A DNA stretch of 64,000 bases, taken from NCBI RefSeq assembly GCF_006770285.1, contig NZ_CP017195.1:1922001-1986000 (forward strand), in the 5' to 3' direction. The translations under genes and the position numbers were made by a program. Source of the DNA: Lactococcus paracarnosus (GTDB taxonomy: Bacteria; Bacillota; Bacilli; Lactobacillales; Streptococcaceae). Of the stretch, positions 1 through 64,000 are shown piece after piece. The first letter of the stretch is position 1; each line of letters begins with the position of its first letter. The notes under the pieces are model-generated. The model did not search any database, was not told the origin of the DNA, and saw nothing but the letters and a program-made list of their open reading frames with translations.

Positions 1-44
1 TCACCTGAACTTTGTCTTTAGTATGAAACTGGCTTTCGCCTAGT

Positions 45-965
45 TTATAAACCCTTATAACTTTTTGCTTCCGCAGTATTTGCCCAAACAAAGTGACCTG
101 GTTTTATTTCTTGGAAACTTGGTTTATCTGTCTCATAGTCATGAATTGTATCATCATAAACGATGAGTTGCTTTTCTCTTTCAAGTGCTGGATCAGGTAT
201 GGGCACAGCAGATAACAAAGATTTTGTGTAAGGATGGATCGGATGATTAAATAATTCTTCCGTTTCTGCCATCTCAACAATATCACCATGATAGATAACT
301 GCTATCCGATCACTAATAAAGTGAACAACAGAGAGATCATGCGCAATAAAGAGATAAGTCAGACCTTTTTCTTCTTGTAACCGTTGTAAAAGGTTGAGCA
401 CTTGTGCTCTAATTGAGACATCTAAAGCGGAGATAGGTTCGTCAGCAATGACGAGACGTGGCTCCATGACAAGGGCACGAGCAATCCCAATACGTTGACG
501 TTGTCCACCAGAGAACTCATGAGGATAACGTGATAGATGTTCAGGCAATAGGCCAACTTCTTTGAGCATCGCTTCGACCTTAGCTTTACGCTCAGCCTCA
601 TCCTTATACATCTTAAAGTTATGTAGCCCTTCTGAAATCACGTAATCAACAGTTGCGCGTTCATTAAGTGAGGCAGCAGGATCCTGAAAAATCATTTGAA
701 TATCTTTAATCAACGCTTCTTTTTCTGAGTTCGCTAATTTTTTATTGATTTTTTTACCATCAAAAATGATATCCCCATTTTCGATTGTATTTAATCCCAT
801 AACTGCACGACCAATCGTCGTTTTACCGGATCCAGATTCACCAACTAAGGCAAACGTTTCCCCTTTATAAATGTCAAAGTTGGCATTTTTTACAGCAATA
901 TTTTTATTTTTACCTTCACCAAATGAAATCGAGAGGTCTTTTATTTCTAGTAATTTTTCAGCCAA
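45..965 (-). CDS. oppF: Oligopeptide ABC transporter ATPase OppF (AmiF type)
   Basis: One of two ATPases that power oligopeptide uptake at the inner face of the membrane. Walker [10 protein letters not shown], the signature FSGGQRQR and Walker B LVIADEP are all present, and the C-terminal oligopeptide-transporter domain ends in [14 protein letters not shown]. An in-frame ATG exists at 989, but I prefer TTG at 965: a strong AGGAGGGG lies 6 nt upstream, the product then begins [10 protein letters not shown] like streptococcal AmiF (xSEKLVEIKD), and the length becomes 306 residues (AmiF is about 308). With this start it overlaps oppD by 8 bp. Last gene of oppABCDF. A small GAAA-loop hairpin (26-46) overlaps the stop codon but has no T-run. 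Confidence 0.95.
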
Positions 966-2025
966 GGTTTGCCCCTCCTGCTTGGTCATAAATTTTGAGC
1001 ATCTTAGCGTGTAGGTCTTGAATACCTTCAGGCTTACTCATCTTTGGTGCACGATTGTCAAGCAACCACGTTTTTGCCCAATGGGTATCACTGACTGGGA
1101 ATTTTGGTGGAATTTCAACAAAATCAACAGCCATCGGACTCGGGTTACGAGGGGCAAAAGCATCCCCCTTAATCTCCGAGTATAAAGAAGGTGGCGTCCC
1201 TGCAATCGAGTAGAGTTTTTCTGTTGTCGCAAGTTGTGGCAAACTTGATAACAAGGCCCAAGTATAAGGATGACGGCTGTCATAGAAGATATCTTCAACT
1301 GTCCCATACTCAATAATCTCACCAGAATACATGACCGCTACTTTATCAGCAATTGACGCAACAACACCTAAATCATGCGTGATAAAAATCATGGCGAAGC
1401 CATACTCTGCTTTTAATTCTTTCAAAAGCGCAATAATTTGTGCTTGAATCGTCACATCCAGAGCAGTTGTTGGTTCATCACAAATCAACACTTTCGGACG
1501 AGAAGAGAGCGCGATTGCGATAACGATACGTTGGCGCATACCTCCAGAATACTGGAATGGATACTCATCATAGCGTTTCGCTGCTTCAGGAATCCCAACA
1601 CGATCCATTAGATCAATTGCGATTACTTTTGCTTCTTCTTTTGACTTCCCTTGATGCTTGATGATTGTTTCTGAAATTTGGCTACCGATTGTTTTTATCG
1701 GATTAAGTGACGTCATCGGGTCTTGGAAGATGGTCGAGATTTCAGCACCTCGAATTTTCTCCCATTGCGAGTTTGTCGTTAACTTTGTTAATTCAGTGCC
1801 TTTATAGAAGACTTGCCCCGTTGAAACTGAGCCATTTGACTCTAACATACCGGTAAAAACTTTCGTAAAAACCGATTTTCCAGAACCAGATTCTCCTACA
1901 AGTGCTAAAGTTTCGCCATCATGTAAATCTACTGATATATTACGAATAGCACGAAGTGTTCGTTTTCGTACTTCAAATTCAACACTGACATCCTTTGCAG
2001 AAAGGATTACTTTTTCTTCTTTCAT
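958..2025 (-). CDS. oppD: Oligopeptide ABC transporter ATPase OppD (AmiE type)
   Basis: Second ATPase of the oligopeptide importer, partner of OppF. It shows Walker A GESGSGKS, the signature YSGGMRQR, Walker B VLICDEP and the H-loop FITHDLG. The C-terminal part ([14 protein letters not shown], then [14 protein letters not shown]) matches AmiE/OppD proteins along its length. The reading frame is open to 2067, but ATG at 2025 has GAGGAG just upstream and gives 355 residues, the AmiE length. It follows oppC by 16 bp in the operon. Confidence 0.95.
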
Positions 2026-2041
2026 AAGTCTCTCCTCTCGT

Positions 2042-2959
2042 TTAATGATTTCTTGGATCCGACGCATCTCCTAAAATCTGACCAACTAGTGAGAGAGAGA
2101 TTGTCACAAGACCTAAAATTATAGTGGGAATCCAAAAAAGATAGCCATTCGAAGTTATATTATTCGTATTTTCAGTTATAATTCTACCCAGTGATGGTGT
2201 ATCCGCGGACAAACCAACACCTAGGAAGGATAGAAACACTTCATAAGAAATAAACGATGGTAAAGCAGAAGCCATCACTGTTACAATATATGAAACAAGA
2301 AATGGTAAGATATTTTTTCCTATAAGTACTCCCGGCTTAGTTCCTAAAGTCCGAGACGCAATATTATACTCACGGTCACGCAGCATCATAACTTGAACCC
2401 GAATACCATACGCGACACCTACCCAAGTTGTCAAACACATTGCAAGCAACAAGTTCCAGAACCCTTGACCAAAGGCATATGAAAACACAATTAAAATCAA
2501 AAGAATTGGTACATTTGATATTACATTGTAGACCTCTATCATGACGCGATCAACTGCCTTTGAAACGCCCCAAATAGCACCAATGATTACGCCAAAAACT
2601 GTTGTAATCAAGGTTGCCAATACGGCTAGTATAATTGACGTCCTAGCACCAGACCAAACGGCATCAAACAACGATTGTCCAGTCGCATCAGTTCCGAACC
2701 AATATTTAAAACTGGGTTTTAAGTAACGCAGGCTAAAGTCATCAATTTTTGAAGGATTAATAACAGAATAACTTGTGAACATGGGCTGTATAAAACTTAG
2801 CAGGAGAATTATGAGCAGCAGTAGCAGCATAGTAATTGCAAGTTTCGAACGAAAAAAGTGACGGCCTACGGACTTCCAGTAAGAATAGATAGGAGCAGAG
2901 ATTTCTTCTGATTCCTCAATATGTGGTGGCACGATTTTAAATAGTTCTTTTTCAGACAT
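2042..2959 (-). CDS. oppC: Oligopeptide ABC transporter permease OppC (AmiD type)
   Basis: Membrane permease subunit of the oligopeptide importer, 305 residues. A cytoplasmic N-terminus is followed by a first hydrophobic segment (about 38-58), a periplasm-type loop with FGTDATGQSLFDAVWSGART, and the BPD-type permease domain with further membrane segments and a loop that docks with the ATPase. The gene overlaps the end of oppB by one base (TAATG), which implies translational coupling and equal amounts of OppB and OppC. Confidence 0.95.
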   Translation of the reverse strand: MSEKELFKIVPPHIEESEEISAPIYSYWKSVGRHFFRSKLAITMLLLLLIILLLSFIQPMFTSYSVINPSKIDDFSLRYLKPSFKYWFGTDATGQSLFDAVWSGARTSIILAVLATLITTVFGVIIGAIWGVSKAVDRVMIEVYNVISNVPILLILIVFSYAFGQGFWNLLLAMCLTTWVGVAYGIRVQVMMLRDREYNIASRTLGTKPGVLIGKNILPFLVSYIVTVMASALPSFISYEVFLSFLGVGLSADTPSLGRIITENTNNITSNGYLFWIPTIILGLVTISLSLVGQILGDASDPRNH

Positions 2960-4452
2960 TATCTTCGTCCTCCTTTTCCTGAAAGTTTTATTCGTGGATC
3001 GACAAATTGCATCAGTAAGTCTCCAGCTAAAACAGACATTACTGCTACTAATGTATAGATGAATACAATCCCTACGACCATCGAGTTATTATGCGCTTTT
3101 ATGGCATCTGGTAACATTTTACCCATACCTGGAACAAGAAATATTGTTTCTGTCATAGTCGCACCAGCAATCGATGCAATGATAGCACCAGGAATACCAT
3201 TAGAAATCGGGATCATAGCATTTTTCATAACATGGTTGGATGAGATTTCCCTTTCAGACAAACCTTTTGCACGAGCAAATTTAACATAATCTAGAGTCCG
3301 TTGATCTGTCATATATCGCCTAATCCAAAGTGCCAATGAGGGCACACTAATCAGCGCAATAATAATCGCCGGTAGAATATAGGAGCGAATATCATGAGCA
3401 CCAAGATCTGTAAATGAATTTGGTAATCCAAAGAGTGTATTACCTAGTAATCTATCAAAATAGATTACTGATAACGATGGTAAAGCAATCAGCATAGAAA
3501 TGACAACCAAGCCAAATCGATCTATCCATTCACCAGATTTTCTTGAAAGGAAAGCTCCGATAGGAATCGAAATCAAATAACTTAAGATGACACCAATCGA
3601 GCCAATAACAAATGAATTTTGAATCATTGATGGATCCGAGTAGTTACTATTTACATTCGTATAATCATCTTTAAAGAGTCGTTTCTGCCGCTCCGACTGT
3701 GTTTTAGGACTTTGGTATTGTGCAGTATGCATGTTCATAGATGAAAATTGTTTAGTCCCATCAGGTAATGTAATTTCTTTAGTTGTTGCTTCCCCTTGTC
3801 CACTAATAAGGACATCTGAAACTGTACGACCACTAAATGTAGGATAAGAATTCCCAAGATTAATCGTTAATATATTTTGATGAACAAATGGAAAATTGCC
3901 ATCGAAATAAATTAAATATTTGTGCTGTGTACCACTTCCTAGTAATACAGGTCCATTTTCCCAAGCAAATTTCAAGTAACGCTTAAGTGATGGATTTGAT
4001 TTATCTTGCACCTTCCAAGGATGATCAAACTGGATCAAATCACCATAGAAAGCAAAAACACGGTTAACAATAGAAATTTCTCTGGTAGCAAAGAGCCGTT
4101 TACTATTAGGAAGTTTGCCAATTTGCCAATTTCCTTTCTGATGACTCGCCCAATTTTTAGCAGCTGCTATATCCTCAGACGTATTTTTGGCTGAAAATCC
4201 TTTCGACTTTACTGAAACTTTTGAAATCAATTCCTTACTAGAATAAAAATCAATATACCCTTGTTTTTCCAAAATCTCATTTTCGTAGTCTACTCTTTTG
4301 TCTGGATTACTTGCAACTTTGGTATAACTTGGATCAGAAAGAAAAATTTGACGACGTGGAATCATTGTAAAAATCATCGCATAGACGATAGTCGTTACTA
4401 TAACAACAGAGACTAACGCTCTGACAATTCGAAATAAAATGTATTTTTTCAT
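2959..4452 (-). CDS. oppB: Oligopeptide ABC transporter permease OppB (AmiC type)
   Basis: Permease subunit of about 497 residues, far longer than the roughly 310 of enteric OppB. One N-terminal membrane segment (MKKYILFRIVRALVSV) is followed by a long extracytoplasmic region (about 35-280) before the usual five C-terminal membrane segments with the EAA-type loop (RAKGLSEREISSNHVMKNA). This build is the hallmark of streptococcal AmiC. The frame is open to a TTG at 4461, but ATG at 4452 matches the AmiC start; no strong ribosome binding site is seen for either. A terminator-like hairpin separates it from oppA. Confidence 0.93.
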   Translation of the reverse strand: MKKYILFRIVRALVSVVIVTTIVYAMIFTMIPRRQIFLSDPSYTKVASNPDKRVDYENEILEKQGYIDFYSSKELISKVSVKSKGFSAKNTSEDIAAAKNWASHQKGNWQIGKLPNSKRLFATREISIVNRVFAFYGDLIQFDHPWKVQDKSNPSLKRYLKFAWENGPVLLGSGTQHKYLIYFDGNFPFVHQNILTINLGNSYPTFSGRTVSDVLISGQGEATTKEITLPDGTKQFSSMNMHTAQYQSPKTQSERQKRLFKDDYTNVNSNYSDPSMIQNSFVIGSIGVILSYLISIPIGAFLSRKSGEWIDRFGLVVISMLIALPSLSVIYFDRLLGNTLFGLPNSFTDLGAHDIRSYILPAIIIALISVPSLALWIRRYMTDQRTLDYVKFARAKGLSEREISSNHVMKNAMIPISNGIPGAIIASIAGATMTETIFLVPGMGKMLPDAIKAHNNSMVVGIVFIYTLVAVMSVLAGDLLMQFVDPRIKLSGKGGRR

Positions 4453-4480
4453 ACTATTCAATCTAAATACTCATCTTTAC

Positions 4481-4508
4481 AAAAATGAGACTAGCAAGAA
4501 CTAGCCTC
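4481..4508 (-). terminator. Intra-operon terminator/attenuator between oppA and oppB
   Basis: On the minus strand GAGGCTAG and CTAGTCTC form an 8-bp stem (one G-U pair) with a 6-nt loop, followed by ATTTTTG. It lies 25 bp past the oppA stop and 29 bp before oppB. Partial read-through would give more binding protein than permease, as is common in such operons (inference). Confidence 0.7.
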
Positions 4509-4532
4509 AATTGTAAAAAGAGTGTCCCTCTC

Positions 4533-6515
4533 TTATTTATCAGATGCTGCTGATTTTTCAGCAACTTTTTTCTGCCAAGCTTTAAGTTCTTTAGTATAAT
4601 CGGTTGCTTTAACAGCATCCTTTTGAACTTTCATATATTTATATGAATATTCATTTACACCAACACCATTCGCATAAATTGTAGAGAATGGTACAACTTT
4701 TGTAAGTTTAGGTGTTGCACCATCTTGATAGATTGGAATAGCAAGTACATTATCAATCAACCATGCATCTGCTTTAGCAAAACTGCTATAGCGTTTATTA
4801 AGGTCAGTGTATTCATTGTTAGCTGTATCTAATAATGCTTGATAATCGTCCAAATTAATAGCTTTTTTAGCCGCTACGCCATGATCTTCGCCCTTAAGTG
4901 TTGCCTTAGATTCAAATCCAATACCATTAATCATATCACCATTTATTGGTGAGAAGATATTAAGATAAGTTGCTGGATCTTGGTAGTCAGGTCCCCAACC
5001 AGAGAAAAGTTTGACATCAAAATCATTATCTTTAGCAGTAGGAGCATAATAAACTGTATTAGAGAATGTATCAGAATTCATTTTAATAATATTGATTTGG
5101 ACTTCACCACCAAGATTTTTTTCAATAGAGTTTTTAAATGAAGTGGCCTGAGCAATCAAAATTTTTCCAGATGAATCAACTGGTGTATCAAGGATAATTG
5201 GTTTATCTTTTGAAATTTCAACTCCCTCTGCTTGTAGTGAAACTTTAGCCTTGTTAAACGCTTTTGTTGCAGCATCTACATTATAGGTTCCAGCTGCTCC
5301 TTGTTCAACTTTCAGAGATTTCCATGTTGGATTCTCCGCTTCTAAAGCAGATTGAACTGCTGTCCCATAATTTTTGCCATTAATTTGAACAAAATCATCT
5401 GGAACCAATGCATTACGAACTGGTTTTGCTCCTGATTCAGCTCCTGTTTTTTGATCTACATATTTTTCTTTATCGAATCCGTAAGCAATAGCTTGACGGA
5501 AGTCTTTATTAAGAATCGCTTTTTTAGCATTTTCTTTTTGTTTATCATCTTTAGTAGATGATGTATAAGTTTGACGATCAAAGTTAAACGTTGCGTAACG
5601 TGTATTTGACATCATTTGAGACCAAATAATATTTTTGGTATCAACATTCTTATAATAAGATTCAGATGGGTAGATTCCCGCAAGGTCATATTTATTAGAT
5701 TTAAAACCATTATAAAGTTCTTCTGGTTTTGATCCATCATAATATGCTAAATTAATGTTACTAACATGAACATTCTTTTTATCCCAATAATTCGGATTTG
5801 CTTTATAAGCAATTTCAGATTTCGCATCAAACTTCGTAGGGATAAATGGTCCGTTATACAGAATACCATCAACACCAACTGTGCCGAATTTGCTTCCCTT
5901 TTCTTTCAAGAAATCTGCATTGATTGGTGAAAGAATCTGATAAGTTGTTTTTGAATTCCAATATGTTTCCGGGTTATTAAGCGTATATGTCAAAGTACCT
6001 TTGGCATCATCAGCTTTAATGCCAACTGATGAAAAATCTTTTGATTTTCCATCAATATAATCTTGAAGTCCCGATACTGACCCTGCAACAAGGTAGAGAG
6101 CCTGAGATTTCGAATCAACTGCATGCTTAAGTCCTGTCACCCAATCAGAAGGCTTAACTTCTGCATAGTCGTTTCCGTTACTATCAACCCATTTCACGCC
6201 CTTACGAATTTGATAAGTATAAGTTTTACCATCCGCAGAAACTTTCCAAGAAGACGCTAGTGCTGGTTTAATTTGAGAGTATTGATCATAGCTTAAAAGA
6301 CCATCAACAAAATTCGCAGTCAATTGCGATGTTGCCTGTAAGTTGCTATAGACATAATCCAATGATTGGGGTTCTGTAGTGTATATATAATTAAACGTTT
6401 TTGATAAATCAGAATCATTCGCTGTACCGCCTGATTTATTACCACATGCGCCTAAAAAACCTAAAGCTGCAACAGATAATAGACCAGCACCAATAATTTT
6501 TGCTCTTTTGTTCAT
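4533..6515 (-). CDS. oppA: Oligopeptide-binding lipoprotein OppA (AmiA type)
   Basis: Peptide receptor of the importer, 660 residues, anchored on the outer membrane face by a lipid. The N-terminus is a lipoprotein signal peptide (MNKRAKIIGAGLLSVAALGF) with lipobox LGAC, so Cys24 is the lipidated residue. The rest is a family 5 extracellular solute-binding fold; YTTEPQSLDYV near the N-terminus is typical. It is about the length of AmiA (659). The start has AGGAGAAA 5 nt upstream. First gene of oppABCDF, expressed from its own sigma-A promoter at about 6567-6595. Confidence 0.95.
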   Translation of the reverse strand: MNKRAKIIGAGLLSVAALGFLGACGNKSGGTANDSDLSKTFNYIYTTEPQSLDYVYSNLQATSQLTANFVDGLLSYDQYSQIKPALASSWKVSADGKTYTYQIRKGVKWVDSNGNDYAEVKPSDWVTGLKHAVDSKSQALYLVAGSVSGLQDYIDGKSKDFSSVGIKADDAKGTLTYTLNNPETYWNSKTTYQILSPINADFLKEKGSKFGTVGVDGILYNGPFIPTKFDAKSEIAYKANPNYWDKKNVHVSNINLAYYDGSKPEELYNGFKSNKYDLAGIYPSESYYKNVDTKNIIWSQMMSNTRYATFNFDRQTYTSSTKDDKQKENAKKAILNKDFRQAIAYGFDKEKYVDQKTGAESGAKPVRNALVPDDFVQINGKNYGTAVQSALEAENPTWKSLKVEQGAAGTYNVDAATKAFNKAKVSLQAEGVEISKDKPIILDTPVDSSGKILIAQATSFKNSIEKNLGGEVQINIIKMNSDTFSNTVYYAPTAKDNDFDVKLFSGWGPDYQDPATYLNIFSPINGDMINGIGFESKATLKGEDHGVAAKKAINLDDYQALLDTANNEYTDLNKRYSSFAKADAWLIDNVLAIPIYQDGATPKLTKVVPFSTIYANGVGVNEYSYKYMKVQKDAVKATDYTKELKAWQKKVAEKSAASDK

Positions 6516-6566
6516 ATGCTTTCTCCTAATGAAATATTAAATTTTTTAAAAAGAATTTACATTCTT

Positions 6567-6595
6567 AGTTTACTTAAAATTTTCTTAAATGTCAA
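6567..6595 (-). promoter_or_regulatory. Promoter of the opp operon
   Basis: On the minus strand, TTGACA (6590-6595), a 17-nt spacer and TAAACT (6567-6572). It sits about 50 nt upstream of the oppA ribosome binding site and is the only good promoter in the gap between divIB and oppA. Confidence 0.8.
6578..6592. promoter_or_regulatory. Candidate CodY box over the opp promoter spacer
   Basis: AATTTTCTTAAATGT matches the lactococcal CodY box AATTTTCWGAAAATT at 12 of 15 positions. It lies inside the spacer of the opp promoter, a repressing position. CodY is known to repress opp in Lactococcus when branched-chain amino acids are plentiful; binding here is inferred. Confidence 0.5.
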
Positions 6596-6766
6596 GGAAT
6601 TCAGACACTTTTTTTAAAAGCAATGTCACAACTTATGACACACGATGTTATATTAGCGCGCAAGAGCTGATACGTTACTCTCAAAGGTGACAAATCTATA
6701 CCTGATAAACCTTATTTATGAGCCTTATTCAACGAGATTAGCCTATTTGATTGACAGACTATGAAA

Positions 6767-7819
6767 TTATTCAGATTTTTCAGTCTTACCAGTATCGTTA
6801 TTAGCATCTGCACTATCAGTTGATGGCTTATCCGATTTCTTATCTTTATTTTTATCAGCTTGGTCAGCTAACTCTTGTAAATAGGACGCTTTAGGTTTAG
6901 CATAAATCCCTGCTTCCATATCAATGACACTTGCTTGGGTTACACTCAAGACAACCGTTTTGTAGTAGGGTAGCTTATCTGCTATTTGACTGAGGGGTAC
7001 ACGTACTTGATTGCCATCTTTCATATCAATCGCAATAAAGTCAGCTGTTGCTTTTGTTGGGACTTTCGTAACCGTAGTCATTTGAGTCTTAACATCTGAT
7101 GCTAGTGTCTCATAAGCCTTGACAAATTGTTTAACTTCTTTATCAGAAAACCCTTCAAGAACAGGTATCCCAGCCAATTTCTGTGAGTCAACCACCTCAT
7201 TCGTCAATATCGCACCATTTGACAGCACGATCTGATAGTTAGGACCTGTCTTAAGATAGACACTCTCATTATATTCCGTAATTTTGGTCGTAAAGTGGTT
7301 TGGCAATTGCATACTGATCGTCGCTGATTTAACTCTCGGAAATGCTTTAGTAACGCGTAGTGAGATGTCACGTTTCGCTTTAATAATTTTCCAGACATGA
7401 TCACCCGTTTTAATGCTTGTTGCTGCAGCAATTTGTTTTGTTGATTCATGAACATTTCCGGTTGTCTTAAAACTACCGATTTTACTCAGCGGTGAAATAA
7501 CATAACCACTAGCTAATAGGCTTACGATTGCCACTAGCAAAAAAGGCCACATTTTCTTTAACACATGAGTTTTGGGAAGGCTTTCATTTTGTTTTGATGT
7601 TTTTTTAAATCTTGAAAAAAACGATTGCTTAGGCACTTTATCAGTCGTTGTAGTGGCTATTGCATCATATTTTTCAACGACAGATGCCACCTTAATTGGT
7701 TGTTTCTGTCGCCTCTCCTCACGTGCCTGCTTGGCTGCTTCTGCTACTTTCTTTTTCTGGAATGCTGCATGCTGTTTTTGCCAAGGGGTCAACTCTGGTT
7801 GTTTATCTTTATCTGCCAT
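6767..7819 (-). CDS. divIB: Cell division protein DivIB/FtsQ
   Basis: Bitopic divisome protein of about 350 residues that bridges early and late division proteins. A highly charged cytoplasmic tail (about 1-85, Lys/Gln/Ala-rich) precedes one membrane segment (MWPFLLVAIVSLLASGYVI), then a POTRA domain (GSFKTTGNVHESTKQIAAA...) and the beta domain, and a charged C-terminal tail rich in Lys, Asp and Ser. I start at ATG 7819 because AAGGA lies 8 nt upstream; an earlier in-frame ATG at 7828 overlaps that site. It overlaps the end of murG by 11 bp, so murD-murG-divIB is one transcription unit. Confidence 0.93.
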   Translation of the reverse strand: MADKDKQPELTPWQKQHAAFQKKKVAEAAKQAREERRQKQPIKVASVVEKYDAIATTTTDKVPKQSFFSRFKKTSKQNESLPKTHVLKKMWPFLLVAIVSLLASGYVISPLSKIGSFKTTGNVHESTKQIAAATSIKTGDHVWKIIKAKRDISLRVTKAFPRVKSATISMQLPNHFTTKITEYNESVYLKTGPNYQIVLSNGAILTNEVVDSQKLAGIPVLEGFSDKEVKQFVKAYETLASDVKTQMTTVTKVPTKATADFIAIDMKDGNQVRVPLSQIADKLPYYKTVVLSVTQASVIDMEAGIYAKPKASYLQELADQADKNKDKKSDKPSTDSADANNDTGKTEKSE

Positions 7820-8921
7820 GCAATACATCCTTGACTAGCTGGTACAAGCGTTGACTTGCGTCAGGTACACCTTCACGAAGCGCACTTTCTGCCATTTTTC
7901 TATACGTGACATCATCCAGTAATAGACTATCGATTGCACTAACAATACGTTCACCTGTCAGTGTATCATTTTTAATCCGAATCGCTGCACCTGCATTCTC
8001 AAGTGCCTCAGCATTTTTCGTTTGATGATCCGCAGTTACATAAGGACTTGGCACTAAAATAGATGGCAAGCCAAGTGCTGTTATTTCTGCCAAGGTCGTT
8101 GCACCTGCACGAGACAAAATGAGATTAGCATCGTTTAACACTTCTACCATATTTTTAATATAAGGCACAATTTTTATATTCTTCTTTTTATTATAAGTTT
8201 CAAATGTCTCAGAAAATTCTGGGTCATTGAAGTAAATCTCTCCTGAAGCATAAAGGATTTGATAGGACTTTTTAGCTAACTCTGGCAAAGCTTCTATCAC
8301 TGCAGTATTGATTTTAAGGGCACCACGACTACCACCAAATATCACGATGGTCTTTTTATTTGTTGCTAACCCATAATCACTTAGCACATTACCAGATTCT
8401 GTTAAATCAGCGACTTCTTGTGCACGAGGATTACCAGTAAAACTTGTTTTTTTAGGCGGAAAAAATTCTCCTGCTTCCTGGAATGCCAATGCCACACGTG
8501 TCGCATATCGACTCAAAAATTTATTGGTAATGCCTGGAATAGAATTTTGCTCATGCACAATCGTTGGAATTTTTAGCTTTGCAGCTGCATAGACAACAGG
8601 TCCTGCCACATACCCACCAGTCCCAATCACAATATCTGGTTTGAATTCCTTAATCATTTTCTTAGCATCTGAAACTGACTTCATAAACTTATAAACCGTT
8701 TTAACGTTTTCAGGTGATAAAGATCTTTTAAATCCTTGGACATCAATAGTTTTAAATGGTATGCCATTTTCTGGCACAATCGTTGATTCCAATCCTTTTT
8801 CTGTACCAATATAAAGAACAGAAAGATTTGGCTCAACTGTCTTTAGAAACTTGATGAAACTTAATGCTGGATAGATATGTCCACCAGTTCCACCGCCACT
8901 TACAATAATTTTCATAGTCAT
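7809..8921 (-). CDS. murG: UDP-N-acetylglucosamine transferase MurG
   Basis: Adds GlcNAc to lipid I to make lipid II at the inner membrane face, the last cytoplasmic step of peptidoglycan precursor synthesis. The N-terminal glycine-rich loop [13 protein letters not shown], the second glycine-rich motif [10 protein letters not shown] and the C-terminal donor-site segment ([20 protein letters not shown]) are all present. It starts in an ATGA overlap with the murD stop; an alternative ATG lies two codons in. Confidence 0.97.
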
Positions 8922-10279
8922 CTTTCTTCTAATTTACTAAAGGCATCGATAAACAAATCTCCTCGATGCTCAAAGGTCTTATATTGATCCCAGCTTGCAT
9001 TTGCAGGACTGAGTAGAATGGTATCTCCAGACACTGCCTTTTCATAAGCTAAAGCTGCAGCAGTCGCAACAGTCTCACTTTCAAACACCGGGATATTGAG
9101 TTGCTCTGCTAATGCACGTAACTTGGGCGCAGTTTCTCCAAAGACAATCATACCTTTTAGGCCCGCAATATCCGGACTTAATGTCTCAAAGCCATTACCA
9201 CGATCAAGCCCCCCTGCCAAAAGCCAAAGTTTCTGATTATCAAAACCTGACAAAGCTTTTTGCGTCGCTAAAATATTGGTTGCCTTACTGTCATTATAAA
9301 ATTTGATCGTTGATTTTTGACCTAGATATTGTAAGCGGTGCTTGACGCCAGAAAACGTCGTCAAAATACTAACGATAGCCTCAGTAGAGACATGCGATAG
9401 TTTTGCCACACAAATTGCTGCTAGTGCATTTTCTAGATTATGCTCGCCAGGTAAAGATAAATCTGCTACTGTTATGATGTGCTCATCTTTAAAGTAAATT
9501 TGTCCATCAGTAACGTATGCCCCATTCTTGGTTTCATCTGATGTTGAAAAGGGTACAATTTGCGCTAGTGACTGACCCGCCTTATGTCGCAATTTTTCTT
9601 GATTAAAGTTTAAGACCAGGTAATCGTCAGCTGTCATATTTTCTTGAATACGCCACTTGGCAGTTTCATAATTGACCTGCGACCCATGATAATCTAAATG
9701 CGCTGAGAAGACATTTGTGATGACCGCTATATGAGGTCGAAACGTCTCAATCCCCATCAACTGAAAACTAGATAATTCCATGATGAGTCGTTCATCTGAG
9801 GTTGAGCTTGCAGCAACATCTGATGCTGGAAAGCCAATATTCCCAGATAATTTCGCAACTTGACCATCTGCGTTAAGGATTTCTGCAATCATCGTTGTCG
9901 TCGTCGTCTTACCATTTGTTCCAGTGATGCCAACGATTGGCGATTCAGAGATGAGATAGGCCAACTCAACCTCAGTGATCACCGGAATCCCTAATGCTAA
10001 TGCTCGAACGACCATCGGATTATCATAAGGAATACCAGGGTTTTTAACCATCACTTCAAACGCTTCTTCCAAGAGGCCTAATGGGTGTTCACCCGTAATG
10101 ACTTTGATTCCTTCAGCTAATAAGCTTTGTGCTGCTGGATTTTCATCAAAAGGCTTACCATCATTTACTGTGACGATTGCACCTAGTGCTTTTAGCACGC
10201 GCGCAGCAGACTCACCAGATTTGGCCAAACCCAAGACTAACACTTTTTTATTTTTAAAATTTGAAATTTTTTTCATCAT
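8918..10279 (-). CDS. murD: UDP-N-acetylmuramoylalanine--D-glutamate ligase MurD
   Basis: Cytoplasmic ATP-dependent ligase that adds D-Glu to UDP-MurNAc-L-Ala. The N-terminal Rossmann-like domain ([17 protein letters not shown]) is followed by the P-loop [15 protein letters not shown] and the central Mur-ligase domain (ELSSFQL, then a conserved His in FSAHLDYHG), and the C-terminal domain carries [10 protein letters not shown] and [12 protein letters not shown]. Length 453 is normal. AAAGGAAAG precedes a double ATG. First gene of the operon, with a good promoter 60 nt upstream. Confidence 0.97.
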
Positions 10280-10338
10280 TACTTTCCTTTAGGTCAACCA
10301 CACAGACCAGTGTGTAACGCTTGCATTTATATCCTCTA

Positions 10339-10367
10339 ATTTTACCGTTTTTAGCGTTTTTTTTCAA
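10339..10367 (-). promoter_or_regulatory. Promoter of murD-murG-divIB
   Basis: On the minus strand, TTGAAA (10362-10367), a 17-nt spacer and TAAAAT (10339-10344), about 60 nt before the murD start and just past the glnK terminator. Confidence 0.75.
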
Positions 10368-10394
10368 CAGGAAGCATTAGCCGATTAACAAATC

Positions 10395-10451
10395 AAAAAA
10401 AAATACCTAGCAGGCTATTCTCCAGTTTACCTAGAGAAAATCATCCTGCTA
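10395..10451 (-). terminator. Terminator of amtB-glnK
   Basis: On the minus strand TAGCAGG and CCTGCTA close a long hairpin with an inner TTCTC/GAGAA stem, followed by a 9-T run. It separates glnK from the murD promoter. Confidence 0.85.
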
Positions 10452-10473
10452 AATATTAGTTGTTTTTTAAAAA

Positions 10474-10815
10474 TCAGATAGCATCGCCATCTTTTTCGCC
10501 TGTTCGAATACGTATAACACTTTCAACAGGCAGTACAAATATCTTACCATCCCCGACTTCTCCAGTCTGGGTTGTTTCTTGAATGACGTCAATCAATTTC
10601 GCAACCCGTTCTTCAACTGTAACAATTTCAATTTTTATCTTTGCAAGTAAGGTTGTATTTAACCTTTGACCACGAACATATTCAACAAACCCTTTTTGAT
10701 TACCGTATCCCAACACTTGCGTCACAGTCATCCCTTTTGCTAGATCATGTTTAACCAATGCATCTTTCAAATCTTCTAACTTTTCAGTGCGAATAATCGC
10801 TTCTACTTTTTTCAT
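10474..10815 (-). CDS. glnK: Nitrogen regulatory PII protein GlnK
   Basis: Small trimeric signal protein (113 residues) that reads 2-oxoglutarate and ATP/ADP and plugs the AmtB channel when nitrogen is plentiful. It begins MKKVEAIIRTEKLEDL and has the T-loop GNQKGFVEYVRG and the C-terminal strand DGKIFVLPVESVIRIRTGE. The T-loop tyrosine that enteric PII proteins uridylylate (ELYRG) is not conserved: here the run is EYVRG, which fits the absence of GlnD-type control in Gram-positives. It follows amtB by 37 bp with a good AAAGGAGAG. Confidence 0.95.
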   Translation of the reverse strand: MKKVEAIIRTEKLEDLKDALVKHDLAKGMTVTQVLGYGNQKGFVEYVRGQRLNTTLLAKIKIEIVTVEERVAKLIDVIQETTQTGEVGDGKIFVLPVESVIRIRTGEKDGDAI

Positions 10816-10852
10816 TAATCAACTCTCCTTTACCTGTCCGATTATAGCACGA

Positions 10853-12091
10853 TTAGCTATCAAGGCCCATAAATGTTGGATAGGCAGTTTCATCATGTTC
10901 ACTGTCATCAAGGCCAACTGCTTCTGCACGATCACTGACACGAATTTCTGTGAATAAGGCAATCACTTTGATGATGATAAACGTGACAACAGCACTAAAG
11001 ACGATGGTGAACGCGATTGCCTCGATTTGCGCAATCAATAACTTAACAGAGCCGTAAATGGCACCGGAATAGCCTTTTTCTAAAGCCAGTGCTGGCATCG
11101 TGAAGAGACCTGTCATAATCCCACCAAATATACCACCAATACCATGGGCACCAAACGCATCTAATGCATCATCGTAACCAAATTTATGCTTAACAACTGA
11201 AATAAAATAGTATGAAATTGGCGAAACAAGTGCACCAATTAAGATTGATGACCACAATGATACAAAACCAGCACCTGGTGTTATCGCTACAAGTCCCACG
11301 ACCATACCAGTTGAAGCACCGACAACTGTTAGTTTGCCAATCATTATCTTCTCAACAAGGAGCCAAGATAGCATGGCAGCTGCGGCTGCGGTATTTGTCG
11401 TCATTAGTGCATGAACCGCAAGACCATTTGCAGCAAGGGCTGACCCTGCATTAAACCCAAACCAACCAAACCAGAGTAATCCGGCACCTAGAAGTACAAA
11501 CGGGATGTTATGTGGTCGGTACTCAAGACGCGCATAGTCACGACGACGTCCTAAGACAATTGCTAACACGAGCGCACTAACTCCTGATGAGATATGGACC
11601 ACATTACCACCCGCAAAGTCAATAGAGTGAATTTTAGCAAGGAAACCACCGCCCCAAACCATATGCGCCAATGGATAATAAACTAAAACTAACCAGAAAG
11701 CCATGAAGATAACGAGTGGTGTAAAGCGCATACGACCAACAACTGACCCCGTTAATAAGGCAACAGTTATGATTGAGAACATCATCTGGAAGCCACCAAA
11801 TAAGCCATCTGGTATTTCAAGACCATGTAGACTATTTTTAGACATGCTCACTCCATTAAAGAAGGCATGACCAAAGTTACCAATCCAACTGCCATCTCCA
11901 GAAAATGATAGTGTATAGCCAATAGCTACCCAAAGAATAGAGGCAATGCCTAGTGGGATAACGGCCATAAGCATTGTATTGAGGACGTTCTTACGTCGCT
12001 CTAAGCCACCGTAGAAAAATGCTAACGCTGGTGTCATGAGAAAGACCAGAGCCGCACACATAATGATAAAAGCAATACTTCCTGAGTTCAT
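10853..12091 (-). CDS. amtB: Ammonium transporter AmtB
   Basis: Trimeric membrane channel for ammonium/ammonia, 412 residues with eleven hydrophobic segments. Family marks are FFYGGLERRKN near the N-terminus, the signature region around DFAGGNVVHISSGVSALVLA (including the first pore histidine), GWFGFNAGSALAAN, and DAFGAHGIGGIFGGIMTG with the second histidine. The C-terminal tail (ALFTEIRVSDRAEAVGLDDSEHDE) is the GlnK-contacting region. It is cotranscribed with glnK behind a promoter with a perfect GlnR box. AGGAG precedes the ATG. Confidence 0.96.
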   Translation of the reverse strand: MNSGSIAFIIMCAALVFLMTPALAFFYGGLERRKNVLNTMLMAVIPLGIASILWVAIGYTLSFSGDGSWIGNFGHAFFNGVSMSKNSLHGLEIPDGLFGGFQMMFSIITVALLTGSVVGRMRFTPLVIFMAFWLVLVYYPLAHMVWGGGFLAKIHSIDFAGGNVVHISSGVSALVLAIVLGRRRDYARLEYRPHNIPFVLLGAGLLWFGWFGFNAGSALAANGLAVHALMTTNTAAAAAMLSWLLVEKIMIGKLTVVGASTGMVVGLVAITPGAGFVSLWSSILIGALVSPISYYFISVVKHKFGYDDALDAFGAHGIGGIFGGIMTGLFTMPALALEKGYSGAIYGSVKLLIAQIEAIAFTIVFSAVVTFIIIKVIALFTEIRVSDRAEAVGLDDSEHDETAYPTFMGLDS

Positions 12092-12138
12092 AAAATCTCC
12101 TAAAATAATGTCAGAGGGAGCTTACGCTCAAATGCGGA

Positions 12139-12155
12139 TGTTAGAAGTTCTAACA
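12139..12155. promoter_or_regulatory. GlnR operator in front of amtB
   Basis: TGTTA-N7-TAACA is an exact match to the GlnR/TnrA box. The palindrome extends to nine bases per arm around one central base. It lies downstream of the -10, where bound GlnR would block transcription when glutamine is plentiful. GlnR control of amtB-glnK is established in Lactococcus; here it is inferred from the site. Confidence 0.8.
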
Positions 12156-12170
12156 TAAGTTATATTCCAT

Positions 12171-12198
12171 ATTCTAACATAGAAACCGACACTTGTAA
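12171..12198 (-). promoter_or_regulatory. Promoter of amtB-glnK
   Basis: On the minus strand, TTACAA (12193-12198), a 16-nt spacer and TAGAAT (12171-12176). The -10 is embedded in ATGTTAGAA, which is repeated at the GlnR box 32 bp further on. Confidence 0.65.
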
Positions 12199-12352
12199 AT
12201 AGTGAATATTCTAAAAATTCAAACTAGTACTTTACCGTAAAAAAAAAGCCATCCGAAGACAACTTTTTATCTTGCTACTAAACGTATCTTTAAGATTTCT
12301 CATCCTAGCGTTAATACGGCTAAAACGCTTTATGACACTTTGTATCCGGCGA

Positions 12353-13846
12353 TTACAACTTCATGACTTTTGGTTTAGGGATTTTCATGGTAAATGTTGA
12401 CCCACTACCAATCTCAGATTTAACAACAATCGATCCTTTATATATTTTTACAATATTTTGAATGATTGAAAGACCGAGACCAGTACCCCCAATTTCTCGA
12501 TTTCTGGCTTTATCCGCTCGGAAAAATCGGTCAAATATAAATGCCTGATCTGCCTCACCTATGCCTAGACCATGATCTAATACTTCCGAGACAATCATCT
12601 CTTCCTCTTCAAATATAGATACTTTGATATATTTCTCTTTTTCACCTGAATACTTAACTGCATTATCCATCAGAATCGTTAGTGCTTGTATATAATGATT
12701 TTTAAAAATTTGTGCCCACGCTTCAGAAGAAAGATGCGTTTCAAATTCAATAGTGAAATCCTGGTGAACCATCCTGAAATTATTTACTAAATCAGAAACA
12801 CACGACACGACTTGCGTCTGCTCCATCTCATTACCGCTAGTTTGTTTCAAACGTGCAATATCAAGCATATCTTGTATCATACTAGACATTTTCTGTATTT
12901 CTTGCCTGGATGCTTCTAAAGACTCATGTAACTGCTTAGGCTCATCTTTTCCCCACCGAAGCAAAAGATTGATGTGCCCATCTAGTACAGCCAGCGGTGT
13001 CCGTAACTCATGACTTACATCAGATACAAATCTTTCTTGTCCTTCTAAGTAATCTTGCCTTTTTTGCATCATATCGTTAAACACATCTGCCAATTCCTCT
13101 ATTTCATCTCCGGAATTGATCTTAATTTCCTCAAACTCTCCTGAGGGCAATTTGGTGATGCGCTTCATGGCTAAATGTAGTTTGGATAAGGGTTTTAAAA
13201 GATGACTCGATACAAAATAACCGATGAAGTTTGCCCAAAGCATGGCAACAACTTCTAAAGCAATTAAGATAAATAGGAGTTTATTACGAATCACATAATA
13301 AAAGTTCAGTTCATTAAACGATTGCAAATAGCCGACTACCTTACCTGTATTTTTAGACCTGATCTGTCTCGTAATAATAAAGCCTGTTTTTTTGCCCATC
13401 TTAACAATAACTGGTTTGGTCGTTTTTGTACTATAGAGTGAAATATTAGCTGTCTTGGCCGCAAAAATAATCTGCTTATCCTTATCATAAACCTGAAAAT
13501 AGTGCCAGTCTACACGAGGAATCCCGATTTCTCTGGCTGATTTAATTTCATGACCAGCTTTATCGTAAAAAGTTTCAAGCACACCTTCCTCTCGATACCC
13601 TAAATACTTATAGATATTTTGAGGAGTCAGATCATCATTAGCCTGTTCCAAATGTTCAGAAACAGAGTTAACAACCTTGACTAAATCTTCTTTTTCGCCT
13701 TCCAAAAAATACATAATCGACGTTTGATATGAAATGGTTGCAAAAATTGTAAAAACCAAAAAACAGAAAAGCATATTGGCAAAAGACCACTTGACTTTGA
13801 TACTGCGTTTTTTTACTTGTTTTTTTGGGGACGGTCGGTTTCCCAT
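12353..13846 (-). CDS. covS: Sensor histidine kinase, CovS/LlkinA-like
   Basis: Membrane sensor kinase of about 497 residues. The first membrane segment (MLFCFLVFTIFATISY) and second (LLFILIALEVVAMLWANFIGYFV) enclose an extracytoplasmic sensor region. Then come a HAMP linker, the dimerisation box FVSDVSHELRTPLAVLDGH with the phosphorylated His, an N box (LMDNAVKYS), G1 (DHGLGIG), an F box (FDRFFRADKARN) and G2 (GGTGLGLSI). ATG at 13846 has AGGAGAATTTG in front. It is paired with the CovR-type regulator 220 bp upstream; a strong hairpin lies between them. The gene symbol rests on length and on CovR being its partner. Confidence 0.85.
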   Translation of the reverse strand: MGNRPSPKKQVKKRSIKVKWSFANMLFCFLVFTIFATISYQTSIMYFLEGEKEDLVKVVNSVSEHLEQANDDLTPQNIYKYLGYREEGVLETFYDKAGHEIKSAREIGIPRVDWHYFQVYDKDKQIIFAAKTANISLYSTKTTKPVIVKMGKKTGFIITRQIRSKNTGKVVGYLQSFNELNFYYVIRNKLLFILIALEVVAMLWANFIGYFVSSHLLKPLSKLHLAMKRITKLPSGEFEEIKINSGDEIEELADVFNDMMQKRQDYLEGQERFVSDVSHELRTPLAVLDGHINLLLRWGKDEPKQLHESLEASRQEIQKMSSMIQDMLDIARLKQTSGNEMEQTQVVSCVSDLVNNFRMVHQDFTIEFETHLSSEAWAQIFKNHYIQALTILMDNAVKYSGEKEKYIKVSIFEEEEMIVSEVLDHGLGIGEADQAFIFDRFFRADKARNREIGGTGLGLSIIQNIVKIYKGSIVVKSEIGSGSTFTMKIPKPKVMKL

Positions 13847-13939
13847 CAAATTCTCCTAAATCATGATAGCACCTGTTAATAGGACAACTTTAGCAAGATG
13901 ATACTAAGTTAGTCTATTGATTAAACATAATGCAACATT

Positions 13940-13985
13940 AATGATTAATAACGATCACCCAGGCAGATGATCGTTATTAATCATT
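13940..13985. repeat. 18-bp perfect inverted repeat between covR and covS genes
   Basis: AATGATTAATAACGATCA (13940-13957) and its exact complement (13968-13985) flank a 10-nt loop. A T5 run follows only on the plus strand, so it is not a textbook terminator for the minus-strand covR transcript. It may attenuate, stabilise or process the covR-covS mRNA. Confidence 0.8.
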
Positions 13986-14069
13986 TTTCCCCATCCTAGC
14001 ATCGCATCTGCCACTACAGGTCACCAAACTACAACTTCTTAATTACAGCTTGACGTATGAACGACTCAA

Positions 14070-14762
14070 TCAGTTATTCTCACGTAACATATAACCTAAA
14101 CCACGAACGGTTTGAATATATGAATCCTTGCCATCTTGATCTAATTTGTTACGTAGATAACGAATATAAACATCAACAACGTTTGTCTCTGTTCCTTCAT
14201 CATATCCCCATACATTTTGAACAAGTTGTTCACGTGTTACAACATCGTTGACATTCTTCATTAGTGTCGTCAATAAATCATACTCACGTTTTGTCAAGTC
14301 AATCACTTCTCCGCCACGTTCTACTTGACGATTCTTTTTATTAATCGTCAAATCACGGAAGGTTGTGCCATCAGTTTTTTTACGCTTTTGAATTTCACGA
14401 TCTTGACGACGGAAATTAGCACGTAAACGCGCGAGTAACTCTTCAATTGCGAATGGTTTTGTAATGTAGTCATCTGCGCCAATATCAAGACCAGCTACTT
14501 TATCCATGGTACTATCACGCGCAGTCATCATCGTGATTGGCGTTTGTTTCTCATTACGCAAACGACGTGCAACTTCAAACCCATCTAATTCAGGCAACAT
14601 CAAGTCCAAGAGAATCATATCCCAATCTTGAGATATGGCTGCTTCAAGCCCGCTACGACCATCATGGCGTACCACAACATTATACCCTTCATGTTCAAGC
14701 TCAAGCGACACAAATCGTGCTAATTGTTTTTCATCTTCAATAATAAGTATTTTTTTTACCAT
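14070..14762 (-). CDS. covR: OmpR-type response regulator, CovR/LlrA-like
   Basis: DNA-binding response regulator of 230 residues. The receiver domain has the acidic pair in IIEDEKQLARF, phospho-acceptor Asp in MILLDLMLPELDGFE, the conserved Thr/Ser region MMTARDS and Lys in YITKPFAIEELLARLRA. The winged-helix output domain ends with TNVVDVYIRYLRNKLDQDGKDSYI and VRGLGYMLRE. It aligns closely with streptococcal CovR (IEDEKNLARFVSLELQHEGYEV). Its partner kinase follows downstream. A weak AAAGAGAT precedes the start. Confidence 0.9.
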   Translation of the reverse strand: MVKKILIIEDEKQLARFVSLELEHEGYNVVVRHDGRSGLEAAISQDWDMILLDLMLPELDGFEVARRLRNEKQTPITMMTARDSTMDKVAGLDIGADDYITKPFAIEELLARLRANFRRQDREIQKRKKTDGTTFRDLTINKKNRQVERGGEVIDLTKREYDLLTTLMKNVNDVVTREQLVQNVWGYDEGTETNVVDVYIRYLRNKLDQDGKDSYIQTVRGLGYMLRENN

Positions 14763-14819
14763 TTTAATATCTCTTTCTATTCAGTTATTGCGACACATAT
14801 CGTATCTACAAAACTCTTG

Positions 14820-14828
14820 AGTATACCA
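14820..14828 (-). promoter_or_regulatory. Candidate extended -10 promoter of covR
   Basis: TGGTATACT on the minus strand is an extended -10 element about 60 nt before the covR start. No clear -35 lies at the right distance. Confidence 0.4.
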
Positions 14829-14926
14829 CTGAGTTATCAGTAGCTAGATTTTTACCATTATTTTAAAAACGCAACGCTACCTCTTACACTGGTATAGTTA
14901 CAAAACAGTTACTAAAAAACGCTTTT

Positions 14927-16348
14927 TTATTTTTCTTCATACCATGAGTAGTGGTAGATACCAGGTTTATCTTTACGTTCATAAGTATGCGCACCAAAGT
15001 AATCACGTTGTGCTTGAATTAGATTAGCAGGTAAATTCTCTGAGCGATAGCTATCAAAGTAGGCAATAGCACTTGAGAATGTCGGAACTGGTACCCCCGC
15101 TTGAACAGCAATAGCTACGACCTCACGAACAGCACTCTGATATTTTGCTGTGATATCGATGAAGTACTCATCTAGTAAAAGATTTGCTAGATCTTCATCA
15201 CGACCATAGGCATCTGTAATCTTTTGTAGGAAACGTGCACGGATGATACATCCAGCACGCCAGATAGCAGCAATTTCACCAAAAGGTAAATTCCACTCAT
15301 TATCTTTAGATGCAACACGTAATTGTGCAAATCCTTGAGCATAAGACATGATTTTCGAGAAGTAAAGCGCTTGACGAATTTTCTCAATCAACTCAACTTT
15401 GTCACCTTCAAACTTAAAGTCAGGTGCTTGCAAAACTTTGCTTGCCGCGACACGCTCTTCTTTGTATGTCGAAATATAACGTGCAAATACCGACTCTGTA
15501 ATCAAAGGCAATGGGACACCTGAATCAAGCGCTGATTGGCTTGTCCATTTACCAGTTCCTTTATTACCAGCAGCATCTAAGATGTAATCAACAACTGGTC
15601 CTTCTTGACCTTGATCATCTTGATGTGTCAAGATATCTGTTGTAATCTCGATCAAATAGCTATCGAGCTCGCCTTTATTCCATTCAGCAAAAACTGCTTG
15701 CATGTCAGATGCACTAAGACCAAGTAAACGTTGCATCAAATCATATGATTCTGCAATCAGTTGCATATCACCATACTCAATCCCATTATGTACCATTTTG
15801 ACGTAGTGACCAGCACCAGCAGGTCCGATATAAGTGACACATGGTTTACCATCTTCTGGCGCTTTAGCTGAAATTTCTTCTAAAACGTCTTTAACAAGTT
15901 CATAGGCTTCTTTTTGACCACCAGGCATGATAGATGGCCCTTCTAGGGCACCTTTTTCACCACCGGAAACGCCTGTGCCAATGAAATTAATACCTGAGTC
16001 TGCTAATTCTGTATTCCGACGCTCAGTATCTTTATAGAATGTATTACCACCATCGATCAAAATATCGCCTTTATCCAAGTGTGGCAAAAGATTTTGAATT
16101 GTTGCATCTGTCCCAGGACCTGCTTGCACCATCAACATAATCCGACGCGGTTTTTCAATTGAACTTACAAATGAGGCAATATCATAACTTGGGACAAAGT
16201 TTTTATCTGGATGTGAAGCAATCACATCTTCCGTTTTTTCCTTAGACCGATTAAAAATCGCAACCGTATACCCACGTGACTCGATATTGAGCGCGAGATT
16301 CCGACCCATTACCGCCATACCAACTACACCAAAATTTGCTTGCGTCAT
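14927..16348 (-). CDS. gnd: 6-phosphogluconate dehydrogenase (decarboxylating)
   Basis: Cytoplasmic enzyme of the oxidative pentose phosphate pathway, turning 6-phosphogluconate into ribulose 5-phosphate, CO2 and NADPH. The N-terminal Rossmann motif is [16 protein letters not shown]. The substrate segments [19 protein letters not shown] and [15 protein letters not shown] (catalytic Lys) are intact, and the C-terminal tail ends in [13 protein letters not shown]. Length 473 is standard. Single gene with its own consensus promoter; the yceD terminator lies upstream. Confidence 0.97.
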
Positions 16349-16396
16349 TGCCTATTCTCCTATTTAGTCTTATATTTTTATACTTTATAAGAATTA

Positions 16397-16425
16397 ATTA
16401 TAATATATTTTTAATCATTTTTCAA
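16397..16425 (-). promoter_or_regulatory. Promoter of gnd
   Basis: On the minus strand, TTGAAA (16420-16425), a 17-nt spacer and a perfect TATAAT (16397-16402), about 50 nt before the gnd start. Confidence 0.8.
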
Positions 16426-16496
16426 GCCCAAAAGGACAAAAAGTTAATTATTTTGTCAATATCATAAAAATTCAGCTAAACTATATCCCTTTATAG

Positions 16497-16548
16497 CAAA
16501 AAAACACCTTATTCCTGTATTTCTTATAAGATATTTAAGGTGTTTTTC
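16497..16548 (-). terminator. Terminator of yceD
   Basis: AAAACACCTTA (16501-16511) pairs with TAAGGTGTTTT (16536-16546). On the minus strand the stem is followed by a T-run, 57 bp past the yceD stop. Confidence 0.85.
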
Positions 16549-16604
16549 CATTATTTCTAGTATTGATTACCTAAAAAAATCACTTCCAATTTCAGAGACC
16601 AGAT

Positions 16605-17141
16605 TTAATCAAATAGACCATCTAATTGAGAAAAGGGTGTCTGTTTATCAGTTACTGTTTCTTCAGCTTGTAATCTAGCATACTCTTCTTCCGACAAAAC
16701 CTGCCAAGATGACCCCGTCGGTAACTCGTCTGATATTTTTTCTTCATCCGTAAGCACACGTAAAGGTAAGTCTAATAAAATATTATCTGATACTGCCTCT
16801 TCTAAGTCAATCACGTCTTTTTCTAAAACAAAGAGCATATCGGCATCGAGATTTTCTTGATTCTCCTCAAAAAACGAGGCAGTTGTAAATAGCTCTGATA
16901 TGGTCATCTCCATGGGTAAGATAACTGGCGTCAAGCTACGGCTTGATGGCATCGTCAGATCAAATTTAGCTGTAAAATTTAAAGCATACACACCACCATC
17001 TGCGTCAAGACGGCCTTGAACTGCTATCTTTGACACGTCCAAAATTTCTGAGTCTCGTGACATCAAATTTTGTTTCAAATCAAGATCATCTTCAAATGTA
17101 ACTGACTTCTTTTTATTTAATTCTTGTAAAGACCATTTCAT
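16605..17141 (-). CDS. yceD: YceD family protein (DUF177)
   Basis: Acidic protein of 178 residues from the DUF177/YceD family, linked in other bacteria to 23S rRNA accumulation. Visible marks are the DGGVYALNFTAKFDLTMPSSRSLTPV core with its acidic middle (ENQENLDADML) and the C-terminal DELPTGSSWQVLSEEEYARL. The cysteines of some family members are absent. In many bacteria yceD precedes rpmF; here it stands alone between ppaC and gnd with its own terminator. Confidence 0.8.
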   Translation of the reverse strand: MKWSLQELNKKKSVTFEDDLDLKQNLMSRDSEILDVSKIAVQGRLDADGGVYALNFTAKFDLTMPSSRSLTPVILPMEMTISELFTTASFFEENQENLDADMLFVLEKDVIDLEEAVSDNILLDLPLRVLTDEEKISDELPTGSSWQVLSEEEYARLQAEETVTDKQTPFSQLDGLFD

Positions 17142-17261
17142 CTTATTATTCTCCTTAATGCTATTGTATAATATTTAAAATTAGAATGATAGAGGCTAAA
17201 TTCAAAAAAAGACTGCACTATCTTGAAACAAGTCAAAAGCAGCTATTAGACGCTGAATTAA

Positions 17262-17309
17262 ACAAAAACAGGTGAACATAAGGCCGTTTGCTGCAGCTTA
17301 TGTTCACCT
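17262..17309 (-). terminator. Terminator of ppaC
   Basis: A perfect 13-bp stem (AGGTGAACATAAG at 17270-17282 with its complement at 17297-17309) is followed on the minus strand by TGTTTTTG. A second inverted repeat (GATAGCTG at 17320-17327, CAGCTATC at 17341-17348) sits between it and the ppaC stop. Confidence 0.85.
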
Positions 17310-17356
17310 ATTACATGATGATAGCTGAACGCACTTAAGCCAGCTATCAAAATTCA

Positions 17357-18292
17357 TTATTTATTAAATGACTCGGTTAATTGTGGGACAACTTGTTTTT
17401 TACGTGAAACTGCACCAGCCAAGAAAGCATGGTTATCTTTTAGCTCAAAGTTAAAAGCAGCTTCAATCTTATCAATATTTTGACCTAAGGCTAAAATTTC
17501 AGAGTTTGAATTGACGATGTCAGTAATCATAAAGACAAAATCAGAGTAGCCATTAGCTTGCATTGCTGCTTTAATCGCTGCTTCAATTTCAGATTGACGC
17601 GCTAACACTTCCGGAATATCAACGGTATTAACCTGTGCAACACGCACACTGTAACCATTTAATTCAAATGTCTTGGCATCGATATCAATCAGGACGTCGG
17701 CTGGTTTTGTCGCCAAATTAGTCCCTGCTTTGAGTAGCGCAAGGCCATACGTTTCAAGATCTACACCTGCGATTTTAGCCAAGTCCTCAGCAACTTTTAC
17801 ATCTGTTTCATGTGTTGTTGGTGATTTTAAAAGCAAGGTATCTGAAATCAAACCAGATAAGAGTAAACCAGCTGTTGCTTTAGGGATATCATGACCATCA
17901 GCTTTGAACTGACGATAAACGATAGATGATGCTGAGCCAACTGGTTCCAAAATCATAAATAACGGTGTTTCTGTTTCAAAGTTTGCCACACGGTGATGGT
18001 CAACAACACCTAGAATCGTCACATCGCGAATATCTGAGATAGACTGTTGGAATTCATTGTGGTCTGTCAAAATCACCTGATCAGCACCTTCTGCTTTAGC
18101 AGACGTGACAACACGTGGTGCTGGTACGCCGAAGTAGTCTAGTGCAAAGGCAGTTTCTTCGTTTACGTCACCAAGGGCAACGACTTCAGCCATATTAAGA
18201 CCACGCAAGCGTGATAGTTCTGCGAAGGCATAAGATGACCCAATCGCATCTGTATCCGGATTTTGGTGGCCAAAAACTAAAATTTTAGACAT
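17357..18292 (-). CDS. ppaC: Manganese-dependent inorganic pyrophosphatase (family II)
   Basis: DHH-family phosphoesterase of 311 residues that hydrolyses pyrophosphate in the cytoplasm. Metal ligands are visible in [14 protein letters not shown] (His9, Asp13, Asp15), LTDHNE and the DHH motif [10 protein letters not shown]. The C-terminal DHHA2 domain carries the substrate lysine/arginine motif [10 protein letters not shown]. Length is normal for the family. AGAGGAAA precedes the ATG. A likely promoter with TATAAT at about 18340 lies in the gap after mgtA. Confidence 0.96.
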
Positions 18293-18372
18293 GTATTATT
18301 TCCTCTTGATTTCTTTTTTAAGCATTTACTTTCAGTAGTCATTATATCAAATTTCCCCCTTATAATAAAGAT

Positions 18373-20946
18373 TTAGGCACTTTTTTGATAAATCCGTTTG
18401 GCAACTTGTAGGGCAATCAAATACCCGATAATGATGAAAGGGAAAATCATCCAATAACTGACAGGTAGCCCTACTAAATCAAAGAAATGACCAAGAGATG
18501 TCCTGCTTAATACCCCACCTGCGATAAAGACACCAACGGTTGTGATAAAGACTGGTAGACTTGCTCGGCTCTTGATAAAAGGGAATCTCTTAGTACGTAA
18601 GATGTGCAACGCAAGTGTTTGTGTAATCAAACCAACCGCAAACCAGCCGCTTTGGAAGGCGCCTTGACTAGCGACTGTGTTATAGTGAAAGCCGAAATAA
18701 AGAATGATAAAGGTCAAGACATCAAAAATTGAGCTGACTGGACCGATCAAGACCGTGAAATGAACTAAATTTTTCATATTCCAAGTCACTGGTTTTTCGA
18801 TTTCTTCCGGATCGACGTTATCCCATGGAATGGCTAACTGGGCAACGTCATAGATTAGATTTTGCACTAAAAGTTGCATGGATAGCATCGGTAAGAAGGG
18901 TAAAAAGGCGCTAGCAATGAGAATAGAGAAGACATTCCCGAAATTTGAACTGAGGGTTATCTTGATATACTTCATCATGTTGATAAAGACACGGCGTCCC
19001 TCTTGCACGCCAACTTCTAACACTTCTAGGCTTTTTTCTAGCAGGATAATTGTACTAGCATCTTTGGTAATATCTGCCGCAGTATCAACTGAAATGCCGA
19101 CATCTGCAGTCCTTAAAGATGGGGCATCATTGATACCATCTCCCATGAAACCGACTGTATGTCCGTTTTGCTTAAGTAGCTTAATCACGCGCTCTTTTTG
19201 CATTGGATTTAACTTAGCAAATAAGTGCACACGCTCAGCTTGATCAGTCAATGCTGCATCACTCATTTGATCAATGTCAGTTCCTAAAAGATAGTGTTCC
19301 GCATTGATGCCAACATCCACACAGACTTTTTGTGCAACGATTGCATTATCCCCAGTCAGTACTTTTACGGTGACACCATGTGCCTGTAATGATGAAATCG
19401 CTGTGATAGCTGATGCTTTTGCTGGATCTAAAAATCCAATAAAGCCTAGAATTGTTAACTCCTTTTCATCTGAAATGTTAATCGTATCACTTTGAATTGA
19501 TTTTTGTGCGACTGTGATGACACGCATGCCATCTTGATTCATCTTAACATTCACAGCCTTCATCTGCTCGATAAGCTCAGGTGTTAAGGCTATTTTTTCA
19601 CCATTGATGAGTACTGAATCACAAACCTCAGCCATTTCTTCAACAGCCCCTTTAGTAATCATCACTTTTTCATCCGCTATAGACAAGGCTACAGATAAGC
19701 GACGCCGTGAAAAATCAAAAGGGATTTCATCGATTTTACTGATATTCTCAAAAGGGAGCTGTTTCTTTTCTCTTGAAAAATAATCCAGCACAGCAACGTC
19801 CATCAGGTTCCGCCAGCCTGTTTGATATTTAGAGTTAAGATAGGCATAGTTCAGTACTGCTTCATTTTCATTACCAAAAGGATCAACATAGTGCATGAGG
19901 ACAACACGGTCTTCTGTAATCGTACCTGTTTTATCCGTACACAGAATATCCATAGCACCTAGATTTTGAATCGCTGACAATTTTTTGACGATGACTTTTT
20001 CTTTGGCAAGCCTTTGTGCACCTTTTGCCAAGTTCGAGTTGACAATCATCGGTAGCATCTCAGGTGTTAGGCCTACTGCTACAGCGATTGCAAAGAAAAA
20101 GGCATTACTAACATCGTGTTTTGTAAACACATTCAATACAAAAACAACTGGAAATAAAATCGCGATCATTTTTAAGAGTAACGCACTGACTTTTTTCAAA
20201 CCAACTTCAAATGCCGTATCAGCCTTGCTACCTGTCGCGCTTTGCGCAATATCACCGAAAAATGTTGCTTGTCCAGTTTTCAAAATGAGAATCAAGCCCT
20301 GCCCACTCAGGACATCTGTCCCCATAAACAAAAGATTAGGTAAATCAACAGCTGATTTCTTAGAGAAGGCATCTTGATTATTCTCTAAGAGTGGCATTTT
20401 TTCAACTGGCAGAGACTCACCTGTTAGCGAGCTTTGATTAATGAATAAGTCATTTGAGGTTAGTAACACACCATCGGCAGGTACCATGTCACCCGTATGC
20501 AAACTAACGATATCACCAGGTACAACTTCATCCATAGGGATTTCTTGTTGCTGACCATCACGGATTACTGCAGCCGTATTCTCAATCATCTCACGCAAGT
20601 TGATACTGGTCTTTTGACTGGCATACTCTTGGTAAAAACTAATCGATACGGAACAAATGACCATCAAGCTCATAACAAGGGCAGCTTCATAATCATTGGT
20701 TACAACAGATACAAATGCCAATAGCAATAAGACGATAACAAAGGGGTCTTTGAGTGCGTTCAGCCAAATTTTCCAAGCTGGTATCGGATTTTGAGCGGCG
20801 ACAATATTCATACCAAAGCTTTCCAAGCGCGCTTTGGCTTCAGAAGCTGTTAACCCGTCTGAGGATGTCGTATAGGCTTCATGCAATTGCTTTGTCGATT
20901 GCAAGGCAAGTTGCTGTAATTCAAATGCTTTTGTCTTTTTTTCCAT
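18373..20946 (-). CDS. mgtA: Magnesium-translocating P-type ATPase MgtA
   Basis: P3B-type ATPase of 857 residues that imports Mg2+ across the cell membrane. The actuator motif LTGESLPVEK, the phosphorylation site CTDKTGTITED (Asp338), the nucleotide-binding region (KGAVEEM) and the hinge MGDGINDAPSLRTADVGISVD are intact, with about ten membrane segments. Aspartates expected in the P-domain are all present. Its mRNA carries an M-box riboswitch about 300 nt upstream, which argues strongly for Mg2+ as the substrate. AAGAGGT lies 6 nt before the ATG. Confidence 0.96.
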   Translation of the reverse strand: MEKKTKAFELQQLALQSTKQLHEAYTTSSDGLTASEAKARLESFGMNIVAAQNPIPAWKIWLNALKDPFVIVLLLLAFVSVVTNDYEAALVMSLMVICSVSISFYQEYASQKTSINLREMIENTAAVIRDGQQQEIPMDEVVPGDIVSLHTGDMVPADGVLLTSNDLFINQSSLTGESLPVEKMPLLENNQDAFSKKSAVDLPNLLFMGTDVLSGQGLILILKTGQATFFGDIAQSATGSKADTAFEVGLKKVSALLLKMIAILFPVVFVLNVFTKHDVSNAFFFAIAVAVGLTPEMLPMIVNSNLAKGAQRLAKEKVIVKKLSAIQNLGAMDILCTDKTGTITEDRVVLMHYVDPFGNENEAVLNYAYLNSKYQTGWRNLMDVAVLDYFSREKKQLPFENISKIDEIPFDFSRRRLSVALSIADEKVMITKGAVEEMAEVCDSVLINGEKIALTPELIEQMKAVNVKMNQDGMRVITVAQKSIQSDTINISDEKELTILGFIGFLDPAKASAITAISSLQAHGVTVKVLTGDNAIVAQKVCVDVGINAEHYLLGTDIDQMSDAALTDQAERVHLFAKLNPMQKERVIKLLKQNGHTVGFMGDGINDAPSLRTADVGISVDTAADITKDASTIILLEKSLEVLEVGVQEGRRVFINMMKYIKITLSSNFGNVFSILIASAFLPFLPMLSMQLLVQNLIYDVAQLAIPWDNVDPEEIEKPVTWNMKNLVHFTVLIGPVSSIFDVLTFIILYFGFHYNTVASQGAFQSGWFAVGLITQTLALHILRTKRFPFIKSRASLPVFITTVGVFIAGGVLSRTSLGHFFDLVGLPVSYWMIFPFIIIGYLIALQVAKRIYQKSA

Positions 20947-21179
20947 TTTAGACCTCTTAGTTGCTAACTAACCTATCCTAGACAATAATATGTGGTTCTC
21001 TCTCAAAACAAGACAAACCACTTTTTATGCCCTAGAAAGTGATGGCCGTTAGCACCTTTTTCTTTCCTTGAATCATTGTCTTAGCAGTTAATAAATCGGC
21101 TTGGGCAACAGGCAACTTTATTTTGTATGAGGATGTGTTCGTCTAGAAAAAAATTCTGAGCCTAACATATCATCATGCA
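20947..21179 (-). other. Long second leader segment of mgtA
   Basis: About 230 nt lie between the riboswitch terminator and the mgtA start, more than ribosome binding needs. I see a 14-codon frame (21032-21076, MIQGKKKVLTAITF) with a poor ribosome site and small hairpins (CACTTT/AAAGTG, GTGGTT/AACCAC). No function is claimed. Confidence 0.4.
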
Positions 21180-21232
21180 AAATAAAAGGAATCTGAGTGC
21201 ACCAACAATAAGTTGGTGCACTCAGATTCCTT
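21180..21232 (-). terminator. Riboswitch expression-platform terminator, mgtA leader
   Basis: Two 21-nt arms (21186-21206 and 21212-21232) form a perfect stem with a 5-nt loop, followed on the minus strand by TTTTATTTT. It lies directly after the M-box aptamer and before mgtA, so it would stop transcription when Mg2+ is bound. Confidence 0.9.
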
Positions 21233-21254
21233 GATCGTTTATCAGCGCACATTA

Positions 21255-21405
21255 GCCTATCGTTGAACTTTAGCACTATACGGCGTAAGAAATTCTTCTA
21301 GCTACATTGAAATAAACCTTCACGATTTATTTTGTTTGACCAGCTTGGCGTCTCTCGACATTTCGCGGCAGTAGCATATTTCCAGTATAGGAGCCTCATC
21401 TAACA
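21255..21405 (-). ncRNA. M-box (ykoK) magnesium riboswitch aptamer
   Basis: Read on the minus strand, the conserved M-box landmarks occur in order: GTTAGATGAGGCTCCTATAC, then GCTACTGCC, AAATGTCGAGAGACGCCAA, GGTCAA, GTAGCTAGAAG, TTACGCC, and GTGCTAAAGTTCAACGA near the 3' end. It is followed by a 21-bp terminator and then mgtA. M-box RNAs bind Mg2+ and favour termination when Mg2+ is high. Confidence 0.92.
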
Positions 21406-21439
21406 ATGATTATTTAATTTTTATAGGTATTACAGGCTA

Positions 21440-21468
21440 ATTGTAACTTAAAAATTAGCATTTGTAAA
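21440..21468 (-). promoter_or_regulatory. Promoter of the mgtA leader
   Basis: On the minus strand, TTTACA (21463-21468), a 17-nt spacer and TACAAT (21440-21445), about 35 nt before the M-box. Confidence 0.8.
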
Positions 21469-21538
21469 GTATTACGTGACAAAATTCTAAAACAAAATCG
21501 ATTGATAAAAAAAGCGATTAGACGCTGCTCATGACTGA

Positions 21539-21838
21539 CTAGTAACCGTATCTGATATTAGATAAGGCAGTTATAGCTTGCAGCTGACTAGACTGCGACG
21601 TACTTAAGACAATACCATTTTGCGTCAGAATGCGTGCTATATCCAAATTCATTCGACTTAAAATCATCGGAACTGATGACTCTCTTTTTACTAGCTCTAC
21701 CCGGTAGTGATTTAAAACCTCTTTTAATGGCTCAGCATTAGGCTGATTAGCTAAGTCACTGACTAGGGCGTCAATTATCACAACAGCTTCCTGTGACCGC
21801 TCTACCCCACCTGAAAACCAGGATAATTTATTTGACAT
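21539..21838 (-). CDS. Bacteriocin immunity protein, enterocin A type
   Basis: A 99-residue cytoplasmic protein of the enterocin-A immunity family, helical bundles that protect against class II bacteriocins. Family marks are the start LSWFSGGVERSQEA, the centre VPMILSRMNLDIARIL and the end SNIRYGY. The frame is open upstream to 21880, but ATG at 21838 has AAGGAGG 5 nt before it. No class IIa precursor (YGNGV motif) or bacteriocin transporter is nearby, so it is an orphan immunity gene. Function is inferred from the family. Confidence 0.8.
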   Translation of the reverse strand: MSNKLSWFSGGVERSQEAVVIIDALVSDLANQPNAEPLKEVLNHYRVELVKRESSVPMILSRMNLDIARILTQNGIVLSTSQSSQLQAITALSNIRYGY

Positions 21839-21899
21839 ATGCGCCTCCTTTTGACTAGATGATACACCTTTATACTTCACATGTCAAAACTTACTGCAG

Positions 21900-22244
21900 C
21901 TATTCTTCCTTAGCCAGCTGAATCGGATATTTATGACCAAACTTTTTAATTTCTGTCAGTATGAGGTCTAATTCTCTTCCTTTATCGGTTAAGGCATAAC
22001 TTGTTTTTGGTGGCATCTCTTGTAAGATTGTTTTGACAACAAGCCCATCTTCAATCAGCTCTTTTAAATCCTTGCTTAAGGTATGCGGTGTAATCCCCTT
22101 TAATAAGCGACTTAATTCATTAAATCCTCTGTCATCTTGCAAGAGATGGTTGAGCAGTAACAACTTCCATTTGCCGCCAATTATAGCGAGGGTATTGGCT
22201 GCATCACAGTGACACTTAATCATTTGTTGGTATGTTTTTCTCAT
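21900..22244 (-). CDS. HxlR-family transcriptional regulator
   Basis: Winged-helix regulator of 114 residues. The HxlR pattern GGKWKLLLLNHLLQDDRGFNELSRLL, then ITPHTLSKDLKELIEDGLV and YALTDKGREL is clear. The N-terminal CHCDAAN holds two cysteines; in related proteins one N-terminal Cys senses electrophiles or disulfide stress. It is divergent from a nitroreductase gene 109 bp away, which is its likely target. The two promoters overlap in that gap. Confidence 0.9.
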   Translation of the reverse strand: MRKTYQQMIKCHCDAANTLAIIGGKWKLLLLNHLLQDDRGFNELSRLLKGITPHTLSKDLKELIEDGLVVKTILQEMPPKTSYALTDKGRELDLILTEIKKFGHKYPIQLAKEE

Positions 22245-22292
22245 TGTTCTCCTTACTTTTTAAGACACGGGGTAGTATCTTTTTAAACAGTA

Positions 22293-22321
22293 TTGCATCT
22301 ATTATACAATAACTTTATACT
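22293..22321 (+). promoter_or_regulatory. Promoter of the nitroreductase gene
   Basis: TTGCAT (22293-22298), a 17-nt spacer and TATACT (22316-22321), followed by TATAGGAGG before the ATG. A minus-strand TATAAT (22301-22306) for the hxlR gene lies within the spacer, so the two promoters occupy the same DNA. Confidence 0.65.
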
Positions 22322-22353
22322 AAGATTACACCATTATATAGGAGGAATACATC

Positions 22354-23091
22354 ATGACACATGCCATACCCAATTTAACAGAACACGTTTCTGTCAGAGA
22401 TTTCAAGGACATCCCATTATCAGCTGAAATCAAAGAACAACTAAGTCTTGCAGCGCGTAGTGCCTCATCTTCTCACTTTGTACAATCATTTTCGATCATA
22501 GAGATTACAGATATGACGCTTAGAACACAGTTAGCTGATATTACTGAGAGTGCACCCTACGTCAAACAAACAGGCGCATTTTACGTATTTGTAGCTGATT
22601 TATATCGCCAATCAACCCTACTCACTAAACAAGGCAAATCGTTAGATGGTTTATCAAATATGGAATCTTTGCTCGTTAGCATCGTCGATACCACAATCGC
22701 CGCCCAAAATATGGTTGTTGCCGCTGAAGCAATGGAGTTGGGTATCTGCTATATCGGTGGTATTCGTAATGATGTCGAAAAAGTAGCCGACCTCCTAAAC
22801 CTACCTAAGTACACACTCCCTTTGTTTGGGTTAACAATCGGCATACCAAATAGCAAAAATAAGGTTAAGCCTAGATTGTTAGCTAAAAACCAAGTTAGCC
22901 AGAACAGTTATCCAACCGCACAATTTGCTGATTTAAGTGAGTATGATGACCTAAGCAAAGCCTATTATGCTGATAGAGATACAAATCAAAAGACGCGTTC
23001 TTGGTCTCAACAAAATATTGCATTTTTTCAAACGATTAGACGTCCTGAAATCGCTGACTTTCTAAAAAAACAAGGCTTTAGTTTGACTTAA
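22354..23091 (+). CDS. NADPH-dependent FMN nitroreductase (NfsA/Frp family)
   Basis: Flavin oxidoreductase of 245 residues. Family marks are SVRDFKD at the N-terminus, AARSASSSHFVQSFSII, AQNMVVAAEAMELGICYIGGIRND and LPLFGLTIGIPN, as in NfsA/FRase I proteins that reduce nitro compounds, quinones or flavins. AGGAGG lies before the ATG. The divergent HxlR regulator suggests induction by reactive electrophiles (inference). A strong terminator shared with the convergent ABC gene follows. Confidence 0.9.
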   Translation: MTHAIPNLTEHVSVRDFKDIPLSAEIKEQLSLAARSASSSHFVQSFSIIEITDMTLRTQLADITESAPYVKQTGAFYVFVADLYRQSTLLTKQGKSLDGLSNMESLLVSIVDTTIAAQNMVVAAEAMELGICYIGGIRNDVEKVADLLNLPKYTLPLFGLTIGIPNSKNKVKPRLLAKNQVSQNSYPTAQFADLSEYDDLSKAYYADRDTNQKTRSWSQQNIAFFQTIRRPEIADFLKKQGFSLT

Positions 23092-23127
23092 GTATTACTA
23101 CTGGCTTAGTTTCAACTGATCACAAAC

Positions 23128-23171
23128 AATAAACCCCTAAGTTAACCGTCTGGCTAATTTAGGGGTTTATT
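23128..23171. terminator. Bidirectional terminator
   Basis: AATAAACCCCTAA (23128-23140) and its complement (23159-23171) form a 13-bp stem between the convergent nitroreductase gene and the ABC exporter operon. Confidence 0.85.
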
Positions 23172-23173
23172 CT

Positions 23174-25039
23174 TTAAGCAACACGCTCAAATTGTGAATT
23201 ATACAAATCAGCGTAAAAACCATCTTGGGCAAGCAATGCTTTATGGTCACCACTTTCGATGATATCCCCATCTTTCATGACCAAAATTAAATCGGCATTC
23301 TTGATGGTAGACAGTCTATGGGCGATAACAAAACTTGTTCGACCTTCCATTAACTTATCCATTGCTTTTTGAATGAGCTCTTCTGTCCGCGTATCCACTG
23401 AAGAAGTCGCTTCATCCAGAATTAACATCGGTGCATCTTTTAAGAGGGCACGCGCAATCGTTAAGAGTTGACGTTCCCCAACAGATAACTCATCAGCATC
23501 TTTCAGCATGGAATCATAGCCGCTTGGTAGGGTATTGATGAAGTGATCAATACCAACTGCTTTAGCAGCATCAACGACTTGTTGATCACTAATATTTGCT
23601 TGATTGTAGATCAAATTCTCTTTGACAGTGCCTTCAAATAACCAAGTATCTTGTAAGACCATCGAAAATTGATCATGAACAGCTTCACGCGTAATCTCTT
23701 TAATTGGCGTACCGTCAATGATGATTTGCCCAGAAGTCGTGTCATAGAATCTCATGAGCAGGTTAACCATTGTAGACTTACCAGCACCAGTAGGGCCTAC
23801 GATAGCGATCTTTTGACCTGGTTCTGCCTTGGCTGAGAAGTCGTTAATGATAACGCGGTCTTCATTATAGCCAAAGTGTACATTTTGAAATTCGACAGCA
23901 CCCTTGGGATTAGGTAATGTTGTTGCTTTACCTGTTTCATCGGCTAGTTCATCTTCAGCTAAAAAGGCAAAAATCCGCTCAGATGCTGCACCTGCTGATT
24001 GCAAAGACGTCACTGCTTGGGCAATTTGCGTAAGGGGTTGTGTGAAGAGACGAATATAAATCATGAAGGCAACGATAACACCAAATTCGATTTTACCATC
24101 AATTGCTAATACAGCACCCACTAAACAGACCGCAGCATAGCCAAAGTTACCGATAAATTGCATGATTGGCATCATCAAACCTGATAGAAACTGTGATTTC
24201 CAAACAGAGTTGTATAAGCGTTCATTAATGGCATCAAATTCATCTTGTTTTTCTTTGTCAGCATTTGATACCTTGACCATGTTATGGCCTGAGTAAATTT
24301 CCTCAACAAAGCCATTGACTTCTCCCAGCCCACTTTGTTGGGCATTAAAGAACTTTTGAGATTTACTCATAATCAACATCATGAGACCAAACCCAATGGC
24401 TGTTGTTGCGATGGCGGTCAAGCTCATCTGGATATTTGTTTTAAACATCATGATGATTGAGCCAAAGAATAGGGTGAGCGCTGATACTAAACTACCAACT
24501 GATTGGTTAAGCGCTTGGCTAATGGCATCGACATCGTTGGTCACACGTGATAAGGTATCCCCATAAGGATGACCATCAAAATAACGTAGCGGTAGTTTGT
24601 TAATTTTTGTCGAAATATCTTGGCGTAATTTCTTAGAGGCACGCTGTGTGACTGTTGCCATGATGAAGCCTTGACTATAACTCAAAATAGCAGATCCGGC
24701 ATAAAAGGCAATCAGTAACATCCCAATCGACATGATTTTATCCAAATCGATATCGCCATGACCTGGATAGCCTTTAGGAATAAAACTGGCTTGTAAGCCA
24801 CTGATGATTTTATTTGTTATTTCTGACAATCTATCTGGACCTATGATGGTCAGATAAGCACCACCACATGCTGCAATCGCCGCAACAAAAATACCACCAT
24901 ACCATGGCTTAACATATTTCAATAAATCAGATAATGCTTTTTTGATATTCTTAGGTTTTTCGCCACCGCGACCAAGACCGCGTCCGGGACCAAATCCACG
25001 ACCCGCAGGCCGTCTAGACGTCTGTGTTTCAGTACTCAT
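23174..25039 (-). CDS. Heterodimeric ABC multidrug exporter, catalytic half (EfrB/LmrD-like)
   Basis: Half-transporter of 621 residues with a Gly/Arg-rich N-terminal tail, six membrane segments and one ATPase domain. Walker A GPTGAGKST (about 415-423), an unusual signature LSVGERQ, Walker B LILDE with the catalytic Glu, and the H-loop AHRLST are present. Its partner upstream lacks the Glu, so this half supplies the Walker B of the competent site. It starts in a TAATG overlap with the partner. The order MarR-ABC-ABC resembles efrAB-type drug efflux operons; the substrate is unknown. Confidence 0.9.
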   Translation of the reverse strand: MSTETQTSRRPAGRGFGPGRGLGRGGEKPKNIKKALSDLLKYVKPWYGGIFVAAIAACGGAYLTIIGPDRLSEITNKIISGLQASFIPKGYPGHGDIDLDKIMSIGMLLIAFYAGSAILSYSQGFIMATVTQRASKKLRQDISTKINKLPLRYFDGHPYGDTLSRVTNDVDAISQALNQSVGSLVSALTLFFGSIIMMFKTNIQMSLTAIATTAIGFGLMMLIMSKSQKFFNAQQSGLGEVNGFVEEIYSGHNMVKVSNADKEKQDEFDAINERLYNSVWKSQFLSGLMMPIMQFIGNFGYAAVCLVGAVLAIDGKIEFGVIVAFMIYIRLFTQPLTQIAQAVTSLQSAGAASERIFAFLAEDELADETGKATTLPNPKGAVEFQNVHFGYNEDRVIINDFSAKAEPGQKIAIVGPTGAGKSTMVNLLMRFYDTTSGQIIIDGTPIKEITREAVHDQFSMVLQDTWLFEGTVKENLIYNQANISDQQVVDAAKAVGIDHFINTLPSGYDSMLKDADELSVGERQLLTIARALLKDAPMLILDEATSSVDTRTEELIQKAMDKLMEGRTSFVIAHRLSTIKNADLILVMKDGDIIESGDHKALLAQDGFYADLYNSQFERVA

Positions 25040-26811
25040 TAGGCTAACTCCTCCTTAGATAGTTGTGAATAAGCAATTTCTTGATAGACTGGATTGCTTG
25101 CTAAAAGTTCAGTGTGTGTCCCATGACCAACTACTTTCCCTTTGTCCAACACAATAATTTGATCTGCATCAATAATCGTCCCAATACGCTGTGCGACAAT
25201 TAATTTTGTCGTCTCTGCAGTTTCGCGGTTCAAGGTATCACGTAAAACACGGTCAGTCTTATAATCCAGTGCTGAGAAACTATCATCAAATACCAGAATC
25301 TCTGGTCGACGTGCTAAGGCACGCGCAATTGCAAGGCGTTGTTTTTGACCACCAGAAAGGTTGAGCCCACCTTGTGAAATTTCAGCATCCAAGCCTTTTT
25401 CATTTTTTGTGACAAATTCTTCTGCTTGTGCAAGACGAACTGCTGACATAAGGGCCTCATCAGTTAAGTCACCACCTGCATTTGTCCCAAAGGCCAAGTT
25501 AGATCGAATTGTCCCATTAAACATGACTGGTTTTTGCGGGATAAAGCCCATTTTATTATGTAGGGCATTTTCCGTATAATCCTTAACATTGACACCATCA
25601 ACCAACACTTGACCTGCTGTGACATCATAGTAACGCGGAATAAGATTAATTAAAGTGGATTTACCAGACCCAGTAGAGCCGATAAAGGCGACAGTTTCCC
25701 CTTTATTTGCCTTAAATGATATGCCTTCGATCACATGTTCAGAAGCATCCGCATATTGGAAGTAGACGTTTTTAAACTCAACTGTCCCAACTTCTGTTGC
25801 AGCATCGCCATCTTTCGTACCATTTTTGATAGATGAGTCTGTATCGATCACCTCATTAATCCGGCCAGCAGATACATTAGCACGTGGCATCATGATGAAA
25901 ATCATCGTCAGCATCATGAAGGCCATGACGACTTGCATGCCATAAGAAGTAAAGACGACCATATCAGAAAACAAATTAATCCGTGGTGAATTCCCTGGTG
26001 TACCAATCGCTGCATTTTTGATGATCGTTGCACCAATCAGATAAACAGCAACTGAAAGGCCAGATGAAACCATCGACATCATAGGCATCATGAAGGCCAT
26101 GACACGTTGAATAAATAGATTCGTTGATGTGATATCAGCATTTGCTCGCTCAAATTTTTCTGTTTGATAGCCTTCTGCATTATAGGCGCGTACAACATGA
26201 ATCCCTGTCAAATTTTCTCGGGTAACCGAGTTCAATTTATCCGTTAACTTTTGGATAATCTTAAATCTTGGCATAGCAAGAGTGACAATAATACTGATGG
26301 CAACCAAGATAAATAGCACCGCAACACCTAGCGCTGTCGTCCATTCCCAAGACTTATCTGCAATCTTAAAAATAGCCCATACTGCTGTAATCGGCGCTTT
26401 TATAATCAGCTGTAAGCCCATGGCAACAAACATTTGCACTTGTGTGATATCATTTGTCGAGCGTGTTATCAAACTTGCTGTTGAAAACTGATTGATTTCA
26501 GCCATCGAGTACTCAGATACCTGATGGTAGACATCGTGACGAAGCGTTCGTGACAGACCAGCTGCAACACGAGCCGCAAAATAGCCGACGACAATTGCTG
26601 CTGCAAGCGAGCCTAAAGCACACAGCACCATCCATTTCCCTTGATCAAAAATCTGAGAAACAGTCGTTCCTTTTTCTTGGATTAATTTTGTAACCTTACT
26701 CATATAATCAGGTAATTTCAAGTCCAAATAGACCTGTGTGATGATAAAAATAAGGCTAATGCCAACATAGCGAAGCTCTTTTCCAGTGAGCTTTTTCAGT
26801 ATTTTAAACAT
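25039..26811 (-). CDS. Heterodimeric ABC multidrug exporter, degenerate half (EfrA/LmrC-like)
   Basis: Half-transporter of 590 residues: six membrane segments (about 15-310) and an ATPase domain with Walker A GSTGSGKST (about 378-386) and a canonical signature LSGGQKQR. Walker B ends in Asp (LVFDDS) rather than Glu, and the switch His is replaced by Gln (VAQRIGT). These two changes mark a non-hydrolytic site, as in known heterodimeric exporters. It overlaps the MarR gene by 8 bp and the second half by 1 bp. Confidence 0.9.
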   Translation of the reverse strand: MFKILKKLTGKELRYVGISLIFIITQVYLDLKLPDYMSKVTKLIQEKGTTVSQIFDQGKWMVLCALGSLAAAIVVGYFAARVAAGLSRTLRHDVYHQVSEYSMAEINQFSTASLITRSTNDITQVQMFVAMGLQLIIKAPITAVWAIFKIADKSWEWTTALGVAVLFILVAISIIVTLAMPRFKIIQKLTDKLNSVTRENLTGIHVVRAYNAEGYQTEKFERANADITSTNLFIQRVMAFMMPMMSMVSSGLSVAVYLIGATIIKNAAIGTPGNSPRINLFSDMVVFTSYGMQVVMAFMMLTMIFIMMPRANVSAGRINEVIDTDSSIKNGTKDGDAATEVGTVEFKNVYFQYADASEHVIEGISFKANKGETVAFIGSTGSGKSTLINLIPRYYDVTAGQVLVDGVNVKDYTENALHNKMGFIPQKPVMFNGTIRSNLAFGTNAGGDLTDEALMSAVRLAQAEEFVTKNEKGLDAEISQGGLNLSGGQKQRLAIARALARRPEILVFDDSFSALDYKTDRVLRDTLNRETAETTKLIVAQRIGTIIDADQIIVLDKGKVVGHGTHTELLASNPVYQEIAYSQLSKEELA

Positions 26812-27280
26812 GTTCGCCTCCTAAATTTCTTTTTATTTTTTGAATCGTTGCAACGAACTGACGAATTTCATCATCCGACAAATCTGCACTTAAAACTGTT
26901 TCAAACGTTTTTTTTCGTTCCATCATCATGTCTTGCATACCAAGCGCTTTATCAGTCAAAATCAACTTTTTAAGTCTGGCATCGTAGGCAACCGTTTCAC
27001 GTCGGATCAAGCCGCCTTGCTCCAATTTTTTAATGAATGTTGTTGCTGTGGGGCGTCTCATGACGAATTCCTTTTCCAAATCTCTTTGAAAGACATCTTC
27101 ACCTTGATGCTTAATCAAATAATCTATCACCCAAATTTGTAAGCCATGCAACTTACCTGGATGGTCCTTATTATCATTAGCATCGCAATCTGCCTTGTCT
27201 TTCGCTTTATTTTTTGCGACATATCGTAATAAAGAGATATTCAATTCTCGCAACTCGGTACCGATGTTTCCTGTGTTCAT
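26804..27280 (-). CDS. MarR-family transcriptional regulator
   Basis: Winged-helix repressor of about 158 residues with the helix-turn-helix in VFQRDLEKEFVMRRPTATTFIKKLEQGGLIRRE. The frame is open to 27298, but ATG at 27280 has GAAGGAG 5 nt upstream. First gene of an operon with the two ABC exporter halves, overlapping the first by 8 bp. Two adjacent 15-bp operator-like repeats lie between its promoter and its start, so autorepression that is relieved by the exported drug is the likely scheme (inference). Confidence 0.9.
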   Translation of the reverse strand: MNTGNIGTELRELNISLLRYVAKNKAKDKADCDANDNKDHPGKLHGLQIWVIDYLIKHQGEDVFQRDLEKEFVMRRPTATTFIKKLEQGGLIRRETVAYDARLKKLILTDKALGMQDMMMERKKTFETVLSADLSDDEIRQFVATIQKIKRNLGGEHV

Positions 27281-27300
27281 TTTAACTCCTTCATTCATTA

Positions 27301-27330
27301 TGTTAGCTGTATAACTGTTAGCATGATAAC
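27301..27330. promoter_or_regulatory. Tandem operator repeats of the MarR-ABC operon
   Basis: Two abutting 15-bp copies, TGTTAGCTGTATAAC (27301-27315) and TGTTAGCATGATAAC (27316-27330), each a partial palindrome (TGTTA...TAAC). They lie immediately downstream of the -10, covering the expected transcript start. Confidence 0.65.
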
Positions 27331-27331
27331 A

Positions 27332-27360
27332 ATTATACGATGAACTGGCTGACTTGTCAA
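27332..27360 (-). promoter_or_regulatory. Promoter of the MarR-ABC operon
   Basis: A full consensus on the minus strand: TTGACA (27355-27360), a 17-nt spacer and TATAAT (27332-27337). Confidence 0.85.
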
Positions 27361-27441
27361 AAATTTAAGATACAAAACCACCAATTATATTTCAAGTACT
27401 AGTTAGCTGGTAATACGGTCATATTTTGATATAATTAAAAA

Positions 27442-28374
27442 ATGAAAACATTATTTAAAGTGATACTCTGTCTCCTAATCGTGCTAGTTATCGGCTCAGT
27501 CGGTGCAAGCTTTTACTTCTTCAACGTTGCCCAAGTTCGAGGCAAAAAATCCTTTATTACTGTTAAGGAAACCCCAAAGTCTTCCCCGCTTTATCAAGAT
27601 GAAAAAGACTTCCTAAAGCTTGATAAAAAAACCTTAACCTTGACTAACGATGACTTGACGCTTAAATCTTGGTATGTCCCAGCTGAAACCAAGACGGATA
27701 AGACCGTCATCGTTGTACATGGCTTTAATGCCAAGAAAGAAGAAATGTCTGCTTACGGCATGCTCTTCCATAGACTCGGCTACAATGTTTTGATGCCGGA
27801 TAACCGAGCACACGGTGAGTCTGAGGGCAAAATAATCGGCTACGGTGTAACAGATAGCCGTGATTTGATCAAATGGACCAATCAACTCGTCAAAAGCAAT
27901 CCCCAAACTGACATTACTTATTTTGGTGTTTCTATGGGCGCAGCGACTGTCATGATGGCTTCTGGAAAAGATCTGCCAAAAAATGTCAAGGCGATTATTG
28001 AAGATTGTGGCTATACTTCTGTCTGGGATGAATTAAGCTATCAGGCAAAAGATATGTACAACCTACCAGCCTTCCCGATTTTATATGAAGTATCTGCCAT
28101 ATCAAAACTAAGAGCTGGCTTTACTTATGGCAGTCCAGAAGCAAGTTCTGTTATCGCACTGTCTCATAATAAACTCCCTGCACTATTTATTCATGGGGAT
28201 GCGGATGATTTCGTGCCAACAGCCATGGTAGACGAGAATTACGCAGCAACTAAAGGCCCTAAGATGCGATGGATTGTAAAAGGTGCCAAGCATGCCCAAG
28301 CACTCAAAGTTGATAAAGCTGGCTACTATGCCAAGGTTGCTGAGTTTTTAGCAAAGTATGAACCAGTTAAATAA
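27442..28374 (+). CDS. Membrane-anchored alpha/beta hydrolase
   Basis: Protein of 310 residues with an N-terminal membrane segment (about 5-28), so the catalytic domain probably faces outward. The alpha/beta hydrolase fold shows the oxyanion region VVHGFNAKKEE, the nucleophile elbow YFGVSMGAATV (Ser in GxSxG), an acid candidate in HGDADDFV and a catalytic His in KGAKHAQAL. It resembles the BAAT/serine aminopeptidase-like hydrolases of lactic acid bacteria. The substrate is unknown. It is transcribed alone and ends in its own terminator. Confidence 0.85.
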   Translation: MKTLFKVILCLLIVLVIGSVGASFYFFNVAQVRGKKSFITVKETPKSSPLYQDEKDFLKLDKKTLTLTNDDLTLKSWYVPAETKTDKTVIVVHGFNAKKEEMSAYGMLFHRLGYNVLMPDNRAHGESEGKIIGYGVTDSRDLIKWTNQLVKSNPQTDITYFGVSMGAATVMMASGKDLPKNVKAIIEDCGYTSVWDELSYQAKDMYNLPAFPILYEVSAISKLRAGFTYGSPEASSVIALSHNKLPALFIHGDADDFVPTAMVDENYAATKGPKMRWIVKGAKHAQALKVDKAGYYAKVAEFLAKYEPVK

Positions 28375-28391
28375 GCATAACACGAAAAGAA

Positions 28392-28420
28392 TTGCCACTT
28401 GTAAAGCGGTAAGTTTTTTT
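28392..28420 (+). terminator. Terminator of the hydrolase gene
   Basis: TTGCCACTT and AAGCGGTAA form a stem with one mismatch and a short loop, followed by GT7. Confidence 0.65.
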
Positions 28421-28640
28421 ATACGGCGCAACTTAATCCCATACCAGTTTTTGTGATACCCCATCCTCCACGTATACTCATTAACCCCTCATTATAAATA
28501 CCTACTTTAAATGCCTACTTTTGAAGATAGGTAACCAAGTTTACACAAAGCAATACGTGCAAAGTCCCAGGCATGATTTTGACGGCACTATCTACACAAA
28601 GCTACTATAATATGGTAAAATAAGAGCAATGAACTTTTGA

Positions 28641-30140
<1,500 letters not shown>

Positions 30141-30167
30141 ACTTTGTGCTACTCGCACTACCTTAAT

Positions 30168-30227
30168 AAAAAAAGATACTGTCCCAAGTGTGATGTTCCC
30201 TTCACACTTGGCTAGTATCTTTTTTTT
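30168..30227. terminator. Bidirectional terminator between lysS and the dehydrogenase gene
   Basis: A long nearly perfect hairpin: AAAAGATACT with AGTATCTTTT outside and CCAAGTGTGA with TCACACTTGG inside, with A and T runs on the two flanks so that it can serve both convergent genes. Confidence 0.9.
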
Positions 30228-30271
30228 GCGACAAACTCAAGGTTTGCATCGTCTATTCTGATTTGTATACG

Positions 30272-31207
30272 TTAATAACCTTGTGCTAAATCAACTTGAT
30301 TTTTAACAGCAGTCCCTGCTCTAAAATCTGTCAAGACGTCTTTAAAAATCTGCATGGCACGATCAAAGTAATCATCGATTTCCCCAGCCGTATGAGGGGT
30401 GATCAAGACATTGGGCATATCCCAAAACACAGACTCCTCACCTAAAGGCTCTTGACTAAACACATCTAACCCACAAAATGCGAGTGTCCCATCTGTCAGT
30501 GCTATGACAAGTGCCACCTCGTCAACTGTCCCACCACGTGAGATATTGATAAACATACTTTGCTTTTTCATAGCTGAAAAAACTGATGTATTAAAGAGGT
30601 GGTATGTCTCAGGCGTTAATGGGACTAATAAGACAACTATATCAGCAGTTGCGACAGCAGTGGTCAGCTCGCCTGTTTGATATATCTTCTCATAAAGTGT
30701 ATTTGCCTTACCGCTTCTTGACACGCCTGTGACACGCATGCCCAGTGCTGTTGCCTTACGAGCCAGTGCATCACCAATGGAGCCCGCGCCAACAATACAA
30801 AGGCTTTTTCCCTGAATACTCGAAAATACACCCGTACCATGAGACCAGTTGTGCTGCTCCTGATTTTTTATGGCAAGCGTCAGTTGACGTGTATGCACCA
30901 GCATCATAGCCAATGCATGCTCTGACATATGTTCGGCATGTAAGCCACGACTATTTGCCAAAATAATGTTGTGTGCCTCAAGATAAGCAAAAGGCATCTT
31001 ATTCACACCGGCTGAAACTGTAAATACTAGCTTTAAATTTGGGAAATATGCTAAAAATTCAGCAGATATCACAGGTTTCGATACTAATATGGCAATATCA
31101 GGATAAGTGTCTCTTAATTGCTTATCAACTGTGATGATCGACGCTGAAAATAAGGCTTCATAATGTGCTTTTTCTTTTTCTGATAAATCCTGCATGATTC
31201 CAATCAT
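30272..31207 (-). CDS. D-isomer-specific 2-hydroxyacid dehydrogenase family protein
   Basis: NAD(P)-dependent dehydrogenase of 311 residues. The nucleotide-binding loop is IVGAGSIGDALARKA. Catalytic residues appear in the usual order: Arg in NISRGGTVDE, Glu in FSQEPLGEESVFW and His in ITPHTAGEID. The short catalytic domain resembles GhrA/phosphoglycerate-dehydrogenase-like enzymes; the substrate cannot be named. GGAGGTAATAAAAG precedes the ATG. It sits between lysS and a divergently placed lrp/aspA pair. Confidence 0.88.
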   Translation of the reverse strand: MIGIMQDLSEKEKAHYEALFSASIITVDKQLRDTYPDIAILVSKPVISAEFLAYFPNLKLVFTVSAGVNKMPFAYLEAHNIILANSRGLHAEHMSEHALAMMLVHTRQLTLAIKNQEQHNWSHGTGVFSSIQGKSLCIVGAGSIGDALARKATALGMRVTGVSRSGKANTLYEKIYQTGELTTAVATADIVVLLVPLTPETYHLFNTSVFSAMKKQSMFINISRGGTVDEVALVIALTDGTLAFCGLDVFSQEPLGEESVFWDMPNVLITPHTAGEIDDYFDRAMQIFKDVLTDFRAGTAVKNQVDLAQGY

Positions 31208-31263
31208 CTTTTATTACCTCCAAATTATGCCTGCTTACGTAACTAATGCGTTTAATGACTCAC

Positions 31264-31331
31264 GCTTGTCACCTGTCCTTTAGCATGAGCTTGTCAATAG
31301 TTTACCATATTCTGACTGCTTATGCTTGTCA
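31264..31331. repeat. Three copies of TGACAAGC upstream of the dehydrogenase gene
   Basis: GCTTGTCA (minus strand TGACAAGC) occurs at 31264-31271, 31289-31296 and 31324-31331 in the gap between the dehydrogenase and lrp genes. It may be an operator array; the factor is unknown. Confidence 0.4.
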
Positions 31332-31410
31332 GGGGGACACCCTATTTGTGATATATCCAGGGGTAGGATGCGCTTGATTACAGCATCAAGTAACCAAATG
31401 ACGCTTGAGC

Positions 31411-31854
31411 CTATTCGCCTAACTCCTGAATCAAGCCACGCGATGCAACAGGGGTTGAAAAGACAATCTGTGTTTGCGTCTGACCAAACTTTTGTAGTAA
31501 CCCTATGAAGCTATCTAATTCATCTGTACTCGGAAAGACAACTTTTAGTAACATCGAATGCGGCCCTGTAACACAGTCACACTCCAATACATTAGGACAG
31601 GACTCAATAAACGGATAAAAGGCTGGTTTATCCGTTGGTTTGACTTCTAAGCTCACATAAGCCTTGATATGATAGCCCATTTTTTTATAGTCTAAAATGC
31701 CTTGATAGCTCTGTATAAGCCCTTTTCTCTCTAAACGCTGGAGTCTAGCTGATACTGCTGGAGAAGAAATAAAGCAGGTCGCCGCAAGTTTTTTTAAAGA
31801 CGCCCGTCCCTCTTTTTGCAATGTGTTTAATAGCGTCATATCGATATCGTCCAT
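31411..31854 (-). CDS. Lrp/AsnC-family regulator
   Basis: Feast-famine regulator of about 147 residues: an N-terminal helix-turn-helix (LLNTLQKEGRASLKKLAATCFISSPAVSARLQRLERKGLI) and a C-terminal RAM domain that would bind an amino acid (CDCVTGPHSMLLKVVF). The frame is open to 31920, but ATG at 31854 (MDDIDMTLL) matches the family start. It is divergent from aspA, so aspartate metabolism is a plausible target (inference). Confidence 0.87.
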   Translation of the reverse strand: MDDIDMTLLNTLQKEGRASLKKLAATCFISSPAVSARLQRLERKGLIQSYQGILDYKKMGYHIKAYVSLEVKPTDKPAFYPFIESCPNVLECDCVTGPHSMLLKVVFPSTDELDSFIGLLQKFGQTQTQIVFSTPVASRGLIQELGE

Positions 31855-32062
31855 ATCACCCGTCGCTTTCCATTTTCGCTTTTTGTTTAGATTACCTAAA
31901 GCTATTCTAGCATAATTCAAGCTATTACTTTATTTTCTTAATCAAAAAATACGATATACCGCATTTAGGTCAGCATTTTGCTTAACCTATTGTGACAAAC
32001 TAGCTGGTGTGATAAGCTTTACTCTATCAACTAAATAAACCAAACCTGATAGGGGAACAATT

Positions 32063-33460
32063 ATGACGAGAATTGAAAAAGATAGCCTAGGCACAAGAGC
32101 CATCCCTGTAGATGCTTACTATGGTATCCATACGCAAAGAGCTAGTGAAAATTTTAAAATCAGTCATCAAAAAATGCATCCCTTACTCATCAAAAATATG
32201 GTTAAAATAAAAAAAGCAGCGGCGATTAGTCACCAACAGAGTAAAGAACTTGATGCCCATAAAGCAACTGCTATTATTCAAGCTTGTCAAGAAATCATTT
32301 CTGGAAAGTTTGCCAATCAATTTATCATAGATGCCATACAAGGTGGTGCTGGTACTTCAGCAAATATGAATGTCAATGAAGTGATTGCCAATCGTTCACT
32401 CGAGATTCTTGGTGAAGCTCTTGGAAATTATGCGGCCATCAATCCTAATGATCATGTCAATAAATCTCAATCCACAAATGATGTCTTCCCGACTGCGGGC
32501 AAAATGGCAATTCTAGAGTCACTAGTCCCACTAGAAAACGAACTTCATAGACTAGCTAAAGCGCTTGAGCAAAAATCAATAGCATTTCAAGATGTGATCA
32601 AGGTTGGTCGAACCCAACTACAAGATGCCTTACCACTATCCTTGGGTGATACCTTTGGTGCTTATCATCAGGTGATCGCGCGTGAATATCACAGAATCAT
32701 CTCAGTTAGGTCTGAACTTACAACAATCAACTTAGGTGGGACTGCTATCGGAACAAGCATGAACGCATCTCATTACTATCTAGATCATGTCGTTCCCATC
32801 CTCAACCAAGATTTTTTTATACCACTGAGTCAAGCAGATAACTTAATCGATGCAACACAAAATTTAGATGGTTTCATGCAAGTATCTGGGCGACTAAAAG
32901 GTATCGCTACAACTATCTCTAAAATAGCAAATGACCTTCGCTTGATGTCAAGTGGGCCACAAGCTGGTTTATCTGAAATTCAGTTGCCTGCCAAACAAGT
33001 TGGTTCATCGATTATGCCTGGTAAAATTAACCCGGTGATTCCGGAGATGGTATCACAAGTCGCCTTTCAAGTGATTGGCAATGACCTTACCGCAACTTTT
33101 GCCATTGAAGCTGGACAACTTGAGTTAAATGCGTTTGAGCCAATATTGTTTCAAAATATATTATCATCTATTGATTTATTAACCAATGCGATTCGTACCT
33201 TGACAACGCATGCCATACAAGACTTACAGGCTAATAAAAGTCAGTGTTATGAGGCCGTGATGTCAAGTGATCTCATGATCACGGCGCTTGCGCCATTTCT
33301 TTCCTATGCCACTGCTGCAAGCTTAATCAAAGAAGCACGCCTAGCAAAATGTTCTGTACGAGAATTAGCATTTAAAAAACAGATTCTACCTGTTGCACAA
33401 TTGGAAAACTTACTGAGCATCGATTACTTAATTAAAAGACCTGAAAAACTAGCAATCTGA
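32063..33460 (+). CDS. aspA: Aspartate ammonia-lyase
   Basis: Cytoplasmic homotetramer that splits L-aspartate into fumarate and ammonia; 465 residues. The fumarase/aspartase signature GSSIMPGKINP, the substrate segments QGGAGTSANMNVNEVIANR and NKSQSTNDVFPTA, and GRTQLQDALPLSLG are all present. Fumarase is a near relative, but the SSIMPGKIN region and the divergent amino-acid regulator favour AspA. AGGGGAAC lies before the ATG. Confidence 0.9.
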   Translation: MTRIEKDSLGTRAIPVDAYYGIHTQRASENFKISHQKMHPLLIKNMVKIKKAAAISHQQSKELDAHKATAIIQACQEIISGKFANQFIIDAIQGGAGTSANMNVNEVIANRSLEILGEALGNYAAINPNDHVNKSQSTNDVFPTAGKMAILESLVPLENELHRLAKALEQKSIAFQDVIKVGRTQLQDALPLSLGDTFGAYHQVIAREYHRIISVRSELTTINLGGTAIGTSMNASHYYLDHVVPILNQDFFIPLSQADNLIDATQNLDGFMQVSGRLKGIATTISKIANDLRLMSSGPQAGLSEIQLPAKQVGSSIMPGKINPVIPEMVSQVAFQVIGNDLTATFAIEAGQLELNAFEPILFQNILSSIDLLTNAIRTLTTHAIQDLQANKSQCYEAVMSSDLMITALAPFLSYATAASLIKEARLAKCSVRELAFKKQILPVAQLENLLSIDYLIKRPEKLAI

Positions 33461-33465
33461 GTAGA

Positions 33466-33498
33466 CAAAAAGAACGCCTAATCTAGACGTTCTTTTTG
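33466..33498. terminator. Bidirectional terminator between aspA and fruA
   Basis: CAAAAAGAACG (33466-33476) and CGTTCTTTTTG (33488-33498) form a perfect 11-bp stem with A/T flanks on both sides. Confidence 0.88.
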
Positions 33499-33527
33499 TG
33501 ATAAAAAACTGTTGGAAGGGTATCAGC

Positions 33528-35483
33528 TTATTTAGCTTTACGTAAGCTACCAAAGATAACACCTGAGATCACTGCACCGATTGCGATTGCAACCAAGTAC
33601 ATGATTGGGTTACTTGTTAAAGCGATAACGAAGATACCACCATGAGGTGCCATTAATTTGATACCAAGAGCACCAACAAGACCACCTGTTACAGCAGAAC
33701 CGATAACAAATGATGGAATCGCACGAGCTGGGTCAGCCGCACCGAATGGAATAGCACCCTCAGTAATAAATGAAAGTCCCATAACGATGTTTGTTAAACC
33801 AGAGTTTTGTTCTTCTTTAGTGAATTTATTTTTGAAAAGCAATGTTGCAACGAATACTGCAAGAGGTGGTACCATACCACCCGCCATAACAGATGCCATC
33901 ACGATTGACCCACCAGTTGCTACAGTTGCAGCAAGTGTACCAGTACCAAATACGTAGGCTGTTTTGTTGAACGGTCCACCCATATCAATCGCCATCATAC
34001 CACCAAGAATGGCACCAAGTACAACTGCATTTGCACCAGAAAGGCTGTTAAGGAAGCTAGTAAGACCACTGTTAATCGCTGCCATTGGAATATTGACAAA
34101 CAACATAAGGAAACCAGTAATCAACACACCTAATACTGGGTAGACTAAGATGGAAATAATACCATTAAGTGAACGTGGTACATTAGAGAAAATTTTTCTT
34201 AGGACAAGAATCACACCGCCGGCAAGGAAACCACCGACAAGCGCGCCTAGGAAACCTGATGGGACACCCGCAAGTGCCAATGTTTTTGCACCACCACTAG
34301 CAAATGGTATTTTACCAAAAGCTAACCCATTTGACGCAATCGCACCCGCTACAAAACCGGCTACAAGACCTGGTTTTTCAGCGATAGAGTAGGCGATATA
34401 ACCTGCAAGAACTGGTAACATGAAGCCAAAGGCTGCACCACCCATTTGTTTGAAGGTTGAAGCAAGTTCATGGTAGCTACCTAAGTGACTTAATTGATCC
34501 TTTGGTACACCCATACCGTTATCAATCAAGAATGCAATCGCAATCGCAATACCACCACCAATAACGAATGGTAACATACTAGATACACCACTCATTAAGT
34601 GTTTGTAGAATGCTTTACCAAGACTTAGTTTAGCTTCAGACTTATCTTCTGTACTTACCCCTGTAGCTTTATAAAGTGGTAAGTTACCAGATACTGCTTG
34701 ATTAATTAAGTTTTCTGGTTCACGAATACCTGCTGCAACTGGTTTAGAAAGTAATGGTTTCCCATCAAAACGTTCCATCTCTACTGCTTTATCAGCTGCA
34801 ATGATAACACCTTTTGCTTTTTTGATGTCATCTGCTGTCAATCTGTTACCGACACCAGATGCGCCATTGGTTTCAACCTTGATGGCAACACCCATCTCTT
34901 TAGCATGTTTTTTTAGTGCTTCCTCAGCCATATAAGTATGCGCGATACCAGTTGTACATGCTGTTACGGCAACGATAAAGTCTTGATCCGTATTAACTGA
35001 AACTGGTGCGGCATCTGCTTGTACTGCATCTGCTTCAGCAGCATTAAATGTCGCAAGTACATCTGCTGCTGTTGTCTTCGTACGAAGTGCATCAGCAAAG
35101 CCATCTTTCATGAGATACTTAGATAGTTCAGCAAGCGCTGCTAAATGCGTATCGTTAGCCCCTTCTGGAGCAGCAATCATGAAGAATAAATCTGTTGGTT
35201 GACCATCAAGCGATTCATAATCAAGACCGCCCTCTTTTTTAGCAAATAAGACAACCGCTTCTTTTACAGCAGTATTTTTGCTGTGAGGCATGGCAATTCC
35301 TTCACCAAGTCCAGTAGACGTTAGCGCTTCACGAGCCAAAATGCCAGCTTTAAATTGTTCAAAATCAGTCACATAACCTGTATCGACTAATTTTTGAACC
35401 ATTTCTGAAATTGCACCTGCTTTATCAGTTGCAGAGAGCGACAAAATCATCGCATTACTTTGTAACAAATCCTGAATTTTCAT
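33528..35483 (-). CDS. fruA: Fructose-specific PTS enzyme IIABC
   Basis: Membrane phosphotransferase permease of 651 residues that takes up fructose as fructose 1-phosphate. Domains in order: IIA (about 1-150, active His67 in AMPHSKN), IIB (about 168-265, active Cys176 in VTACTTGIAHTY) and IIC (about 290-645, multiple membrane segments). The phosphoryl group comes from HPr, encoded 4 kb away. Third gene of fruR-fruK-fruA, 42 bp after fruK. Confidence 0.95.
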   Translation of the reverse strand: MKIQDLLQSNAMILSLSATDKAGAISEMVQKLVDTGYVTDFEQFKAGILAREALTSTGLGEGIAMPHSKNTAVKEAVVLFAKKEGGLDYESLDGQPTDLFFMIAAPEGANDTHLAALAELSKYLMKDGFADALRTKTTAADVLATFNAAEADAVQADAAPVSVNTDQDFIVAVTACTTGIAHTYMAEEALKKHAKEMGVAIKVETNGASGVGNRLTADDIKKAKGVIIAADKAVEMERFDGKPLLSKPVAAGIREPENLINQAVSGNLPLYKATGVSTEDKSEAKLSLGKAFYKHLMSGVSSMLPFVIGGGIAIAIAFLIDNGMGVPKDQLSHLGSYHELASTFKQMGGAAFGFMLPVLAGYIAYSIAEKPGLVAGFVAGAIASNGLAFGKIPFASGGAKTLALAGVPSGFLGALVGGFLAGGVILVLRKIFSNVPRSLNGIISILVYPVLGVLITGFLMLFVNIPMAAINSGLTSFLNSLSGANAVVLGAILGGMMAIDMGGPFNKTAYVFGTGTLAATVATGGSIVMASVMAGGMVPPLAVFVATLLFKNKFTKEEQNSGLTNIVMGLSFITEGAIPFGAADPARAIPSFVIGSAVTGGLVGALGIKLMAPHGGIFVIALTSNPIMYLVAIAIGAVISGVIFGSLRKAK

Positions 35484-35525
35484 AAGAAAACCTTTCTAAA
35501 TATACCTGTAATATAATTACAACCC

Positions 35526-36437
35526 TTAACGTTCTTCAACAACGACTTGCTCGGAGATTTCTTGAATAAACTCAGCAGATGCTAAATCATCAGAGAAAGC
35601 GGTCGCGGTACCACACGCAACACCTTGTCTAAATGCTTTAACTGCATCATGTGATTTAGCAAACTCACCTACGAAACCTGCGATCATCGAATCACCAGCA
35701 CCAACAGAATTTTTAACCACTCCTTTAACTGCCTTGGCAAAGTAAGTCTTGCCATCTGCAAAGAGTAATGCACCATCTCCAGCCATAGAAATCATGGCAT
35801 ATTTAGCGCCATCACTTAACAATTTATGACCATAAGGAATTAGCTCCTCAACAGTCTCGAATTCGACACCATATATGGCACCAAGTTCGTGATTGTTTGG
35901 CTTGACTACCAATGGTTGATTGGCAAGTGATTTTACCAATACATCACCTTCAATATCAATGACAAATTCTGCACCTTGTGCTTTGATTTTATTAATGACA
36001 TCTAGATAAAAATCTTGGCCTAAACTGGCGGGAGCTGACCCAGCTAAGACGACGATATCCGAAGGGGTTAAGACAGCTAATTTATCAAAGAACTGAGCGC
36101 GTTCTGCTTCTGAAATCTCTGGTCCTGCACCATTGATTTCACTCTCAATATCTGATTTGATCTTAACATTTATTCTTGTATCTGCTGCAATTTTAACGAA
36201 ATCCGTAACGATTGCTTCTGCTTGCAGTTTTTCCTTGATAAAATCACCTGTGAAGCCACCAAGAAAGCCAAATGCTGTCGAATTTGATTCGATACGTGCT
36301 AAGATACGTGAAACATTAATGCCTTTACCACCTGGGAATTTATCGTCACTTGTCATCCGGTTGACTTCTCCAACCTTAAACTCTGGTAGTCTGACTAAAA
36401 AGTCTATAGATGGATTAAGTGTTACTGTGTAAATCAT
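35526..36437 (-). CDS. fruK: 1-phosphofructokinase
   Basis: PfkB-family sugar kinase of 303 residues that makes fructose 1,6-bisphosphate from fructose 1-phosphate. The N-terminal TLNPSIDFLV, FPGGKGINVSRILARI and the C-terminal catalytic motif VGAGDSMIAGFVG (Asp base) are present. It overlaps the end of fruR by 23 bp. Tagatose-6-phosphate kinase is a close family alternative, but the neighbours fix the role. Confidence 0.95.
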   Translation of the reverse strand: MIYTVTLNPSIDFLVRLPEFKVGEVNRMTSDDKFPGGKGINVSRILARIESNSTAFGFLGGFTGDFIKEKLQAEAIVTDFVKIAADTRINVKIKSDIESEINGAGPEISEAERAQFFDKLAVLTPSDIVVLAGSAPASLGQDFYLDVINKIKAQGAEFVIDIEGDVLVKSLANQPLVVKPNNHELGAIYGVEFETVEELIPYGHKLLSDGAKYAMISMAGDGALLFADGKTYFAKAVKGVVKNSVGAGDSMIAGFVGEFAKSHDAVKAFRQGVACGTATAFSDDLASAEFIQEISEQVVVEER

Positions 36438-37137
36438 TGATTTCCTCCGTTATAATGTCAATACTCTTATCAAATTCTGCAAATTTTGCAAAATAGATTT
36501 TTCCTAATTTTGAACTGTCCGCTAGAATAAATTTCTCTTTTGACTGGCCAAGTACAACACGCTTGACTGTCGCTTCTTCTTCATCTGGTGTCGTAATCCC
36601 ACCATCTCGTGAGATGCCGTTTGCCCCTATAAATGCCTTATTAAAATTAAATGACATGAGTTGCTGGACTGCAAAATTCCCAGTAACAGCATCAGTGGTA
36701 GGTTTGACCGCACCACCAATGATAATTGTTTTAATTTTCTTATCCATTAAAGCAGAAGCAGTATGTACTGAATTGGTGACAACTGTAAGATTGTCAAAAT
36801 CAATCAAAAACTCTGTCATCATCGCCACAGTTGTCCCAGCATCCATAAAAATAACATCATCATGCTTGAGTTTACTAACCGCTTTTTGCGCAATTCTCAG
36901 CTTATGTTGCACATTTTTAACCGACTTTTCAGCAACATCTTCTTCATAACGCAAATGTGATAGACTTTCTGCACCACCATGTAGCCGTCTAAGCTTTTGA
37001 GACTTATCTAGTTCAGTCAAATCACGTCTAATCGTCGACTCACTAGTCGCTAAGACCTGTGACAACATCTCCAATGTGACATAGCCTGTCCGATCTACAA
37101 GCTCTAAAATTTTTTGTTTTCTGGCATTTTTTAGCAT
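36415..37137 (-). CDS. fruR: DeoR-family fructose operon repressor
   Basis: Regulator of 240 residues: an N-terminal DeoR helix-turn-helix (ILELVDRTGYVTLEMLSQVLATSESTIRRDLTELD) and a C-terminal sugar-phosphate sensor domain (DAGTTVAMM, GANGISRDGGITTPDEEEA). First gene of the fructose operon, translated in overlap with fruK. Its promoter region has two 16-bp direct repeats that are probable operators, and a cre site. Confidence 0.93.
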   Translation of the reverse strand: MLKNARKQKILELVDRTGYVTLEMLSQVLATSESTIRRDLTELDKSQKLRRLHGGAESLSHLRYEEDVAEKSVKNVQHKLRIAQKAVSKLKHDDVIFMDAGTTVAMMTEFLIDFDNLTVVTNSVHTASALMDKKIKTIIIGGAVKPTTDAVTGNFAVQQLMSFNFNKAFIGANGISRDGGITTPDEEEATVKRVVLGQSKEKFILADSSKLGKIYFAKFAEFDKSIDIITEEINDLHSNT

Positions 37138-37213
37138 GGTACTCCCTTACGATTAAGGCATCTCTAAATTCTGAGATTTCTGATTAGCATTATTGTTTTT
37201 TACAACTCGCTAC

Positions 37214-37228
37214 TGTAACCGTTTGCAT
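37214..37228. promoter_or_regulatory. Catabolite-responsive element (cre) of the fru operon
   Basis: On the minus strand ATGCAAACGGTTACA matches WTGNAANCGNWNNCA without a mismatch. It covers the expected transcript start just past the -10, a position at which CcpA represses. Confidence 0.8.
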
Positions 37229-37233
37229 TTTTA

Positions 37234-37262
37234 ATTATACAAGCATTAACTATCATTGTCAA
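37234..37262 (-). promoter_or_regulatory. Promoter of fruR-fruK-fruA
   Basis: Full consensus on the minus strand: TTGACA (37257-37262), a 17-nt spacer and TATAAT (37234-37239). Confidence 0.87.
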
Positions 37263-37275
37263 GCATTTTCTATCA
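37240..37275. promoter_or_regulatory. Direct-repeat operator of the fru promoter (probable FruR sites)
   Basis: CAAGCATTAACTATCA (37240-37255) and CAAGCATTTTCTATCA (37260-37275) differ at two positions and are spaced exactly 20 bp, two helical turns. They cover the -35 and spacer. DeoR-type regulators such as LacR and FruR often bind such repeats. Confidence 0.6.
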
Positions 37276-37450
37276 AAAACTTTCAAAAAAAATATTTATC
37301 TTTCATTTATTAAAAATTTACGCGTATTATCTTAATAAAACATTAATTCATTTGGCAATCAAAATAAACAAGGGTACTTATAAGACATATAGATAACCTT
37401 GTGCTTCAAATCTTATATTCAAATATATCTGTAATAGACCTGACTTGAGT

Positions 37451-37480
37451 TTTACTTTTTTTACCTTTTTCTGATATAAT
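37451..37480 (+). promoter_or_regulatory. Promoter of tRNA-Leu
   Basis: TTTACT (37451-37456), an 18-nt spacer and TATAAT (37475-37480), ending 11 bp before the tRNA. Confidence 0.6.
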
Positions 37481-37491
37481 AAAACTGTTAA

Positions 37492-37574
37492 GCGGAGGTG
37501 GCGGAATGGCAGACGCGCATGCTTCAGGTGCATGTACTCGAAAGAGTGTGAGGGTTCAAATCCCTTTCTCCGCA
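37492..37574 (+). tRNA. tRNA-Leu (anticodon CAG)
   Basis: An 83-nt class II tRNA. The acceptor stem GCGGAGG pairs with TCTCCGC, the anticodon stem CATGC/GCATG encloses the loop TTCAGGT with anticodon CAG, and the T arm is GAGGGTTCAAATCCCTT. It has a variable arm (TACTCGAAAGAGTG). CCA is not encoded. It stands alone with its own promoter and a 16-bp terminator. Confidence 0.95.
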
Positions 37575-37585
37575 TCGTTAATTTA

Positions 37586-37629
37586 AATAAGGTACATACA
37601 TGGCTTTCATGTATGTACCTTATTTTTTT
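37586..37629 (+). terminator. Terminator of tRNA-Leu
   Basis: ATAAGGTACATACATG (37587-37602) and its complement (37608-37623) form a 16-bp stem with a 5-nt loop and a T-run. Confidence 0.9.
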
Positions 37630-37631
37630 AT

Positions 37632-37674
37632 AAAAAAAAATGCCTTATCGAGTTAGTATCTCAATAAAGCATTT
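37632..37674 (-). terminator. Terminator of ptsH-ptsI
   Basis: On the minus strand AAATGC-TTAT-GAG pairs with CTC-ATAA-GCATTT (small internal bulges), followed by nine T. It begins 10 bp past the ptsI stop. Confidence 0.75.
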
Positions 37675-37683
37675 CAATGCATT

Positions 37684-39411
37684 TTATTTTGTGTAGGCTT
37701 CAACTAAAGCAGCCACTTCTTCCAAAGTACCACATTCAGTCAAGGCTTTGTTAGCTAATTCTTGCATCTTAACAGTGTCAAGACGTTTCATCAAGCTACG
37801 TGTTTGTAGGATTGATGTAGCTGACATTGAAAATTCATCAAGTCCCATACCCACTAGAAGTGGTACAGCAGTTTGATCTCCAGCCATTTCGCCACACATA
37901 CCTGCCCATTTACCTTCAGCATGCGCTGCTTTGATCACATTGTTAATCAAGCGCAAGATTGATGGGTTATAAGGTTGGTAGAGGTAAGCAACTTGTTCGT
38001 TCATGCGGTCAGCGGCCATCGTATATTGGATGAGGTCGTTTGTACCGATAGAGAAGAAGTCAACTTCTTTAGCGAATTGGTCAGCTAGCATTGCTGCAGC
38101 TGGGATTTCGATCATGATACCAACCTGAATATCATCAGCAACAACAACACCTTCGCTGATCAAGTTAGCTTTTTCTTCATCGAAAATCTGTTTAGCTGCA
38201 CGAAACTCAGTTAGCAAGGCAACCATCGGGAACATGATACGTAATTGACCATGAACAGATGCACGAAGCAAAGCACGCATTTGCGTACGGAACATCGCGT
38301 CCCCACCTGCAGATAGGCTGATACGAAGTGCACGGTAACCAAGGAAAGGATTCATTTCTTTTGGTAGATCGAAATAAGGGAGTTCTTTATCTCCACCGAT
38401 ATCCATCGTACGCACAACGACTGGTTTACCATTCATGCCTTCAAGAACTGCTTTATAAGCATCAAACTGCTCATCTTCAGTCGGGAAGTCTTGTGAATCC
38501 ATATAAAGGAATTCAGTACGGTAAAGGCCAATTGCTTCGCCACCATTTTCGTTTACACCAACAACATCTTTAGGTGTACCGATATTAGCTGCAAGCTCAA
38601 AGTGTTTGCCATCAGCAGTGCGTGTTTCAGCATCTTTAAGCAATGCCCACTCAGCTTTTTGATCTGCAAACGTTTTACCAGCAGCAATGAAGTCTGCTTG
38701 CTCAGTTTCAGTTGGGTCAATAATCACTTCACCTGTGATACCATTAACAGCCAAAAGCTGACCATCTGTCACGAGTGTTGTAATATTATTTGTACCAAGA
38801 ACAGCTGGAATTTCAAGTGTACGTGCCATGATTGCTGAGTGACTCGTACGACCGCCAATATTTGTGATAAAGGCTTTAACAAATTTTTTGTCAAGTTGGG
38901 CTGTATCAGATGGTGTCAAGTCATGTGCAACAACGATCACTTCTTGGTCGATTGTTGCTGGACTAGGTAGTTTTTTCCCAAGAAGGTTTGCAAGCACACG
39001 TTTTGTAACGTCTTTAATGTCTGCTGCGCGTTCTTGCATGTATGGATTATCTTCCATACCTTCAAAAATACCGATAAACATGTCCGTTACTTCTTTGAGC
39101 GCTGTCTCCGCGTTTGTTTTCTTAGCACGGATAGTTTCTTTCATTTGACCGATCATTTCTGGATCAGCCAATACCATCAAATGTGCATCAAAAACTGATG
39201 CTGCTTCGTTTCCAAGACTATCTACGGCCTTTTCGCGGATAACGTTAAGCTCGCCTGTGCTTGCCTCTAAGGCAGTATCCAAGCGAGCTTCTTCGTTGTC
39301 AGTATTTTCGACAGTAACTGTCTCAAATGACAAATCCGGTTGAACCAGTAGATAAGCTTTGGCAACTGCGACACCGCTAGATGCGGCAATACCTGTAAGC
39401 TTCTCTGCCAT
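37684..39411 (-). CDS. ptsI: PTS enzyme I (phosphoenolpyruvate-protein phosphotransferase)
   Basis: Cytoplasmic general PTS protein of 575 residues that moves phosphate from PEP to HPr. The active His lies in [21 protein letters not shown]; the PEP-binding domain has [21 protein letters not shown] and the metal site [15 protein letters not shown]. The gene starts 2 nt after the ptsH stop, with GGAGAATAATC placed inside the end of ptsH. Confidence 0.97.
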
Positions 39412-39413
39412 GA

Positions 39414-39683
39414 TTATTCTCCAGCCAATCCTTCTTTAGTCATTGTTTCGCTGATTGCTGCAATTGCGTCGTCAGCGTCAGCGCCTTCTGCTGAAATTGT
39501 AACGTCAGCACCTTGACCAACACCAAGTGACATAACACCCATGATTGATTTAAGGTTAACTGATTTACCTTTATATTCAAGGTTGATGTCAGAAGTGAAT
39601 TTTGAAGCTGCTTGAACAAGCAATGTTGCTGGACGTGCGTGGATACCTGTTTCAGCTACGATGTGAAAATCTTTAGATGCCAT
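39414..39683 (-). CDS. ptsH: Phosphocarrier protein HPr
   Basis: Small PTS carrier of 89 residues. The active His is in [14 protein letters not shown], and the regulatory Ser, phosphorylated by HPr kinase, is in [16 protein letters not shown]. Ser-phosphorylated HPr is the CcpA co-repressor, so this gene links to the cre sites in the window. Transcribed with ptsI from the promoter at 39752-39780. Confidence 0.97.
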
Positions 39684-39751
39684 GATTGCATTCTCCTTAG
39701 TTTTTTCGAATTATTTTCTAGCTTGCTAAAAAGCAAAGCCATAACAACATA

Positions 39752-39780
39752 AGTTTATCACAAAATGAAAAGGTTTGCAA
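39752..39780 (-). promoter_or_regulatory. Promoter of ptsH-ptsI
   Basis: On the minus strand TTGCAA (39775-39780), a 17-nt spacer and TAAACT (39752-39757) with an upstream TG (TGATAAACT). The -35 lies in TGCAAACCTTTTCA, which misses the cre consensus TGNAANCGNTNNCA by one base. Confidence 0.75.
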
Positions 39781-39894
39781 TCATAACGTAAGATTTTTTT
39801 GTCTTGTATTATATGGACCTTAAAATTCTCTTCCATATCATTTTTACTTTTATTCATACATCACCAATAGATATCTTTTAAGGCTGTGACAAAC

Positions 39895-39918
39895 AAAAAA
39901 AGGGACTCGCCCTTTTTT
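39895..39918 (-). terminator. Terminator of the second DAHP synthase gene
   Basis: AAAAAAGGG-ACTCG-CCCTTTTTT, a 9-bp stem with a 5-nt loop; it begins within the stop codon of the gene. Confidence 0.8.
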
Positions 39919-40948
39919 ATTTGTTTAACGTCGTGTAAATTTCATTTACCAACGCTGCTGTCTTATCCCAGCCTAAGCATGGATCAGTAATCGACTTACC
40001 ATAAACCTCAGGCGTGTCTTGGCGACCGTCCTCAATATAAGATTCAATCATAAAGCCACGGACTGTTTGTTTAATTTTGTCATTCCAATCGCGGTTGATT
40101 AAGGTTTGGCGGACAATTCTGATTTGCTCCATGAATTGTTTACCTGAATTATCATGATTGGTATCAACCATAATAAATGGATTTTGAAGGCCTAATTTTT
40201 CATATTGAGCGATTGCTTTTAAGAGATTATCGTAGTAGTAATTTGGTACGTTTTCTCCATATTCATTAGTTGCACCACGCAAGATAACATGGGCAAGTGG
40301 GTTACCATCTGTATCAACTTCTGCATTACCATATAGGAAATTTTGTTTATTTTGTGCGGCATGAACAGCATTGAACATCACATTAAGATTTCCTGATGTT
40401 GGATTTTTCATCCCTGTTGGCACATCAATCCCTGAAGCCACAAAGCGGTGTTCTTGATCTTCAACAGAACGTGCACCAATTGCATGGTAACTCACTAGGT
40501 CATCTACCATATGTAAGTTAGACGGGTATAGCATCTCATCTGCTGTAGTCAAACCAGTTTGCGTGATGACTTTATAATGTAAGTCACGTACTGCATGGAT
40601 ACCATTTATCAAATCTGGTAATTTTGACGTATCCGGTTGATGCATCAAGCCCTTATAGCCGTCTCCATTTGTTCTTGGCTTAGCAGTGTAGACACGCATG
40701 ACCATAAAAATCTTGTCTTTTACTGTCTCTTGAAGCGCTGCTAAGCGGTGTGCATAATCTAATACAGCCGTCTCATTATCTGAAGAACATGGCCCAATAA
40801 CGAGTAGGACACGATCATCTTCACCCTTGATGATTTGCATCAATTCAAGGTCTCTTGCCTCTTTTTTAGCTAATGCATCATCCGTTAATTTAGCATGTGT
40901 TTTAATTTTAGCGATATCGATCGCACTACCTTTTTGATGAATTCCCAT
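39917..40948 (-). CDS. DAHP synthase (3-deoxy-7-phosphoheptulonate synthase), paralogue 2
   Basis: First enzyme of the shikimate pathway, joining PEP and erythrose 4-phosphate; 343 residues of the AroF/AroG/AroH class. Motifs LLVIGPCSSDN, RVYTAKPRTNGDGYKG, GARSVEDQEHRFVASG, GMKNPTSGN and DTNHDNSGK are intact. It is a close paralogue of the gene just upstream (most blocks identical). A hairpin with a T-run sits between the two copies (about 41000-41030), so they may be unequally expressed. Confidence 0.93.
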   Translation of the reverse strand: MGIHQKGSAIDIAKIKTHAKLTDDALAKKEARDLELMQIIKGEDDRVLLVIGPCSSDNETAVLDYAHRLAALQETVKDKIFMVMRVYTAKPRTNGDGYKGLMHQPDTSKLPDLINGIHAVRDLHYKVITQTGLTTADEMLYPSNLHMVDDLVSYHAIGARSVEDQEHRFVASGIDVPTGMKNPTSGNLNVMFNAVHAAQNKQNFLYGNAEVDTDGNPLAHVILRGATNEYGENVPNYYYDNLLKAIAQYEKLGLQNPFIMVDTNHDNSGKQFMEQIRIVRQTLINRDWNDKIKQTVRGFMIESYIEDGRQDTPEVYGKSITDPCLGWDKTAALVNEIYTTLNK

Positions 40949-41066
40949 TTATCTATTTCCTTCTTATATTTACAAAATTCTGACAAGCAAACCTAAATAA
41001 AAAGCTGAAGTAGACTCCAGTTTTCTATAATGGTGCTGATGACGGACACTGATGCTAATATCAGCC

Positions 41067-42092
41067 TCAAAGTGTCTCATATATTTCATTGATTAATGCG
41101 ACTGTTTTATCCCATCCTAAACACGGATCTGTGATTGATTTACCAAATACAACTGGTTCATCTTGTCGCCCATCCTCTAAATAAGATTCGATCATAAAGC
41201 CTCGAACATATTTATGAATCAGTGGATTCCACTTACGATTAATTAACGTTTGACGAATAATTCTGATTTGTTCTAAATACCGTTTTCCTGAATTATCATG
41301 ATTCGTATCAATCATGATAAATGGATTTTGAAGTCCCATCTTATCATAGCTAGCAATCGCATCTAATAAGTTATCCGTGTAGTAGTTCGGAATATTTTTT
41401 CCATACTCGTTTAAGGCACCCCGCAAAATAGCATGGGCTAACGGATTACCTTGTGTTTCAACTTCAGTTCGGTTAAACAGGAAATTTTGTGGTGATTGAG
41501 CAGCATAGATACCGTTAAACATCACATTAAGATTACCAGATGTCGGATTCTTTAAGCCGACTGGCACATCAATTCCTGAGGCAACAAAACGGTGTTGTTG
41601 ATTTTCAACTGACCGTGCACCAACAGCGATATAACTCACTAAATCGTCTACAATACGCAGATTTTCAGGATACAACATTTCGTCTGCAGTTGTTAGTCCT
41701 GTTTCAGTAATCACTTTATAGTGTAATTCACGAACAGCCTTAATCCCATTCAGTAAATTTGGTTGTGCCGTTGCATCTGGCTGATGAATCAAGCCCTTAT
41801 AGCCATCTCCATTTGTCCGTGGTTTTGCCGTATAAACGCGCATCACCATAAAAATTTTATCTTTCACTTCTTCTTGAAGTTTAGCTAAACGATGTGCATA
41901 GTCAAGTGCTGCTGCTTCGTTATCAGAAGAACATGGCCCAATCACGAGTAAGATACGATCATCTTCTCCTTTGATAATGGCTTCAAGCTCGCGGTCACGA
42001 CCTGCTTTTATCGCTTTAGTGGCTTCAGAGAGTTTACCCAACTCTTTGATATCTGCTATTTCTAGTTTCTTAGAGAGCGCTTTAAATGTCAT
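41067..42092 (-). CDS. DAHP synthase, paralogue 1
   Basis: Same enzyme family as its neighbour, 341 residues, with LLVIGPCSSDN, RVYTAKPRTNGDGYKG, GARSVENQQHRF, GLKNPTSGN and DTNHDNSGKRYLEQ. It follows secA by 36 bp. The order secA followed by two DAHP synthase genes is also seen in streptococci. Having two copies usually allows separate feedback control by Phe or Tyr; which is which cannot be read here. Confidence 0.93.
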   Translation of the reverse strand: MTFKALSKKLEIADIKELGKLSEATKAIKAGRDRELEAIIKGEDDRILLVIGPCSSDNEAAALDYAHRLAKLQEEVKDKIFMVMRVYTAKPRTNGDGYKGLIHQPDATAQPNLLNGIKAVRELHYKVITETGLTTADEMLYPENLRIVDDLVSYIAVGARSVENQQHRFVASGIDVPVGLKNPTSGNLNVMFNGIYAAQSPQNFLFNRTEVETQGNPLAHAILRGALNEYGKNIPNYYTDNLLDAIASYDKMGLQNPFIMIDTNHDNSGKRYLEQIRIIRQTLINRKWNPLIHKYVRGFMIESYLEDGRQDEPVVFGKSITDPCLGWDKTVALINEIYETL

Positions 42093-42128
42093 ATTTTTAC
42101 TTTCAATTTTTAAATAATGTGAAAAGGA

Positions 42129-44708
42129 TTAAACTGTTCTCATTCGACCATGACAATTTTTGAATTTTTTACCAGACCCACATGGACAAATATCATTACG
42201 ACCAACATTTGAAAAATCAAATTCTGACTCAGCAACTTGCTCTGATCCTACTGTCGTCAAGTTTTCTAGAGAAGCCGTCGTGACAACTTTAGGCGCATTG
42301 TCTTGTTGGACTGCTGATTGTGGATGAATTTGCGCTTTCATCATTAATCGTGTCACTTCAAATTCAATCGCACCAATCATGTTATTAAACATCGAAAATG
42401 CTTCTTGCTGATATTCAACCAAGGGATTATTTTGGGCATAGCCACGTAAACCGACACTTTGACGCATTTGGTCTAATTGGTCAATATGGTCTGACCAGTT
42501 GGTATCAACTGTCCTAAGAATAACCGCTTGTTGGAAACTCAATTGACGTTCTAAATCAATTAGTTTGTCCATTTGCTGACCATAGACGACTTTGACTTTA
42601 TCAAAAATTAAGGTCTTGATTTCATCTAGGCTCAAGTTTTCAAGTTCAGTTGCTGTAATGGCACCATCTGATAGTAAGTTACTCTCAACTTGAACGATGA
42701 GATCTTGCATACCAACTTCATCTAGTTTACCTAGTGGCGCCTGTCCAGCAACTAATCTATCGATTGTTCTATCAAACATGCCAAATAATTGTGGTGTCAG
42801 ATCAGTTTTAGCTGTAATGACTTCATAACGTTGTTTATAAACAACCTCACGTTGCTCACGAATCACATCATCATACTGGAGGACTTGCTTACGAGAGTCA
42901 TAGTTATTCCCCTCAACGCGTTTTTGTGATGCTTCAATTTGATTAGTGATCATACGAGACTTGATGACCGCATCTTCACCTTCGATTTTGAAACGATCTA
43001 AAACAGCCGCAACCCGTTCACTACCAAAACGACGCATGAGGTCATCTTCCAGTGATAGATAAAATTGTGATACACCTGGGTCACCTTGACGACCTGAACG
43101 ACCACGTAACTGGTTATCAATACGACGGGATTCATGACGCTCAGTCCCGATAACAGCAAGACCGCGATAATCAGCTTCTGGGTGATCAACAACACCAGCA
43201 CCGAGTTTAATATCTGTACCACGACCCGCCATATTGGTCGCGATTGTTACCGCACCGTTTTGACCAGCATTCATGATGATTTGCGCTTCTCTAAAATGAT
43301 TCTTAGCATTCAAGACTTCATGTGGAATTCCCGCTTTAACTAATCGTTTAGAAATTAATTCTGATGTTTCCACGCCGACTGTACCGATCAGGATAGGTTG
43401 CCCTTTTTCATGACGATCTTTTACATCAGCTACGACTGCTGCGAATTTAGACTCGATTGTTGGATACAACAAATCGGAATGGTCAATCCGAATAACTGGC
43501 ATATTTGTCGGAATTGGAATAATTTGCATATTATAAATTTCGCGGAATTCTTCAGCCTCTGTTTTACCAGTCCCTGACATCCCTGCCAATTTCTTATACA
43601 TACGGAAATAGTTTTGATAGGTAATAGAGGCCATCGTCTTAGATTCATCTTGAATCGGAACAGCTTCTTTGGCTTCAATCGCTTGGTGAAGGCCATCAGA
43701 AAAACGTCTACCTTCCATGGCACGACCAGTAAATTGGTCAACAATCAACACTTCTTGATTTTCATCAACCATGTAATCATAGTCAAGTGACATGATATAA
43801 TTAGCACGTAAAGAATTATCCACATAATGTGTCAAGGCTGCATTTTCAAGATCATAAAGGTTATCAATTGCGAAGAATTTCTCAGCTTTATCGATGCCTT
43901 CTTCTGTCAAGCCAATCGTTTTAGACTGCACATCAATCTTGTAGTCATCGCCCTCTTCATAGTCTTCTCGGCCATTTAGTTGTTTAACAAACTGATCTGC
44001 ACGATAATAAAGTGCACTCGAACTCTCTGCCTGACCTGAAATAATCAAAGGTGTCCTGGCTTCATCAATCAAAATCGAGTCAACTTCATCGACTAAGGCA
44101 AAATTAAGAGGACGTTGTGACATTTCTTCAAAGGTCGTTACCATGTTATCACGTAGATAATCAAACCCTAACTCTGAGTTAGTCGAGTAGGTGATATCAC
44201 ATGCATAGGCTTCCTGTTTTTCAGCAGGAGATTTAGTTGACGAATTAATGCCGACTGTAAGTCCTAGCCAGTTATAAAGTTCTCCCATCTCAGTCGCATC
44301 ACGTGCAGAAAGGTATTCATTTACTGTTACAACATGGACACCCTTACCAGCTATCGCGTTCAGATAAACAGGCATGGTTGCAGTCAAGGTTTTACCTTCA
44401 CCAGTACGCATCTCAGGCACATCACCATTATGTAAAACAATACCACCCATGATTTGAACATGATAAGGAAAAAGACCCAATACACGTTTAGCACCCTCAC
44501 GTGCTACTGCAAACGCTTCAGAAAGCAACTCATCTAAGGTTTCCCCAGCTTCATAACGTGCTTTAAATTCTGATGTCTTCGCTTGAAGGGCCTCATCTGG
44601 TAAGTTTGCAAAATCTGCTTCATAAGCCTCAACTTTTTCAGCCATTTTATGTAGTTTTTTTAACTGTTTTTTATCATTTTCAATTATGTTTTGAATAATG
44701 TTTGCCAT
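42129..44708 (-). CDS. secA: Protein translocase ATPase SecA
   Basis: Motor of Sec protein export, 859 residues, docking at SecYEG on the inner membrane face. The nucleotide site is [15 protein letters not shown], the DEAD-like Walker B is [15 protein letters not shown], and the second ATPase domain has [11 protein letters not shown] and [13 protein letters not shown]. The C-terminus ends in a zinc-binding motif [14 protein letters not shown], the SecB/lipid-binding tail. AGGAGAAAA lies before the ATG. Confidence 0.98.
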
Positions 44709-44760
44709 TTTTTCTCCTAGATAGTTGTAACCCCTGTTCTAAAACAGGATACTTCCTTTA

Positions 44761-44789
44761 ATTCTAACATTTTATTAGATTAAGTTCAA
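44761..44789 (-). promoter_or_regulatory. Promoter of secA
   Basis: On the minus strand TTGAAC (44784-44789), a 17-nt spacer and TAGAAT (44761-44766), with a short CCTGTT/AACAGG hairpin in the leader. Confidence 0.7.
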
Positions 44790-44873
44790 ACACAAAATCG
44801 GTAATTCTAGCGTAATATCATTCCTTTTATAAAAATGAAGGATATAAATCGATAATTCACATTTTCAGAGAAT

Positions 44874-44897
44874 TAAAAAAACCGCCTGAGCGGTTTT
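44874..44897 (-). terminator. Terminator of the usp45-like gene
   Basis: AAAACCGC-CTGA-GCGGTTTT, an 8-bp stem followed on the minus strand by a T-run. Confidence 0.85.
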
Positions 44898-44905
44898 CAA
44901 ATAGC

Positions 44906-46147
44906 TTAATTTGGATATATATAAGTTACAGGACCTTGCGCATTTACTGGGTTGAACCAGCCACGATAGTTTTTAATAGTTGGGTTACCAACATAATAGT
45001 TACACTCGCTCACTTGGATCCTTGTTGTACTTTCAACATCTGTAACAACAGCAACGTGACCATAGCCACCATCATTCCATGACGCAATCGCACCTACTTG
45101 TGGTTGACTACCTGTACGGAAGCCTGCTGCTGCAGCTGATGAGGCCCACTGCGCCCCATTACCCCAGTAGTTACCAGCCCATGGTGCTAAAACTTTAGCG
45201 CCCCAAGTACACTGACCAACTGGATAAGTGTTCGCTCCGCCACCATTTGGTGGTGTTGGATTCGGCTTCGGTGTTGGATCTGGTTGTGGTGTTGGATTCG
45301 GTGTCGGTGTTGGATTCGGTGTCGGTGTTGGATTCGGTGTCGGTGTCGGTACCGGAACTACTGGTGTTGGTGCATTGCTCCCACCGCTTGCTTGACTTGC
45401 TGCTTGACTTGCAGAAGCTGCAGTTTGATCACTATATGCTTTTTCAGCTGCTGCTGCTTGTGCTGCTGCTGCTTGTGCTGCTGCTTTTTGATCTAATAAA
45501 GATGATTTTTCATCTTCAGCTGTCGCACGTTCTACAGATAAGTTCAACTGAGATACTTTTAGTTGCGCTTGTCGTGTATCAAGTGTTTTAGCCTGTGTAT
45601 CCATTTGGTCTTTTAACTTGTAACCTTCATCAACTTTAGCTTGATTCGATTTAACTGTTTTAAGCAAATCAGCTTTTGCTGCTTCTTGCTGTTTCAACAT
45701 ATCATCATTGGCTTTGACAATCGTTCTCATCGCTGAAATACGTGTCACTGCATCTGATAAAGATTTAGAACTAACAACAGCATCTACGTAAGATGTAGCA
45801 GCACCATCTGTTTGAGCTGAACGTGCTTGTGCCTTAAGAGACTCATCGCGTTGCGCAATCTCTTTTGACAAAGTTTGCGCTTTAGCGTCAAGTTTTTTAG
45901 AATCATTTAGTAAATCTTCTATATCAGATTTAAGTTTATCTTGTTTCGCTGTCAACGAATCAACTTGCCCTTGAATGCTGTTCACTTCCGATTGAGCAGT
46001 CGCTTCAGCACTTTTAGTCGAGGCAATTTTTGCATCTTGCGCAGCAATTTTTGTATCTGTATCATCTGCAGCAACGACAATCGTAGTTGACACAGCTGAT
46101 AGTATAACTGTCGACAACAAGATTGTCGAGATTAGGCTTTTCTTCAT
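44906..46147 (-). CDS. usp45: Secreted CHAP-domain peptidoglycan hydrolase, Usp45/PcsB-like
   Basis: Exported cell-wall protein of about 413 residues. It has a Sec signal peptide (MKKSLISTILLSTVILSAVS, cleavage near AVVAA-type sequence), a long coiled coil (about 30-235), an Ala/Ser linker, a Pro-Thr repeat region and a C-terminal CHAP domain with Cys in PVGQCTWGAK and His in GYGHVAVVTDV. PcsB-type proteins split septal peptidoglycan with FtsEX; in L. lactis the homologue is the major secreted protein. The frame extends to a TTG at 46168; ATG at 46147 with AAGGAG 12 nt upstream is preferred. A WalR box precedes its promoter. Confidence 0.9.
   Translation of the reverse strand: MKKSLISTILLSTVILSAVSTTIVVAADDTDTKIAAQDAKIASTKSAEATAQSEVNSIQGQVDSLTAKQDKLKSDIEDLLNDSKKLDAKAQTLSKEIAQRDESLKAQARSAQTDGAATSYVDAVVSSKSLSDAVTRISAMRTIVKANDDMLKQQEAAKADLLKTVKSNQAKVDEGYKLKDQMDTQAKTLDTRQAQLKVSQLNLSVERATAEDEKSSLLDQKAAAQAAAAQAAAAEKAYSDQTAASASQAASQASGGSNAPTPVVPVPTPTPNPTPTPNPTPTPNPTPQPDPTPKPNPTPPNGGGANTYPVGQCTWGAKVLAPWAGNYWGNGAQWASSAAAAGFRTGSQPQVGAIASWNDGGYGHVAVVTDVESTTRIQVSECNYYVGNPTIKNYRGWFNPVNAQGPVTYIYPN
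45252..45341 (-). repeat. 18-bp tandem repeats in the usp45-like gene
   Basis: Five 18-bp units based on GGTGTTGGATTCGGTGTC (plus-strand reading). The last three (45288-45341) are identical. They encode a Pro/Thr/Asn repeat forming the linker between coiled coil and CHAP domain, so unit number could vary among strains. Confidence 0.9.
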
Positions 46148-46196
46148 ATTAAAGTTATTCTCCTTCAAAAATACGGTACAATTAGCTTCAAAATTA

Positions 46197-46202
46197 ATTA
46201 TA
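46197..46202 (-). promoter_or_regulatory. -10 element of the usp45-like gene
   Basis: A perfect TATAAT on the minus strand, 50 nt before the start. No good -35 lies 17 nt upstream, which fits a promoter that depends on an activator bound at the adjacent WalR box. Confidence 0.65.
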
Positions 46203-46223
46203 CGCTTTCATTCGTCATATAAT

Positions 46224-46240
46224 ATTACAATACCGTTACA
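46224..46240 (-). promoter_or_regulatory. WalR (VicR) box
   Basis: On the minus strand TGTAAC-GGTAT-TGTAAT fits the WalR consensus TGTWAH-N5-TGTWAH exactly. It ends 21 nt before the TATAAT of the usp45-like gene, at the -35 position, and overlaps the mreD stop codon. WalRK controls pcsB in streptococci; binding here is inferred. Confidence 0.7.
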
Positions 46241-46769
46241 TTTTTTTATATGGCTGTAATGTTCTTTCCCATTTTGTCACACCATAGAATTTCTCTAGTG
46301 GAAACTGCAGTATGATAGCTAAGCAGACATTTAAAACAAGACTTGGTGCCATCTCATAAATAATATAATTACCAAAATTAAACGTTGCTAGTTGAAATAG
46401 CAACATGATAGCTGCTGAAAAAAACTCAAAAGCGGTCACGATGATAATGATAGTAAAAATACGCGTTAAGCGATTTTGAAATACCGTTTGTCTAATGTTA
46501 TAGACAAATAAAACAATAAGTGGAAACAGCAAACTCGCGATGCCATATACACCTATATAGTAGCTATCATACAGCATACCGATGACGAAAGCAATCAACA
46601 CCATGTATTGATAGCTATGCTGTAAAATACTGTAGGTAAGAAATATTAAGAACAAACTAGAAGTCACTGTTATATTCGTATTACTAAGTGCCTGTGTAAT
46701 ATGTCCATCAACCAGCATAAGGGCCACTAATATCAGGGGGGTTAGAAATTGAAATGAGAATCTACTCAT
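46236..46769 (-). CDS. mreD: Rod shape-determining protein MreD
   Basis: Membrane protein of 177 residues with about five hydrophobic segments (FLTPLILVALMLVDGHI at the start, IYEMAPSLVLNVCLAIILQFPL near the end), typical of MreD, which works with MreC in placing peripheral wall synthesis. AAAGGGGG lies 5 nt before the ATG. It is separated from mreC by 410 bp, which is unusual because the two are normally adjacent. A tiny open frame ends over its start. Confidence 0.85.
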   Translation of the reverse strand: MSRFSFQFLTPLILVALMLVDGHITQALSNTNITVTSSLFLIFLTYSILQHSYQYMVLIAFVIGMLYDSYYIGVYGIASLLFPLIVLFVYNIRQTVFQNRLTRIFTIIIIVTAFEFFSAAIMLLFQLATFNFGNYIIYEMAPSLVLNVCLAIILQFPLEKFYGVTKWERTLQPYKKM

Positions 46770-46842
46770 ACGTTCCCCCTTTTACTGTAATACTATCACG
46801 CCGACTTATATCAAAGAGTCGAGCGTTACCTCTTTTTAGCAT
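46762..46842 (-). CDS. Small open reading frame before mreD (26 codons)
   Basis: Starts at ATG 46842 after a strong AAGGAG (7 nt spacing) and ends 8 bp inside mreD. The peptide is basic and hydrophilic (starts MLKRGNARLFDISRR, ends GGTYE). The good ribosome site and the overlap suggest a leader peptide that couples translation into mreD. I do not recognise it. An extended -10 promoter lies about 120 nt upstream. Confidence 0.5.
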   Translation of the reverse strand: MLKRGNARLFDISRRDSITVKGGTYE

Positions 46843-46964
46843 CTATTATCTCCTTAACATACTATTCAAGATACAACGATATGCAATACTTATTACTACA
46901 ATAAGCATCTCAATAAGTTACTTACCACATAATAAAACGTATCTAGAAAAATATCACTTATTCA

Positions 46965-46973
46965 AGTATAGCA
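46965..46973 (-). promoter_or_regulatory. Extended -10 promoter in the mreC-mreD gap
   Basis: TGCTATACT on the minus strand, with no clear -35. It could drive mreD apart from mreC. Confidence 0.45.
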
Positions 46974-47062
46974 TTTCTAGCATTTTTTTTCTATTGTTAC
47001 ATTTTCAATGCCTCTTCTGCATAATACCGACTAAAATTGACCAAACAACAAAAAAAACCAAG

Positions 47063-47120
47063 CAATCAATACTTGATTTCAAAAGTCTATATTTTGGGGG
47101 TCACATCAATCAATACTTGA
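47063..47120. repeat. Direct repeat in the mreC-mreD gap
   Basis: CAATCAATACTTGA occurs at 47063-47076 and 47107-47120, 44 bp apart. The similarity extends to 23 of 28 positions. It lies in the unusual gap between mreC and mreD. Confidence 0.7.
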
Positions 47121-47179
47121 GTTTTAAATACTATATTGAGTCTGCACATCAAAAGATAGTTGGATTTTGAAGCAAATTA

Positions 47180-48049
47180 TTACTCACTTACCTTGGCTTC
47201 ACTTAAGCCACGTTTGATGACAAAAACAAACTGAATATTATCAAAACGACCTGTTGGTTTGACATAAACTTCACGATCTATACCCTTCGTATTTTTCTTT
47301 TCACCAATGATTTCCCCTACTGTTAGGTCTGCTGGTGAATTGCCACCTAGACCAGATGTCATCACTGCATCTCCTTTATTAAAGGTAGCATCCGACGAAA
47401 TCTGACTGACGATAAATGCATTTTGCTGCGCATCGTAGCCAGTCATCAAGCCATAAACAGGATTTTCTGCGGAACCAAGTCTAACTGGAATTTTATTTTC
47501 CAAGGCCTTATCAGATGTTAAGAGGGCTACTTTGGATGTTGTTTTATTGACCTGAACGACACGCCCAACAACACCACCATTGCTCATGACAATCATATCT
47601 TCGCTCAAACCATCTGACTTGCCTTTATCAATTGTCATAACGTCACGCCAAGCATTGGGTGTTCTAACCACAACATTTGACGATATTTTATCGTAGTTAG
47701 TCAGTGTGTTTTCTAAATCTAATGCTGCCTTTAATGCTTTATTCTCAGCCTTTAAATTGTTAAGCTCAGCGGATTCATCTGTTAATTTTGAGACTTGTTT
47801 ACTGAGGCTAGCATTTTTTTCATATGTTGACATCAAATTACTGGCATCACTCATTTTATCCTGAAAAAAATCAAAGGGAAGTGCTATGATTTTGTCTATC
47901 CCACCTACGGTACCATTAATCGCTAAACTCATAGCTGATGGCGTTTTTTTTGTCTTGTAATGCTGTGCTGACACCATGATTGCAACACAGGCACTTATTA
48001 CCATGATAAGTGCTATGATGATGATTTTACTAAAATTTATTTTTTTCAC
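47180..48049 (-). CDS. mreC: Rod shape-determining protein MreC
   Basis: Bitopic protein of 289 residues: a short inner tail, one membrane segment (IIIIALIMVISACVAIMVSA), a coiled coil (about 75-112) and the beta-barrel MreC domain (VVRTPNAWRDVMTIDKGKSDGL, GVVGRVVQVNKTTSKVALLT). It scaffolds wall synthesis outside the membrane. The start is GTG with GGAG 11 nt upstream; no better start is seen. Confidence 0.92.
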   Translation of the reverse strand: MKKINFSKIIIIALIMVISACVAIMVSAQHYKTKKTPSAMSLAINGTVGGIDKIIALPFDFFQDKMSDASNLMSTYEKNASLSKQVSKLTDESAELNNLKAENKALKAALDLENTLTNYDKISSNVVVRTPNAWRDVMTIDKGKSDGLSEDMIVMSNGGVVGRVVQVNKTTSKVALLTSDKALENKIPVRLGSAENPVYGLMTGYDAQQNAFIVSQISSDATFNKGDAVMTSGLGGNSPADLTVGEIIGEKKNTKGIDREVYVKPTGRFDNIQFVFVIKRGLSEAKVSE

Positions 48050-48203
48050 TATCTTACTATCTCCACATTAATAGATAAACTACGTCTATCTATTAAACTC
48101 TAAGTTCTTGTAAATGCTGGTTAACTAAGCTAACCTTCGATGCATCACAAGTACTTCAACTCTATTTACTATCGCCAAATCGTCATATTCACTTAACTTA
48201 TTT

Positions 48204-48228
48204 TATCAAATTTTGGCAAAATTTGATA
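48204..48228. promoter_or_regulatory. Palindrome between mreC and the Nudix gene
   Basis: TATCAAATTTT (48204-48214) and AAAATTTGATA (48218-48228) form a perfect 11-bp inverted repeat around GGC. It overlaps a likely TAGAAT -10 for the Nudix gene and lies upstream of mreC, so it may be an operator for either. Confidence 0.5.
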
Positions 48229-48262
48229 GAATAGAAGTAAGAAAATTAACGGAGAAAAAAAT

Positions 48263-48712
48263 ATGATTCCAACTTTTGGCAACAAACTTGACAATGTAGA
48301 TTATCAAGCACGTTATGGTGTCTATGGTATCGTCGCACGACACAATAATACCGAGATTTGTCTCGTGCAAGCACCAAATGGTGCTTACTTTCTACCTGGT
48401 GGTGAAATTGAACTCGGTGAAGATCACAAAAAAGCACTACATCGAGAATTACATGAGGAACTAGGCGCTAAGGCTAAACTGGGTAAATTTTTAGGGCAAG
48501 CAGATGAGTTCTTCTACTCATCACATCGTGATACCTATTTCCATAATCCTGCTTATATCTACGAAACTGTTGGCTATGAAATCTTAGGTGCACCACTAGA
48601 AGATTTCAATCATATTGACTGGTTTCCAGTCGACAAAGCCATCTCAAAGCTTAAAAGAGGCAGCCATAAGTGGGGCGTAACAGCCTGGCAAGACTATCTC
48701 AATTCACTATAA
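48263..48712 (+). CDS. Nudix hydrolase
   Basis: Cytoplasmic pyrophosphohydrolase of 149 residues. The Nudix box is complete: G-x5-E-x7-REUxEExGU in GGEIELGEDHKKALHRELHEELGA. MutT-like enzymes clean oxidised nucleotides or split nucleoside diphosphate compounds; the substrate cannot be told. CGGAG precedes the ATG, and a terminator shared with the convergent formate channel gene follows. Confidence 0.9.
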   Translation: MIPTFGNKLDNVDYQARYGVYGIVARHNNTEICLVQAPNGAYFLPGGEIELGEDHKKALHRELHEELGAKAKLGKFLGQADEFFYSSHRDTYFHNPAYIYETVGYEILGAPLEDFNHIDWFPVDKAISKLKRGSHKWGVTAWQDYLNSL

Positions 48713-48725
48713 TCATAAAACAATC

Positions 48726-48754
48726 AAAAAAACTGTCAGTCGACAGTTTTTTTT
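48726..48754. terminator. Bidirectional terminator
   Basis: AAAAAACTGTC-AGTC-GACAGTTTTTT, an 11-bp stem with T-runs on both sides, between the convergent Nudix and FNT genes. Confidence 0.88.
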
Positions 48755-48762
48755 GATTTATT

Positions 48763-49494
48763 TTAGTGCTTCTTATAAGCTAGCGTGTAGAACAAGGAAA
48801 TCAAAATAGCACCACCTACAATATTCCCTAGATAAACAGGGATAAAATTACTAACAAAGTCTACCCAAGTGGCATGTCCGATAAAAATCATAAAAGGAAT
48901 TAAAAAACTATTTGCCACGCTATGCTGAAAGCCAATCGCTACAAAGGTCATGACTGGAAACCAGATCGCGAGTATCTTACCTGAAAAATCTTTTGCACCG
49001 TAACTTAACCAAACAGCCAAGCCAACAAACCAGTTACAACCAATTCCTGAAAAGAAGGAGGCAAAAAAACTGGCCGTTAACTTCCCCTGCCCTACCTGAA
49101 GTGCTTCTTTTAAGCCAGCACCTGACGTCAGAGTACCCGCTAAAACACCAAATGCGTAAGCAACAAAAATTGCACCAACAATATTAGCTAGGGTAATCAC
49201 TAGCCAGTTTTGCAAAAGCTCAGACAGGGTGACCCTTTTTTTAAAATAACCGACAGCAACTGCCATCATGTTACCCGTAATCAACTCGCCCCCCGCAAGT
49301 AAAATCACGATTAACCCAACTGGGAAAACAGCTGCACCTGCAAGGCCTCCACCCACTCGCAGATATGCCAAATAGCCAAGTGAAATCATCGCGCCGCCAA
49401 TAAATCCCAAAATCAGTTTGGTAAGTAGCGGTTTGTTGACTTTAACGACAGCAGTTGCCGCTGTTTGTTCTAAAATTTCTTCCGGTGTGTACAT
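48763..49494 (-). CDS. Formate/nitrite channel (FNT) family protein
   Basis: Pentameric membrane channel of 243 residues with six hydrophobic segments. FNT marks are LAGGELITGNMMAV, the pore His in AIGFQHSVANSF and YLGNIVGGAIL. In a fermenting lactic acid bacterium with pyruvate formate-lyase, formate export is the likely role (inference). The promoter lies 140 nt upstream, beside rpiA, and is overlapped by a perfect cre site. Confidence 0.9.
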   Translation of the reverse strand: MYTPEEILEQTAATAVVKVNKPLLTKLILGFIGGAMISLGYLAYLRVGGGLAGAAVFPVGLIVILLAGGELITGNMMAVAVGYFKKRVTLSELLQNWLVITLANIVGAIFVAYAFGVLAGTLTSGAGLKEALQVGQGKLTASFFASFFSGIGCNWFVGLAVWLSYGAKDFSGKILAIWFPVMTFVAIGFQHSVANSFLIPFMIFIGHATWVDFVSNFIPVYLGNIVGGAILISLFYTLAYKKH

Positions 49495-49641
49495 AACACA
49501 AATATACTCTTTTCTATCATAAAATCGGTTAAGCTAAAACAGTTGCACTTAGTGCTTATACAAGTTATGTTGGCAGTGCTACATGCACACAGCCACACTA
49601 TTTCAACCTAATTTTCTGCCTCATCTCTTAACTCAAACCCA

Positions 49642-49670
49642 ATTTTACCTTATTTTGGAAACGATTACAA
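49642..49670 (-). promoter_or_regulatory. Promoter of the FNT gene
   Basis: On the minus strand TTGTAA (49665-49670), a 17-nt spacer and TAAAAT (49642-49647). The leader to the ATG would be about 140 nt. Confidence 0.65.
49655..49670. promoter_or_regulatory. cre site over the FNT -35
   Basis: On the minus strand TTGTAATCGTTTCCAA fits WTGNAANCGNWNNCAW at every position. It covers the -35 and would let CcpA repress the channel gene when sugar is plentiful. Confidence 0.7.
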
Positions 49671-49671
49671 G

Positions 49672-50349
49672 TTATTTTGTGATTATTTTCACACCTTCAC
49701 TAGCACTACCAACAATTACTTTTTTGACCATGCCATTAAAAAGACCGTGCTCTACGACACCAACTGTTTGATCTAACAAGTTAGCCAGACGTTCAGGATC
49801 TTTTATCTCTGCCAAATGCAAATCAATAATATGATTGCCCATGTCAGTTACCACAATCTCGCCACTCACATCCACACGAACAACTGGGTTAAAGCCTAAC
49901 TTCTCAAATAAGCGAAATACCTGTCCATAGCCAAATGTCACAACCTCGACTGGTAACGGGAAGGCACCTAGATGTGTGACCATTTTTGCATCGTCTACAA
50001 TCCAAATATAGTCCCGACTATAGGTTGCAACGATTTTCTCCATCAAAAGGGCAGCACCACCACCTTTTATGCCATTAAGTTCTAGGTCAATTTCATCAGC
50101 ACCATCAACCGTTAAGTCAATAGCATCCACATCATCAATATTCTTTAGAGCGATCCCAAGGCGACGTGCCTGCTCACTTGTGACACTTGACGTCGTGACC
50201 CCTACAATCTGTAAGTTTTCTTCAGCAACACGTCTACCAAGCTCTGCCACAAAAAATGCCGCTGTAGACCCTGTCCCTAGGCCAACAATCATCCCGTCCT
50301 TGACAAATTTGGCCGCTTCAACACCAACTAATTTTTTTATATTTTCCAT
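49672..50349 (-). CDS. rpiA: Ribose-5-phosphate isomerase A
   Basis: Cytoplasmic enzyme of the pentose phosphate pathway, 225 residues, interconverting ribose 5-phosphate and ribulose 5-phosphate. [12 protein letters not shown] (phosphate loop), [27 protein letters not shown] (catalytic Asp and Glu region) and a C-terminal [16 protein letters not shown] are present. It is separated from the ABC operon upstream by a 15-bp hairpin. Confidence 0.97.
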
Positions 50350-50363
50350 AAGCTCATTATAGC

Positions 50364-50401
50364 AAAAAGACTTAATTTAGGTAAGGTAAATTAAGTCTTT
50401 T
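50364..50401 (-). terminator. Hairpin terminator between the ABC exporter operon and rpiA
   Basis: AAAAGACTTAATTTA (50365-50379) pairs with TAAATTAAGTCTTTT (50387-50401), a perfect 15-bp stem with a 7-nt loop. Confidence 0.75.
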
Positions 50402-50439
50402 ATATCCCTATAAATACTTGGCGTATCTTTTGTTTTTAT

Positions 50440-52218
50440 CTATTGCTGTAAGAGATCAAACTGCGATTGATAGAGGTGATAATAATTGCCTTTCAAGGCC
50501 ATCAAGCTATCGTGACTTCCCGACTCTTGAACCCCTCCCTTATCAATATAAAAAATACGATCAGAATTTTTTATAGTTGATAAGCGATGCGCGATGATAA
50601 AGGAGGTTCGTCCAACCAATAGCCGATCTAGCCCGTCTTGTAACAGACTTTCTGTCTTTGTATCGATACTTGATGTCGCTTCATCTAGAATTAAAATTTT
50701 TGGATTGGCTAAAAGTGCGCGTGCAAAGGAAATTAGTTGTCTTTGACCAGCAGATAAGGTACTGCCGCGTTCTTTCACTTCCGTATTATAACCGTCTTTT
50801 AATTCCACGATGAAGTCATGGGCACGGACGACTTTAGCTGCGGCAACCACTTCTGACTCACTCGCATCTAACCGACCATACCGAATATTTTCTAAGACTG
50901 TCCCAGAAAAGATGAACGTATCTTGTAGCATGACGCCCATTTGTTGTCGCAATGACGTTAAGGTAGCACGACGAATATCGACACCATCTATCAAAATCTC
51001 ACCGGCATCAATATCATAGAACCGACTGAGTAAATTAATCACAGTCGTCTTACCGGCACCTGTTGGCCCAACCAAAGCGATCGACTCTCCTGGCGTCACA
51101 TGAAACGTAATGTCCTTTAAGATTTCCTTGTCTGCCTGATAGCCAAATGTCACATGATTAAAGGCAACATCTCCCTTAATAGGGGGTAAGACAAAGGCAT
51201 CAGGTGCATCCTCAATATCGGGTTGAACATCCAATGTTTCAAAAATACGTTCTAAATAAGCTGTTGCTGTAATCAGGGAATTATAGAAATTGCCGATATT
51301 AATCACTGGATCCCAAAAGTTCTTGATATAGCCAATAAAAGCAATTAGGGTACCTGTCGAAACCTCTACACCTAACTTTTTAATGCCGATGAAATAGATG
51401 AGACAGGTTGTCAAAACTGAAACAGTTTGCACACCAGGCCATAAAAGAAACTGGATATAAATTGCTTTCATCCAGGATGTCCGATAGCCCTGACTGACCT
51501 CAGAGAAAATGTTGAAATTTTCATTTTCACGTGAGAATGACTGCGTCACCTTGATTCCTGAAATACTTTCATGGATGTAGGCATTCATATTAGATTGCTT
51601 ATTACTCAAATTTTGATAGGCCTTACGCTGGGCAGTCTTGATCAGCATGACAAATACAAACAAAACAGGTAGCAAGGCTAAACTGTATAGTGTTAACTTA
51701 AAGTCGATGGCAAACATGAATAGCAAGGTGACGACCACACTCAACATATCTGAGATGAGGTTGATCAAGCCATTTGACAATAAATCACTTAAGGAGTTGA
51801 TGTAGTTGACCACCCGAATTAAAATTTTACCATGGGGACGACTATCAAAGTAAGCAAACGGTAATTTCTGTAAATGCTCAAAAATATCTGAGCGCATATC
51901 CTTTAAAACGTCCTGACCCAGCACCGTAATCGTTCTAATCCGGTAGCGCATGCACCAACCTGTTACGATGACAGATAAGGTAAACCCGATTGCCAGAAGT
52001 CCTAGCATACCTAGATTTTTTTGGGGAATGACATCATCAATCACTAATTTAGTGAAGAACGGTCCTAACATGGCTGCTATATTGGCCAGAAAAATAACTG
52101 ATAATGTCCGATAGACTGTTTTTTTATAGGGCACGATATAGTTAAGCAAGCGTTTGAAATGTGCAGCATTAAAGGATTCTTCCAGGGTTTCATCGACGTC
52201 AAATTTATTTCTAGCCAT
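50440..52218 (-). CDS. Heterodimeric ABC exporter, catalytic half (second pair)
   Basis: Half-transporter of 592 residues: six membrane segments (about 25-320) and an ATPase domain with Walker A GPTGAGKTT, a variant signature LSAGQRQL, Walker B LILDEATSS with catalytic Glu, and AHRLST. It starts in a TAATG overlap with the partner gene. It resembles multidrug exporters of the BmrCD/LmrCD type; substrate unknown. The divergent AraC regulator may control it (inference). Confidence 0.9.
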   Translation of the reverse strand: MARNKFDVDETLEESFNAAHFKRLLNYIVPYKKTVYRTLSVIFLANIAAMLGPFFTKLVIDDVIPQKNLGMLGLLAIGFTLSVIVTGWCMRYRIRTITVLGQDVLKDMRSDIFEHLQKLPFAYFDSRPHGKILIRVVNYINSLSDLLSNGLINLISDMLSVVVTLLFMFAIDFKLTLYSLALLPVLFVFVMLIKTAQRKAYQNLSNKQSNMNAYIHESISGIKVTQSFSRENENFNIFSEVSQGYRTSWMKAIYIQFLLWPGVQTVSVLTTCLIYFIGIKKLGVEVSTGTLIAFIGYIKNFWDPVINIGNFYNSLITATAYLERIFETLDVQPDIEDAPDAFVLPPIKGDVAFNHVTFGYQADKEILKDITFHVTPGESIALVGPTGAGKTTVINLLSRFYDIDAGEILIDGVDIRRATLTSLRQQMGVMLQDTFIFSGTVLENIRYGRLDASESEVVAAAKVVRAHDFIVELKDGYNTEVKERGSTLSAGQRQLISFARALLANPKILILDEATSSIDTKTESLLQDGLDRLLVGRTSFIIAHRLSTIKNSDRIFYIDKGGVQESGSHDSLMALKGNYYHLYQSQFDLLQQ

Positions 52219-53969
52219 TAGTTACCTCCTCCCATTTCTATCCCAAAGTTACCGAGTTGTTTATTATAGACATCATAGTAATAGCCTTTTTTCGCCAAAA
52301 GGCTGTCGTGTGTCCCACGCTCTACAATTTTGCCATGTGCCATGATAATAATTTCGTCAGCTTCTTTAACAGATGACACACGGTGGGCGATGATAAAGGT
52401 TGTCTTATCAGACGTAATTTGGTCTAACGCTTCTTGAATTCTAGTCTCTGTCTCCATATCAACGGCTGACGTTGTATCATCTAAAATCAAGATTGCTGGA
52501 TCTTTCATCAAGGCACGTGCTAAGGAAATACGTTGTTTTTGACCGCCAGATAAGCCAACACCCCGTTCCCCTACGATCGTCTCATAGCCTTCTGGCATCT
52601 GCTCAATAAAATGATTGGCATCTGCTATACGCGCCATTTTTCTGACCTCATCACCATCTGCACCCGGTACACCAAATGCAATGTTTTCTGCAATCGTATC
52701 AGAAAATAAAAAGATATCTTGCATGACCAGTGCGATATGGTTGCGGAGCTGTCTGACATGCCACTTTCTAGCGTCAACACCATCCAGTTTCACCACACCA
52801 GAAGTCGGATCATAGAAGCGGGCGATAAGATTAACTAGTGTCGATTTACCAGACCCTGTTTCTCCGAGGATACCAATTGTTTGACCAGGTGCGGCCTTTA
52901 GAGAGACATGTGATAAAATCTCTGTTTCTGGATCATCAGCAAAGTGAAAGGATACATCCTCAAAATCAACATACCCTTTTAAAGTTTTCGCTGATTTTTC
53001 AGATACAAGTGGAATTTTTGTTTCTGAGTTTAACATGTCTCGAATTTTAAAGGATGACGCAACAAATCGTTGGACATCATTGATCAACCAACCACTCATC
53101 CGCATTGGCATATTAATCATCCATAAAACACCGTTAAAGGTAACAAGATTCCCTAGGGTCATCTGGCCATTAATCACGAAGTACCCACCTAAAACAAGCG
53201 TAATAATGGCTAGACAGCCCGCCAGAGAGTCTAGTATCGGTAAGTATTTTCTAGACACCTCAGCTGAATCGATGTTACGCTGTCTAAAGTCATCATTGTG
53301 GGCATTAAATTTCTCGATTTCAAATGCCTCACGTGTAAATGCTTTAACCACTCTATTACCACTAATGTTTTCCTCCACCATGGAATTTAGTCTAGAAAAA
53401 CTCTCACGAATTTCATAGAAAAGTGGACTCGCTTGACGCGACATCCTGCTCGTCAGATAGGCAATCAAAGGGGTAACCGCAAGTAGGGCTAACATTAACC
53501 GCCAATCAATACTTGCCATCACAACCACTGCTGCGATGAATAATAGAGCGTTTTCCAATAAGGTATATACAACCCACGAAACAAAGTGACGAATGGCATC
53601 CGTATCACCTGTCATACGTGCCATAATATCCCCTACTCGCGTTTGATTAAAGAAACCAAAATCCATCTCTTGCAGCTTAATATATAAATCCTCACGGATT
53701 TTATAAAGTGTATTTTGACCAATCACCTCAAATAAAATCTGATAAGCATATCGCAAGATAATCCGAAAAACGGTTATCCCAATCATGCCACCTAGAATCG
53801 GAAGCAACCACTCCGTTTTCCCTTGATCAATCACGACGTCAACTAACTCGCCCCCAAGGAGCGGGAAAATAATAGACAAACCCGACACGATAGCCACGAG
53901 TAACACAGCTAAGACGATCCGCCATCTGTAAACTTTGGCATACTGCCAAACCCATTTAATACTATCCAT
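52218..53969 (-). CDS. Heterodimeric ABC exporter, degenerate half (second pair)
   Basis: Half-transporter of 583 residues with six membrane segments and an ATPase domain with Walker A GETGSGKST and a canonical signature LSGGQKQR. Walker B ends in Asp (LILDDTTSAVD) where the catalytic Glu is expected; the switch His is kept (AHRVSS). First gene of a two-gene operon, divergent from an araC-type gene 210 bp away. Confidence 0.9.
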   Translation of the reverse strand: MDSIKWVWQYAKVYRWRIVLAVLLVAIVSGLSIIFPLLGGELVDVVIDQGKTEWLLPILGGMIGITVFRIILRYAYQILFEVIGQNTLYKIREDLYIKLQEMDFGFFNQTRVGDIMARMTGDTDAIRHFVSWVVYTLLENALLFIAAVVVMASIDWRLMLALLAVTPLIAYLTSRMSRQASPLFYEIRESFSRLNSMVEENISGNRVVKAFTREAFEIEKFNAHNDDFRQRNIDSAEVSRKYLPILDSLAGCLAIITLVLGGYFVINGQMTLGNLVTFNGVLWMINMPMRMSGWLINDVQRFVASSFKIRDMLNSETKIPLVSEKSAKTLKGYVDFEDVSFHFADDPETEILSHVSLKAAPGQTIGILGETGSGKSTLVNLIARFYDPTSGVVKLDGVDARKWHVRQLRNHIALVMQDIFLFSDTIAENIAFGVPGADGDEVRKMARIADANHFIEQMPEGYETIVGERGVGLSGGQKQRISLARALMKDPAILILDDTTSAVDMETETRIQEALDQITSDKTTFIIAHRVSSVKEADEIIIMAHGKIVERGTHDSLLAKKGYYYDVYNKQLGNFGIEMGGGN

Positions 53970-54179
53970 AATACCCCCTCATACTGCCTAATTATGTTGC
54001 TTAATTCTAGCTTAAAGCAAGTCTTTCCAAAAGAGAATGGTCTTTATTGTCAAAATAGATAGACAAAGTTACAATGCTTACTATTGCTGAAAAATATGAT
54101 AAAATAGGCCTATTGACCTATCAAATTAACCCTACCTAAATATCTCATTGCTATCGGAAACATCGGAAAGGGAGTCCTT

Positions 54180-55016
54180 ATGTTACAGCTAAATACCAAA
54201 ACTTTCAATCCTGAACTTTTATACGTGTTCGACTGTCAAAACATTGGCCCGGCAACTAATCAACATCATTGTCATGACTTTTTGGAACTGTCTATTGTGC
54301 TAGATGGTAGTGTGGACTATGTGATCGGTGATCAAAAAACGCGCATACCAGAAAAAACACTCTTACTATTTAATCCTGGTGTCTATCATCACGAATCCTA
54401 CGAAGCTGGTATGTCTGCAACACAACTGCATATCGGTTTTCGAAACCTGACACTGCATGGTGTGCCACGTGACCGGTTTCCATTCACCTCTTCTATTATC
54501 AAGTTAACTGATTTTGAAGCCCAGTTTTTTGATGTCTGTAAGGCTATACTGCTAGAAAAAGCGACCGCTTATCCTGGATACGATTTGATGATCAAGGCAC
54601 TCGTCATGAAATTAATTGTCCTTATCTTACGAGACTCCGCCACTAGCCAACTTGAAACCAATGCCCTCAAGTTATCTTATGAAGCACAAGAAAAGCAAGT
54701 CATGATTGAGCATATCATCGACTACTTGGAAGCGCATCATGATGAAGAGGTGTCCTTATCTACTTTGTCGCAATCACTCTATATGAGCCCTACCTATATT
54801 TCTCGCGTATTTAAAGAAGAGACTGGCGAATCTCCGATTAATTACCTGATCAAAATTCGTTTAGCGCGTGCCAAAGCCTTACTAAAAAGCAATGCTAACG
54901 TCACCGTTAAGGAAGCCGCAAACCAAGTTGGCTATAGCGATGCTTTCTACTTCAGCAAGCTCTTTAAAAAATATTACGGCAAATCTCCATCCACTTTGCT
55001 AAGACGACATAAATAG
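54180..55016 (+). CDS. AraC-family transcriptional regulator
   Basis: Protein of 278 residues with an N-terminal cupin sensor (NQHHCHDFLELSIVLDGSVDYVIGDQ, LLFNPGVYHHES) and a C-terminal pair of helix-turn-helix motifs (LSQSLYMSPTYISRVFKEETGESPINYLIKIRLARAKALL; ANQVGYSDAFYFSKLFKKYYGKSPS). This build is typical of carbohydrate-responsive AraC regulators, but the neighbour is an ABC exporter operon, not a sugar operon. GGAAAGGGAG precedes the ATG. Confidence 0.9.
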   Translation: MLQLNTKTFNPELLYVFDCQNIGPATNQHHCHDFLELSIVLDGSVDYVIGDQKTRIPEKTLLLFNPGVYHHESYEAGMSATQLHIGFRNLTLHGVPRDRFPFTSSIIKLTDFEAQFFDVCKAILLEKATAYPGYDLMIKALVMKLIVLILRDSATSQLETNALKLSYEAQEKQVMIEHIIDYLEAHHDEEVSLSTLSQSLYMSPTYISRVFKEETGESPINYLIKIRLARAKALLKSNANVTVKEAANQVGYSDAFYFSKLFKKYYGKSPSTLLRRHK

Positions 55017-55041
55017 CCTGTCTAACAGACAGGCTATTTAT
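55011..55041. terminator. Bidirectional terminator
   Basis: AAATAGCCTGTCT-AAC-AGACAGGCTATTT, a 13-bp stem between the convergent araC-type and dbpA-like genes, overlapping the stop codon of the former. Confidence 0.88.
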
Positions 55042-56502
55042 TTACTCATATTTTCCGGCATTTGCACGAGATACTTTACGTACGCGACCTTTAATTTTCT
55101 CAGTTTGGAGCGCTTTTAATACTTTACTACCATTGCCATTTAGAATCTCAACAAAGGTAGATACTTCAACGATAGCAATCACACCGATATCATCACCACT
55201 AATACCAGGAATACTGGTAATGGCACCTACCACATCACCTGCTCGTAATTTTGTTTTCTTACCAGCATTGATATGTAACTTCATGATTTCATCTTTAAAG
55301 ACCGTATTCTTATCTGTTTTCAAGACGAGTTCTCTATTTTGCTTGGCGATAAACGAAGGCAAGCGTTTATCAAACAGACTAACACTTGGTAACTGCATCT
55401 CTGCTATGGTAGCATCAATCCCCGCTTGAACCTGCTCAATTTTAGCAAAGTCACTTCGTTGTGCAGCACTAACCAAAGAAATCGCTTGTCCCGTTTTCTC
55501 GAAACGCGCCGATCTTCCGATACGGTGGGTATAGGCATCAGGATTATCAGGTAGATCATAATTATAGACAACTGCGATATCGGCAACATCTATGCCACGC
55601 GCTGCAACATCTGTCGCAATCAAATAACGGAAATAATTATGTTTGAAATCATTAATCACACGCGTTCGATCACGTTGTTCCATACCACCATGTAGCGTTT
55701 CATTTGGTACATTCTTCTGCTGTAAGTAGTCTGAAATAGCATCAACTGCTGCTCTTGTATTCGCAAAAATAATAGTAGAATCTGGATTTTCCATCACCAA
55801 TAACTGGTATAGATTTTCTAGCTTATCTTCTTTGTCAACTAAGTAGAAGGTTTGGTCAATTCGTTTTGAAACGGCATTGGTCGCCTTAACCTCAACCAAG
55901 ATCGGATTTTTAACATAAAAATCCGCGACATCTTTAACCGCCTTTGGTAAAGTCGCTGAAAATAGGGCGACCTGAGGTTTGCTTGGTAATTCTTCAAATA
56001 TAGCATCAACCTGATCCATAAAGCCCATGCTAAGCATCTCATCCACTTCGTCGAGCACAACTAGTTTAATTAAATCTAACTGAATCGTCCCTTGGGCGAT
56101 ATGATCTAACAATCTACCCGGTGTCGCAACGACAACATGCGTCCGTTCTTTCAAATTACGAACTTGCGCTTGAAAAGATGAATGGCCAATCAGTGTTTCA
56201 ACTTTTATCCGTTTGAAACGCCCAACATTAAAGATTTCTTCACTTATTTGCGAGGCAAGTTCTCGGGTTGGTGCAAGCACAAGTACTTGCGGGCGACGTT
56301 CTTCCCAAACCACTGTTTCAACGATTGGTATGGCAAAAGCGGCCGTTTTACCACTACCCGTCTGTGACTTAACAAGCAAGTCATGTCCCGCTGTCAATTC
56401 TGAAATAACAGCTTCTTGTACCTCGGTTGGTTGCGTATATCCTAGAGCAGTCAGTGCCTGCTGTGTTTTTTGGCTAATATTTAATGTATCAAATGTCTTC
56501 AT
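55042..56502 (-). CDS. dbpA: DEAD-box RNA helicase, DbpA/YxiN-like
   Basis: ATP-dependent RNA helicase of about 486 residues. Motifs in order: Q motif (GYTQPTEVQ), I (SQTGSGKT), Ia (PTRELA), II as DEVD rather than DEAD, III (SAT), V (ATDVAARGID) and VI (HRIGRSAR). A C-terminal domain of about 75 residues (LHINAGKKTKLRAGDVVGAITSIPGISGDDIG) is the DbpA RNA-binding domain that targets 23S rRNA helix 92. ATG at 56502 gives the family start (MKTFDTLNIS); it has no ribosome binding site and lies 6 nt after a -10 box, so the mRNA is probably leaderless. An in-frame TTG at 56538 falls in the -35. Confidence 0.9.
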   Translation of the reverse strand: MKTFDTLNISQKTQQALTALGYTQPTEVQEAVISELTAGHDLLVKSQTGSGKTAAFAIPIVETVVWEERRPQVLVLAPTRELASQISEEIFNVGRFKRIKVETLIGHSSFQAQVRNLKERTHVVVATPGRLLDHIAQGTIQLDLIKLVVLDEVDEMLSMGFMDQVDAIFEELPSKPQVALFSATLPKAVKDVADFYVKNPILVEVKATNAVSKRIDQTFYLVDKEDKLENLYQLLVMENPDSTIIFANTRAAVDAISDYLQQKNVPNETLHGGMEQRDRTRVINDFKHNYFRYLIATDVAARGIDVADIAVVYNYDLPDNPDAYTHRIGRSARFEKTGQAISLVSAAQRSDFAKIEQVQAGIDATIAEMQLPSVSLFDKRLPSFIAKQNRELVLKTDKNTVFKDEIMKLHINAGKKTKLRAGDVVGAITSIPGISGDDIGVIAIVEVSTFVEILNGNGSKVLKALQTEKIKGRVRKVSRANAGKYE

Positions 56503-56508
56503 CTTGTG

Positions 56509-56538
56509 ATTATAACACGGAACCCCACCAGACCGCAA
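56509..56538 (-). promoter_or_regulatory. Promoter of the dbpA-like gene (leaderless)
   Basis: On the minus strand TTGCGG (56533-56538), an 18-nt spacer and TATAAT (56509-56514). The seventh base past the -10 is the A of the ATG. Confidence 0.6.
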
Positions 56539-56685
56539 TAGGGCTCACGAAAGGCGGTATGATGAGAGTTCTTAAAAAAACGGCCTCCATAGATTTAAAC
56601 CAAGGGATTGTTAGAACGTCACGCATTTTTTGTCAGGTAAGGTGCTGTGTGTCTATGATACACGGCTTTTTTATGTCAACAATTG
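56539..56685. other. Non-coding stretch with an orphan terminator
   Basis: No gene is evident. On the plus strand GCTGTGTGT (56644-56652) and ATACACGGC (56658-56666) form a stem followed by T6, a good terminator with no plus-strand gene before it. A small RNA of roughly 100 nt is possible. TTGTCAACA and GTCAACA repeats follow at 56675-56690. Confidence 0.4.
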
Positions 56686-56953
56686 TCAACATGCTTTAGA
56701 CCTAGTCAAATGTAATAATGGATACAGTCTATTTTGATCATCTACTTCTTTTCTGCTGCTTACAACAAAATTATTTTTATAATAGCATTTTTTTGGCAGA
56801 TTCATTTTGTTCATTTACATCTACGCTTAAAATACCTTTAGACGATGTTAATTTTTTTATGACGAACGTTCCGATACCTTGATTGATATATAAAGGATCT
56901 ATGAAAAGCATTTCAAGATGTGTGCCATTACAACTGTTAAATCCTACTAACAT
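56686..56953 (-). pseudogene. GNAT N-acetyltransferase remnant (frameshifted, 5' truncated)
   Basis: Read on the minus strand from 56953, the frame gives a GNAT core: VGFNSCNGTHLEMLFIDPLY, then INQGIGTFVIKKL (acetyl-CoA loop) and GILSVDVNEQNESAKK. It stops early, but dropping one base in the A7 run (56788-56794) continues it as NNFVVSSRKEVDDQNRLYPL and LLHLTRSKAC, the normal end of such enzymes. The first 60 or so residues of the family are missing upstream. So it is a decayed gene; an assembly error could explain the frameshift but not the missing 5' part. Confidence 0.8.
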
Positions 56954-57318
56954 ATCATTTTAAACTTTAGGGGCAGGATTTATCTCATGGAAACCCATGG
57001 TAAGCGTCATTTTGTCACGTTTTAGTCAATATATGAGCGGAGGGATGATACGTGCACATAATATATTTGGGGAGTCCCCCTCACATCGGTTCCATTACAT
57101 TATATTTAGGGCAAACCTTTTTCGACCAGAGTATCTACACTTTTCCAAAACCTACCGTGAGAAAATAGGTACGAGGTAACGACAAACTTTGCTACATAAC
57201 CAAAAGATGACTTTTCTATACTGTTACTGGATTTTTCGTTTATTTTACACTAAAATTAAGTTAGTATAAAAACTTTACAATAGAACAATCAATATTAATA
57301 ACGGAGGTGAATTAAAAA
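56954..57318. other. Non-coding stretch before the accessory genes
   Basis: About 365 bp with no convincing gene. A 60-codon plus-strand frame (56997-57179) lacks a ribosome site and family features. GGGGAGTCCCC at about 57070 is a small hairpin. At the 3' end TTTACA...TATAAA and TACAAT-like elements precede the next gene; the spacing is poor. Confidence 0.4.
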
Positions 57319-57654
57319 ATGATACAATTCGAACGTAGGGGCATTCAAATTATAGACTTTATTTTATTTATTATGTTTTGTTTATTTTGTATTATTTCCT
57401 ATATGACTTCAAACAGTTCCTATTTTTTTGTAGGTGATGTTTTTTTGACCATTATGGTTTTTATAGATATTGATATCATTAAGATCAAAAAAATACATAA
57501 ATTAAACGATGAACAACTAAGAGAAATTAACTATATGCTTACAAAAAAAAGAAAATTTTTAATAATAAGGAAAATAGGGAAATATACAAATTTAGGATAT
57601 GGAAAATCACAAGCAATATACAAGCAATTAGTTGTAGAAGAAAGAAATACTTGA
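57319..57654 (+). CDS. Hypothetical membrane protein (111 residues)
   Basis: A strong GGAGGTGA lies 9 nt before the ATG, so translation is likely. Two hydrophobic segments (about 10-27 and 35-52) are followed by a basic, helical cytoplasmic part (IKIKKIHKLNDEQLREINYMLTKKRK) and a C-terminal tail. No family is recognised. Base composition is AT-rich with Ile/Phe/Lys-heavy codons, unlike the housekeeping genes to the left. First of a run of plus-strand accessory genes. Confidence 0.65.
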   Translation: MIQFERRGIQIIDFILFIMFCLFCIISYMTSNSSYFFVGDVFLTIMVFIDIDIIKIKKIHKLNDEQLREINYMLTKKRKFLIIRKIGKYTNLGYGKSQAIYKQLVVEERNT

Positions 57655-57811
57655 CCTATACAGGCTAAGATCAATTTTTATCTCGTTATAATCTTGTCAA
57701 TTACGATCAAAGAAACACCAGCCATACTGGTTTTTATATTAGGTTCATTATGCCCAAAAATGTAATAGCTTACAAAGTCAATTTCCCATAATTTAGTATT
57801 TTGTAGTCCTG

Positions 57812-57823
57812 TCACGCGCGTGA
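57812..57823. repeat. GC-rich palindrome TCACGCGCGTGA, copy 1
   Basis: A perfect 12-bp palindrome in AT-rich DNA, 29 bp before the start of the 34-residue peptide. A near copy stands before the gene at 58891. Confidence 0.6.
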
Positions 57824-57852
57824 TCATAATCTTAATAACAAGGAGAAAATAA

Positions 57853-57957
57853 ATGACAACTAAAGATAAAAAAGCAACGACTAAAGTTGCAATAGTGACT
57901 ATTTTAGGTGTAATAGCTGTTTTACTTGTGCCTATGTTATTTAGTTACTTTAATTAA
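57853..57957 (+). CDS. Small membrane peptide (34 residues)
   Basis: AAGGAG lies 7 nt before the ATG. A charged Lys/Thr-rich N-terminus (MTTKDKKATTK) leads into a single hydrophobic helix (VAIVTILGVIAVLLVPMLF) and ends SYFN. The layout (short basic tail, one membrane helix) is that of small membrane regulators or type I toxin-like peptides; no antisense RNA was identified. I do not recognise it. Confidence 0.6.
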   Translation: MTTKDKKATTKVAIVTILGVIAVLLVPMLFSYFN

Positions 57958-58011
57958 TTCTATTACCGTATATGTGTTCCCAGTCACTAAAACTGGTAGA
58001 AAGAAAATATC

Positions 58012-58170
58012 ATGGATAACTTTTACTTAATCATGTGGTTTATATCGTTAGTTCTCTGTTGGATTGCATTCTGGAATGATTGGAAAAACCTATCCAAATT
58101 TCAAAAATGGGCGCTTACTTTTAGCTTAGCAATGTGTTTAATCGCTATATCTCGAACTTGGTTATCTTGA
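58012..58170 (+). CDS. Small Trp-rich two-helix membrane protein (52 residues)
   Basis: Starts at ATG 58012 with only a weak AGAAAG upstream. Two hydrophobic helices (FYLIMWFISLVLCWIAFW and WALTFSLAMCLIAI) flank a basic linker (NDWKNLSKFQK). Six Trp in 52 residues is unusual. It ends 17 bp before the ATG of the K+ channel region. Not recognised; the topology could suit a channel partner or an immunity-type protein. Confidence 0.5.
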   Translation: MDNFYLIMWFISLVLCWIAFWNDWKNLSKFQKWALTFSLAMCLIAISRTWLS

Positions 58171-58187
58171 CATAAAAATTTAAAACT

Positions 58188-58246
58188 ATGACCACATTAA
58201 AAAAAAAATTTATAATAGCGATTTATATACCTTCGTAATCGTTATA
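58188..58246 (+). other. Out-of-frame 5' end of the K+ channel gene (A10 tract)
   Basis: ATG at 58188 begins MTTLKKK and runs through ten A (58199-58208), then stops at 58236. One extra A would join it to the channel frame as IYNSDLYTFVIVILALF, which is a credible first membrane segment. So the channel's true N-terminus is probably here, out of frame by one base. Confidence 0.6.
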
Positions 58247-58828
58247 TTGGCGCTTTTTTCGCTTTTTTCGCTTTTTTCGCTCTTTGCACCACTTACAGAT
58301 AGACAAGATCTATATATCGATGTCATTTTCATAGTAGATCTCTTATTATCAACCCTTATTTTTATTAGGTACTTTGATAACAAATCATATAAAGAATATG
58401 TCAAACATCATATTTTTGATATTATTTCATGTATTCCTATACAATTTTTAAGTATTTTTAAAACATTTAGATTGGTAAGACTAGTAAGAATATCACGACT
58501 TTTCAAATTAAGCCGAACAACTAACCTATCCCGTAAAATTACGATATCTAATCTCTTTAAGTTTGATACATTTAAAGAACTTTTTATCTATTTAACTATC
58601 TATCTGATTGCTAACGCTTATATTTTTAGGGAAATCGAACATGTCTCTATTTTAAATTCAATTTATTGGGTTGTGACTACAATCACAACAGTTGGTTATG
58701 GGGATATTACACCAACTCATGATGTCACAAAAATATTAGCAATGTTCCTAATGGTAATCGGTGTTGCAGTAATGGGATATGTAAACGGTGTTATAATTTC
58801 AGTAGTTATGGGACAATATAAAAAATAG
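58247..58828 (+). CDS. Voltage-sensor-type potassium channel
   Basis: The open frame gives 193 residues from a TTG with no ribosome site. Segments: part of S1 with an LFS repeat, S2 (IDVIFIVDLLLSTLIFI), S3 (HHIFDIISCIPIQFLSIF), a clear S4 with basic residues every third position (FRLVRLVRISRLFKLSR), S5 (ELFIYLTIYLIANAYIF), the selectivity filter TTVGYGD and S6 (ILAMFLMVIGVAVMGYV). It is a compact six-segment K+ channel. The missing start of S1 is recovered if one base is added in the upstream A10 tract. Confidence 0.8.
   Translation: MALFSLFSLFSLFAPLTDRQDLYIDVIFIVDLLLSTLIFIRYFDNKSYKEYVKHHIFDIISCIPIQFLSIFKTFRLVRLVRISRLFKLSRTTNLSRKITISNLFKFDTFKELFIYLTIYLIANAYIFREIEHVSILNSIYWVVTTITTVGYGDITPTHDVTKILAMFLMVIGVAVMGYVNGVIISVVMGQYKK
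58251..58286 (+). repeat. 9-bp tandem repeat in the K+ channel gene
   Basis: Three perfect copies of CGCTTTTTT (58251-58277) and a degenerate fourth. Each adds Leu-Phe-Ser to the first membrane segment in frame, so copy number would alter its length. Confidence 0.9.
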
Positions 58829-58831
58829 TTA

Positions 58832-58843
58832 TTACGCGCGTGA
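58832..58843. repeat. GC-rich palindrome, copy 2 (TTACGCGCGTGA)
   Basis: Matches copy 1 (57812-57823) at 11 of 12 positions. It lies 4 bp past the K+ channel stop and 48 bp before the next gene. Confidence 0.55.
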
Positions 58844-58890
58844 CGCATTAATAAAAATAGTAGTAAACATGGCATTAAACTGGAGAAAAA

Positions 58891-59949
58891 ATGATTAATA
58901 AAAAAGCATGGGAAAAATCTTTTAGACAAGTAAATGGTAGAGATCCAAATGAAAATGAGTATCAAAAAGCTGTATTACATGGTTTAGTAAAGGAACCGGA
59001 TACTAGGACTAGAAGCCCTAAAAAAGCTTATATCATTATTGGTATTATTGTTGGTGCTTTTCTGTTAATAGTCATAACGTTTTTATCGACTTTACTACTA
59101 TTTCCAGTACCTAAAAGCAATCATACTGAAAGTTTTAATACTGGTTCTGTTGAGAGTGTATCCAGTTCGAGCAGTTCTTCTCAATCTAGTTCCTCGGATA
59201 CTTCTCAGCAAGACTTAACAACATGGAAAAACCTATCTTTAAACGAACAAATCGCTTTATTAGCACAATCTTATACGGCAATAAACCCTCAAACTACTCT
59301 TTTAAGCGCTGATAAGATTGCAATGACAGCTAATGACGATAAGGGCGTTAACGATGGGTTTATTCAGTGGTATGATAATACACATAATTTAAACAGACTT
59401 GATGTACTTATAGATAACGAGACAATTTCTTTCAGCTATATTGGCCCCACAGGACAATCAGAAAGAAAAAAAGACAAAATAAGCACTATTTTATCTAATT
59501 ACTTCAAAGCTAGCACCGCTAAAAAAACTACTGAAACATTGGCATTAAAAATGGTTACACCAGCAGAATTGTATAAGTCAAACGTCAGTGAAAAAGACTT
59601 AGATATCGCTGCCATAAGTAACGGAGATATTAGTTCTTTAGTGGGTAGTTGGAAGAATGGTAATGGGGATATAATTTCAATCAATGCCGATAAAACTGCT
59701 ATCGTAACTTTTGACAAAGTTCCCCATCTATATAATATATTTACTACTAGTAAACATGTTAATAATGGAGATATTCCAAGCATAGGTATGGGACCTAGTT
59801 CTGGTGAGATTGGAGGTGCTGCACTTGCATTATTTAGAATAGACTTCAAAAATCCTGACGGTGATCAATCTGATACAACTAAATCAAGATTACTAATGAC
59901 TCAAAGCAGAGGTAATTTTCCTACTAATAGCTATTATTATAGAAAATAA
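58891..59949 (+). CDS. Membrane-anchored exported protein, possible DUF6287 domain
   Basis: Protein of 352 residues. A cytoplasmic N-terminus (WEKSFRQVNGRDPNENEYQKA, a motif I have seen in other Lactobacillales membrane proteins) is followed by one membrane segment (AYIIIGIIVGAFLLIVITFL), a Ser-rich linker and an outer domain. ISSLVGSWKNGNGDIISINADK near 245-265 resembles the DUF6287 type of lipocalin-like module. CTGGAGAAAA precedes the ATG. Function unknown; the location outside the membrane is inferred from the single anchor. Confidence 0.65.
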   Translation: MINKKAWEKSFRQVNGRDPNENEYQKAVLHGLVKEPDTRTRSPKKAYIIIGIIVGAFLLIVITFLSTLLLFPVPKSNHTESFNTGSVESVSSSSSSSQSSSSDTSQQDLTTWKNLSLNEQIALLAQSYTAINPQTTLLSADKIAMTANDDKGVNDGFIQWYDNTHNLNRLDVLIDNETISFSYIGPTGQSERKKDKISTILSNYFKASTAKKTTETLALKMVTPAELYKSNVSEKDLDIAAISNGDISSLVGSWKNGNGDIISINADKTAIVTFDKVPHLYNIFTTSKHVNNGDIPSIGMGPSSGEIGGAALALFRIDFKNPDGDQSDTTKSRLLMTQSRGNFPTNSYYYRK

Positions 59950-60331
59950 AATATCTATTTTAAAAAAGTATAGAACAGTACAGTTAAATGAATAATAAGC
60001 ATTCAAAATATAATAATCTGATACATTATGCAATTACAAAAAATGTATTCAAGCACGCTAACTATATTGAGATTGAAAACATAGGTTTTCCTAAGGATTA
60101 GTTGGAGAAGCTCATATGTCAATAATATATACCAATATTTAAGGGATATATATCAATACCATCCGTCACCTTCTAGCCCTTGCGTTACACTACTTTTTTA
60201 GAACGGCAACGCGCTAACCTGTTGGTATACATAGCTTTATACGCTTTTGTTTCCTTATTACCTGATTAGCTGAAATAATACTAAGTTAGATATAATTCAT
60301 CTCCCCATACAACTAGTAAACTGGAGAGAAT
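59950..60331. other. Non-coding stretch before the integrase remnant
   Basis: About 380 bp with no gene or strong hairpin that I can support. The integrase remnant is preceded by CTGGAGAG. Any attachment site would lie near here or past 60753, but I could not find a convincing pair of direct repeats. Confidence 0.4.
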
Positions 60332-60753
60332 ATGAATATAAAAGAAGTCACAAAAAAAGACGGTACAATGATGTACCGAGCTAATGTTTATCTTGGTGTG
60401 GATAGTTTAACGGGTAATAAAGTGCAAACTACTGCTACTGCTAAAACTCGTAAAATGTGCGAGATCAAAGCTAATCAAGCTATTAATAAGTTTATCTGTA
60501 ATGGGTCTACTATTGCAAGGGAAAAAGTTGTCTTTTATAATTTCATCACTTTGGCTCTAAGTTGCTTTGATAATTACAAGCTAATAGTGTAAGGGTAGCT
60601 AATAACTTTTTAAAAGTCTATATATGCCTACTCTTGGCTCATTTCAGCTTAATAAGATCAATGCTATTACAAGGTATTATCAATCAGCGGGCTAGGAACG
60701 CTAACGATTATAAGGTGCACCTAAACTCAAACAAAGAACAATCACTAAAATAA
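60332..60753 (+). pseudogene. Tyrosine-type integrase remnant
   Basis: The first 86 codons encode an arm-type DNA-binding domain (VTKKDGTMMYRANVYLGVD, KTRKMCEIKANQAINKF) and stop. Integrase sequence continues in other frames: VANNFLKVYI, then MPTLGSFQLNKINAIT, then GIINQRARNANDYKVH, ending at 60753. These are the start and middle of the core-binding domain. At least three frame changes are needed and the whole catalytic domain is gone. It marks an old prophage or ICE insertion. Confidence 0.82.
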
Positions 60754-60910
60754 AATACTTTGATAACTAAGAAAAACGAAGTATAGCAATGGTATCTTGT
60801 GTTAAGTGAGATAGGAGCAAAAATTATGTATTGGATTTCAAAAACGTTTTATTTAAATCAAATTGTGCCTAGCATCTATTTATCACCTTCTCTTTTTTCA
60901 GAGGTCAGAT

Positions 60911-62191
60911 ATGTTAGCTAAAATTCAAAAATTTACCTTGCCTTTAATGCTTACCCAGTTACTACAATTGCTTGTTGGACAGTTAACGATGATTATTGCT
61001 GTTAATAAAAGCACAAATAACATGTCCGGAATTACAACAGTACAAAGTTTTCTTTATGCTTTAGCCGGTATTTTAGGAGCCGTTGCTTTCGCTTTTAATA
61101 TTTTAGGAAGTGAGGCGGTGGGCGCTAAAGATGATAAAAAATATCAGGCATTGATTAAAGCATCTCTCATTATCAACTTAAGTGTTGGATTGATATCTGG
61201 TGTTGTACTGGTACTAGGTGGGCATCTTTTTTTATCAGTTATTTATGGATTTTCAGGCGAAATACTAAAAGTTGCAACCTGGTATCTATTAATACAATCT
61301 CCTTATATTTTATTAATTCTATTTACTTTCTTATTTACTAATTTACTAAAAATGAAAAAAAAGACACAATGGATTTTATATATATCTACGTTAACGATGC
61401 TATTTAATATTGGCATTAATTGGTTTTTTGTCCAGTATTTATCGTGGGGTATAATAGGTGCAAGCTTATCATCGACTTGCATACTAACCATTTCTGTTTT
61501 AACATATGGTTTTATTTTGCGACACACACTCGCTAAGGCGTTGACTAGCCGAGTTATGGCTATTGGAGATATTTTACAAAAATCGCTTCCTTTGGTGGGG
61601 CAAGAAATTTTAGAAGGTGTCGTTTTGATTGTTGTCTTTGATGCCTTAATAGCAAGACTTGGTGTTAATACATTAGCATTATATGCAATATGTATGCAAG
61701 CGATAACTTTTATCAAAATACCGACAATGATGTATGGTAATGCAGTTACAATATTTGTTGCTGAAGCAAAAGGTAATAATAGCGTGAAACAAGACTTGTC
61801 TAGTATTTTAAGGATAACAATAACAAGTTCTAGTATTTTCTATTTTTCAGGTATGGTTCTATTTAATTTATTTGGATCAAATTATGCTAGTCTATTTGTT
61901 AATCAGGAATTAGCCACACAATTTAAAATAGCTTTCATGACAGTTGCTAGCCTAACTGTATTTTCTATAAGTTATGAGCTATTAAAATATTGTCTTCAAG
62001 CACTTGGAGAAGAAAAAAAAGTTTTGAATTTGACTTTTTTTGTTAATGGTTCAGCTTGTTTGATTATGATTATATGCCAATTACTATCGATGAGTAGCTT
62101 TACTTTCCTTTATGTGATGAATGGTTTGGCTTTGTTACTACTAAGTATTACTTTCATCTGGAAATTGAAAATGAAAATGAAATTAATGTAG
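60911..62191 (+). CDS. MATE-family efflux transporter
   Basis: Membrane protein of about 426 residues with twelve hydrophobic segments in two related halves, as in MATE exporters that use Na+ or H+ gradients. The N-terminal FTLPLMLTQLLQLLVGQLTMIIA and the repeat-half start SLPLVGQEILEGVVLIVVFD are typical. The frame is open from a GTG at 60863, but ATG at 60911 has AGAGGT 5 nt upstream and gives the normal family start. It lies just past the integrase remnant; the substrate is unknown. Confidence 0.88.
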   Translation: MLAKIQKFTLPLMLTQLLQLLVGQLTMIIAVNKSTNNMSGITTVQSFLYALAGILGAVAFAFNILGSEAVGAKDDKKYQALIKASLIINLSVGLISGVVLVLGGHLFLSVIYGFSGEILKVATWYLLIQSPYILLILFTFLFTNLLKMKKKTQWILYISTLTMLFNIGINWFFVQYLSWGIIGASLSSTCILTISVLTYGFILRHTLAKALTSRVMAIGDILQKSLPLVGQEILEGVVLIVVFDALIARLGVNTLALYAICMQAITFIKIPTMMYGNAVTIFVAEAKGNNSVKQDLSSILRITITSSSIFYFSGMVLFNLFGSNYASLFVNQELATQFKIAFMTVASLTVFSISYELLKYCLQALGEEKKVLNLTFFVNGSACLIMIICQLLSMSSFTFLYVMNGLALLLLSITFIWKLKMKMKLM

Positions 62192-62278
62192 CATGACCGT
62201 TTCGTATTTTCATTAGAACTGTCGTGCGCTCTTCAGTTCTAATTATGAACCTGAAAAATGCCATATTACATTTTAGTA

Positions 62279-62313
62279 CAAAAAATCCATCAGCAAAATG
62301 ATAGATTTTTTTT
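62279..62313 (+). terminator. Terminator downstream of the MATE gene
   Basis: AAAAATCCATCA and TGATAGATTTTT pair with one mismatch, followed by a T-run. Confidence 0.75.
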
Positions 62314-62454
62314 ATGTTTAAAATTAAGTAATGACTAGATCACAGAATTGGTGGACTAATGTTCTGTTTCTTTGGTCATCTATCTGTCGTGTCAAAATCA
62401 GTTACATCTTATCCTGCCTAACTTAAACAAACAACAATAAGCCTAAAACACTAG

Positions 62455-62483
62455 TTGACATTGTATACTAGCTGTGCTAAACT
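62455..62483 (+). promoter_or_regulatory. Promoter of the padR-type gene
   Basis: TTGACA (62455-62460), a 17-nt spacer and TAAACT (62478-62483). Confidence 0.8.
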
Positions 62484-62504
62484 TTATCCATAAGCTAGTA
62501 TACA
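62462..62504. promoter_or_regulatory. Inverted-repeat operator of the padR-type gene
   Basis: TGTATACTAGCT (62462-62473) and its exact complement AGCTAGTATACA (62493-62504) flank the -10 with a 19-nt gap. The arms match PadR-type operators in being AT-rich with a GTATAC core; autorepression is likely. Confidence 0.65.
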
Positions 62505-62531
62505 TTATATAGTAGCAAGGAGATAAAATCA

Positions 62532-62873
62532 TTGACTATCAACAGCCAATTGCTTAAAGGGACATTAGATGGTGCTATACTCATTATGATTTCAAAAGGT
62601 GAAACTTACGGGTATGAAATTACAAAAAAACTAGAGATGATCGGATTTCTGTCTATAGCTGCAGGAACTATCTATCCAATTTTACAAAAATTAGAGCGAG
62701 AAGCCTATATTACAGGAGACATGAAAGCCTCTTCTGAGGGACCCAAACGGAAATATTTTACAATAACCGAAAAGGGACTAGACAAGTTACACGCTTTTTT
62801 TAGTGATTGGGCAACACTCACAGTGGCTATGGAAAACTTGATACAAGAATTTGAAAGCGATGAGGACAAGTAA
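62532..62873 (+). CDS. PadR-family transcriptional regulator
   Basis: Winged-helix regulator of 113 residues: QLLKGTLDGAILIMISKGETYGYEITKKLEM, then AAGTIYPILQKLEREAYI and RKYFTITEKGLDKLHAF, the PadR pattern. The start is TTG with AAGGAG 9 nt upstream. It forms a two-gene operon with a membrane protein 60 bp downstream, a common PadR arrangement. A 12-bp inverted repeat spans its promoter. Confidence 0.92.
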   Translation: MTINSQLLKGTLDGAILIMISKGETYGYEITKKLEMIGFLSIAAGTIYPILQKLEREAYITGDMKASSEGPKRKYFTITEKGLDKLHAFFSDWATLTVAMENLIQEFESDEDK

Positions 62874-62933
62874 CCAGTATCCTAACACCCATACTTGCTA
62901 TTTGATAGCTAATTATTAGAGAGGTAATCATGC

Positions 62934-63527
62934 ATGACAACTATAGGACAGCAGTTTAAAGCAGATAAAGCGGAACATATAAAAAACAAAGCACTTATAG
63001 ACCAAATGACCCCTGAAAATAAAGCGTATGATGAGACCTTCGTCGCATCATTATATGCACCTTATCAGTTGTCAGGCAAAGATAGTCGAAGCCTGCCAGA
63101 CATTATAGAGACTGTACGAGCTGATATCTTATTAGCTCAAAAAACGCAGCAAGCAGCAGAATCTTATTTCGGTATGCAAGCTGAAACCCTTGCCAGACAA
63201 TTTATAGATACCTTACCTCAAAAAACGCTAAAACAAAAAATTAAAAGACAAGGTCTCATTTCAGCCTATTTAGCTGTCATTTTCGCAATCATTTTCTTTA
63301 CCCCTTTGTTTGGTGGCGGATTAACGCCTCAAAATATTGGCCTTTTTACATTAACCCTGCTACTAAACTTATGCTTACTATATGTTGATTTATATGTACC
63401 AGATTGGCTATTTACACTTTTCCCTCAAAAGAGTCATAAAACGCGTGATTGGATTAAAAACTATCTGACAGCTGGAATCGCAACACTCTTTCTTATCATC
63501 ATTCTGATTGTAAAATACTTACTTTAA
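62934..63527 (+). CDS. PadR-linked membrane protein
   Basis: Protein of 197 residues. The first 110 are soluble, charged and helical (PENKAYDETFVASLYAPYQLSGKD); then come about three hydrophobic segments (AYLAVIFAIIFFTPLF, NIGLFTLTLLLNLCLLYVDLYV, AGIATLFLIIILIVKYLL). Such proteins are often encoded after padR genes and may relay membrane stress; I cannot name the family with certainty. GAGAGGTAA precedes the start. Confidence 0.7.
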   Translation: MTTIGQQFKADKAEHIKNKALIDQMTPENKAYDETFVASLYAPYQLSGKDSRSLPDIIETVRADILLAQKTQQAAESYFGMQAETLARQFIDTLPQKTLKQKIKRQGLISAYLAVIFAIIFFTPLFGGGLTPQNIGLFTLTLLLNLCLLYVDLYVPDWLFTLFPQKSHKTRDWIKNYLTAGIATLFLIIILIVKYLL

Positions 63528-63559
63528 GCATGTAAACATAATAGGGTTCATACACATAC

Positions 63560-63597
63560 AAAAGTCACAATGCTGTCATAAGCTTGGTGACTTTTTT
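63560..63597 (+). terminator. Terminator of the padR operon
   Basis: AAAAGTCAC (63560-63568) and GTGACTTTT (63587-63595) form a 9-bp stem followed by T. Confidence 0.8.
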
Positions 63598-63668
63598 GTA
63601 TCCTAACATTTTCCATTTTTTTCGATATCTACTTGCCTAAATAACAGCAGCATAACTCACTTATTGGC

Positions 63669-63702
63669 ATAAAAATAATCGCTATCCATGATAACGACTA
63701 TT
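63669..63702 (-). terminator. Terminator of the SDR gene
   Basis: AATAATCGCTATC (63674-63686) and GATAACGACTATT (63690-63702) pair with two G-U type mismatches around a CAT loop; on the minus strand a T-run follows. Confidence 0.75.
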
Positions 63703-63738
63703 ACTATTATTTGGCTTTTTCTAAACTTTTTTACAAGG

Positions 63739-64000
63739 TTAGGCTAGAAGTTCTGAAATGGCCTCAGTTACAGGCGTTAGCGCATGACCAAGTAAGGTTT
63801 CAAAATCAGTACTTGTGACGTCAAGCTCGCCAGCTGAGATATCTGATTGGATGGCTGTTACAATCCCAACTACTTCACTTGGTAAACCAGCAGACACTAA
63901 GGCTGCTTTGTAATCAGAAATCGTCATTGAGACCGCATCAATCGTTTTACCAGTCGCAGTTTCCAAGGCTTGGTGCAGATCAGCATAGCTTAAACGGGGG
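63739..64000 (-). CDS. SDR/NmrA-type NAD(P)H-dependent oxidoreductase, C-terminal part
   Basis: The frame runs off the right edge; only the last 87 or so residues are seen. The text RLSYADLHQALETATGKTID, then DYKAALVSAGLPSEVVGIVTAI and SDFETLLG-like STDFETLLGHALTPVTEAI match the C-terminal region of NmrA/QorB-like SDR proteins (substrate-side helices). The N-terminal Rossmann motif lies outside the window, so the assignment rests on the tail alone. Confidence 0.65.
   Translation of the reverse strand, partial: PRLSYADLHQALETATGKTIDAVSMTISDYKAALVSAGLPSEVVGIVTAIQSDISAGELDVTSTDFETLLGHALTPVTEAISELLA

Follow-up and report, generated by a model that had tools for sequence, protein, structure and literature searches.

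A decayed satellite-type element at the dbpA promoter of Lactococcus paracarnosus and its voltage-gated potassium channel gene, a candidate for superinfection exclusion

To our knowledge, the purpose of bacterial voltage-gated channels is largely open. KvAP and KvLm have been studied as cellular channels, and the chlorovirus protein Kcv consists of a pore without a voltage sensor. Depolarization linked to Kcv, and probably started by it, prevents a second infection (PMC7019647). Our literature searches found a single phage K+ channel on record, the PLE2 gp27 ion transporter (PMC6163359), and no experiment in which such a channel excluded a phage; the accessible parts of that paper state neither a gene position nor an exclusion role for the PLE channel. 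RexB has been described in print as an ion channel (PMC12894663, PMC11436027). No depolarization was detected in a study of RexB from P. putida (PMC12894663), so the Rex analogy is itself not uniform. The phage satellites known as PICIs have a terminal integrase gene and are flanked by att repeats; they carry divergent regulators with a master repressor, possess their own replication module, lack phage structural genes, and are induced and packaged by a helper phage (PMC6092414).

Here we describe an island between the dbpA and MATE genes of L. paracarnosus, located in a 64-kb stretch of DNA that we analyzed (the window). Its sequence identifies the island as the third, and decayed, copy of an integrating element of satellite type, whose two fuller siblings, L009 and L010, lie in the same chromosome. 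This bears out the suggestion of the initial annotation that the genes were carried in by a lost element. The arrangement that we take as the element remnant spans positions 56503-60704, and has five segments in common with L009 and three with L010; the element end, the DNA upstream of int and the integrase are common to the island and its siblings. The int-distal end (56503-56690, minus strand) is joined to dbpA, with 56602-56688 being 88.6% identical to L009 and 56509-56686 being 73.6% identical to L010. Another segment (57012-57121) is 78% identical to L009 positions 11554-11671, and was also found in L093 (77%) and L098 (76%). The integrase-upstream region (60177-60324, plus strand) is 79-82% identical to both siblings, and precedes a disrupted N-terminal remnant of a tyrosine integrase (60332-60732, plus strand). 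This remnant aligns to the intact L010 integrase in two pieces (60332-60607 at 77% and 60571-60732 at 50% identity). Only the start of int is left and it carries stops, in agreement with the earlier description of a dead integrase, while both siblings have kept full integrases.

The siblings are also bounded by core repeats. The repeats at the ends of L010 are alike at 15 of 16 bases, which none of 500 shuffles reached, and those of L009 at 13 of 16 (9 of 500 shuffles), delimiting elements of about 6.3 and 7.9 kb core to core. Unlike in these siblings, the right att site of the window copy is unrecognizable, since its best candidate has seven mismatches and was equalled by 369 of 500 shuffles. 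No repressor or replication gene was recognized in the island. A search for the empty site in related genomes, as had been proposed, found no precise one among the genomes compared: the window, G001 and L. piscium, which are the closest three, all hold remnants between dbpA and an NmrA-like gene, and G007 and G008 have other genes upstream of dbpA.

These elements resemble phage satellites and PICIs in their small size, in accessory genes near int and in the Prim-Pol replication gene that Pfam identified in L009 and in the related locus L202. The L010 integrase is about 45% identical over its length to those of Gram-positive coccal satellites or PICIs (among them the Streptococcus satellite phages Javan287 and Javan375, and Lactococcus bIL310). 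It matched 2044 phage records; the best three were unannotated "Bacteriophage sp." entries (67.7-68.9%), followed by rows in which satellite phages of streptococci predominate (about 45%). A CI-type HTH protein is encoded in L202 and in L044, a fuller satellite of L. piscium, and in both we recognized by eye an oppositely oriented HTH-like ORF. The elements differ from PICIs in that the window copy has lost its core genes and a recognizable far att site, and in that a prohead protease gene is present in L202 (Peptidase_S78, E 1.2e-49). L202 has the primase type and a small gene of this group, and its near-twin L203 has the group's integrase type. The protease speaks for the alternative that the island is a decayed prophage and its siblings are ordinary prophage remnants instead of satellites. 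We consider this unlikely, given how small both siblings are, how often satellite phages appear among the best annotated relatives of the integrase, and that the replication gene of L009 is a Prim-Pol. The Pfam scan for structural genes covered three L009 proteins and none of L010.

A -35-like box (TTGCGG, 56533-56538) lies 18 bp from a -10-like TATAAT (56509-56514) upstream of dbpA. Judged from these motifs, the element end would provide the -35 box and the shared core the -10 box, together forming the dbpA promoter. The same hybrid arrangement occurs at three other loci, four in total, and TTGC(G/A)G-18 bp-TATAAT is present in six of seven aligned ends; the seventh, L102, was aligned in the wrong orientation. 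The conserved element end also contains a terminator-like hairpin with a 10-bp stem (56644-56666, plus strand). By its sequence, the island is a wreck within the dbpA promoter, reduced to the host-promoter end, a stub of the integrase and part of the cargo cassettes. This suggests that a dead satellite may persist since its end became part of a host promoter.

Within the dbpA-to-MATE interval, the plus strand carries ORFs for proteins of 111, 34 and 52 aa, a channel and a 352-aa protein, followed by the integrase fragment. The initial annotation had described these as intact membrane-protein genes facing one way. The shared direction of the five frames holds, while the channel gene is frameshifted; the membrane helices of the small proteins were judged visually. 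The 111-aa predicted membrane protein (57319-57654, plus strand) is intact in L. piscium (93.7%) and a relic in G001. Its dN/dS is 0.54, with 3.5 synonymous changes set against 8.5 nonsynonymous ones, and at our thresholds it matched no family in Pfam, PADLOC or PHROG. The 34-aa peptide (57853-57957, plus strand), with one helix by eye, is recurrent in satellites of this group, with copies of 82-85% identity in L009 of its own genome and in L045 and L044 of L. piscium. The 52-aa peptide (58012-58170, plus strand), with two helices by eye, is 96-98% identical between genomes and is under purifying selection (dN/dS 0.03-0.06); its sub-threshold or weak matches to Glycos_transf_4 (E 0.0017) and LmuB (E 0.0056) were taken as chance.

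The 352-aa protein (58891-59949, plus strand) is predicted to be exported, has one anchor by eye, and matches DUF6287 (E 5.4e-10) and phrog_10008 (E 2.7e-25). Its relatives in L. piscium (L044) and G001 are 72-75% identical. Within the family, 236 of 295 genomes contain a match to the phrog_10008 profile, mostly to its C-terminal part, and the profile is thus by itself no phage marker. A match in one Enterococcus phage record (H22) was rejected as an instance of phage carriage because it is surrounded by bacterial housekeeping genes. No viral-contig relatives of the 352-, 52-, 34- or 111-aa proteins were confirmed.

These accessory genes are cassettes that are combined differently in related genomes. 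L044 carries the 352-aa protein and the 34-aa peptide without the channel, and in L009 the 34-aa peptide adjoins a different cargo gene. Conversely, the L. piscium dbpA site has the channel without the 352-aa protein, and so has a different locus in G007 and G008. Only the 52-aa gene was always found with the channel, which it adjoins in all three genomes that have it (the window, G001 and L. piscium). The channels of G007, L202 and L203 have no 52-aa match beside them, and the G008 contig begins inside the channel gene. As to the initial question of whether the small peptides and the channel co-occur, the 52-aa peptide does so in one direction, as the channel is also found without it, and the 34-aa peptide does not always do so.

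The island had initially been read, tentatively, as a single membrane-potential or envelope-stress module, with scattering of its genes in other genomes named as an argument against this; the genes are indeed scattered, and a link to membrane potential can be drawn for the channel alone. A fixed membrane-stress module in which the 111-, 34- and 52-aa proteins, the channel and the 352-aa protein act jointly would explain why all are on the same strand and why four of the five genes keep their order at the L. piscium dbpA site. We nevertheless rejected it as highly improbable, since the genes are spread over different satellites, with the 352-aa and 34-aa genes in one that lacks the channel and the channel elsewhere without them. 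Moreover, dN/dS differs greatly from gene to gene, and one junction coincides with a palindrome. The palindrome, ACGCGCGT, which the initial annotation correctly noted as shared, has two copies in the 64 kb compared to 0.26 expected (two were reached in 1 of 100 shuffles). One copy (TCACGCGCGTGA, 57812-57823) lies upstream of the 34-aa gene. The other (TTACGCGCGTGA, 58832-58843) is a cassette junction, where similarity in L. piscium switches from the channel to the region upstream of the 34-aa gene. We discarded the palindrome as a CI operator, as the L044 CI-cro interval holds no copy with up to two mismatches. The island also suggests how satellites swap small membrane cassettes.

The voltage-gated K+ channel gene (58188-58828, plus strand) matches Ion_trans_2 (E 9.6e-17) and phrog_7872 (E 5.9e-30). 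It contains the K+ selectivity filter TTVGYGD and an S4 helix with regularly spaced arginines (TFRLVRLVRISRLFKLSR), in keeping with its earlier designation as a voltage-sensor K+ channel. The filter T-x-TTVGYGD is invariant in 25 of 25 aligned channels, which is partly circular as they were retrieved by the TTVGYG motif; among the same channels R91 of S4 is invariant and R106 nearly so. The structure model (mean pLDDT 69.9) is confident for the pore only, with the sensor fold modelled poorly. By phmmer, residues 37-200 match KvAP (1orq, E 4.9e-12), and the pore matches Lmo2059 (4h33, E 6.9e-10), which we take to be KvLm; in contrast to both, the window channel is satellite cargo. Distant matches of 25-28% identity were found in G002 and G003.

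The window copy is broken at its start. Its ATG (58188-58190) is out of frame with the open frame at 58199-58828, and the ATG frame stops after 16 codons (58236-58238). DNA alignment places the break in an A run (58199-58208), which is not of the same length in G001 and L. piscium, where the gene is in frame. A 9-bp tandem repeat of 3.9 copies (58251-58285, plus strand) exceeds its counterpart in two relatives by 18 bp and preserves the frame. The channel function is therefore probably lost or rarely expressed in the window strain. Ten A residues within the first codons, with the tandem repeat just 3' of them, might also form a contingency switch, by which some cells regain the frame through slippage, so that the channel would be subject to phase variation instead of being dead. 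dN/dS is low, at 0.12-0.21 over six pairs, which indicates purifying selection, and at 0.13-0.19 in the three pairs that include the window copy. As a young pseudogene would give the same picture, and the run is broken in one genome while two relatives are in frame, we think a switch quite unlikely.

Homologs of the channel gene share a characteristic position. In 69 of 86 viral contigs, and in 20 of 29 clusters when grouped at 70% identity, they are flanked by a CI-type repressor on one side and an integrase on the other; this slot is absent from 17 contigs and 9 clusters. The same test detected the slot for 0 of 80 holins and for 3 of 78 of the nearest cellular loci. Eleven phage records matched the channel, and gene context was read for four. 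Annotated slot examples include PLE2, JNU_P5, Dulem virus 33 and plasmid pBF11, the latter being the only one of four opened plasmid loci with the slot. In L202 and L203, a 75%-identical channel is found 17 bp behind CI. The slot of L044 holds the 352-aa protein, the 34-aa peptide and RhuM instead of a channel. K+ channels have other roles too, and the nearest cellular loci do not show the slot in 75 of 78 cases.

This position suggests, without proving it, that the channel gene serves lysogenic conversion and most likely superinfection exclusion; together with the identification of the island as a satellite wreck in the dbpA promoter, we consider this reading rather probable. A channel between repressor and integrase should be expressed along with the repressor while the phage or element is quiescent. 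Entry of incoming DNA would disturb the membrane potential, and the S4 helix could sense this change. The K+ pore would then open, and the incoming infection may be stopped because K+ is lost or the potential is clamped, making the channel a one-protein counterpart of lambda RexB, with the 52-aa hairpin as a possible partner.

Alternatively, in the same element, the channel may be a host-fitness moron for K+ or osmotic homeostasis or for acid or cold tolerance. Prophages carry fitness genes in the repressor-integrase slot, and the slotless cellular loci (75/78) make non-prophage roles likely for the family. Nonetheless, the channel is tied to that slot in most viral contigs (69/86), and between CI and integrase the four annotated slot records name no transport or stress gene, although many neighbors are unnamed, and pBF11 carries a gene of the Abi family in this interval. 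Genes of the Rex type likewise occur near CI (PMC12894663). We regard a fitness role as somewhat unlikely.

The likeness of the channel to known exclusion systems and viral channels is partial. It shares with lambda RexAB a membrane channel gene near CI and the proposed effect on membrane potential (PMC12894663), but is an Ion_trans protein, and, CI itself apart, inspection by eye of the genes adjoining the channel in the window, L043, L045, L202 and L203 recognized no RexA-like partner. Like Kcv it is a K+ channel encoded by a viral-type element, whereas Kcv acts at the entry of a lytic algal virus. Lactobacillus phage PLE2 gp27 belongs to the same ion-channel family and occupies the same CI-integrase slot, yet it is 26% identical to the window channel and has a longer C-terminus. 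A PADLOC scan assigned no family to the channel. Tentatively, voltage-gated K+ channels might be widespread, overlooked exclusion genes of prophages and satellites, uniting an S4 sensor and a K+ efflux effector in one protein, sometimes with a two-helix partner such as the 52-aa peptide. If true, this would give at least some bacterial Kv channels a physiological role. The tie to the repressor-integrase slot of temperate phages opens the question of their role to ordinary phage genetics.

An Rfam scan of 54000-64000 returned nothing at the gathering threshold. The initial gene list was accurate in its ORFs and less so in a GNAT remnant of 58 aa (56777-56953, minus strand), which remains a possible one: three GNAT Pfam models matched at E 0.003-0.004, each under the cut-off, and among the loci searched its matches were copies of the window itself. 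The DNA had also been described as AT-rich, which is true relative to dbpA, as G+C is 0.24-0.35 across 56500-60749 (500-base windows) versus 0.39-0.43 across 55000-56499. The MATE side is equally AT-rich (0.29-0.33 over 60750-62499), and the right edge of the island is thus not set off by its low G+C. Eight terminator-like sites were found on both strands of 56400-60950, compared to 1.7 expected.

The island between dbpA and the MATE gene is a decayed satellite, an ordinary kind of element with notable cargo. Segments of it recur elsewhere in the 2.27 Mb window genome G000, in which the window spans C1:1922001-1986000: five in the satellite L009 (C1:53000-72000), three in the satellite L010 (C1:757000-776000) and a single segment each in L011 and L012. 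L009 and L010 each still have a complete tyrosine integrase and match the island at the integrase-distal end, upstream of the integrase and at the integrase start, in line with the lost element proposed in the initial annotation. L009 additionally has the island's 34-aa gene and segment 57012-57121. Its accessory slot is occupied by a 208-aa protein (6502-7128) that by eye looks pentapeptide-repeat-like. Cores were found at both ends of each sibling, as a repeat of 15/16 bases in L010 (equalled in 0/500 shuffles) and of 13/16 bases in L009 (9/500). The right core site of the island was not recognisable, the best candidate having 7 mismatches and being equalled in 369/500 shuffles, so that the right edge, somewhere past 60732, is undefined. 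The MATE gene may be an insertion too, since it is missing from the dbpA-PadR interval of the related genome G001 and, with a short upstream region (window 60871-62278), lies on a different contig in L. piscium (L101 7578-8986).

All ORFs first listed between dbpA and the MATE gene are present, on the + strand save the GNAT remnant; that ORF exists, but only sub-threshold Pfam scores link it to GNAT. The membrane character ascribed to the island genes was correct. Pfam assigned the channel (58188-58828) to Ion_trans_2/Ion_trans and the 352-aa protein to DUF6287, gave the 34-aa and 52-aa proteins sub-threshold scores only, and returned no family for the 111-aa protein. Among PDB chains, phmmer matched the channel to KvAP (E 4.9e-12), Lmo2059 (E 6.9e-10) and many further K+ channels. 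An AlphaFold2 model (mean pLDDT 69.9) was confident in the pore, with ten-residue blocks scoring as high as 96, and not in the sensor. Its best Foldseek matches were Kv channels (E 4.7e-4) with poor full-length superposition, while NaK pores superposed at 3.6-5.7 A. The K+ pore is therefore firm, whereas the putative voltage sensor is read from sequence.

The genus was covered by 12 genomes (G000-G011), and we place the host in the piscium group of Lactococcus. Of the relatives with a name, Lactococcus piscium DSM 6634 was the closest that we found; its channel locus (L271) matches the G006 channel at 100% identity, and we take G006 to be this strain. At the L. piscium dbpA site (L045) we found the 111-aa, 34-aa and 52-aa genes, the channel and an integrase relic, without the 352-aa gene. 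The G001 dbpA site (L043) holds relics of both the 111-aa and the 34-aa regions, integrase-upstream DNA and, by eye, an alpha/beta-hydrolase-like gene, followed by the 52-aa gene, channel and 352-aa gene. Another L. piscium satellite (L044) has a CI-type repressor and a complete integrase on either side of the 352-aa and 34-aa genes and a RhuM-family gene (9959-10957; Virulence_RhuM E 1.1e-100; PADLOC candidate PDC-S05). Directly beyond this integrase lies what we take to be a TMEM175-like K+ channel gene (12597-13223). Two other Lactococcus genomes, G007 and G008, have channels 70% and 68% identical at a locus different from the dbpA site, beside a small gene also present in L009, L010 and the viral contigs L202 and L203. 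The cargo genes thus occur in different combinations among elements and are cassettes, not the single module suggested in the initial annotation.

Nor are the genes all intact, as had been stated. The A run just 3' of the window channel start codon differs in length from that of G001 and L. piscium in a DNA alignment, and the ATG frame therefore stops after 16 codons. An 18-bp in-frame tandem expansion follows the run. The G001 and L. piscium channels are both in frame. Channel dN/dS was 0.12-0.21 in six pairwise comparisons, the three that include the window copy giving 0.13-0.19, and that of the 52-aa gene 0.03-0.06 (three pairs; just 1-2 nonsynonymous against 5-6 synonymous changes). The single 111-aa pair gave 0.54. 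With three pairs per gene, the 34-aa gene lay at 0.45-1.5 (on few changes), the 352-aa gene at 0.22-0.49 and, for comparison, dbpA at 0.02-0.05. From the low channel and 52-aa values we infer that selection on both probably lasted until recently, and the break in the window copy looks young.

We also looked at where the channel lies in mobile elements. A tblastn search matched 11 phage records, and in all four whose gene context was taken (PLE2, JNU_P5, Dulem virus 33 and an unannotated Enterococcus faecalis contig with genes named by eye) the channel sits between a CI-type HTH gene and an integrase or recombinase, on the same strand. Among 34 matching plasmid records, one of the four inspected, pBF11 of L. 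paracasei, has this slot and the other three do not. Two IMG/VR scans confirmed 121 and 132 relatives; the best 80 loci of each merged into 90 contigs, of which 86 had a recognised channel ORF (L168, L187, L192 and L196 were dropped). With a CI-type HTH at most 3 kb upstream and an integrase at most 6 kb downstream, both on the channel's strand, 75 of these 86 had CI, 70 an integrase and 69 both, bearing in mind that several slot-type phage channels were already in the first seed alignment, that the CI and integrase HMMs were refined on those viral loci, and that retrieval demanded a TTVGYG-type or second motif. Clustering at 70% identity gave 29 viral clusters; CI occurred in 23, integrase in 20, and 20 had at least one member with both. 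The identical test found neither gene at any of 80 holin control loci (CI 0, integrase 0, both 0), which include short contigs and have an integrase anywhere in just 8/80; four DUF771 control loci gave CI 2, integrase 1 and both 0. A cellular scan confirmed at least 525 relatives; among the best 80, 78 had a recognised ORF (L309 and L314 were dropped), with CI in 4, integrase in 4 and both in 3. As a separate observation, one record filed as an Enterococcus phage (L351, OR846615.1) has genes that look like ordinary bacterial chromosome.

The channel of L202 and of L203 is 75% identical and lies 17 bp 3' of CI. Pfam identified Prim-Pol and a D5-type helicase in L202, which stops before any integrase; L203, where the matching ORFs were recognised by eye, has the same type of integrase. 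A Peptidase_S78 prohead serine protease lies at L202 956-1546 (-), with a similar ORF by eye at L203 1160-1750 (-), in elements that are otherwise satellite-like. This is reminiscent of capsid-forming satellites.

Beyond its family, slot, constraint and break in the window copy, which are established, the channel could by analogy be an exclusion gene, a reading we hold tentatively. It would be expressed together with CI during lysogeny and open on the voltage change accompanying DNA entry, and the resulting K+ loss would exclude the incoming phage. The nearest described parallels in logic are RexB next to lambda CI (PMC12894663, PMC11436027) and Kcv (PMC7019647). Against exclusion count the cells with activated RexB of P. 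putida, reportedly not depolarised (PMC12894663), a PADLOC scan that returned no family for the channel, and the large number of cellular relatives that lie outside the slot. A fitness role for the channel is a somewhat less likely reading than exclusion. Full-text literature searches, judged by titles and abstract starts among the matches listed, found no paper on a K+ channel that a prophage encodes and that acts in exclusion; preprints and subscription papers lay for the most part beyond their coverage, so absence is unproven. One K+ channel, of Lactobacillus phage PLE, is listed in PMC6163359.

At the other end of the island, the element core overlaps a promoter-like -10 box. Six of seven aligned element ends read TTGC(G/A)G and TATAAT separated by 18 bp, the former lying in the element and the latter in the core. 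They come from four loci: dbpA, sampled in three strains, and single genes next to L009, L010 and the element locus L098. The seventh end, at L102, was left out of the count for its wrong orientation. This hybrid occurs at four loci in three genomes. The genes beside L009 and L010 are presumably plsX and a cvpA-like gene. Satellite ends seem to give host genes a -35 box (window 56503-56540; L009, L010, L043, L045 and L098 ends). Positions 56503-56690 are probably part of the dbpA promoter, which would explain their conservation amid the decay of the remaining island.

Several of the elements contain palindromes resembling TCACGCGCGTGA. One such palindrome in L. piscium marks the point where similarity passes from the channel to the region upstream of the 34-aa gene. 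These palindromes are possible operators or recombination seams. Exact CACGCGCGTG has four genomic sites, two in these elements and two elsewhere, within long ORFs, against one for the reversed pattern used as control. Copies like TCACGCGCGTGA, near gene starts or ends and in or adjoining satellites, are at L010 5994, L009 12541 and L044 8577 and 9764. A different palindrome, TCTCGCGCGAGA, is found in two satellites (L009 10476-10487 and L093 12762-12773).
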